Assembly: GCA_023974075.1 (NCBI GenBank)
Contig: CM043800.1
Location: 22,882,218-22,946,217, forward strand
DNA: 64,000 nucleotides
DNA from: Chaenocephalus aceratus
Lineage: Eukaryota > Chordata > Actinopteri > Perciformes > Channichthyidae
Reading direction: 5' to 3'
The notes beneath the pieces were generated by a model that saw only the letters and a program-made list of their open reading frames with translations, ran no database searches and was not told the origin of the DNA. The translations under genes were made by a program, and so were the position numbers. Positions 1-64,000 of the stretch are shown piece by piece; within the stretch, counting starts at the first letter, position 1; every line of letters begins with the position of its first letter.

Positions 1-249
1 CTAAAACATGTTCACATGGATAGGATACTAAATACATTTGCACACTTTTTATATGGTGGCCTATGTCCATATGTTTCTGTTTTGGTGGTCGTGCCACAAC
101 CGTGCATGTATGCACAAGTCATAGGTGCGCTATACAATAGCACTACACCCCTGCAATGTGTGTGAAATACACTTTACAGCATGTTTTTTTAAATTGAAGT
201 TGCGTTGGTGTTTGTGTGTTGTTTGTTGACGGTGTGTGTGCCCCCCCTT

Positions 250-455
250 GGTAAATGATTGCCCCCCCATTCGATTTGTTCTGGAGCCGACCCTGCTCGA
301 ACGGGAGCTGCCTGGACGCTGCAATCATGTTGCGCGCACTATCCGTGCTGAGTGTGCTGACTTTTCGTACAACGTCCCACTGTCTGGCTTCCTGCATAAA
401 GTCAAGTGTTCGGCGCAGTTGTCGGCGAAAATGTCGCTCCTCTGTTTTCAATTAA
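250..455 (-). pseudogene. hAT-family transposase relic (ZBED type)
   Basis: On the minus strand the frame reads through WDVVRKVSTLSTDSARNMI followed by a short AASRQLPFEQ stretch. This matches the part of ZBED/hAT-Ac transposases that starts the RNase-H-like catalytic core (usual form: TTDSARNMxxAxRxLPFEHMPC). The match breaks after LPFEQ, where the usual HxxCxAHxLQ continuation is missing, so this is a dead fragment. No terminal inverted repeats were found around it. The assignment rests on recalled family motifs. Confidence 0.6.
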
Positions 456-1986
456 ACAGCTCCTTCTGTTACCGCAGCTAACTAGCACCAGATGCTAACA
501 ACAACAATACATGTAAGGTCTCTCCCGGTCCTCCCAATGGCCAGTCAGGGCCTGCCGGTGAGCGTGGAAGTGTGGTCTGCTGCAAGCGGGCGGCAGGAGC
601 GGGGCTGTCAGCATCAGCTTGTAGATCAGTGGCGGCGCTAGGGGGTGGCTACTTGGGCTCAAGCCCCGGATGTTTTCTGAAAAGCCCCGGATGTTTCACT
701 TAAAAAAAAAAATTTAAAAAGATTTTTTACATTTTTTTTATGGTTATTATGCTGTTTGGAGGAGGCCTCACAGGTAAGAGTACTAACTAGCTACCATCAC
801 ATGTACCTTAGCTTGACTTAAATGTATTAAACGTATAATTAAGTGATATCAAAATATAAATAACTAATGTCATGCAAACATATTAATATTTGCTTGATTC
901 CAGAGTTGAATTTAGCACAATTGCATACAAACGTGAAGGGATTTTAAGATTCTGAAGTCTTCGTTCTAAATAGAAAATAGCATGGATAATTTGAGCCCAA
1001 GACAATTATAACACTTGTCATTATTTCAGTACTGTTCAATTGGTTTTATTTTTCATAAACGGTTATCAACCGTTAGTGCCAAAGCAGTAGGCTATACTAT
1101 ATTAATTACTGCTGTAGACTACAACCACTACTTGTTTAGCTAGCATAAACGCAACAAAGCTAGCGTTAGCTGGCTAATTGACGTTATGTTGCCGCTAAAC
1201 TGCACAATATAAAATGGTGGTCTTCAAAGCGGATTTAATCCTCAATCACAATAATAATATTCAAAGTAATACTGGGCAAGTAATGGGCAAAACTTACCGT
1301 TGATTGACGCGCCATATCAGCGGTAGCGACACGAACCGTTAGCGAACCGTTAGCCCCGCAGTCATCCTGTTCGACCGACCTGACTGTAGCTGTGACTGTG
1401 TGACTGACCCAGCTGGACTGACCCAAGCCTCGTCGTTCTGATAGCTCCGCCCCTTCGCTCCAACCCCCCTCCCTCCCCCCACATCTACAGGTGAAAATTA
1501 CTTTTGCGACACATTTATCGCAAGAAGTGTAGCAAAAGTCAAGACCGCAGATTCGTCGATTTATACTGCCACAGAGCAGATTCGTCAAGTTGTAATGACT
1601 GATTTGAGAGGTTGTAATAACCAAGTTGCAGTTGTAATGGAAAATATATTTAAAAAATATGTATTTTTCTGCAAGTGAACATTTCATCACTAAGTTCATT
1701 TTTTTTCTACAAGCTGCAACACTTTTTTTTTTCTGTGACTTCAAATTAGGTTCACAGTTACGTGGATATTTTATACAAGTGTAAATGTATGCACACAAGC
1801 TCAGATTCTTTTTCTGCAAGTGTTCACATGAGGTTTTACACGCTCTCGCATTTTGCACCATATCTACCTTCATAGAATCGTACAAGCCACCAAATGGATA
1901 ATGCATTAAAATGAATGCTGATAATATAATAATTCTGCACATCAGTACATGAGTACATGAAATAAAACACAGGAAGAGCATTTTTG

Positions 1987-2324
1987 TTAAAGGTGGGGTA
2001 GGTAAATTTGAGAAACCGGCTCGAGATCGCTAGAATTTGAAAATACACAACCGGAGAAAATCTGCCACTTAGATTTAGAGCCCCTCCTCCAACACACACG
2101 AACGCGCACATGACCAATGAGACAGGCAGGTAGGCCATCCAATCCGTTTAGCCAGTTGTACTTTTTACAATACTACGGCTTCTACAGATGAAATTTTTTT
2201 ATGGATCTTTTGTCAAAGCACTAGCAAGATGTTCATTGCTATCGGGATGTTAAGAGCATTCCATGGAATATAACAAAAAGTGTATCTCGAGACGGTTTCT
2301 GAAACTTGCCTACCCCACCTTTAA
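1987..2324. mobile_element. TTAA-flanked MITE, 330 bp
   Basis: The termini AGGTGGGGTAGG at 1991 and CCTACCCCACCT ending at 2320 are inverted copies. The inverted repeat extends about 36 bp (to the CTCGAGA blocks at about 2020-2026 and 2285-2291) with a few mismatches. The element is flanked on both sides by TTAA (1987-1990 and 2321-2324), the target duplication of piggyBac- and Kolobok-type transposons. No coding capacity is visible, so it is a non-autonomous element. Which of the two superfamilies it belongs to cannot be decided from the ends alone. Confidence 0.8.
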
Positions 2325-2935
2325 GTCTAATAAATAATAGCAGTGTGCCTTTGTACGTGTTTACTTAGTAACATGGTGTTTTCTGTTTGTCAGCTTCATT
2401 TATACTCACAAATTATTCTCATCTTTTGTACCAAAGTGACATTTGAGCAGTGTGACTAACAGGACACCTGATTAGATCCTGCATGAATGCTGTTGAGTTG
2501 AGCTGTGTGTCGTTGAAGGTGATAATGTGGTCAAACTTCTGGCTGCCATTTCCGTGAAACATGAAGAGCATGCATGTTGACCAAAGCCAATTTAATATCT
2601 TTGAAATATCAGTCTGACCTACCTCCTCTGTAGGTTCACAATGGTTTAGTTTATGCCGTGGAATCACTCTTAAATAACCACAAGAATAACAGCCATAGAA
2701 TAGGATTGTGTGGTTAAAAGCCAAACCACTTAATTCTTTCAAAACATTTTGAAAGTTGTTGCAGGGTTGTTGTGCATGAGGAATTTCCCTCAGCTTGCTA
2801 TTGCTCAACGTTGGCTGACCTGGTTCTGTATGATTGGACTTCAGGGCATCTTTTGATACCATTTCATTTTATTTAGACACTATTGTCAACTTTAATTCTA
2901 ATTTTGAGGAAAAAATAAACACTTGTCTCATGTTC

Positions 2936-3060
2936 TGTCATCAGCGGCAATGGTCCGTGGAGTGCCTCAAGGTTCGATTCTGGGACCATGCATTCATTTT
3001 TTATCCACTTTCTTGTGGATGGCAACAAGAACAGTTCAGTTAATCTCCCTTTGAAATCCA
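2936..3060 (+). pseudogene. LINE reverse-transcriptase scrap
   Basis: One forward frame reads MVRGVPQGSILGP, the classic palm-domain motif of CR1/L2/jockey-like non-LTR reverse transcriptases, and then decays within about 20 residues. It is too short to place in a clade. It is a relic with no upstream YADD-containing or endonuclease segments nearby. Confidence 0.65.
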
Positions 3061-4512
3061 GCAATTGCACCTCACTTGTTGGATTTTCTAAGTGATAATA
3101 AACTAAAGTATTTCAGCCCTCACCTGGGGGCATCCAACACTCTGTCTGTATAAGAACAAGGTCACTGGTTCAAGTCCAGCTAATTATGTTTTGACATATT
3201 ATATTATATTAAAAATGCTTTTGGTAGCCAGTGTATTAAACATCTGGCAGGTGACTCGTTCATTTTCATGAAGGTCATTAAAGATTATTAAGGGGTTAAC
3301 AATTTTCAATCCTGTTTTTGATTATAAATGTTAATGAGTCGATTTTTCTTCTAGCTGATTTACAGCTCTTTTCCGGAAGATCAAACAACTGTAAGGAGGA
3401 ATCTTTTTTTAGGAAATAACGAGCAAAAAATATAATTAAATGTCCTGTTTGAAAAAGAGAAGGAGGCATCTTTCACAGCCTGGCAAAACAAAAGCTGTTC
3501 TAAGCTAGGGTTTGTGACCCATTTGTAAGTATTACTATATTATTAATCAAGCATAATAAAACCACTCAACACATTTTTACAATAATGGTATTATTATATT
3601 ATTATGTACGCTTTAATATAAGATCAAGATGAAGAGAGTGAAAAGGGTCCAATTGGTTTTGCTGCTGCAAGATATTTATAACTTCACATAAAAATCACAT
3701 AAGTCCTCTTTTACTATTATTTCTAAATTTAAAAAACGATATGAATTATTTTGATTGCTGTTTTTGTAATTGGGTCACCTAGCCGAGAAATGTAAATAGT
3801 TTTAATAATCTTATATATCCTATTGTTTTATAATGTAGGCCTACTACTTCTGTTGAGTATTTTAAGTATTTGTTCAATGCATTAACCATTTGAAATATTC
3901 GGACAACTGTAACATAAAAGAAGCAATGAAAGTACTTTCATTTCGCTGAGAGGACATCAGCATTGGAGATAAACGTGTGGTTTAACACTGGCTCACAGAC
4001 TAGGTAGCAGTGACTGTGGCCAACCGCCCGCTGTTGTGAACCACAGGTCATGCAGGAAGTGCTTTATTTGGTGATATGATCACATGCATTTCAGCAGAAA
4101 CTACAGGTGTGTGAAACTGACCTAATTCAGCTCCTTATCTTGGCATCTCTTGCGAACATTAATTTATATAATTAACAAACTCTTAAAAAGTCAAAAAGAA
4201 GGCCTGAATCTTCAATCAAATGTGACAGTGGAAGAATTGCTGATTTTATGTATTACACCTGCCAGCCTCACATAAGTGACAAAACAGAGAAACAGCCGCT
4301 TCCTCTTCTCACAGAGGACTCCCTCCTCCTCCTGTATATGCAGTCACATGCTGATAAACCTTCACACCGCTGCGAGTCAGGACCGTTTTTCATGAAACCT
4401 CCTCTGGCTTTTTGTTTATGGGTGCATCGACACAGCCCTTCGAAAGAGAGCTGTAGGACCGCTGGCCTTCAATCGCTCATTTGCTCTCTTGCCAGAAACC
4501 AAAATAAAGAAG

Positions 4513-5227
4513 ATGTCTGACGCCCTTTGTATTGTGGGTTCATATTTTGGTGAGTGGTGTTCTTAATTTGTTTTTAACAGTGAATAATGAAACAATTAAG
4601 GCACAGGCATTGTTGTTATTAAATAAAGTTTAAATAACTTTCTGTCTTTCAGGATCCACTGAAGGACAGCAAGGTATCTTTAAAGCTTTAAACATTTGCC
4701 TCTGTTGTTGTATTTTGATTGTGTGTTACAACCCTATGTCTTTGCCCTTTTTACAGATTGTGGTTCTTGTTACCTGATAAATATGGGCACTGTAATTGGC
4801 ATTATCGCCTCTGACATCCTCTTGACCATCTTCATCATGATTTCTGTGTTCTGCTTTGCAACTCATATCAAGAAAAGGAGGAAGTGGGATTCTCGTGATG
4901 GTGAGCACTATCTTTATGTGTATTGCTGCTTATTTTTGAGTATGCTCTATGGTATTACATGGCAGACGGGCAGTAACATGACCCTCTTCAACAGGAAAAA
5001 AAAATCCACCAACATCATCAGTTTCAAAGAAAATGGCAACAGAACTCACAGAATCTCCCTACCAGGTAAAGCAGAACTATTTCATCATGTAAGCCTTAAA
5101 GAAACTTAAACTGTGTTATATCTACATATCATTTGTGTTTCCATAATGAATTGTTTTGACTTTTCTGTAGGAGTTACATGGAATCCAATCAGATGTGTAC
5201 AGCGATCTTCAGCAGTTTAGGAAATGA
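4513..5227 (+). CDS. tyrobp: TYRO protein tyrosine kinase-binding protein (DAP12), ITAM adaptor
   Basis: DAP12 is a small disulfide-linked transmembrane adaptor. It pairs through an acidic membrane residue with activating receptors on myeloid and NK cells and signals through an ITAM to Syk-type kinases. The model has five exons: 4513-4549, 4653-4673, 4757-4900, 4995-5065 and 5171-5227, with agreeing phases (330 nt, 109 residues). Visible features are a short ectodomain with the DCGSC cysteine pair, a membrane helix with the key acidic residue (IIASDILLTIFIM), a basic KKRRK stop-transfer, and an ITAM split by the last intron: YQEL, then VYSDL. The spacing YxxL-x7-YxxL is typical. The N-terminus is odd: the only in-frame Met gives a 13-residue first exon (MSDALCIVGSYFG), which is a poor signal peptide, so a further upstream exon may exist. 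An in-frame stop precedes it at 4393. Confidence 0.88.
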
Positions 5228-5965
5228 AACAAAGGAACTATAAAAAAAACAGCAATGCCTTAGCTATAACTGGAAAACACTCCTCTTGTTTCCTTAAACT
5301 CCAGCAGCATTATATGTAATAACAATTGTTACATTTATATGTTTTGCATGATTTAATAATGTTGTTTTGGTTTTTTGTAAATCTTAAGCTGTCTTCAAAT
5401 TATATATTTTCTATTTAACCAATTGTAAATTAAACTACATTTTAAAAACAAGAAAATAATTAAGATGCATTATGTACTTGTTCTTTTATTCTGTATGTCC
5501 CACAATTATATTCACATCTTCACATGACAGTTAACAAATACAGAGATCTGACAAAAGACACATGTTCAGTACATTTAGATTTAAAATGTAAACTACAATC
5601 TTCAACCAAATATCATGCTGTAGCAGTTTTAACCAGTTTCTAGTAAGTCTAACACGTTTTGTTTTTTTAAACCTGTTTATTTATTTAAGAAAAAAAGAAG
5701 GAAAAACATCTACATTTAGATGAAAAAGCCCCCGAATTGGGAAACAGCCAGTTCGCCTCCTATGACTCAACAGATGGCAGCCCCTGACTCATTATGAGGA
5801 AGAAATAGAATCAGGAAAAATAGAGAAAAACAATTGGTATTCAACAATACATACCAGAATGACAAAGCAAGATCTATAAAAAACAAATGTCTAATAATTA
5901 GACAGGGTGGCATACTAAATTAAATGCATTTGTCTCATTAAAATGCATTGCAAACACACCTCTGA
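5228..5965. other. tyrobp 3' region and convergent spacer
   Basis: This space lies between the stop codons of two convergent genes and should hold both 3' untranslated regions. It is AT-rich. I see no coding frame with family features and no repeat I recognise. Confidence 0.5.
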
Positions 5966-7978
5966 TCATACGGTGGCTCTGATCTTTGCTGGAACAGCGA
6001 AGGTACTGGGGCTCTGCTCTGGAGGAACTAAAGCATACGTAAGAAATTACCATTCTTTCATGAAAGCTCTGTATATATCAGTTATAAACAATGTTTTTAC
6101 AATATTCACTTGTGGAAGAAAACTCCTCTTACCTATTGGATACATTTCATGGCTCATAAACTCTCTGGATTCTGTAGGAATATTAAAAAACAATTGTTCA
6201 CCCTTTAATTGTTCAGAGGATAATTCTTGGAAAAACACATCTTGTTCAATAAGCGCAGGGTCTTACCATCATAGTCTGGATCTCCTCTGATGCCCACTGG
6301 AGCAGGTCTGCCATTGTGGTAGTACTCCAAACTATCCCAATCCAGCGGCACTCTGTCTGGGCCTGGAGCCAGCATCCCATTCAACCCATGAACTCTTCCT
6401 GGTGTTGCCTTTCTTTGGACACTACCAGTCACCCTGTCTTTACTCAAACAAACAACTGGTTTTCCTGACAAATGTTCAACCTCCTGAGCCTCCACCATCA
6501 CTCCTTCCTCACCGCTTGCTTTTTGTTTCTCGTGTGGCCCACTTTGTTCCCTGCTCCCCTGAACCGGCACGCTGCTCAGATCCATTGAACCCACATTGGT
6601 TTTATCCCCCGATGGTGCTGCATATTTCTCCTCAGCTTTGGGATACTTGGTCACATCACTGTCAAGGCCTTTTAATGCATCTGGGAAGAGTCAAAGTTAT
6701 TGCTACAACTTCTGCGTAATTGTGTACATAACATTCAAGATTCATGATTCCTTTTATTGTTACATCTTAATTATATATATAGAATAAAACAAACAACAGA
6801 CATTGGGAAGCCCATGCACATACCTGTAAATCCATTGCTGCCATAATTCGCTGTAGATTTAGCCTCAGACCTTTCTGTGACTGAGTTTGCAGCTATGTAA
6901 AAATAAAGATGTGACAAGTTCCAATAATCAGGAGCTGCGTCGTATTTACATATGAGGCATGTGTAATACCACGTTTAAAACAAACGTACTTATAAATACA
7001 CATATACTGTATATAGTGCTAATAACTGTACTTTACTGTGTATTTCTTTCATCAACAAAAAGGAAAAACATGTACCTTCAGACTCTTGCTCGTTCTTAGG
7101 TGTAGGGTATTCTGCAAACATGAAACAAAACAAGATTATAATCACCAGGGTGTTTTTATGCTAACAACCAAATAGTGTCAAAGGTGCTTGCTGCAGTACA
7201 ACCTGAAGATATATCTCAATGACAAAGCTTCACAAATACCATATGTCTCTGTTCGGTTTTTGTGTCTTTTGCGACCTGGTCTTTGAAACTCGCATTTACG
7301 ATAGGGAACAAAAAGTACTTTGAGGATCTGGTGAGACAAGGCCTTCCTGTTTTAAAATTGAAACTAACTATCTGATTGTACCTGAAAGCAACATTTTGAA
7401 TCACACACCTGTTGTATTTGCAGGAATGGCCTTTTCGGTAGTTGTGCCAAGTGTATCTATGAGAAGAATAATGAACAAGTTATTGAATATCATTTTTGCA
7501 ACAGTAGTATAAGCAGCTATTTATCTTGTTTCAAAAAGCAGTAATCTGACTATTTTGCTCGTAAAAAAGAACAAACAGTATAGTTGACACAAGTAATCTC
7601 ACCATATAGATTGCTTAACCCTTTTTCTCTTCGCGCTTCAAAAGAGAGAAAGAAAGATACAACATCTATCATTCTGTCGTCCTGTTTAAGCAATCTGAAA
7701 TGTTACAAAAGTGATATAAACAAAAAACGAGGTAATTTGTTCTCCATTCAGGTTGGTTTACCTCTGATTGGGGCAGTAAGCACCATAGTTGCAAATGGAA
7801 GAAGTAGACACATTAAGCTGAAACGAATAAGACTGCAATCAATTCAAGGTTGAAATACATGTTTATGTGGATTTGTATAGCTATGTCAATTTCAGCTGGT
7901 AATTGAAATATATTTCATTGACAGATTTGATGAAAAATACATTAATTATATTGTAAAAAAAACAACTTACTGCTTCAT
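5966..7978 (-). CDS. Uncharacterised secreted protein with RGD and furin-like sites (259 aa)
   Basis: I do not recognise this gene. A nine-exon minus-strand model fits: 7971-7978, 7762-7832, 7603-7635, 7409-7456, 7076-7111, 6824-6892, 6267-6680, 6133-6171 and 5966-6027 (stop TGA). After the first junction every intron is phase 1 and every internal exon has consensus or near-consensus splice sites; the total is 780 nt. The tiny first coding exon supplies MKH and joins to a hydrophobic run (LMCLLLPFATMVLTA), giving a good signal peptide. Residues 25-30 read IRARRE, a furin-type RxRR site formed across an exon junction. The middle is polar, Ser/Thr/Glu-rich and nearly free of cysteine. An RGD tripeptide at residues 220-222 is followed by an acidic PDYDES stretch. 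There is no second membrane segment, so secretion is inferred. It resembles integrin-binding matrix or prohormone-like proteins in style only. SCPP/SIBLING genes use phase-0 introns, which argues against that family. Confidence 0.6.
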
Positions 7979-10374
7979 TGTTGACTTTGGTCCTCAGCTG
8001 TATCCACTGTTTGTCGGCAAGAGTACTGTTTTGAACTACCGCTTATCCTGAATTTTTACTTTTCTCCACTCCAAGTTAATTATAGATGCTAAAAAGATGT
8101 AACAGATATAGTAGTCAAAGACTTTTTCTGTTTGTCTAACAGCGCATGACTTCCAGGCAGAGAAGTAACAATTTGGCTACAGAAATAATTTACAGGGGGT
8201 CCATTATCTCATTATCTCAAATCAAGAAGGAAACGAATGTTCTCAACATTCAAACTCATGGAGTCGTCTTTCGCTCCATTATGTGTTGATTACTGGTGGG
8301 TTCTTCAGGAAAATGCCCCAGGCTTTTTCTATGACTGAGGTAGCCTTTTAAATGATGCCACACAACATGCATTGTTTTCCATCACTGTTTTACCATTGTC
8401 CATTTGAACAGTGAACCCAAACAAAGAGCTTTTCAAAAACAGGCCCAAGCCCTTGACTGAGCATCAGTCCATAGAATTGCCTCTTGATAGAAACATCCTG
8501 ACATGGAGAGCACAATATCGCAGTGATTAAAAGCAGTGAGTTACACAATTATTTGAATTGCAGTCTTGTGTGTATGCCTGCTCGTGCTCCAGGCTTCTCA
8601 ACTAAACTACTATATTAACCATGCTGAATCATATCTGACTGCCCCTAACAATCTTTGCAGGGCCAGAAAGGAGGTTAATGGCGCATGTTGCGAGTGGAAA
8701 TTAACACTTCGTGTGGCTATACAAATCAGATCCACTGACTAAACATGTGAGATGTGGCCGAATCATCTGCATGCCTACAGACGCATGCAGATAAAAGTTT
8801 CTGCCTCTATCAGACCTGTTGGTGGCAGAGGGTGCTACAGTCTCCCCCATGAAAGAGAAAAAAGGGAGAGCGCCCTCTGCGGGAAAGGCTGTTCGCACTA
8901 AGCTCTTGATCCCAAGCATCGCCATATTGACGTCCCAACAACGCTGAGAGGTAATCGTGTTATTTAACCACAAATTGTCGTAGGTAGGGAACTGCTTTTG
9001 AGTATTTTATACGTGTCGAAAAGCTGTGAACATGTAACACAGCCGCGGTGCCCTTTTACTGCTCGATCACGGTGTTTTTAGGAGGTTTTTTCAAGGCGTT
9101 GTCAGTCAGTTGCCTCGCCAGCCAGCAGGCTATTCACTCCCCTAGCCTGTTAGCTTAGCACTTTCTAGCTTTAGGAAATATATTTCTCGAGGCTGGTTGT
9201 TTAGCTGTACGTCAATAATAGCCGCTATAATGATTATTTGACCTTTTTGGACGCGTGGCGTTCAACTATTTCCGTTATAGTCCCATAATTTACCCGCAAT
9301 ATAGTTGTGACTTTCCAACCGGCTTTTCCCTCTGCTGTTGGCGAGCTAATGCTAACTCGCTAGCAGCCCGACCAGCTGCCCGGTTGCCTAAGAGCTAGCA
9401 GCTAGCTTCACTGCACTTGTACAGGCCCTGGGCCACAGAGGGTTTCTGCGTCCACTCACCTTTTCATTAAACTATTTAGCGGGCGAACTAGCTACAACTG
9501 AATATATACCGGAGTAACCATTTTTCGATTAGATTACTTTATTAAACCCATTAATCTAATGTAGCCCTACGAGCTGATTGGCTGGCATACATAGATAGCT
9601 CACAGTTTGTTCGTGTTTGCTTAATTGACAGCATTGATTTTAATCAACCTACTTTCTGTCTTTTTTTCATCAGGAGATACTGCCTTGGTGTAGCCCCCAG
9701 TGATGACTGTATTGAGCCCTGTACCTCCTGATTAGACTGGTTGGATGCCCCCATTTAACATTCAGGTCTCTATATTTCATATGCAACATTATTTGGACAC
9801 TAACATGTATAATAATATATATTCTCAATACACCTGTTATACCTGTGTTATTAAAATAGCATTTGTTGTATTTTCATTAACTACCTATTGCCTTTCACAT
9901 GAAACATCTGCAGTTTCATTTGAAACTCAAATCAACATCCTGTGAAACTGGAGGGGAAACATTTTCATGTTAATTAAAATATTGATATGTATCTGTTTGC
10001 TTTGATTAGCATTTCTCAGTTTAAATACTTAATATTTGTTTGTATTATTGGTTTGACTGTAGAATGCTAATGGTCTGTTTTTATATGTGTGCCCTTGTAG
10101 CTTTCTTACCATAAAGGCATCTCAACTGCTCCTGTTTCAATTCATCTATCACCATCATCCTGGAGGGAACCTCCCAGGTATCGTGTTGCCTTATAATTAA
10201 AGTACCTTATCACCTTTGTGTAGTTATAGGATGTTCTCTAGTGCTATACAGTAGACAAAATGTTATTTAATTGGCTTGATCTGTTGTATACGGAATGTGT
10301 GATTATATGTAACTAATTTTTTTTTACATTATCTATTTTATTTTAGGAGATTAAGAGAAGATCCTGTGTAGAAT
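7979..10374. other. Head-to-head promoter region and csnk2a1 5' untranslated part
   Basis: This space separates the divergent starts of the secreted-protein gene and csnk2a1. A likely untranslated first exon of csnk2a1 ends at 8950 (GCTGAGAG, donor GTAATC). Just upstream at about 8922-8935 lies GCCATATTGACGTC, which combines a YY1-like GCCATATT and a CREB-like TGACGTC; both are common near housekeeping promoters. The 9000-9480 part is moderately CpG-containing. A possible further untranslated exon around 9675-9765 ends before GTCTCT. The csnk2a1 coding exon begins at 10347, with 28 nt of leader before the ATG. Confidence 0.4.
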
Positions 10375-14223
<3,849 letters not shown>

Positions 14224-16038
14224 AGCCACTTCCTCTCCCGTGTTAATGTGTGCTCATGGCCATGTCCTGCCTAGCTCTCACTGCGGCCCAGGGCCACGGC
14301 TCCCCTTTTTATGTTGAAAAATAACAAAGAAGAAGATTTAAAAATTGCTTTTCACATTCAGTTATATTTTGACACCTGGACTTGACAGAAATGTATTGTT
14401 GCACCTGTCAGGATTATTAGAATTAATTTGGGTGTGTTATTTGACAATGCCATTGTCTAGAAACTCTAATAAGATGTAGACATGAAGAGAATGGATAATA
14501 AAATTTATTTTGTATGTTCCAAATATACAGTCTTGCTTGAAACTGTTTGATGGGGATCCTGCTGTATTACACTGTGAACCTTGACAAGACTTCACAAAAC
14601 AAGAGTCGGGAATCTGGTGTGCCCCACCTATCAGTGCTAGCTGGTTGCACACGATGTAATGTGCAGGAGTTGTTGGTGTTTTGAAGTTGTTAGATGCTAT
14701 AATTCTTTAATTGGACTTTTGTAGATATTCTACAGTTACTGTCAGGTTGCATGCACCCAATGCTGAGTATCACAGGGTCAATAGTTTGCCAATTTTATGT
14801 TACTTTCACTTCTATATGTGTATGTATGTGTTCATGTTTGTTTTTTATGAAGTCTCTTACACATGATTTTGATTACATAGACAATTTTGTAACTTTTTGT
14901 TTTATGTTGGGAGGAGTCATCACCTACAAAAACAACTTCAAAAATAAACAATTTAAACAGGGCTTGCAGACACAACATGTTATTGAGTATACCGTCTGGT
15001 GACTGGTCACATTGAGTGAATTAAAAGCAGAGCAGTGTAGTCAGTGTATCCCAATAAGACACATTTACTTTATGACAATGAAACAATGTTGGCACCAAAT
15101 TACTTGGAGAAAGTTTATTCATAGTTAATTTCGCAACCTTTTACATGTTCATACCTTTAAATTGAAACAAAATGACTGCAATGCAATTGTCCTTAATCAC
15201 TTGTAACTTTTTCTTTTGAAATATGAAAGAATCATATATATATATATTTTTTTTACAAATCTCTTTTAAAAAGAAACAACTGCAATGAAACCAATTTGGA
15301 GCTTAGCCTGTGTCTGTCAAGTGCTGGCCAACTTGTGGTGAGTATGTGCTTAGATCATTTTAGGAAAAAAAAAAGGCAGGACCTATAAAACCGATCTGAG
15401 TTAAAGATGTTTGGCAAAAACACAAATCATACATTCAGTAGATGACTCCAGCTATTATCTTTGCAGAAGGGCCTGAGGTCAAGAGGTCAAATGTCAGTTG
15501 TTACAACTTTGCAGGTAAAAACAGATTCACTCATTCACAAGGACATAATTGCATGTGCTATCCCACAAAGTACAAGACTCAAACTAAACACAGCATATGA
15601 AAACTGATCACACAAAACATATTTTATAATATGTTATCTAAAGCTGTTTTAGCAGCACTTTGGCAACGGAAGTAGTTAGATTCAAACATTCGGCAATTCC
15701 GGTGCTTTTATAGTGTTGGAAATGCAGACACTAAAAACTTCTCTTGTTCAAGTGCTTTGGATGAATTATTTCCTTTGACATTTCCTGCACTCTATCTTAT
15801 GAATAAAGAGATACCACAAGGCTACATTTCCCCTGCAGCTGCGCAATACCTTTTCAAATGCCAATGTATTAATGTGAATGTAACAATGTAACGTATATTA
15901 ACTATATGTAAGATGGAGACACATATTTCCAATAGTCAGTGAAGGCAGCATCAGTTGCTCCAGTTGTGACACGCTTCGGGTGCTGCAATAGTGGGACAGT
16001 GGTGTGGCATTTTAAAGTTTGTATAACATTTTTCCAAA
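14224..16038. other. csnk2a1 3' UTR and spacer to the paraoxonase pair
   Basis: The first part is csnk2a1 3' UTR, with AATAAA signals at 14497 and at about 15802; the latter could serve a longer UTR or be chance. The last part, up to 16038, should hold the promoter and leader of the first paraoxonase. I see no coding frame with family features here. Confidence 0.5.
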
Positions 16039-24355
<8,317 letters not shown>

Positions 24356-25119
24356 GCTGAAGATCAACTAGCTAAGATGTAGCTAAGATGTATTAATTGT
24401 GTTTACATGATTGTATAGCAATGAGCACTGGGTAAGCATGTTTAAAAGTAGACACAAAACCAAAGTTACTGAACGTCCCAGATACTCGTATTACCGTGAA
24501 AAGGTATTTGGAAAACAATATATTGTATTTTTTTTTTTTTTTTACATTTGCTTACCTCTCTATCATGAAAATGATATGTAACCCTGGTCACCTAACTGCA
24601 CACAAATGCACTGCATGTTACCGACTGCTTTCATATATATGTGTTAATGTTTTGTATATTTGAATAAAGAGATTAATAATACAATCCATACGACAGTCAT
24701 GCTTCAACTTTAGTTTTCTTTGTGCTTCAATACATGTGCAGTGTGAAGAAACACAGTTTTCAGACAAAGTACTGCACACAAAATCACTGTATATCAATCA
24801 GTAAGATTAAATTATGGTTAATAAACAGTATTTTCATTGTTTTTTGTAAAACCCATGTAGTTCTACCACCCACAAGAAAGTTAGGTCTTTAAAGCATTCA
24901 CTAATAATTATTACTTTTCAAGCTTCTACTGTGCTCTACTTTTTATTTAGATTTTCAACGTAATTATTTTCAATGCTATAAATTCGGTGTCTGATCAAAT
25001 TCAAATACTTCTGTCTCTTATTTGCTTCCATACTTTGGTGTGTCTATGTAATTGCACCCTGAACCTCTTCCTGTGTGACCTTTATATGCACAGAGAGTGT
25101 GTTTGTAATCCTGGCAGCC
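24356..25119. other. Spacer between the paraoxonase genes
   Basis: It holds the 3' UTR of the first paraoxonase (AATAAA at 24663) and then the short upstream region of the second. It is AT-rich with a 17-bp poly-T run at about 24527. No other feature is seen. Confidence 0.6.
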
Positions 25120-28809
<3,690 letters not shown>

Positions 28810-29146
28810 TCTGTCTACTTTGTATCTAATGATTTTTAAGGAAATTAATGTTGTAAGAAAGGATTTGGATGGACATGGGATACACAAATAAAATCTTGAT
28901 TCACAATTTGCAAAATAGTTTTATTTTACCGAACACAGACACTGGCTCGTTGTGAAGAAAGAAACCGTATAACATTAAGTATAACTTTCACAAAATGCAG
29001 TTTGTTTCGTGATACAGGACAGTATTTGTTATAGTTTTATAGTATGGTCTTTCGAACAACACAGACTGATTGATTCCACAATAATGTTAAAGGTATAAGA
29101 AGTTATGAGAACATATATTGTATCCTTTTTCGTCTTTGTCCATAAC
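28810..29146. other. Convergent 3' spacer, paraoxonase and kcnk5
   Basis: Only 337 bp separate the two stop codons, so both 3' UTRs must share it, perhaps overlapping. The forward poly-A signal is AATAAA at 28887. No further feature is seen. Confidence 0.6.
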
Positions 29147-32006
29147 CTAATTTTCCTCTACTACCTTAGCTATTGTAAATCTAGTCCCTCCACCATGAGG
29201 ATGCTGCACAATTTCCTCTTCCGTAGTATTTGTCGAGGGTATAGTGAAGAATATGCCATCACTTTCTAATGCACAACTTTCCTCCTCCTTATCTGCACTC
29301 ACACATTGTGCAGGTTCAGTTTCTCTGTTGCCATCTTGTATTAAAGGACGCGCCTTGCGTTTGCTTTTGTCCACAACAGCGATAGCATTTATGAACACTT
29401 CACTGATGCTCAGCATACGTCTTTGACGTGGCGAGTGATCCAGGGTCTGGATGTTGTTGGCCAAGATGTCGCTGCAGCTCTTAGAGCGATTTATGTTGTA
29501 TTCAGGCAGTGTTTTATTTGCTGTGGTTCCAATTCCCTTGATGACAGTGCTGTAGTCTTCCTCCTCCTCTGATAAGAAGTTAAAGATGTCAATAACAGAG
29601 TGCTTTAATTCTGGATTGTGCTTCTCCTCGACAGGCTCGGGTTCCAGATCATAGAAGTGTCGGTGCCTGTGCCTTCTTTTCTTAAACACTTTGTGAGCTT
29701 TCACTACCATGTGGACATTCCAGCTGAAGAATAGAGACAGCCAGGCCAGGCCCATGTAGATCCATAACTCTGCAAACACTCTGTACAGCCTGGGATATTC
29801 TATGTTTGGATTTACACCTGAAATGAGAGCCAGTGGACATTCTTTTCATAGGACTTAACAAACCAAAACGTTTAGAACCACAAATAACCACAGAGAAACC
29901 TTAACTTAAATGAAAATGTACATTATGCTAACGTAAACCTACCTGCCACATAATCTCCAAAACCAACTGTTGTGAGTGTGATAAAAGAGAAGTAGAGGCC
30001 CTCCAGGTAGCTCCATCCTTCAATAGACATAAAAACAAATGGAGGGATCACCAGGTGCACGACCAGCCCCCATAACAGGAATAAGGCTGTGCAGGTGAAT
30101 TGGACCTTTTTCTAATGGAAGGGAGAAAAAAAAACACATTAGATCTTCATGTTAAAATAACACAATATAACACCCTTTTATTAACAGTGTTCAGAAAAAA
30201 CCCAACTCCAGCTTTCATTTAAATTCTTACCACTGAAACCTTTTTGTGGATTAAAACTTGGGACAGACGTTTGGCCCGGTCTCCAAAGAATGAACCCAGC
30301 TGGCTTATCCATACCAGACACAGGGGGATCCCACACAGACCATACAGGATGCAGAACACACGACCACCTTGAGTCTTAGGAGCAACATTACCATAACCTG
30401 GGGAATACAGGAGTTAATATTAACACACACATCTATACTTCATTAATGGTTAGGTCATTTGTCAATCATTTACAGATGGGAAATAAAGCATTAAGGATAC
30501 AATTATAAAATGTGGGTTGTCAGGTTAAAAGAAAAATGCCTATACTTGGTATCCTTCTCTAGTGTTTTTAATTAGCTTAGTATTCATTTTGCAGGAAGAT
30601 CACAGTTTGATCATTTGCAAATAATTAATTTAATACATAACCGTTACAACAGCACAAGTATTGTCATTGTCTTGATGTTAGTAATTCATTAATCAGGGCT
30701 AATGTTTTCTCAATTCCTGATAAATCTTCAAGACTATTTCAAGAGTTGACAAAGGTTTTGGGTTGTTTATGACTTATGTTCACGATACCTTACCTCACCA
30801 AAAAGTATTAAGAATTATGGAAGTATTACATGTTGTCTGTCTTTATGTGTTGCATTAAGATCGACTTGTACACTTCTCTGTGGCACCGCACATAAAGTGA
30901 GTTAATAAATAAATAATGCGAGGTGTATACAAGACTTATTCTGTTGCCAAATATTTTAAATGTAACGTCACATTTAACTGCTTTGATTGCAATATGTTTA
31001 CATAAAACAAGGATTAGTTGTTTTTTTATCAAATATTGTCAGTGTCATACAAACCTATGGTGGTCACAATGGTGGCAGCAAAGATGACAGAGTTACCCCA
31101 GTCCCAGGTGTTCCGCTGTTTGTCCCCAGTGATGGTCAAACCTTGGCCTGCAGCATCTGACACTATCTGAGACAGTGGACACAGTAAACTCTCAATAAAA
31201 CCCATTCACATCCCCCTATAACTTCAGCAACTACTTTAACTTAAGAACACCATAAACAAACTTATTGAAAACGTTTACAATGGCTTATTCAAAATATCAA
31301 CTTCACAACTTCCCAGCTGCCATTAAAGCGGACACACCCTTAGCAAACATTCAAATATGTGTGCGGAGGAGAAAGACATGCTCATGCACGCTCACTGTGC
31401 TGTTTAAAACCAAGAGTGCTCGCAAAATGTCCGGTGAAATTCGGCTTTAACACAAATGAACATGACATCAAAAACATTGAAGTGGTTTTATAGTCAGGCT
31501 ACAGGTTGCTTTGGCCAGCATGCGGTTGTTTTGTTGTTAAATCAGGTAAAACAGGTTCTGGTGTGTCCTGACATGTAAAGACTTTCACCCATCAAGGCTA
31601 AATAAAAGGTAAAATAAGGCAAATTAAGCTGTTAACATCTGTGAGTTGTTCACATGTATTGTATTTGATAACTTAATGTGACTTAACAAAAGCATACATG
31701 CTTTTACCAACTAGGATACATAGTTGGTCAATCACCGCGAAAAGTTACGTACACATTTGCCTACTTATCTCAGTCATGTTAATCTCCTGTCATAAACTGC
31801 TATTAAAACACGTTTCATACCTCCAAAATCTCATCCAGACTTTCCGCTGTTAAGCAGCTGTATTTCTTCAAAATGATTTTCTTTTGTTCGATATACTCGT
31901 CTCTGGCTGTTTTCCAGTTGGGCTCTTCGAGAATTTGAAATATTGCAGCCCCGATCGACAAGTAGAAAATTATACATGAAGTTAAAAACGGACCCTTATC
32001 TGCCAT
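29147..32006 (-). CDS. kcnk5: Two-pore-domain potassium channel K5 (TASK-2)
   Basis: Alkali-activated background K+ channel of epithelia, a plasma-membrane dimer with two pore loops per subunit. Five exons on the minus strand: 31821-32006, 31055-31166, 30231-30397, 29943-30111 and 29147-29817; 1,305 nt, 434 residues. The start MADKGPFLTSCIIFYLSIG matches the TASK-2 N-terminus. The first selectivity filter (TTIGYGN) is built across the exon 2/3 junction and the second is TTVGFGD. The P1 region keeps the TWDWGNSVIFAATIVTT pattern, and the helix after P2 (LWIYMGLAWLSLFF) is followed by the very basic KKRRHRHRH. The cytoplasmic tail keeps the DIFNFLSEEEEDY block seen in TASK-2. The tail is shorter than in the human protein (499 residues from memory). 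Teleosts have more than one kcnk5 copy and I cannot tell which this is. Confidence 0.94.
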
Positions 32007-33411
32007 ATTAAAGTCATAACTTCAGTCTATACGTCGTAGTGTAGCTTTTATTCCTGAGAGGACTGCCCTTATCCTACCCGCTCAGCTTTCTTCCTGGTAG
32101 CCTACAACACAAAGCATTACGCTCACACAAACTCAGATCCATAGTCCAGAAACATAATTTCATTAGATGCTTGATTTATAGACTTATATAATGTATATGA
32201 TCAAATTCCTATTGATAAAAAAAAAAACAGTGGAGAAATGCAAAAACTATGGAAATAGCTTAAAGGCTGTCCACATTTCCAAGCAGGTGACACATTGTTT
32301 TTGTTTTTGTATGCCAAATCAGCATATTCCCCCCTTATTTTCAGTATAATGAACAGTCTTATTTACATATACATCATTATGTATAAAATAAAAATGCAAG
32401 TATTCAACCTGTCTCTATACTTTCTTACATGAATGCAGAATACCGGAATGAAGCAATTATAGAATCATCCGACAGGGGGCAACACGCCCTCAGTAAGCCA
32501 CAGTTGTGAGGAGGCATGCCTGCATTTTGTGACTGAAGTTGTGTGTGTTTGTGGTGATGACAGTTGCTCTTATCTTCATCCAGAAGACTGGAGTTGAGTG
32601 TGACACACTGGGTGGATCCTGGCTGCTCTGCATGATAATGGTGAAGAGGTGTTTCCCACAATGTGAGAATACTGCATGTGTAAGAATGAATGATTTGAAG
32701 AATATACTCGTGTCTATCTATCTATCTATCTATCTATCTATGGCACTCTACAGTATATCATGGCTCACTGCACATAATAAGGACGGATTGTTCATCACAA
32801 GGAGTATTAGTCAGCTTACAAAAACACTATTGTATTGCCCATGGGAAGTGTATTTTTTGTTTCGTTTTAGGTATAATACTGAGACAGATGTTCCAGCTGT
32901 AGCAGCTGCCAGACAGTGATGTGCTGCACCTTAAGGGAATTCACAGTGCTTTTGGTGGGAGAATGAAATGGAGCCATGATATGTGTGTTTGCCGTATGCA
33001 CCTGATGCACTGATGTAGGATTAACCATGAATTTATAGCAAATCGTTTGAATATGTAAAAAAATATACACCAATTGGTATAAATGTGTTTCTGAAATTGT
33101 GTTGAAGAAATCCTTAAATAACTTTTATACTCCAATCTTTCTCCCTTTTTGACAAAGCAGATATTTCTATTTGGAATTTTTCACACATTCATGTCAAGAA
33201 GTCACAATCAGCAGAACACATTTTTGAGAGGTGAAGGGGCTCTAATTTATATTTGGGGGTTCACAATAATCAGTAAGAAAACGTATAAGTAATAAATTGC
33301 CATTTGATCCTTACTTACATGACATCATAAAGAAAAAGAAGGTGATCGTCTAGGAACCAATCAATAATAGAGTTTACCTATATTAATACTTGGATATACT
33401 GGAACTACATA
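32007..33411. other. kcnk5 upstream region
   Basis: Contains the promoter side of kcnk5, an A run at about 32218 and a (TATC)n microsatellite (32713-32741). I see no gene-like frame; the forward frame 32539-32919 shows no family features. Confidence 0.5.
32713..32741. repeat. (TATC)n microsatellite
   Basis: About seven perfect tetranucleotide units in a row. Confidence 0.95.
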
Positions 33412-34440
33412 ATGGTACATGTTTTTTTTTATGCGGATGATACTGTGATGTATTGTGCAGGTCCTACCATTAAGGAGGCTGTTGTTAAATTACAGGCTGT
33501 TTTTAACACTATTCAGACTCAGCTCTCTGAATTAAAGCTTCTTTTAAATGTGGATAAAACCAAGGTAATGCTCTTTTCAAAAGCAAAAAAGACACCAGAG
33601 CCTGTTTTAGATATTGTAACTACGCAAGGAACAAAACTTGAAGTTGTTGCCTGTTACAAATACCTTGGTATCTGGCTTGATGATTGTCTCTCTTTTAAAC
33701 TTCATGTCAATAACCTGCTAAAAAAACTGAGGGTTAGGCTAGGGTTCTTTTTCAGAAACAAGTCCTGTTTCTCGCTTGAGGCCAGGAAAAGGCTAGTCAC
33801 TGTGACCTTTTTACCTGTGCTGGACTATGGGGATCTGGTCTATATGAATGCACCTGCCAATTGCCTGGTCAAGTTAGATGCTGCGTATCACAGTGCACTG
33901 AGATTTGTGACAAACTGTAAAGCATTAACCCATCACTGTACCCTGTATGCAAGGGCTGGTTTGCTTTCACTAACTGTACGGAGGCTCAGTCACTGGTACA
34001 TTTTTATATACAAAGCCATGTTAGGGAAACTTCCATCTTATATCTGCTCCCTGATCTCACGGAGAATTGTAAGTGGCTACTGTCTGAGATCGAATGCTGT
34101 GGTTGTATTAAATGTGCCAACTGCTAGGACTGTCTTAGGGAAGACAGCTTTTAGATGCGCAGCTCCTCTGTCTTGGAATAGTCTGCAAATTAAATGGAAA
34201 CTGAACAATCTGGTGCCACTAAATGTTTTTAAAGCTCGGTTGGATGCTACTCAATCGGAAGCTATTGGTACCTGTTTATGTGGACAATTTTGTAAATGAT
34301 GCTGTATGCTGTCCTTTTGTTGTTCTATTTATGTTTTTATGTTTCATGTGGAACTACTTGAACAGGTCTCCCTTGGAAAAGAGATCAATGATCTCAATGG
34401 GATTTTATCTGTATAAATAAAGGTTTGAAATGAAATGAAA
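33412..34440 (+). mobile_element. 5'-truncated LINE with an open 295-codon RT C-terminus
   Basis: The frame 33412-34299 is open for 295 codons. It starts at the RT catalytic box (FFYADDTVMY), then LLNVDKTKVMLFS, YKYLGIWLDD, FLPVLDYGDLVY and the thumb/C-terminal block ending in PLSWNSLQIKWKL and LNVFKARL. This is the usual C-terminal half of a CR1/L2/Rex1-like non-LTR retrotransposon. The tail has an AATAAA-like stretch at about 34416 followed by a short (TGAAA)n repeat (about 34426-34447), the kind of 3' end these elements leave. The upstream half of the element is absent, as is usual after 5' truncation. The lack of stops suggests a fairly recent insertion. Confidence 0.88.
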
Positions 34441-35086
34441 TGAAATGTAACAATTTGTATTCTTATGTTGTTACTTGCTAAAGACATGTCTAAGTGTTTA
34501 AAAAAAAGATGCAGAGATTAATAGATACACAATAGATTACACGTGTAAACACACAACAGCACCCCCTTGTGGACCTACCAGCAGAGTTGGAAAGCATTTG
34601 CAGAAATGTCTCAACTTTGGCTGGTGGCTCTGACTTTGCTCCTATCAGTTGTATTTGACTTTTCACTGGCACAACGTTTGCCTTTGTTTAATGATAGCTT
34701 AATATTTGACCACACATTCCTCTGATGTCCAGGCCCTGATTCTGAAACTACACAGGTAAACGCATATGCTGCTGTACCTGTTTTTCACTTTTGCAGGTGA
34801 TATTTTAAGAAGGAATCCTTTGTGCCAACATGAACACTCTTCTATAACTGATGCCTTAAATGCATATCCATCTGTGTTGAGGCAAGTAGGATTATTTAAC
34901 CATCTAAGAACTGGTCTAAATTATATTCAAAACATATAATATATATTATTCTGAAAGGTACCATTTAGCATAATACGTTTTTTACTTTTGGTATATTTTC
35001 ATGCTTATACTTTTGCACTTTTACTTGAGTAACCTTTTGTTTGCAGGACCTGTATTTGTAGGAGAGTATCCCTACACTCTTGTAGT

Positions 35087-35685
35087 CAGAGGTGGGAGAA
35101 GTATTCAGATCTTGCACTTGAATAAAAGTAGGAGTACCAGAGTGGAGGAATACTCTGTTACAAGTAAAAGTCCTGCATTCAAAATGTTACTCAAGTATTA
35201 CCATACAAATATACTAAAAGTACCAAAAGTAAAAGTACTTATTATGCAAATTAACCATTTCAGAATAATATATATTATATGTTGTGATCATAATTGTTGA
35301 TGCTTTAAAGTGTTATCAAACCTGGTAAAGGTGCAGCTAGTTACTTTGTATACTGCAGGGTAGCTTGTGAATGTTACTCCAGGTGTAACTAAAGTCTTAT
35401 TTAAGTGTTGATTTTATTTCACATCGTTAAACAAAATCTGCAAAGTAACAACATCTACAAAATAAATGTAGTGGAGTAAAAGTACACGATTTACCTCTGA
35501 ATTGTAGTGGAGTAGGCCTAGGCTAGAAGTAAAGTAGCATAACATGGAAATACTCAAGTAAAGTACAAGTATCTTAAATTGTACTTCAGTACAGTACTCG
35601 ACTAAATGTAGCCTACTTTAGTTACTTCCCACCACTGCTTGTACTTTTACTCAAGTATAAGATCTGAGTAGTGTTTCCACCTCTG
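35087..35685. mobile_element. hAT-type MITE, about 600 bp
   Basis: The left end CAGAGGTGGGAGAAGTATTC (35087) and the right end, whose reverse complement begins CAGAGGTGGAAACACTACTC, are inverted repeats extending about 45 bp (both continue to AGATCTT and ACTTGAnTAAAAGTA). The internal sequence is dominated by many AAGTACTnnnAAGTA-like short repeats, typical of an abundant teleost non-autonomous element with CAGAGGTGGG ends. I found no clear 8-bp target duplication. No coding capacity. Confidence 0.75.
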
Positions 35686-35699
35686 TAAGTAACGCTCCC

Positions 35700-35868
35700 A
35701 CCTCCACTCCACCCATCAGTACTTAGTGCTTCGTCATTGTGGCTGCGACACCTCCTCTCTGTGGAAACCTGGCTGAGAGTCTCCAATCTGTTCTGAATAG
35801 AAACACGGGGATTATGGCAACAAACTGAAAGTGGAGGAAACGCACAGAAGATACATCTATCTGCTCAG
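35700..35868 (+). other. Possible untranslated first exon (epb41?)
   Basis: A locally GC-richer block ends in CTGCTCAG followed by a strong donor (GTATGAC at 35869). It contains a four-codon upstream frame (ATGGCAACAAACTGA, about 35815) and no long frame. It has the right strand and lies about 10 kb upstream of the epb41 coding start, and 4.1 genes commonly use distant alternative first exons. The link to epb41 is inference only; the exon could also belong to an unseen transcript. Confidence 0.25.
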
Positions 35869-38800
35869 GTATGACTCGCCTGCACGCTATTGTGTTTACA
35901 TTTTACACAGCTATTCCTGCGAGGCTTTTCATTTCATGTCTGCTCGCGACGGCAGTTCGTTTAGAGTTCACTGAACCGTATTTAGAGGGATTATGTCAAA
36001 GATGTGTTTGCTGTTAGCTACCTGGGGAATAAGGAACTAGGACACCTAGCCTCCTGTAGTCTGTCGAAGGTATGACAATATTAAACAGAAATGTCTACCA
36101 AATGATTGTTGTAAGGTTGCATTCAAAAGCCCAGAGACTCCAGGCCCTTCATACTTTGTAAACAAAAGATACCGAGTTTAAAATGTTATAAACAAGGAAA
36201 CACAACCACAGCTAAACAGGCAGGTTGTCCTAGAAATGATGTAGGCCTACTTTCGCATGGATCTATTTAGTATACCGACAACAGAAAAGGAAATCTAAAG
36301 AAAAGTGTTGGTGATAATTATTTTTGATAAAACAACTGATTTGAGTCATCCATTACCTGTTTATATGCACTGTTTCTGGGTGCTTGCACTATTTGCCATA
36401 CTTTCAAAGAGCTATTCATCTTCTGATTCAGGCCCATTAGCTATAAATTCGTTTTTGATGTACATTATTCATTTAATAAGAAAAAAGCATGGTTAAATGT
36501 AACACTAGAAAATGTCTTCGGATGTTTAAATGTATACTAATGTTGAACATCATTATGAGTTGTATCAATTGCTCAACAGTAACCTGCTTGGAAGCATTCG
36601 AGGATGGATAAGAAGGTACTTTTGACAAATGAAATGACAAAAAAGGTGCAAATTGATATGCACTAAAAGCAATTGAAAGCAAAAATACTATAGGTGGACC
36701 ACTCAATGATGATTTTACTGACCACCTTTATATTATTTGTTTGAGTTTTGAAATAAACTAATAAACACAAACTGAGATACGATAATTATTCTATGTTAAT
36801 AATTTGAAACAATTTTAAACTTCAGCCAACACCTACATCTCATCGAACCATGTGTGCTGTCACTCTTTTGAGTGTATTTTATAAACCCATGAATAAATGA
36901 ATTTGTATTTAGTATAGTATTTCTCTGAACTGACACACTTTTTTTCCATTTCTCCTTCTCCCTGCTTCTAACCTGGTCTCGGATTGTCGCCAAAAATCTT
37001 CAACATTGACATGTTGTGAGTATCTTCTTTATGGTTGTATAAGTGTGACAAAGGCAATTGGTATTGTTTTGCATACAACACTAACAATTATATTACCTTA
37101 ATTTATATACAAATGATTCCCTCTTAATGTACCACAAATTGATTTTAAGCTTTTGCAAATAATGACTTTAACAAAACAAGCCTACTTCCATGCAGCTGCA
37201 GAGACCCATTTCATTTTTATGAATGCAAAGATTCGTTGAAGTCCTTACTATTTTTAGAGAATATTAATTCTCAAGATTTCTATTTGACCTGCCACTCTTC
37301 CTGGCATCTGAGTGCAGACCTTCTCTGTATCTTCTTTATCCATTTTATAATTTATTTTAAATGTATTTGCTCGTTAAAATGCTTTTCTATCATGATTCTG
37401 ACTCCATTTGCGTGCGAGTAGTTACCACTATTTCTCTATGATATTATGGACTATTTCTTGTACTTTCTTTGTAAAGAGCCATTTAAAGAAAATTAGCCTT
37501 TTTAAAGTGCAGCATTAAAAAGATCTGAAAAATACATTGGGATGGAATCCCTTTTAGAAGTTTATTGGCTGAAATTACGCTTTCCTGCTGTTGTTGACCT
37601 GCTGGTAACTGCCCACACCAAACTACTTTTGGGAGGGGTAGTGTGACCGTGTCAGTCTGAAGCATCTGGACGAAACACATCTTTATCTCTCATGAACACA
37701 TGCTTCTAGCATGCCTCGGAACTCTGTATTGACGTCGTAGAGTATTATTGGCAGAGATTCCCTCTCACTCAACAAATAATGTAGAACTAATAGTTTGGTC
37801 TTTCACTATGAAGCTTTTTTATTGTTAGACTCTAAGTTCACATATTTTTACCCGGATTGCAGTGGGTATTGAAAGTGTCAGTATAGAGAAAATGTTTTTA
37901 TTTTAGACCTGTCCCACTAACTAGTCAGTCAATGAAACAGCATGTATAATTGGATTCATATACCATCTGTCCACCAGGGGGCAGTGTAAACTAAGAAAAC
38001 ATGGCTATTTACAGTAGCATCAGATGATCAACACATTTGTAGCGTGTACTTAGGTGGCCTAGAATGTCCGACACAATCTGTTCACCGTATCGTGAGCCCC
38101 AGGGTACAGCTTTTTATTAAGAGATCTCAGATAAAATCCAAGCGTATGCATATTAATATAAGCATTTCACTTCCAATCTGTCTACCAGCTGCAGAAAAGC
38201 CATGATTCATTTATTTTGGGGAAAGTTGTCCTGCCCTATTCTCTCTATTATAGCACAGGAGGCACATAATATGCAACATAGACATGTCCTGACTCTTCCC
38301 CTAGGAGAAAACATCATGCTGTTTTATTTAAATTATCTTAGGTGTGCATGAAGGGGAGAATTCAAACGTGGCCTAGAGGACAAGAAGGATAGGGGACATG
38401 TCTGCTGGCAGAAAGGAGCTGAAACGTGGAACATTCCTGGTTCATGAATTCTTCATAACATAATGGTGCACTATTAATATTGATGCACTGCTACCATCAA
38501 TCCCGTTAGTGCTTTTGAGAGCTCTGTTCGTGAGCACAAATAAAACCCCTGAAACTATGCTTCCATCACTTGCACTTATAAATTATAATTCATATTTAAA
38601 GCTGCACTAAGTTGTTTTACATAAGATACGGGAGGGAAGGCGGCGTGGTGTGTGTGATGTGTACCCAGATGCAGTATTGAAAGTCAAAGAGAGATGAATT
38701 GGGTGCCAGTGGTATTGGACATTATGTAATCACTGAGTGATGGTGCCAGATAGGGATAAAGATGTTCCAAACAAATACAACCCCCATGCACTCAGCTGGA

Positions 38801-40159
38801 GCAATGCACTGCAGCATCTCATTTGCCTGTTTGGCTGTGCTTTTGAGCAAATGAGGAAGAGTGATGGGGGAAACAGAAAGTGCGCGTCAGTGTTTTGGGT
38901 GTGTCGTCTCAGAGTCTGTGGTTCCAGTCTGTCAACGTCTCGAGGGACTGTTAGTGCTGCTCCTCCTCTCCTCCCTCTCGTTTCTGTTTCTCCTCCCTCT
39001 CCTGGGTCCAGCTCAACACCTGCTCCTTGCAGTAGGAACAGGGCAGGGCAGGGGTTCCTAAGCAACTGAAGGCAACGCGAGTAGTTCATGGAGCCTTTGT
39101 TTCTCTTTCTTATTGTCTCTCAATTAACTCTCTCACTTTCCCATTCAATCCCAAACTGAAGCAGCACTTTAAAAGCAGCTCTTCCTAGCCGCTGGGATTC
39201 GTCAGATGTTTGTAGTGGTGTTACAGTTAATGTTTAACATTAGCAGTTGTCATCATGCTGCTTATGTGTCATCACCGTGTTCAGTGATCAAAGTCTAAAG
39301 ACAAACACATGATCACCAACCAATACTGTGCAAGACGGAAGGTTTACGTTTCTGTGCTTTGATGTCTGCATTGATTTGTGATACCTCTTTTGGACTTTAT
39401 GAAAGATTTACGGACTCATATTTCTACTGGTAAGACTTTTATAAACATATTTTACACATAATATTGCACAGAAATTACATGTGACAGTGCTATGCATGGC
39501 ACATTAACTTTCCTCTGTGAAACAAAGGTGATGATGCCTTAGTGTAGCTGTGAGAATAATGAACCCCTCTACATCCCCCCCCCCCCCCCTTTTCAGCCCA
39601 TGAGCCGTATGGGCCTAATGGGGTCAGGCAGATGGGTGGGGTCCATAAAGACAGCTTGTATGTATGTGTATGCATATGAGCGGACGCACATGTGCTGGTG
39701 CATTATTTTATTTTTACATAGGAGGTTGAGGTAGGATAGGTTGTTGGACAGTTAATAGTGATTTTTAAATGGTGTCTCTTTTAATATCTCACCATGTGGC
39801 TCATAGTTGTAGTCCTGACAACCTCATACTGTGCACATGAATGCACCACGCTGCTGCCTGAAAAGACTGGGCAGGACTCTGAGGAATATTCCCCCCCCTC
39901 CTGTTTCTGGACATTGTACTGTGTTAATGACTGCACTCTTTGGCCCCCATTCTCCATGCCTATTTGGAACGTTTGTAAAAACGTTGTATGTGTTGTACCA
40001 ACATAGTAATGAGTTGTTTCAAAGCAAAAACTACTGATATGCATAGAAATCTGTCGTTTATCTTCTATACTTCTGAAAAACTCTGTGGTGTTTTTAAGGT
40101 TGGCTTACTGCAGCATCCAAACATATTTTTGACATATAGGCCAATATTTAGCAGCTTTA

Positions 40160-40403
40160 TATGAAAGTTGTGTGTCCATGTCCTCCATCCCGGCATGTGG
40201 CTGTGAGCTGCTCGGTGCTCCGTTGGTCAGCTCAGGTCCGAGCCTCGGAGCTAGACTCCTCCCCTTTACGAGCGTCGGACACCTTCAGCACAACAAAGCA
40301 TGTGTCGCTCCGCAACATTGTTTCTACTCTGAACGTGCGGAATAAAGGATTTTGTCTGATTTTTATAGCATTTGCTTTCCCATTGATGCTAATCCTGCAG
40401 TAG
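40160..40403 (+). promoter_or_regulatory. Possible alternative promoter and first exon
   Basis: This is the most CpG-containing block between 36 and 45 kb, with several CG dinucleotides (GGTCCGAGCCTCGGAGC, CGAGCGTCGG). It is followed by CCTGCAGTAG and a consensus donor GTAAGCC at 40404. It could be an alternative untranslated first exon of epb41. There is no direct support beyond base composition and the donor. Confidence 0.2.
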
Positions 40404-42453
40404 GTAAGCCAAATGTAAGATGTGTGTTGGTGGCGCGGTGGGGATGAGTTGGTGTTTATTTGTTTTGTTGTACATTCGGCGCCATTTTCATACACAGATT
40501 GTTTAAATACCCCGGCACGCCGGCTCGATACAGCCTGCAACTATTTGTGCGTTATATTGACACAAAGTTGGAAATGGAAGTCATGTTTGACTATATTACT
40601 GTGTAAGATTTAAACGGTGATTTGTAAAAGCAAATTGCATTTATAAAACCTTTCTTTTGCACAATTAAAACAGCAACTCGCTGTCTTACAACATCCCGAT
40701 AAATCACAAGTGCTCCGTAAACTGAGGTGGATGTGTTGTTTTTGTAAAGATGAGTGGACATGCAAGTTATCTGTTTACAAAAAATTGCACTAAGTTTGTT
40801 TATTTTATGAAAACTTCGGTAAAGGGTGATACATTCTGTCTCATCTTCACGTACAAGTACAGCAAAGAGGTCATATCATATGAAATTATTATTATAATAT
40901 ATGATGTATTAGAGAAACAAAACCCAATATATTGTTATGACTGAAAATAACATGATTGCCATATTGTATTCCTTAATAATTATTATATTAAATAGTCAGT
41001 GTTCCTCATGATGCAGCTCTTCGTGTTAGGAGGTTCTTGGTTTGGATGCTTCTGTGACTTGTGTTACACAGCTATGTGTCTTTTCAGATATATATTTTTT
41101 CATGCTGTGTTAGAGATGGAATTGCTTTTGAATTTGATTTCTTCTGCTTGACCAGACTTGCCTTTACCCTCGAGAGGATAGTAAAGGTACAAAATATCCA
41201 TCTTTGCTGGAGGGCGCCATATGTGAATTTGTGTCTGTGTTCTTCCCATCACACATTAGGAGAAACTCCTCCAATAAGCCTCCCTTGATGATACAGCTGG
41301 ATAAATATAGTCAGATTATCTTTTATGTAGTGCTGCATATGACGCGGTAAGGATGAGAAAGAGCCATGGGTGGCATTATTTCAGTAGGACTGGCAAGTGT
41401 AACAGAAGTCAGAGAGTCAGCTGTGTGAGAGTGAGGTCAGCGAGGACCCAGAAGAGATTGCTGATGTTAATCCTCTTTTGGGAGTTATGATGTATTTGTG
41501 CAGTTAGACTACTGCTCTAATGTGTGTGTATCACTAAATACTCACTTACAAGTAAACACATAAACAGTCCATTGCTCTTTTCTTTAAGAATGAGGGAGTC
41601 TGTGGGTTCTAGCTTGAAGGCCTTTTATCAAATCTAACTACATAGCATTTACAAAAATAATAGCAAACTGCAAAAGTATTGAGTTCATTAGTCAAATCCT
41701 TTTACTGATAAATCTCACTTTCAAGACACAAATCTGTTTGTGTGTGCGTGTAGAACATTAAACATTAACATTTCTTTCAAATTGTGCACTAAGGTTTAGT
41801 ATTTCTTCAATGGGCTTGGTCTAAGGGGATGTTGGAGACGGATTCAGAATTGCTTTCAGGGTAACCACAGTAAATCAATCAAGCTACTTCATTCTTTTCC
41901 CATGGCGGTTCATGTTACAGCATCATGCTCACAGACCATCTGTGTGTATTGATCAGGGAAGGGTTTGGGATAGGTTTACAAAGAAAACTTGACTAAAATA
42001 AACCTTTTGTAGCCCAATGTCTATCACAAAGTACTCTCAAGAGATAAAGTATCACAGAAGCCATGATTACAATGCTTCCTACACAGTTTGATCCTGAAGT
42101 TTTAGCCCCTCAACATATCATAATCTTAAAAGCAGGCAGTTTTATTTTACCTTTTAAGGATCCTTCAATAAGGAGTACATGACGTACCCTATAATGATTT
42201 CTCGCCTATTTTTTGTTTTGGGCAAGATTGGGTCTGTCAGCTGAACATATGAACAGTTTATCCAGGCACGTGTTTGCGTGTATGTTGGCATGTGGGCCTG
42301 TGTTTACTGAGAGAGGTTAATAGGAGCCACCATGTGGCCAGAGGACTGATATTTTGGCTTTCTGTTGATTTTAAGCCAGGTAGGCGGGGCTCCACATAAA
42401 ACCATGAATCAGCACAGCTGATAGCCAAAGCACTTCTTCATACCCTCTCTACT

Positions 42454-42558
<105 letters not shown>

Positions 42559-43469
42559 TGCATGCACATCCAGAGCGGCAGACCCGAGAGACAGAGGGGG
42601 GAGACACTGATACTGAGTGAGATGGATACTGTAGGCAGGTAGATGGTTGGAGATAATCTCACTTGGGGGACGATTAACTCTAAACTCCTTCTAATTCCTT
42701 AAGCCTACTCCCAGTACCGAGGAAACATGCTTTCTTTGTGTCCCTATATTGCTGCAGGGTAATGTTATTGTGGAACTACATTCTGCAGTGTCTGGTGAAT
42801 TCACTCAAAACAAATAAAATATTTCCCGGCGTCTTTTTTAAACAGTCCTATTGTGGTGTATGCATTTGCGGCTGTGCACACATGTGCATATGCGTGTTGT
42901 GTGCAGCGCACTGTGAACAGAAATAGATATGAGCTCTTCTGTAAAGGGCTGATGAGCCCCAGCATCCTAAAGACATGTAGCTATTTATATACTATACCTC
43001 CTCCTCTCCCCTTTCTGCTCTCGTCTCAATTCATCACACACTAACACACACGCACAGCAGAAGCAGCTCTTCAGCATCACTGGCAAATAATATTAGAGTC
43101 TTGGTATCTAGAAATTGTTTAAATTGCTTCTTTTTTTTAAACTGGAGACTTGGATTTAATGGTAATATAAATGAATTGAACCGGTTTTGTTAATGGGTAA
43201 GCATTGGTTTGGACCTTTTTTTTTGCATCATTTTAATGAGAATAATTAATACATTTCGGGTCAAACTGTTTAAGCTAATTAATTAATTAATTTGAACCCA
43301 ATGTAAATCAGTTGTTTAATCACATTTCAAATCTTCCTGTAGGAACATTACATTCAATTGATAGTCACATAAACGTTAAATCAAATCCTGATTCCCCTCC
43401 AGCCCTGGCTTTTGCACCTGATCCAGCAGCTCAGAGCAGAGAGCTCACTCTTGCTAGAGGGTGGCCTAC

Positions 43470-43690
43470 TTCATTTATAATTTAGCTAATTAGAGCCGCT
43501 AATTATGTACGATGGAGGGCAGATTTATTTTACAGAGCAGCTATATTTCATCTAATTACCTCCAAACCAAGCAAGTGCATTGTATTATGAGAGATTGATG
43601 CTTTTTAAGAAAGACATAATCTCAATGGGTCCTGATGCAGGTTAGCCCTGCTCAGCTGGTTGATAGCAGAGATGTTAGATTGGCAACACA
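43470..43690. promoter_or_regulatory. Candidate enhancer rich in homeodomain-type TAATTA motifs
   Basis: Within about 80 bp there are four copies of the homeodomain core: AGCTAATTAGAG, GCTAATTATGTA and TCTAATTACC, plus TATAATTTAGCTAA. They lie in non-repetitive sequence of mixed composition with no open frame, unlike the AT-rich surroundings. This is the look of a conserved vertebrate non-coding element. Conservation cannot be tested from one sequence. Confidence 0.3.
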
Positions 43691-45564
43691 AAATGGAGGA
43701 GGCAGCAGACACAAGCTCAGCTGGTCCATTAGGAGCATGTCTGTGCCCTGACAATCACAATTGAGATGACAGAGCATTAAAAGACCCAAAGGAGCCCGTG
43801 GGCATTGATGCATACCGGTGTGTGCGTATGTGTGCGTATGTGTGTGGTGACCTAGGGAATAGGCCGATGGGGGGTCCTGTGGGGGGAAGGGTAGGCAGGA
43901 TTAGTTATAGTGTGCAGCACAGTTATTGGTCATTGGACACAAACAATGGGAGGGCTAAAGAGGATTTGGTTTGTGTGCGTACCCCCTACCCCCTCCTGCT
44001 GTCCCGCAGTGCCAGTAGGAAGTGTATGGTATAGAGGGCCGGCCTGCACCCTTTTGGACGGCCTGTACATCTGGAAGATCGGGCTGCCTGTCTGCTTGTC
44101 TAGCATCCCCCTCCCCCAATTCATACAAGGCAGGGTGGGACTTGAACTACATATGGAATGGAAGAGACAAACACATTCGTCACCAATTAGACAATGCCTA
44201 GATCAGGACAGACGGGATGCGGATCGGTCTGAATGAGGACACACATTGATTGTTATGAGAACTACTGTAACAGATATATAAGGAAGGTGTGAGGATTGCA
44301 TAATACTAGTGATTTGCGCTCTTTAATAAGCTGGTTAAAGTTTCTAAATATACCAGAACTGCCCTCTCGCTGCCAAACTAGTGAATCAAAGTCGTGTTCA
44401 TTGAAGTCCCTTCTGCTGTGACTTTAAATCACATCATTGTATAATAAGTCACTTAGACAAGTACGCTTGCACTGTTTGTTACATATTTAAAGCAGCCTTG
44501 GTATCTCCCATCGCTGTTGCAATTTTAAATTATATTAAACTGAATATTTTGGGGTTTTATACTGACAAAACTAAATATTTAAAGACTTATATCAATTGTA
44601 ATGGACTCCTTTATGACATTTTATTCAACAGCCGATTATTATGTAACATAATTGTCAGATTGATGGATAATGATCATAATTGTTACTTGCGGTCCAAACA
44701 GAAGGTAACATATTTCCTGTATTTTTCTGTTCATTGCTTCGCAGCACCCCCCAAAGTGACCTCACCCACCAAGAACTATTGATTGAAAGGATTGATTAAC
44801 CAATTTATATCTGCATATAATGTCATATCGCCCTAGTGCCTTATATGACCTGTGCAGGGTGGACGTGTGGGTGCAGGGCATGCCTGGCGAGGATGATGCA
44901 GGCGCTGCTAATATGCAGCTCCAGAGCAGAATGCCTCCTTTGTGTCAGTGAGATTTAATGAGTCTGTGATGAACTCACTTTCAGAACTCTATGTAGACAC
45001 AGACATACTCTTCAACAAGGAGGGCTATTGTGTGATGAAGTGGTGTTTGTGTTTGTGTGAGTTAGAATGTAATCTGTGGGTGGCAGTTGGCTTCATGTTT
45101 TATGGAGAATGTCTCATGTATGCCACTCAGATTATGCAGCTAACAATACATTAAAGCAGCAATTTAAATTCTTTAATTTGTTATTTACTTATGGTAAATG
45201 ACCAGGCTATTAGTGATAATAATGCATGCATATATATTACCCTATTTGCATAATACAATACAACTCCTAAAAAAAGAAATACAAGCCTCTGCTGTTCATT
45301 TGGGATTGAGCAGAGTAGATGTTTTGATAGTTTTGTTTTTTGTGCAATGATTGTTTTCAATATGAATTAAACTACTTTTTAATCTCCAAAATATTACATT
45401 GTTAAATTACAGTGAAAAGTAATTATTGTGCTAATAGCCTACTTCTCCTAATCTCGTTTGTTGTGTCCCAAGTATAGCCATGATGATGTGCACCGTCACA
45501 CTGTAAAGCACCATGACCTTCCTCCACCTTTGACTCTCTTCTGTTCTCCTTTCCAGTGGCTACC

Positions 45565-46944
45565 ATGACAACAGAGGCAAGTGCAGTGAGCGAGGCGGAC
45601 ACTGAGGGCAAGCAGAAGGCCAGTGGCGCCGAGCCCGAACCAGAACCAGAACCAGAGAACAAACAGAAGCTGGAGGCGGCCACGTCCGAGCCGGAGGGGG
45701 AGCAGTCGAGTAAGGAGGCCCTGGAGCAGGCCTCCGAGCCTGGGCCTGCTGACGTAGCTACCTCCCCCGAGGAGGAGCAGCTGAAGCCCCGCACCCGGAC
45801 CTCCGCTGGCAAGGGTCTGTCTCGCCTCTTCTCCTCTTTCCTCAAGCGCCGTTCACAGTGCTCTGAGGGAGAGGGGTTTGAGGCGGAGAAAGCCAAGGAG
45901 GATAAGGCAGACAAAGAGGACACATCTGATGAGGTAAACGAGGAGAAGGAAGAAGAGGTGAAAAGTGAGGAGAACGAGGCTAAAGCTGAGGAGAAAGAAG
46001 CAGAGGTAAAAGAAGTGGAAAAGGAGGAAGAAAAAGAACCAAAAGAGGAGAAAGAAAAAGAAAAGGTTGAAAAGAAGGGCAGTAAAAAGAAAAAGAAAGA
46101 GGCCAAGAAGAAACAAGAAAAAAAAGATGCGCTGAAAACTGAAGAGGAGAAAGTGAAAACTGACAAGGAGAAAAAAGAAGAGGCAAAGGTGAAAAAGGAA
46201 GAGGAGGCAAAGGAAGAGGAGAAACCAGAGCCGACTGTAGAAAATAAAGAGGAAACATTGGAGACAAAAGAAGAAGACAAAAAGGAAAGCGCTGAAGTTA
46301 AAGACAAGGAGGAAGAAGCCACAAAGAAAGAAAGTAAGGAGGAGGAAAAAGTGGACAAAAATGTGGTAAAGAAAAAAGAAAAGGATGATAAGGTAAAGAA
46401 AAAGGAAGAGGAAAAAGCTAAGAGGAAAGGAGAAGAAGAAGACAGGGTAAAGAAGAGAGAAGAAGAAAAGGCAAAGAAGAGAGAGGAAGAAAAGGCAAGA
46501 GAGGCCGAAAAAACTAAAAAGAAAGAAGAGGAGAAAGCTAAGAAAAAGGAGGAGGAGGCTAAAAGGAGAGAAGAGGAGACTAAAAAGAAAGAAGAGGAGA
46601 CTAAAAAGAAAGAAGAGGAGACTAAAAAGAGAGAAGAGGAGAAAGCCAGAGAAGAGAAGACTAAAAAGGAGGAGGAGAAACCAAAAGAGGAGGTCAAGGT
46701 GAAAGAGGAGGTCAAGGTGAAAGAGGAGGTCAAGGTGAAAGACAAGGAGGAGGAAAAGACAGGAGAGAAGCAAAAAAAAGAGGAGGTAAAGGGGAAGAAA
46801 AATAAAAAAGGAAAGAAGGAGGTGAAAGGGCCGAGTGAGGAGCAGGTCAAAGCTCCCATCGCAGCTCCAGAGCCCGAGCTAAAAACTGAGCCCGACACTG
46901 AACAGGCTCCAGATCAGCACTCGATAAGCAGCGCAGAGAACCAG
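45565..46944 (+). other. epb41: epb41 head exon: Lys/Glu-rich, single-helix-like (460 aa)
   Basis: This very long exon encodes an acidic start ([16 protein letters not shown]), a small folded-looking patch ([19 protein letters not shown]), then some 260 residues built almost only of K, E, R and A. The latter includes tandem units such as KKKEEET (three near-perfect copies at about 46570-46640) and VKVKEE (about 46690-46740). The alternation of blocks of four basic and four acidic residues is the pattern of stable single alpha-helices. Mammalian 4.1R has a shorter head without such a stretch, as I recall it. The exon ends phase 0 at a GTGAGT donor. Long opposite-strand frames here are by-products of the repetitive codons. 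Confidence 0.85.
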
Positions 46945-49900
46945 GTGAGTGTGACACCGACACATATATCACCAACACAGACATCCTTAGATGAGAAGAT
47001 TGATACCACTCTCATATCGTTCTGTTCATCTACAGTTAGCTTAGCTTAGCTCCAAGACTGGACATGGAGAGAAACAGCAAGCCTTATTGAGTCCAAAGAG
47101 AACAAAATCATCCTGCCAGCATCTCCAAAGCTTCATAATAAACACATGTTATCTTGTCTGTTTAATCTCTACAAAAAGTAACAAGTACGCTTTTTTATTA
47201 CTGTGCCAGACTATGTCCTTTACGGTAGAAGTGACCCAGAGTTGGCACTTGGATAATGACATTCCAGGAGACTGCCACTCCTGGCCAAGAAATAGTGACG
47301 CACATTCATTAACCCCCTGCTGTTTTTACACTGGTTTTTGTTCAGTTTAAACAAGGGAGATAAAGCATGTCAAACCAATTAGTGAGCGTTCGAGGCGCAG
47401 ATAGGAAGTATCTTTGGACAGAGCATGCTAGCTATTTCCAACTTCTTTCTATGTTGTAATGCTAAGCTAACCTGCTGCTGACTGTAGCATCTTATTTATT
47501 GCAGAGATGCAGGAGTGGTATTGATCTTCTCATTTTATAAGAACTTGCTTTTCCCAAAATGTGGAAAAAACGTTTCATTCAATCACTAGTGTGAGAATTA
47601 AGGATGCAAAGACGTAGCTCTCATGTATACAACAGCAGATTGGATTGTAGTAGAGGAAGTTGGAACACATGTTTTTTTCTTTCTTATGAATTGTTTATGA
47701 TGTGGACAGCTTGCTCAGCGAAGTAGCTGTGGTGCACTGAGCTGAAAGCTTGGCCTGACACAAACGATCCATGCTGTTCTTAAAATGCAGCTAGCATTAA
47801 CAGCAGTATCTTTACTGTGTTCTATTAACGGTAGACTGTGTATTAATTGTTGAGCTGTCACAAAACAATTAGTCATTCCCCTTATTTATTCTTTTGATAT
47901 GTTCCGTGTTTATTCTACAAGCAGGAGCAAAAGGAAGAAGCTGCCATAAAGAAGGAGCCTGAAGTTGTGGAGGAAGTGAAGGAGGAGGACACGGAGAAAA
48001 AAGAGGAAGAACCCGCAGAACAGGAGATGGAAGCCAAAGGAGAGGAGAAGCCGAAGGAGAAGCCGAAGGAGAAGCCGAAGGAAAAGCTGAAGGAAAAGCC
48101 GAAGGAGAAGCCGAAGGAAAAGACAAGGGAGAAGATAAAGGAAAAGGCAAAGGAGAAGACAAAGGTGGAGGAGAAGACAAAGGTGGAGGAGAAGACAAAG
48201 GTGGAGGAGAAGAAGGAGAAGCCTGTAAAAGAGAAGAAGACAAAGGAAGAAGAGGCTCAAGGCCCCAAACGTCTGAAAACCATGCAATGCAAAGTCACCT
48301 TACTGGACGACACTCAGTTTGAGTGCGAGCTTGATGTAAGAGACCTCCCAAATTTCAGTTTCTTGAATGTTTATACCAATGGCTACTACCCGCGTTAAAG
48401 AATCAAATGGGGTTGTTATCTAAATAATCTCCTTCTCCCTGTTTGTCTGTCTCTCTTTCGTTCTTGTGTAGAAACATGCTAAAGCCCAAGAACTTCTTAC
48501 AAAGGTGTGCGACCATGTCAACCTGCTGGAGAGGGACTACTTTGGCCTCGCCAACTGGGAAAACCCATCCACCTGTGTAGGTTTTTCTACTCCCTGTAGT
48601 AAAGTTACTCTGCAAAAGCATAACCCTTTATTATGAATGAAATTGGCTGTGAGCAGTTGTTTATTTTTTACCCCACATGTATTCCGCAGACATGGATGGA
48701 GTCTACCAAAGAGATCCGGAAACAGGTTCCAGGCGCTGTGTATGAGTTTACATTCAGCGTCAAGTTCTACCCTCATGATCCAGCCCAGCTTACCGAAGAC
48801 CTCACCAGGTGAATATCTATTAATAATATATTAATAAAGGAATAGTTGGATTTTGGAAAATATGCTTATTCTATGGGATTTAACATGTTATTTGGAGAGG
48901 TGCTGGTAAGCGGATTGTTCTTAAGGACAGAGCCAGGCTACTCTTCTTCCAGTCTTTATGCTAAGCTAAGCTAGCATTATACAAAAAATACCTAAACGTA
49001 GCTTTCAGCTTCACAGCAAAGTCGAAAGCTTGTGTTTCCAACAACAATATAGTCAATTCAGAATATACTCTTCAAATCTTCATAAGTGAGCTAATTGTTG
49101 TCCATTCACGTCTTCTCCAGGTACTTTCTGTGTGTCCAGCTGAGGAAGGACATCATGCGAGCTGTTCTTCCCTGTTCCTTTGTCACACTGTCCATGCTGG
49201 GCTCCTACACAGCCCAGTCAGAGCTCGGAGAGTATGACCCAGAGCTCCATGGAGAGGATTATGTAAGTGATCTGAGCCTGGCCCCCGGACAGAGCAAAGA
49301 GCTGGAGGATAAGGTGATGGAGCTGCACCGCACATACAGGTAATCAATGGGGGAAATTGGAGCAACAAAGTGATGGCAATCTGTAGCCTGAAGTTAAGTT
49401 TCATGAAGTTTGAGTTGGAATTCAAATAATCATTTTATTAAAATGTAATATAACTATGATCTGTCTTTTTCCAGGGCAATGACCCCAGCCCAGGCAGACT
49501 TGATGTTTCTGGAAAATGCCAAGAAACTCGCCATGTACGGAGTTGACCTGCACCAAGCTAAGGTATTTTTTGTTTAAATAAAGTCACCTGTTTAGATCGG
49601 TATCGAGTTGGTAATCTAACAATGCAAGTATTTCATGGGAATTTTAAAATTCAACAGTTCATGGATTCATCGATTTCCTGTGTGTGGGTATTTTGCAGCA
49701 ACCCGCTTGTATTACATCAGGAGCATCCCGATTTTAATTACAAAATTGATGTCCCATTTTGGAAAAAAAGGAGAGATTAATTTCATTTTAAACTGAAACT
49801 CCATAGTCTTCCGTTGTGGGAGAAAGTCTGCCTCCCAGTGATTGTTTATTGTAAGTGCAGGGTAAGGGTGAAGGCGTGCAGAGCTACAATATCCTAACTG

Positions 49901-52900
49901 TTTCATCCTGTTTTTGTGCATCCAGGATCTCGATGGCGTCGACATCACGCTCGGGGTTTGCTCTAGTGGTCTGATGGTGTACAAGGACAAGCTGAGGATT
50001 AACCGTTTCCCTTGGCCCAAAGTTCTCAAGATCTCTTACAAACGCAGCAGCTTCTTTATCAAAATCAGGCCATCAGAGGTACATCCGAAATTACATTCAT
50101 TTGTTTACTATATTCTAAATTAAATTGTTTCCCTTGTTTTTTTTATTTACTACATTATTTATTACAATTATAATGTCATTTTTTGATTAAAACGCTTTTA
50201 TTGTAATTTGTACATTATTTTAACTGGATGGGAATGCTGTATAGTTGTATGGATATGTATATGTATGTCAAGCCTCTACATATTTTTCTGGCTTAATACA
50301 GATTTAGTATGAGGATTAATACATTTGAATAATAATCCTTAAATATATTGCACACTGCAATTCAGGCTTTGATTGTAGACTATTTTGTACACTAGCATTT
50401 TTATTTCCAGCATTACATTTCTTGTAATGTACAGTATATCAAATGTTTCTAAGATTTTGATTTAAGAAATTGTCTTTTAGAATTAGAACAAATATTCATC
50501 AGGATTCACAATATGTTCATACAACCCAGCAGATGCATGTCGATGCTTCAGAATAATCCCATCAACATAAGGTCATTATATTTGACTTTATTTTTTGTTT
50601 TTTCATTTACAGCAAGAGCAGTATGAAAGCACAATTGGCTTTAAACTGCCCAACTACAAAGCCTCAAAGAAGCTGTGGAAAGTGTGCGTTGAAAACCATA
50701 CCTTCTTCAGGTGAGTTCAGGTCATTTAATGTAACCACACATTCTAAATTACACTTCCTTGCCCGGCAACAGAGGTCATTTGGAGGTTGTTCCTATCACT
50801 TAGATAATTGGCTAACTGCTCTCTACAGCTTAAGCCCTATATTGGCTCCCTGGCACTTTAACCACAGAAGCAAAGCTGCATGCCCATGGTCATGACCTTA
50901 GAATTAAACCTCAAAGGGTTTGTCTACTTAGTAAGATGAAGGTCGAAGCTGTTGCTGACCTTTTTGCATAACTGACAATTTTAAGGGAATGCAAAATCCT
51001 TTTATGTTAAATGATGTAATTTACATTTATATTCCTGGTGCGTGGGTCTGTCACAGAAAGGAAATTGGAAAATGTATTTAATGTTGAGTGGATGAAAATG
51101 AAGTGTTTTTGTCTTTCAGAGTGCCAACTGTGGAGCCGCCCGCATCGCGCCGCTTCCTCGTCTTGGGCTCTAAGTTCCGGTACAGCGGGCGCACCCAGGC
51201 CCAGACCCGCCAGGCCAGCACCATGATCGACCGCCCAGCCCCTCGCTTCACACGCTCGGCGAGCAAGAGGCTCTCCCGCAACCTGGATGGAGGTATGTGC
51301 CACTGTGTGAACCTGTGTTGGAATGATTGTTTAAGAGCGCAGGTTCGATAAGCTGCCCTCTGACTTGTTTCGCTCTTGCAGCTGGAGATGAAACTCTCCA
51401 GCTCCTGCAACACCTCTCAGCCTCCACCAGGTCTGAGGTGGGTGATTGGTTGCTGATGCTGACATCTGACAAACCCCAGCCTTCTCCTGAACTCCCAGGT
51501 ACCAGGAACTGTGTGGACCAACGCTTTCTGGCATATTTGCTGCTTTTATAGCCTCATCACATATATTAACATGCTCATTCGTTTGGCTCATTTGCTATCA
51601 TGCCCGTAATCCTCTTGAACACATTGCCTGTCAGCTGCGGGACAGATGGTTTACTTGTCAGGATGCTGACTTACTCTGACATGTGGGTAAGGTCATACAC
51701 CTAGTACTTCCCCTGGCATCATCCCAGGGTCATTAAGCTCTCTTTCTAAAATAATACATAATAGGATTCCTCAAAGACTCAAATACACACAGGCATTTTC
51801 AGTCTTGAGGCAGGTTCCTCATTTTTGGGGCATTTCCTGAAGTTGCTGCTTGATATGTGTTGCACAATGGCTTTTCATTAGCTTGTACCTTGTCATGTTT
51901 TGTCATCTTAACTGACTGACTCATCACTGCCCCAGTGAAATTTAAAAGGTAAAAAGTACTATTTGCAAAAGTTTTGCCATTTTCACCTGCTCTCGTTGTG
52001 AAGGATGAGAGGCATCTTCCATTCAGCTTTCTACTAACCTGAGCTTACTTGAATTACAAGAGTCTTGTATAACCTCTTGGCATCTGCTTTGGTCCAAAAC
52101 ACGCTTGAAGCACTGTGAAGCATCACAATGACCGTCATCTCTCCCAGCAAAACCTTTGCACAACAGTCATCACTCGGTCATTTCTTCACAGCCAGGGGGG
52201 AGTCTGAGCAGATTCCCATTCAGGAGCAGGGGCAGTCTGTTCCCACAGTGTCATGGCAGGGCACTGGGACTGGGCAGACTGGCTCTCAGACCATCACCCA
52301 GACAGTCAGTCAGCCAGGGCAGGAGCTGACGTCTGACAAGCAACAGCAGAGGGGAAAAGAGGACGAGTGGTCTGCCCTGCTCGGGCGATATCCTCCTTTT
52401 CCCTTTGTCTCACCTCTTGATTTTGCAAAACAGCCAGGTATTTTCACATCTAATGCTTGCCTCAGCTTGAATTTTAAAGAACATGTGGCAAGTAGGAAAT
52501 ATAAACTATTAACAGTCTGCAATACGAATCATATTTTTGTTTTTTGTATGCTTTATTGCTTTACTTTCCCCTTTTAATCCTCCCAGTCTCACGCCAAGCT
52601 CAGTTCCAGCTCCTGGAGGAGGAGGAGCAGGGCTTGCAAATGGCGGATCAAGATCTGACCAGTGAGGAGGTCTTTGAGAGTCTGCAGGAAACCGAGGTCT
52701 TGTTAGACGAGCTGAAAATGGCGGATGTTTTGGAATGGAAGCTGAGGGAAGTTAGGGGTTTAGAGGAAAGACTGCAAGAAATGGATGAGGTGGCAGAGCG
52801 ACTTCAGGAAGTAATAGAAGAGGAACTGGGAAAGGAAGAGGTAGACATGTTAAGAGAGGGAGATTTGGATCAGGAAAACGGAATGCAGGTTGAACACATA

Positions 52901-55900
52901 ATAGAAAGTGTTTTGAGGAAATCTGTGAAGTCAATGGAGACAAAAGAGGATGGAGTGGATGAATTGGAAGAGCAGATAAAGCAGGTGTTTTTAAAAGGCA
53001 TTTTGCCTGAAGAGGAAGAGTGCCAGATCAAGCAGGAGAGTGAAAAAGAGATGACAGGAGATGATAGTTTGAGAGAAGAGCTGTGCCAGATAGAAAGTAA
53101 ATGGCAGGACGAGATGGAGGAGAAGTTGAATGCCAGATCCCCAGACGTCACTTCGGTAGTCACACACCGGAAAGTGGAGCGTAGGATTAAGAAGAGAGTG
53201 ACTATTGTAGAAGATAGAGGGCAGATGCAGGAAGAAATTGAAGATGTGCTTGTACTGCGTGGTTTAATATCAGAGGAAACGCTAGGAAAAGAGGGGACAT
53301 GGCGTAAGACCGTCATACTGGAAGCGAAAACTGAGGGAGAAGTTCTAGAGAGGCTTCAGGCTGACGGTCCTTCTCAGAGCGCAGATGGAGATGAATGGTT
53401 CATACTTTTTGACCGACTTCCGTACAAAGCTGTTTCCAAACCACCAGGTACAGTATGTCTGTCGTTGTGCAAATAGCTGTAGACTTCTGCTAATCTCTCT
53501 AATCTCTGTATCATTTCCTTCTCCAGTACTATTTTGTGTGCTGTTAACATGAACAATTGAACCCTCTTTAGATTTATTAGAAAGGAGAAGTATGCATATA
53601 AATATAATTTGCCATTTATGAAAGGCCTGTCTGTGCTGGGTATTGTTCTGGGTTATATTCAGGTCAAAGCAGTCTACTGAAAGTAATGACAGTATAGCTG
53701 ACGGAACAAATTTGGTCAATGAAGATGTCCTAATTTGAAAATGGGTTAAAAAAAAAAAGAAAAGAAAGTCCAACAAGCATAGCCTTTGTAGTCTGGTGTA
53801 TACAGGAATTGAAAGCCTTTTTGTATCATTAAAATGGACAGTAATTATCATTTATATACAGAACATTCTTCTTAAACCTCACTCACGGCGAAATAACGCT
53901 TTTAAAAGTAATATGATTTGCAGTGTTAGTAATACCTATACTAGTCAGGAAAAAGGTTTTTGCAAATAAGAATAATCAACCACACCCTGTCCTGCTTCTC
54001 CTAGCTTTTCGGCGCTGCATGTTTGCCCCGATGTTCAAAGTATTTTGTGTCTTTACTGTCATCATTAGTCACTCCCGTGGACCGTGCTCAGCTAGATGAA
54101 GGTGAATATCTCCCTTCAGAGACTGTTGTTACGACAGTTAAGCAGAACACTGAGATTATAGTCGCTGAGAGACAGACAAGTGAAGAGGAAATGAGGCGTA
54201 TACCAGAGATCCCCCCACCACAGACCGTCCCTGAAAGAGATGATGACTGGCTTTTGATGTTGGATGTTGTCCCCAGGGAAACACTCTATGTTCCACCAGG
54301 TATTGCTTAGGCCGTCTGGTAAAACCTTGGCTCTCTAGTGCTTTATTCTGTGACAACTACAATAATCCTCACTTTTGTGGACACCGTTATTCTTAATCTC
54401 CTGTACTGTATATATTTCTAAGGGTTTTTCATCTCTTTTGTCTCAGCTGCTGTTGCAGAAGTTGTTAAAGTGTCCCCAGAAGAACGTGTCGCTCTGGTTA
54501 AAATAACAACTATTGAGCGGAGTGAGAAAAAAGTTGTGGTAGAAGAAATAAAACAAGTGCTTGGAGAAAAGCAAGTGGTAGCACTCCCACAGGCTGTGAG
54601 AGAAGTAGAAGATGACTGGTTTGTGCTGCTGGATGTTGCCGCGAGAGAAACATCATATTATCACATACCAGGTATGGTCGACTTTCTCTACTGGCTGGTC
54701 TTAGAAGCTTATTGTAGGCGTCTTACAAATGTTCCTTAATTCTGTTTGTCATTAGTTACCATGGATGTTCAGGTTTATACTGAAGAAAGACTTTCTACTG
54801 TGGCTGAAACAATAACAGTAGAGTCCAGGAAGGAGGTCTTTGTTAAAGAGACTGTGATGCAGTGGGAGGACAGAGGACAGCAGGAAGTATCCGGGCCACT
54901 CAGGGAAAGAGATGATGACCTGTGTATCCTGCTGGATGGTGTTCCCAGAGAAAGTGCCTATGTACCTCCAGGTACCCACAGCCTTGACATCTCACACATT
55001 TTCCTCCTATAGAAGAATATCTTACAAACAAACATGGTGTCACGCAAACTATTTCTAGATAACTTGGATTGTGGTGTCTGATTATGAGTTTGAGTATTTA
55101 TTCTGTTTGCTTTCAGTTTCTCTGGTAGCACCAAGCTACATTTATCCCAGTGTTCAACCTCAACAAGTCCAAGTGATAAGGGTAGAGCAGACGTTGCAGC
55201 AGGTTGATCTTGAACCGATTAGACTGCAGCCTTCCTGGCCTCAGACGGAGAGAGATGATGACTGGTTTGCACTGTTTGATGCTGTCCATGAAAAGACAGT
55301 CATACTACCTTCAGGTACATGTCATATATGTTCTAACCACATCAGAAGTTACTCTGAAACCTTATATTTTAATACATTTACCAATTTCTGCAGCGCTAAG
55401 CTTTTCTTTGTTTGTGTCAGTTGCTCCCGTTGAGATTATTCCGGATATGAGGAGGACGTTTGAGACCGAGGTGTCGACCACAAAGACTGGAACATGGAGG
55501 AAGATGATAATTGGTGTGGACAGCAGGCAAGATGAGACACATCTGTCTGAAATTAGATCGAGCCGAATTGCACTGCCGTCAGAGAGGGAAGGAGGAGATG
55601 ATATGTTTGGTTTGTTCGACATCATCCGTGGAAAGCCTGTTGTCATACCGCCAGGTACCTTTCATTGCCAAAGCTGCTGCATGCACTTTGCTTCAAGAAA
55701 GTTCACATAAACCCGACTGCCCGCACACCTGATGCTTTCAGCCATAAATAGCAAAAATAAATGGTAAATAGTTAATCAATCGGCGTCAGAGTTATTTAAC
55801 TTTGTTTCTCCATGTTAGTTGCTGTGGTTGAGCGTGTTGTCCAAGTGGTGGCAGCCATTGACCAAAAACCAAAATACCTCATGGAAGACGTGAGGCCCCC

Positions 55901-58900
55901 CGTGAAGTTTGTGGAGGTTAAGACGTCACATCCGAGACGGATTGATGATGATTGGTTTGTGCAGCAAGATGTAGCAGCAAAAGAACCAGGTATTATTTTG
56001 TCGCTCCTACTGTATGTGCGCTTTATATTTTTATAAAAATAACTCGCCTGTTTAATATATGTTAAGTAGAATCGTTGTTACTGAGAAGGCTTTGTGTGTA
56101 TTCTACATTAGTGACTGTGGACAAACATTTCCACACACATCCTGAAGTAAGACCAGCTAAAGAGTATGCCGCCATAGAGAAGAGAGCGCAGAAGAGTGTT
56201 ACGATAGTGCAGCAGAAGTGGCAGCTGGAGGATGTGCTGCAGCAGGAACCGAGTGCAGCAGTGAGAGAGGTTGAAGATGATTGCTTTACCCCTCTGGATG
56301 TGGCCAAGAAGAAATCAGGTATTATTAGAGCAAGTGACAGCTATATATAGGAGCATTTTACATTTGATTTATTTTTAAATCATTCTAAGATGTAAGCCTA
56401 CTGTATCAACAGACTCAGCAGTCATTGAATTTACTTTCACTATAAATGCAAGTGTGTTCATATGTTGTACTTCATTTCTACAATAATACCCACTTGCTTT
56501 GTATTAGCTGCTGTCCCTGAGCGCTTCCAGCTAAATGTGAAAGTTCCAACTGCTGGGGCCAAAACAAAGATTGTGATATCCGAGAGGAGACCACAGTTTG
56601 AGCAACAGATCCTGGAGGAAAGGCGTCCTCACACACAAACACATGTCCACCATGATTGGTTTGTTCTGCTAGATGTTGGCCTCAGAGAGTCAGGTACCAC
56701 TTTGGGTTTGTTGTTTGCAGATGAACCGCTTACATGTTTTTTCGCTCCATGAAACGCTTAAGCAACACTTGCAGCCCGTTCACAGGAAGCCCTGACTTGG
56801 ATGCACATTCATCATCACTGAAGGACCTCTGGTCGTGCTATGTTTTGCACATTGAAGAAATAACGCTTTCCTAACCTCGGCATTTCACCTGTTCAACCAC
56901 ATTGGACTGCAGCCTAACGTCATCTGCCTTTGCATCTTTCATTGGATTCCAACAAGAACTAATCCATGCTTTTACTCTTAACCTTGAGGACTGACGTTTC
57001 CTTTTGTTTAAAGACTAAACCAGGCTTATGAGGTACAGTATACCCCTGCAGTGTGAACACATGGAAGCTTGTAAGTATGATGTGGCTGCTTGCATAGATG
57101 CACTATTGTGTTGTTTTTTCATTGATATGTTTATAGATGTTTTACTGTGCATGTTACTCACTTGGGCGATTTGACTAGTTGGAAGTGCCTACCGTCGAAT
57201 CCCTCTACTGTGCTTGAACATATTTCCTTTTATTTACGTACAATTCTGTCTGTATTTTTCCAGTGGTGGTCCCACAGAGGGGCGCCCGTCCCGTCAGTGC
57301 TCCGGTCTTCTCCCAGGCCGCTCTGGCCGAGGCAGGGATCCCCTTTGCCATCCTGGAGCAGCCGCAGACCTCCACTCCACTGAAGACCAGCCTCAAGGAG
57401 GAAAGAAAGCTGGAGGTCACTATAGAGGCGATGGAGCCCTCAAAAATCGAGGCTGAGGTCAAGGTATAGAATTTCTCTTTAAACACTGTCTTACACGTTA
57501 GTGATGAATTTAAATCTAAATGTGTGTAATCAACGTTTACTTTACAGGAAAATTGGGGGCCATTTATTTGATTATTTGTCCTCATAGCAATTGGCTGTGA
57601 ATTGTTTGTTGTAGATAATGATGACCTTGACATTTCAAAAACAATTTTGAATGCAATGGCTTCATGGTCTTCTTTAATGAAGACACTAAAGTAGCGAACA
57701 GAGATTGTCCTCTGGGTCTGAGTGTGAACTGTGTCTCTCTTGCTGCTGTAGCCAGCAGCGTGGAGGGACCAGAGAGAAGTAGACTCTTCACTGATGGCAA
57801 CCCTCAATGGGGACATTCAGGTTAGTGTCAGACACTGGCCCCTTGCATGTGGCCCCTCACAAGACTTGTTTCCACTCTGGATCTGAGTGTTAAAGCCAAC
57901 AAGCAGAGGATGCTAACATGTGTCCCTCTCTCCTCCCCGGTGTAGCACGCGTCTGAGGAGACGAGCACGGAGGTGGTGCGAATGCGAAAGGTCAGATTCA
58001 TAGCCTCGTAAACGTTTCCGTAGCCATCTCTCCACCTCCATTCTGATATCAAGCTTTTCATCCAAAACACTAACTCACCCTCTTCTCACGTTGTGCTTCT
58101 GTACAGCTCGGTCTAAAATGAAATCCACATCAGGTTGGATGAACATACTGTATTAGATTGAGTTGATTGAAAGTAGATTGAAAATGTAAGCAGTAGATTA
58201 TACGTTTTTACACAGATGATCTGTTTTTGAGTTTACAAGGCATTCATTTCCTCTCATTGCTTGCTGTTTTTCCTAACCCTGGAATGCACACATGCATGAC
58301 TATAGATGTGTGCACTTAACTAAAAAAGTTGCATGATTACTGGTGATAACATTTCTTTCACTTTAGGTTCTTTATTTGTTTGTTTTCATTGTGCAAATAG
58401 ATATCCTAAGGCAGTCCTCTATAGCCTCAGGGTCTTTGGCTCGTTAGCACATTGCCATTCGACTCTTATACTCACTTAACCCTGAACTATTTTGCATGCA
58501 GACTCCTCACAGCTCGGTTTGTATTAACACTGTAGTGAATGTTGTAGTATGCATGTCCAACCTATCTTCAAGCACACAGGGGAACTGAAACAAACCCACA
58601 CCTGTTTTGTTCTTTTTCACAGAAAAGAGCTAAGAGAATTGAGGGTGACTCAATTTATATCAGACATAGCCTTTTAATGTTGGAGGTTTGTATCCCTTCT
58701 GGAGATGTCAGTCTCTATCTGTGTTTTCCTGCTCTGTGGCACGGCTGCTCTTTAATATCACGCTTGCATGTGGCATGATTCTCACTTTATGCATCGGCGT
58801 TTAATTGCTGCAGAATAAATGATAACGTTTGTTTGTGTGTTTTGCAAATCAAAGATGCTTTGGTATCCGCAAACGTGTTAAGGATGCTTAAACTGTCACT

Positions 58901-61900
58901 CTTCATCAGCAGCTACATTTGATACCCACGATCATCAGTATTCTCCTGTTCCTGCTTTTGCTCTTTTACCTCCATCTAATTCTAAACATGCTTTACAGCT
59001 TTTGACCATAGACATTTTATTACAAATATACATTTTCTGTCATTTGTAAAAGGTATGACTTTTGGAGAAACACTTAACATTAAGTTGCTCTTTAGCACCA
59101 CACTGTGTGAAGATAAGTAGTTACTGTTCAGTGAAGGTCTTTCTCTGCAGTCGGTTTGGTCAAATGGGAGACGATATCTTCAGTTGAGATCAACTTGGTG
59201 CTAAATGTTGCCAAATGAGAGCTGCTACTGCTGCTTTTGTTCATTTAATAATAATAGATTTAATTTGTTAGCGCTTTTACAGGTGCTCAAAGACGCTTTA
59301 CAGATATAGTGACAAATGAGGTTTTCATTCATACTCAGGCTTTCTCTTTCTTCCATATCTGCGATCATCACGTCTTCTGCTCTTTAATTTGCAGCCTGTT
59401 TTTTCAAGGGCTTCACTGCTAAATGCTTTAAAATACACCATTAACCATGTGATGTGCCGCTTGTAGCTCCTTCCCATCCAAATCTCAAATTAAATGTGAT
59501 AAATCGTGGCACTTACTCCTTTGAATCTTCCTTTGTATACACCAAAATCTGCTCTCATGAATCAGCCACCAGATGATTTACATTTTGAAAGTATGTTGTT
59601 AATCTATTAAGAATCCACATAGTTTTGATGTAGATGATTGAACCCTATGTTCCTTTAGAATCACCAAATAACCCCGCTGATGCTTATTCACTAATCAGCA
59701 ATAAATCAACCCAAATTGTACAGAAACAGGAGAAAGCAACACAAACTGACTGATTTTCTTTATTCTCTCCCGTTTGATTTCCCAACTACGAACCCATCCT
59801 TCATCTGCCCTTTCCTTCCCCTATTGTTTCTCCCTTTTTTATTGTTGCATGGCCCAATTCCCTGCCCCTCCCCCTCCACACTCTCTGTCCCCTCTTGGCT
59901 CTCCTCCCTGCAGGAGTTTGATAAGCCTCAGGAGGATCTGATCAAGCATCATGCCAGCATCAGTGAGCTGAAGAGGACCTTCATGGCCTCCGCCCCGGAG
60001 AGCAGGCCCAGTGAGTGGGACAAGCGTCTGTCCACACACTCTCCGTTCCGCACCCTGGGGGTCAACGGCCAGCCCGGTGCAGATGGGGTAAGTCTCCCAC
60101 AGAAAACACCAACACATGTCTGTTGATTTAACTCCTGTCAGTCAGCCTGCTCAGGAATTGAAGCAAACATTTAAATTGATTTAGAAACTTCTGACAGTTG
60201 CCAAGTTGTCTTGGTTACAGCTGTACTTACACATGCATCATGGCTCTGCAGTTTTAGAGATGTTTGGATAAACATCTGTGCACTAGTGTGAGCAGTGTGC
60301 ATGGATTGCAAAGGGAACAGAAGACCCTGAAAGTAGCACTGATTCTAAAACCGATAGCAGAAGGGATCAGCTTCTTCCATGTGTCCTTCTTGCTCCGCTT
60401 ACAGTCTGAGTGCAATGGATGGTGTGTGCATGTAGACCTATTCAAGGAGATGGCATGTGGTATGCAGCACATGCATGTGTGCTGTATGAAGAATGCAGAT
60501 GTACATGTTGAATAGGGTCTGTACTTTGTGTGTGAAGCATCTCTGGGACAGAGTGTCCTCTCTGAGATCTGGCTCCTCTCATCCTCTTATCTGCGAAGGA
60601 TGCCTCTGAGCTCTGACTTTGTTTTTTTTGCATGACTGACGGACCTGACTTGGAAACTTTACCGCATGACTCGGAGATGAATTTTTGCACGTTCTGCTTA
60701 CACTGAGCAGAATTGACCCTTTCCCCTCTCCTCTGTCCCTCCTTCATTGCAGAGCTTTCTTTCGCTTTTAATACTTTTTCTTTGCACTTTTTCTCTTTAC
60801 ACTGATTTTTAAATGTCTTGGCTGCTGCCCGCCCCAAGCCATGGTTGTTTTTACCTGAAAAGACGAAACCTCCTACACAGTTGTATCGGCAGCTTTTGCA
60901 CCTGCCTCGGCTGAAACATAATGTCAACAATGAAAGGAATCCATCATAAAAACGTTGTCATTGCTGGTATCAACATTTGTGTTACAGTTAAAATATGAAA
61001 TCACAGCTCTCTATTACACTAGAAACAATTTAGCTGAACTGCTGTCACACGAATAAACAAGTGTATTCTACTTAAGTTTGCCTTTTGGTGAGACAGTAAC
61101 GGAAGTGCAGCATAACTGTTTGGACACAAATATTTGTTACACTTGGGGAAAAATGCCTCCAAGTAAATTATATTGTCAGGATGCATTAGGGCTGCACTGA
61201 AGTCAAAGCAAATCAAATCTGACAGCTTAGAGTCTGCTGTGACGAGATGAATCAGAACAGCAATATGACATTGGTCAAATGTTGTCTGCCCAGTGGAGCG
61301 GACGCACACTCTTTAGCTCAATGTCAAGCCAGTTTGTCATTTTGCTTAACCTTCAGTTGCCAGACTTAAGCCGCTAGTGGGGGAGTTAACATTTGCACAA
61401 GTACAGATTATTATCAATGTGGGTTTGCAAGTGTTTGACACGCAGCAGCAGAATGTGTCCTGCTACTTCCTGACTTGCTACTTAAGATAAGAATTTAGTT
61501 CTTAGCTATGTTGTTACAAGGCAGCCTTACACAGATCAAATCAAATGACTGATCAAACACAACATAGCACTTGGTAGTTAACAGGTCAATCTAACATCCT
61601 CCAGCCAGAGGCCTAAGGTCCTTTTGGCTGTACGTTCTTCATTGTCCTCAGCTTACTGAGATAATTCAATTATATTTATAAATAAGATACAATAGTGGAT
61701 GAATTTCTGTCTTTTCAGAAAAAAACGAATTGTTGGACATGGAAAAATGCCAGTAACTTTTCCATGATCTGGACACAAAATAAGAAACAATCAAAATCCC
61801 ATTTTATTATTTCGTTACAACGTTATTACTCAACTCTGGCTTTTTTCAAGATTCATTTAATTTATGGGTCATTTCAAAATTCCTTCCTCTCATCTCTCTC

Positions 61901-62090
61901 CCCCACCCCTTCCTCCTCCTCCTCCTCCTCCTCCTCCTCCTCCTCCTCCTCCTCCTCCTCCTCCTCCTCCTCCTCCTCCTCCTCCTCCTCCTCCTCCTCC
62001 TCCTCCTCCTCCTCCTCCTCCTCCCCCCCTCAGTTTGTCATCCGCCTCCCACGCGGTCCCCTGCTCGACTTCTACTCCAAACGCAGCTGA
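45565..62090 (+). CDS. epb41: Protein 4.1R (erythrocyte band 4.1) with a novel repeat-exon insert
   Basis: Membrane-skeleton adaptor linking spectrin-actin to membrane proteins. The reading used here has 25 exons plus an alternative last exon (2,081 residues). Exons: 45565-46944, 47925-48335, 48472-48576, 48690-48808, 49121-49339, 49475-49562, 49926-50078, 50613-50710, 51120-51292, then eleven repeat exons (51382-56693), 57264-57463, 57752-57820, 57946-57990, 58623-58685, 59914-60087 and 62034-62090. All phases agree. Domain order: Lys/Glu-rich head (1-579), FERM (about 580-858, from [10 protein letters not shown] to VENHTFFR), FERM-adjacent ([18 protein letters not shown]), the insert (916-1879), a RPVSAP linker, and the spectrin-actin-binding part. 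[25 protein letters not shown] and [15 protein letters not shown] fit 4.1R rather than 4.1N, G or B. The ATG has a good context (ACCATGA). The conserved C-terminal domain is not seen before the edge, so full-length forms continue beyond the window. Confidence 0.9.
46960..47570. repeat. Inverted pair of a common teleost repeat in the first epb41 intron
   Basis: The block 46975-47080 (GATGAGAAGATTGATACCAC, CTCATAT, TTAGCTTAGCTTAGCTCCAA) is an inverted partial copy of the block 47410-47570 (GGACAGAGC, GCTAAGCTAACC, GTGGTATTGATCTTCTCAT). A third copy, in the same orientation as the left one, lies at about 48836-48990 (AAAGGAATAGTTGGATTTTGG through ATGCTAAGCTAAGC, read across two blocks). This family, with TATGCTAAGCTAAGC in its middle, is widespread in teleosts as I recall. 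The left copy starts about 30 bases past the exon donor. Confidence 0.6.
47925..48335 (+). other. epb41: epb41 second head exon: KPKEK and KTKVEE tandem repeats, then FERM start
   Basis: 137 codons. Tandem blocks of five residues (KPKEK type, about nine copies at 48050-48170) and six residues (KTKVEE, three copies at about 48165-48215) precede [16 protein letters not shown], where the FERM F1 lobe begins. The acceptor is a NAGNAG pair (AAGCAG at 47919-47924), so one extra Gln can be included or skipped without changing frame. The repeats suggest slippage-driven length change. Confidence 0.85.
48472..51292 (+). other. epb41: epb41 FERM and FERM-adjacent exons
   Basis: Seven exons complete the three-lobed FERM module (F1 [13 protein letters not shown]2 [19 protein letters not shown]3 [20 protein letters not shown] and [20 protein letters not shown]) and the FERM-adjacent domain ([23 protein letters not shown]). 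In this family FERM binds the cytoplasmic tails of glycophorin C, band 3 and others, and p55/MPP1. The last exon (51120-51292) ends in phase 1, which sets the frame for the repeat-exon insert. Confidence 0.92.
51382..56693 (+). repeat. epb41: Array of eleven phase-1 exons, each ending in a DDDWFxLLD motif
   Basis: Exons at 51382-51498, 52192-52437, 52587-53447, 54069-54299, 54447-54671, 54756-54971, 55117-55314, 55421-55654, 55819-55989, 56112-56318 and 56508-56693 are all phase 1 in and out (2,892 nt, 964 residues). Each closes with one motif. In order the cores read [100 protein letters not shown] and [10 protein letters not shown]; most are followed by a charged turn and P-P-G split by the donor. 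Most exons open with V/A-x-V. Each unit therefore looks like a 57-82 residue linker plus a short acidic-aromatic peptide, probably disordered with a binding motif. Equal phases mean units can be skipped, gained or lost freely. I know of no counterpart in mammalian 4.1R, which passes from the FERM-adjacent region almost directly to the PRPTSAPA linker. Confidence 0.88.
52587..53447 (+). other. epb41: Oversized repeat exon (287 aa) with a charged, coil-like body
   Basis: Third unit of the array. It ends like the others ([12 protein letters not shown], then SKPPG) but carries about 260 extra residues rich in E, L, K, Q and V (for example [20 protein letters not shown] and [20 protein letters not shown]), with hydrophobic spacing that suggests coiled coil. 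Two internal blocks resemble the bodies of other units ([15 protein letters not shown] and [15 protein letters not shown]), so the exon may have formed by fusion of several ancestral units. The opposite-strand frames here are shadows. Confidence 0.8.
57264..60087 (+). other. epb41: epb41 linker and spectrin-actin-binding exons
   Basis: Exon 57264-57463 restores alignment with mammalian 4.1R ([10 protein letters not shown] against RPTSAPA). Small exons follow at 57752-57820 (AAWRDQREV) and 57946-57990 (EVVRMRK). The 63-nt exon 58623-58685 ([20 protein letters not shown]) equals human exon 16, the 21-residue cassette required for the spectrin-actin ternary complex and included late in red-cell development. 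Exon 59914-60087 supplies [16 protein letters not shown] and [18 protein letters not shown], the rest of the 10-kDa domain. All five end in phase 0. Confidence 0.9.
59245..59315. repeat. Fragment of a common teleost interspersed repeat
   Basis: The string TTAGCGCTTTTACAGGTGCTC followed by AAAGACGCTTTACAGA, after an AATAATAATA stretch, is a sequence I recall as a frequent 3' tail fragment of teleost retroposons. It lies in an epb41 intron and has no coding capacity. Confidence 0.45.
61911..62025. repeat. (TCC)n microsatellite forming a polypyrimidine tract
   Basis: About 38 uninterrupted TCC/CCT units run to within a few bases of the CAG acceptor at 62031-62033. Pure pyrimidine on the sense strand, it would act as an extreme polypyrimidine tract for the following exon. 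It can also form triplex (H-DNA) structures. Open frames of poly-Ser, poly-Pro or poly-Gly through it are artefacts. Confidence 0.95.
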
Positions 62091-62800
62091 GGGGCCGTCT
62101 CGGACCCTGCGGGAATCCCACACAGGTGTGAGTGTGACTGGGGAGACGGCACCTAATCCATCTACCCATCAACCTCTCGCTTTCTCTTCTCCTCCTCTCC
62201 TTCCTATGCGACCTCACTGTAGCTTTCTTCATCTCTCATCCTCCAGCTGCCCAATTTTTTCTCTTCTTCTTTTGGCATCTGTGGGACAAGACTTTCATTC
62301 CCTTTGTTTTGAACCGCAGACCTGGGTGCTCCGGCCAGAAACAGACTTGCACTGGGAAAGACAATCAAGCCATAACTCTTTGGCATTTTCTGCGTTGTCT
62401 CTTTAACTTTAAATCACCAATTCATCAATTCTACCTGGCAACTGACTGGAGGCGTATAATGCCTGACCGTATCACTTTGAGCCTGCTTTTATACACAAAT
62501 TGAGGTATATTTATATTGTCTGTTGTCTAAGGATATTGTCTAGGCTGATCACTGTGATTTTTTCCTAAATCCACGTTAACAAAGCACCAAAAACCGCAGT
62601 GTTGTTACTGAGAATCTTTTCAGTATTATTGTCCCAGTATAGTATTTCCTGTGATGGGAGACCTCGAGGCAGCTTTATTGTGATACATATTAACCTCTTT
62701 GTCCTTCACCAGTATTTTATGGAGGCAGTATGTAGCAACTGCTACAAGATTCCTTGTTGCATGACGTTTTGACAATCAACTCTGACCAAAGAATAAAAGG
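62034..62800 (+). other. epb41: Alternative last exon of epb41 with 3' UTR
   Basis: From a CAG acceptor the frame (phase 0, matching the exon ending at 60087) gives 18 codons ([18 protein letters not shown]) and a TGA at 62088-62090. Some 700 bases of untranslated-looking sequence follow, with an AATAAA at 62792. A transcript ending here would lack the conserved 4.1 C-terminal domain. This is inferred from splice signals only. The exon could be skipped in other forms. Confidence 0.45.
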
Positions 62801-63243
62801 CATTCCATGTACAGCTCAAATGAGTGTGTGTTCCTTGAAATGGGTTCTCACACTTTTCATTGATAAAAAATGTTTAGCAATACCGGTATTCAGTATCCAT
62901 CTTATTTGGTGACATACTGCAGCATGCGTCATGTGGAAATCAGTTAGGAAAAGATGAAGGGATACACATGCTCTGCTATACAAACTAGTATTGTTATGCT
63001 GTGGAGTTCAAATGTTAATTATGTCATATACAATCTAATTCAACCCTTTTAAAAGCATCATGTTCCTACAGAGCTGTACAACCTCATAACATGGATACTG
63101 TTCTGTACATACTGTAAACATAATAGTATTTTTTTTTTCAACGCATGCATTATAATTGAGATAAATATGACTTCATATCATGTCAGTAGGAAGTACTTCT
63201 CCAACATACGATCACACAGATACTGTGTTGTGTCTTCTTTTAG
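62801..63243. other. epb41 intron, no feature
   Basis: AT-rich sequence with a T run at about 63129. I see nothing coding in it. Confidence 0.6.
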
Positions 63244-63633
63244 AGCGTGTGCATTAGTCTCCTTTGCAATGGTTCAGAGACAAAGACGGCAAACGAGGAA
63301 ACCAGCAGCAGTTTGGGCTTTTCCGGCATATCAAGTCCTACTGTGAGCCACATGAGTGAGCCTGATAGTGTCGAAGCCCGCGGCGTTCCAGTTGAGGAGG
63401 AGTCGCATGATAAGGAAGTGGTTGTAGTTTTTGAAACCTCCTTGGTGCCCATCATAGAGGGGGAGATGGCGCAGCTGCCTCCCTTCTTCGACCCCTGCTG
63501 TAAAGCTTTAGAAAGGATCCTGGAGGAGGAAGGATCATGTCCAGAAGTGTCGGAGAGCTCTGGAAAGATAGTTGGACGTTCCCCAGCTTCCTGTTTCAGG
63601 AGCGATGGTCCGCAGGTCGTACGCTGCTTCCAG
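63244..63633 (+). CDS. epb41: Probable further epb41 exon (130 codons)
   Basis: A TTTTAG acceptor opens a phase-0 frame that fits directly after the exon ending at 60087. It encodes an acidic, Ser-rich segment (ETKTANEETSSSLGFSGISS, EEESHDKEVVVVFETSL, PPFFDPCCKALERILEEEGS). It ends either at a weak donor (CAG, GTAGCC) at 63634 or, if read on, at a TGA at 63643-63645. I recognise no domain. If spliced onward, it would sit between the spectrin-actin-binding part and the C-terminal domain expected beyond the window; if not, it is a second alternative end. The matching phase and sustained frame support it as real. Confidence 0.5.
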
Positions 63634-63645
63634 GTAGCCTCCTGA

Positions 63646-64000
63646 CCCCGTCTCCGGGCGACTCCGTCTTTACTTTGCCTTTCTATGATTTCAAGGGCAC
63701 ACTCGCTCACTCCTGTGCAGCACTATCATTAAACAAAGCATGTGAATCTGTGAAGTGCTGTGTGAAATGTGCTGATACAAGAGAAAACGGTTGCAGCAGA
63801 GGTGTTGCACATGGGAGTGATCATAGCTACGGTGAAGGGTTGCTATAACACTAGCACATTATTCTCTGGCATGTTTTGAACATTAACTTCATCTTTCCAA
63901 CACACATGGCTTTTCACATCTCCCTGTTTCCTTTTCAAGTAGTTGGTGGTGGGAAGGGAAGTAACAAGGTGATTATGTTGTTTCCAAAAATCTAATTTGG
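63646..64000. other. Right edge, intron or 3' UTR of epb41
   Basis: No clear exon is seen. The frame overlapping 63537-63848 shows no family features. The 4.1 C-terminal domain exons are expected further right. Confidence 0.4.

Follow-up and report, generated by a model that had tools for sequence, protein, structure and literature searches.

An array of eleven tandem exons, each a unit ending on or near a short acidic-aromatic motif with the consensus [DE]DDWFVL[LF]D, lies within a protein 4.1 gene of the icefish Chaenocephalus aceratus (Table 1). The gene's sequence relationships identify it as epb41b, which encodes the erythroid protein 4.1 of fish and is known in zebrafish as merlot/chablis. 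The motif tryptophan matches the FERM domain in its conservation across 53 fish. We consider it probable that the array is a multivalent docking strip of short linear motifs in erythroid 4.1, used mainly in red cells.

A single open frame of symmetrical exons in epb41b

The window (the whole 64-kb stretch of DNA that was analysed) carries the array at positions 51382 to 56693 of the plus strand, after the exons for FERM and the FERM-adjacent (FA) region and before the 4.1 linker and spectrin-actin-binding (SAB) exons. All 11 exons are phase 1-1 and have lengths divisible by three, with AG acceptors and CAG/gta donors throughout. They sum to 2892 nt, and the resulting single open frame of 964 codons bridges the end of the last FA exon (51292) and the next constant exon (57264). 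The original prediction of eleven consecutive phase-1 exons, adding 964 residues between the FERM-adjacent and spectrin-actin-binding parts, is thus borne out by coordinates, splice sites and reading frame. A PPG said to follow the motif is not encoded, since its final G opens a codon that is split across the junction (G/CN for Ala, G/TN for Val). Eleven symmetrical exons flanked by consensus splice sites, and an array that recurs in 66 representative fish proteins, rule out chance open frames. A pseudogene is likewise ruled out, because the spliced frame has no stop and FERM is intact.

Table 1. Exons of epb41b in the window
Feature	Position	Strand	Codons	Core	Remarks
FERM + FA exons	48472-51292	+			7 exons, last 51120-51292, ending in phase 1; tblastn, splice joins, FA Pfam match
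Array exon 1	51382-51498	+	39	GDWLLML	Profile score not above shuffles; VDDW in red-blooded relatives
Array exon 2	52192-52437	+	82	DEWSALL	Profile score not above shuffles; DDWFILF in Polymixia
Array exon 3	52587-53447	+	287	DEWFILFD	Core follows long acidic stretch
Array exon 4	54069-54299	+	77	DDWLLMLD	75.9 bits
Array exon 5	54447-54671	+	75	DDWFVLLD	71.8 bits
Array exon 6	54756-54971	+	72	DDLCILLD	W lost here, kept in Champsocephalus esox; 60.5 bits
Array exon 7	55117-55314	+	66	DDWFALFD	41.1 bits
Array exon 8	55421-55654	+	78	DDMFGLFD	W loss shared with C. esox; 39.8 bits
Array exon 9	55819-55989	+	57	DDWFVQQD	Second L to Q, shared with C. esox; 29.2 bits
Array exon 10	56112-56318	+	69	DDCF...	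W and L altered, shared with C. esox; 37.7 bits
Array exon 11	56508-56693	+	62	HDWFVLLD	47.0 bits
First constant exon 3' of array	57264-57463	+			Aligned in relatives
Exon-16-type cassette	58623-58685	+	21		Variably included in deposited isoforms
SAB exon	59914-60087	+			tblastn with human 4.1R, splice joins

The gene had been called protein 4.1R. The family is correct, but the paralogue is specifically 4.1b, as indicated by record names and array sharing: the array is common to the "protein 4.1b" records of Xyrauchen, Misgurnus and Anguilla rostrata. A paralogous locus on C11 goes from FA to its next constant exon in about 0.7 kb with no core between, and we read this array-free gene as the epb41a type. 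In zebrafish, epb41b is the merlot/chablis anaemia gene, and it is an erythroid marker in both zebrafish and catfish. Array-bearing deposited records are often labelled "uncharacterized" or "titin-like."

The FERM and SAB exons were located with human 4.1R as the tblastn query; the FERM N-terminus starts one exon earlier than the listed block (MQCKV at 48282). We take the human counterpart of the first constant exon after the array to be AAVDSADRSPRPTSAPAIT. The C-terminal domain (CTD) was not found within the 64-kb window, where FERM, FA and SAB exons are present. By Pfam, the array-bearing relatives P0114 and P0048 have all six of FERM_N, FERM_M, FERM_C, FA, SAB and 4_1_CTD.

Duplicated units at a single locus

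Against a profile of the unit that contained no notothenioid sequence, exons 3-11 reach 19.7-75.9 bits, compared to maxima of 1.7-9.4 bits for shuffled sequences. Exons 1 and 2, at 0.3 and 6.1 bits, stay below their own shuffles (2.9 and 7.9); we count them as members because their orthologues carry DDWF (for example, in Polymixia) and because of their position. Homologous units in separate symmetrical exons, nine of 11 by profile, make this a tandem exon repeat. Exon 3 has one motif, at the exon end, and its remainder is mostly acidic stretch. A variant of DDDWFxLLD had been predicted for every exon, which holds as far as the homology of these nine units is concerned, but the tryptophan itself is lost from exons 6, 8 and 10 (DDLC, DDMF and DDCF). 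The proposal that one exon was duplicated repeatedly is supported by the homology of the units, by their varying number among fish, and by recent local duplications in Lampris and Larimichthys.

The epb41b locus is the only one in the genome that matches the consensus unit above chance. Four matches fall within it (E 1.8e-15 to 0.27), and the sole match elsewhere (E 9.98) contains stops, ruling out the unit at other loci within the reach of a search that recovered only 4 of the window's own units and that strongly diverged units could escape. Pfam gave only a sub-threshold match with array exon 3, and a PDB search returned one weak match each for the unit profile (E 0.95) and a 27-aa consensus (E 3).

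An old array with variable exon use

Salmonids, smelt, cyprinids, catfish, eels and bonefish all have the array, and a sturgeon has four 37-aa units at the same site. On these sequences the array is old, extending from sturgeon to perch. No tetrapod-named record appears among the matches listed (the best 120 of 314 in one search, and some rows without a name in another, with candidates limited by length and shared words). Deposited protein models of many fish join the array to the FERM exons, as had been anticipated.

The array may be the built-in isoform generator that was originally proposed. Array units are skipped in 15 of 34 deposited isoform pairs compared (17 species, hand-chosen; predicted models). 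The skipped stretches comprise a single exon (39 or 61 aa), an exon pair (122-159 aa), or a larger block (419 or 427 aa); otherwise these predicted models differ in the exon-16-type cassette and in the U3 region. Such skipping, together with the symmetry of every exon, would suit an array that is a splice-built spacer or spring, in which the choice of exons would adjust the length of the linker and the motif would be weakly self-sticking. In addition, an altered stretch just before SAB in camelid 4.1R accompanies a hyperstable red-cell skeleton (PMC9926112). However, an invariant tryptophan amid freely varying flanks is needless for spacing, and we regard this explanation as improbable.

The motif core is conserved and its surroundings vary

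Mean pairwise column identity among 53 fish is 0.96 for the tryptophan, 0.92 for D(-2) and 0.83 for L/F(+4), compared to 0.46-0.65 in the flank from -20 to -5 and 0.49-0.72 from +6 to +21. The FERM-FA and SAB domains reach 0.93 and 0.87. These figures come from unselected columns, because counts of units selected by regular expression are biased towards the motif. In a masked count, nine motif columns were hidden from the profile so that the motif could not select units. Of 522 units in 72 proteins of other fish, 508 then have the tryptophan at its aligned column, and the 14 exceptions are seven register slips, one deletion, four changes of W to F and two of W to C. The array thus consists of repeated acidic-aromatic peptides with a conserved core and freer flanks, as predicted, and the expected constraint across related fish is seen at the protein level.

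AlphaFold2 predicts the array to be disordered in two relatives (P0137 and P0168), with pLDDT about 29-47 and coil except for a short exon-1 helix and an exon-3 helix, which in P0137 spans about 100 residues at the place matching the exon 3 acidic stretch. The alignments were fish-only and shallow (53 and 38 rows) and the models weak overall (mean pLDDT 44.9 and 50.9), so they are informative on array disorder rather than on docking to FERM or CTD.

What the motif may bind

We infer binding, multivalency and erythroid use of the array. The docking reading is supported because the units are homologous, their core is conserved, disorder is predicted, there is a single locus, the array is present from sturgeon to perch, and two icefishes have lost tryptophans with FERM intact. 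Under this reading, tandem duplication of a phase-1 exon would have turned the linker between FERM/FA and SAB of ray-finned-fish erythroid 4.1 into a disordered motif array. Each unit would fit its tryptophan and the leucines at +3/+4 into pockets of a globular protein, the same one for all units, and one 4.1 molecule at the spectrin-actin junction could thereby gather several partner molecules. Red cells would be the main site of use; use outside blood is possible because epb41b expression is not known to be blood-confined.

Our best single guess for the partner is an Atg8-family protein bound in the manner of LIR motifs, a guess that we hold tentatively. The units might be canonical LIR/AIM motifs (possibly also FIP200-binding FIR motifs), forming a 4-12-fold Atg8 strip on the membrane skeleton that would serve nucleated red cells during maturation, either in autophagic clearance or in an organisation linked to GABARAP and tubulin; we consider this rather unlikely. 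LIR-like strings are common, which weakens any such match. Even so, 461 of the 522 units in other fish match the pattern [DE][DE][WFY]xx[LIV], compared to 10 of 16 from red-blooded Antarctic fish and just 3 of the 12 icefish units that were counted, and the units lie, as LIR motifs should, in a region of predicted disorder in the two shallow-alignment models. Among true substitutions in other fish, W to F is the commonest (four of six), which fits the LIR tolerance order: in the LIR of PLEKHM1, W is the best residue, F or Y in its place lowers binding, and A eliminates it (PMC5538626). LC3 binding profits from acidic residues at -2 to -4 and from I/L/V/F at +2, and FIR prefers an acidic residue at -1 (PMC7615515). 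The p62 LIR (DDDWTHLSS) resembles the unit core (PMC5538626). However, conservation in fish reaches F(+1), L/F(+4) and D(+5), beyond the stated LIR core, and F at +1 is absent among the LIR rows listed in two tables.

We consider it very improbable that clathrin adaptors recognise the motif as an acidic dileucine signal ([DE]xxxL[LI]). The pattern fits 370 of 522 units rather than every one, and F stands at +4 in 95. Moreover, the tryptophan, the most conserved residue, is not known to play a part in such signals.

Motif decay in haemoglobin-less icefish

The genome, which is closest to Champsocephalus, yielded matches to cytoglobins and myoglobin and none to haemoglobin. In the same genome, the epb41b motif has lost its tryptophan in 3 of 11 exons. 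On the icefish branch, changes fall at 7 of 86 core sites, 20 of 884 flank sites and 2 of 325 FERM-FA sites, compared to 12 of 96 core and 253 of 1023 flank sites between Cottoperca and Perca, taken as an ordinary comparison. The ratio of core to flank changes in icefish differs from that of Cottoperca-Perca (p = 0.0006) and from that of the Antarctic stem (p = 0.0015). Furthermore, two red-blooded fish retain the motif tryptophan in all 16 of their counted units, versus 6 of 12 in two icefish (p = 0.002, the sequences being related). The icefish sample is two sequences that share several losses, the C. esox model being incomplete, and the masked profile missed window exons 7 and 9, which keep W, and exons 1-3, so that the window's loss is three of six counted units.

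These contrasts speak against decay unrelated to red cells, whether by drift or by relaxed constraint common to all Antarctic notothenioids, which we judge the less likely explanation. Some observations do favour it. Altered cores also occur in red-blooded Pagothenia and Trematomus, with the core complete in 10 of 16 units of red-blooded Antarctic relatives versus 434 of 522 elsewhere, and the contrast between icefish and red-blooded fish in core and flank changes (7:20 versus 2:12) is not significant (p = 0.69). In addition, all four Antarctic sequences lack an exon that Cottoperca, Perca and Anarrhichthys have between exons 2 and 3. On the sequences compared, motif decay in haemoglobin-less icefish points to an unrecognised red-cell role of the array.

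We also entertain, as an unlikely combination, that the erythroid skeleton adaptor of ray-finned fish became a multivalent Atg8 (LC3/GABARAP) receptor via a duplicated LIR exon, linking the nucleated red-cell skeleton to autophagy or GABARAP organisation, with icefish shedding the motif tryptophans after red-cell loss. If true, icefish would be a natural loss-of-function series for these tryptophans.

Comparison with known systems and significance

Vertebrate 4.1R (EPB41) has FERM, FA, SAB and CTD in the same order as fish 4.1b, with a variably included exon-16-type cassette. It differs in that human 4.1R is not known to have any residues at the position where fish 4.1b has about 4-12 motif units. 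Giant-exon ankyrins are also membrane-skeleton adaptors enlarged by disordered sequence, which in their case holds an Atg8-binding LIR peptide and lies in a single giant exon rather than an exon array. Camelid 4.1R-90 (PE region plus exon 14) is likewise a lineage-specific red-cell change before SAB, but consists of a 19-aa exon and a Pro/Glu stretch with no repeated motif exon reported (PMC9926112). The LIR motifs of p62 (DDDWTHLSS) and PLEKHM1 (EDEWVNVQY) share with fish units the acidic residues followed by W-x-x-[LIV]; LIR proteins have one site each among the rows listed, unlike the many copies, with conserved F(+1), L/F(+4) and D(+5), of the fish array.

Protein 4.1 is among the best-studied membrane-skeleton proteins. 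Up to a dozen tryptophan motifs of FERM-grade conservation sit in its fish erythroid form, and no account of a fish 4.1 motif array was found in the literature searched, in keeping with the original suggestion of an undescribed system. The invariant core is a ready bait for partner finding, an anaemia model already exists in zebrafish epb41b, and icefish provide a natural motif-loss series. Together, these make the needs of nucleated versus mammalian red cells directly testable.

Exon array in epb41b

With human 4.1R as query, a protein 4.1 gene was found on the plus strand of the window. Eleven exons that form an array sit between the exon ending the FERM-adjacent (FA) domain at 51292 and the next constant exon (table). 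The original prediction placed eleven exons at these coordinates, all phase 1 to phase 1 and adding 964 residues, and in this it was correct: the exons were found there, 11 of 11 have that phase, and their 2892 nt make 964 codons in a single open frame. All lengths are multiples of three, all acceptors are AG and all donors are CAG/gta. The "PPG" reported at exon ends was a misread half codon, which encodes Ala or Val once spliced. Long Lys/Glu-rich tandem repeats in the 4.1 headpiece exons (45565-46944 and about 47925-48335; periods of 63/42/21-bp, 12-bp and 18-bp) constitute a second repeat expansion within epb41b.

Features of the window
Feature	Position	Strand	Basis
Headpiece exons	from 45565	+	human 4.1R match
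FERM and FA exons	up to 51291	+	human 4.1R match
Eleven array exons	51382-56693	+	
Next constant exon past array	57264-57463	+	
Spectrin-actin-binding (SAB)-side exons	58620-60096	+	human 4.1R match
LINE-like reverse-transcriptase reading frame	17025-18240	-	translation, by eye
LINE-like reverse-transcriptase reading frame	33346-34299	+	translation, by eye
Reading frame like C-terminal part of two-pore potassium channel	29147-29845	-	by eye
Simple repeat (CA)51	42455-42556		
Simple repeat (TCC)38	61911-62024		

A unit profile based on four other fish (Polymixia, Myripristis, Larimichthys and Centroberyx; 26 units) gives exons 3-11 scores of 19.7-75.9 bits, compared with maxima of 1.7-9.4 bits from 200 shuffles of each. 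With 0.3 and 6.1 bits, exons 1 and 2 do not stand out from their own shuffles, but their orthologues bear DDWF-type cores. The repeat is recovered by profile in nine of the eleven exons. The motif tryptophan is lost from exons 6, 8 and 10 of this genome and kept in the rest.

AlphaFold2 models of two relatives, made from shallow, fish-only alignments, predict the array to be coil (pLDDT about 29-47). In P0137, an array-bearing fish relative, the counterpart of exon 3 is predicted to form a ~100-residue helix (pLDDT mostly >90) and exon 1 a short helix.

Constraint on the core

In a 53-fish alignment, the columns were fixed on a Larimichthys reference and not selected fish by fish for the motif. 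Mean pairwise identity is 0.96 for the core tryptophan (W), from which positions are counted. Before it, D(-2) reaches 0.92 and D(-1) 0.80; after it, F(+1) and L(+3) each reach 0.79, position +4 reaches 0.83 and D(+5) 0.74. Flanking columns range from 0.46 to 0.65 (-20 to -5) and from 0.49 to 0.72 (+6 to +21); the domains reach 0.93 (FERM-FA), 0.87 (SAB) and 0.80 (CTD). When the nine motif columns were masked, and hence had no part in choosing units, the aligned residue was W in 508 of 522 units (72 proteins, 69 yielding units). The other 14 comprise seven small register slips with W nearby, one deletion, four changes to F (three from Lampris) and two to C; acceptance at this position is thus almost confined to aromatic residues.

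Distribution among fish

A search of 5.8 billion proteins with the 964-residue region as query found 314 proteins at E <= 0.001. All 120 matches listed carry teleost names; among them most have the full FERM, FA, SAB and CTD set, and many are named uncharacterized, titin-like or protein 4.1. Two further searches of shorter proteins only (21 matches at E <= 5 and 47 at E <= 10, including about a dozen unnamed fragment rows) add whitefish, salmon, smelt, pufferfish, ricefish, guppy, suckers, loaches, carp, catfish, eels, bonefish and shad. In the larger of these two sets, "protein 4.1b" is the record name in cyprinids and American eel. Some single E-values are weak (Hemibagrus catfish 2.7, shad 0.96, American eel 0.01), with cores read by eye. 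A Chinese sturgeon protein (P0168) has four motif units of ~37 residues each, exactly between SRSLDG and DRSPRPVSAPVIS; its E-value of 0.16 is weak alone, and we accept this array because of the position and periodicity of its units. Profile counts, which underestimate distant forms, are 12 units in Polymixia, 11 in Larimichthys, 8 in Xyrauchen, 3 in Anguilla and 2 in Acipenser. Recent local duplications of units are present in the Lampris and Larimichthys sequences.

A strong FA match occurs at six loci of the window's genome. At C11, which we read as epb41a, an RPVSAP exon follows FA after ~0.7 kb, an interval that holds no core; further downstream, one string fits the core pattern in a stop-containing frame. 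At C5, C24, C7 and C17, no core was found within 20 kb downstream of FA, a span in which SAB-type markers were not clearly reached. A consensus unit searched against the whole genome placed the epb41b array locus alone above chance; of the units in the window it recovered four, which means that strongly diverged units would escape this search.

Loss of motif tryptophans in icefish

Searching the 1.06-Gb genome for globins returned three matches, presumably two cytoglobins and myoglobin as named from translations, and no haemoglobin match, a set that fits an icefish. The myoglobin exon in this genome was recognised by eye; myoglobin use varies between icefish species. Over the shared columns of the array and the exon that follows, identity of the window to Champsocephalus esox (Channichthyidae), whose model is incomplete, is 97.3%; to the red-blooded Pagothenia and Trematomus it is 93.5%. 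Icefishes are reported to have lost globins and to have decayed erythroid genes, in a study whose main text makes no mention of epb41 (Daane et al. 2020, PMC7660546).

When changes are assigned to the window branch wherever both red-blooded fish keep the ancestral state, this branch changed at 7 of 86 core and 20 of 884 flank sites (p = 0.007). For the red-blooded branch the figures are 2 of 86 core sites and 12 of 884 flank sites (p = 0.36). The window core:flank ratio of 7:20 differs from the pairwise Cottoperca-Perca ratio (12:253, p = 0.0006) and from that of the Antarctic stem (10:186, p = 0.0015). Its difference from the ratio of the red-blooded branch (2:12) is not significant (p = 0.69). 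On the window branch, 2 of 325 FERM-FA sites changed.

Among masked-profile units, all 16 from the red-blooded pair keep W, and of the 12 from the two icefish 6 do so; this profile passes over window exons 1-3, 7 and 9, all with W kept, and with all exons counted W is lost in 3 of 11. Parsimony gives four losses in the two icefish: two are common to both (exons 8 and 10), one belongs to the window (exon 6) and one to a C. esox unit without a window counterpart. Two introns of the window are short. At 52438-52586, between exons 2 and 3, the window lacks an exon that Perca, Cottoperca and Anarrhichthys have; at 54300-54446, two units between exons 4 and 5 are missing relative to Pagothenia and Trematomus.

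Proposed role of the array

The nearest known motif is the Atg8-binding LIR, whose pattern [DE][DE][WFY]xx[LIV] matches 461 of 522 units and which in p62 reads DDDWTHLSS. Unlike the LIR, the array core has additional conserved F(+1), L/F(+4) and D(+5), which leave room for another pocket. The array probably forms a multivalent peptide strip adjoining the SAB module, in which each peptide would bury its tryptophan and leucines in one and the same putative partner. Of 34 deposited isoform pairs compared, which are predicted models, 15 show skipping of units, and splicing may therefore tune the number of putative docking sites.

The strings DWFVLLD, DDWFVLL and DDDWFV were not found in the literature text searched, and no description of such an array was found in the literature searched on protein 4.1. 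The array-bearing proteins themselves are already in public databases, and we regard them as members of the known 4.1 family whose motif array has gone unrecognised.

The gene affected in the zebrafish anaemia mutants merlot/chablis is epb41b (PMC10245139), and red-cell shape and skeleton are abnormal in these mutants (PMC6765189). This gene also serves as an erythroid marker in zebrafish (PMC8790037) and in catfish spleen (PMC11426453). Because the core is constrained, has decayed in a fish without functional red cells, and belongs to a gene with this erythroid record, we infer a red-cell function for the array.
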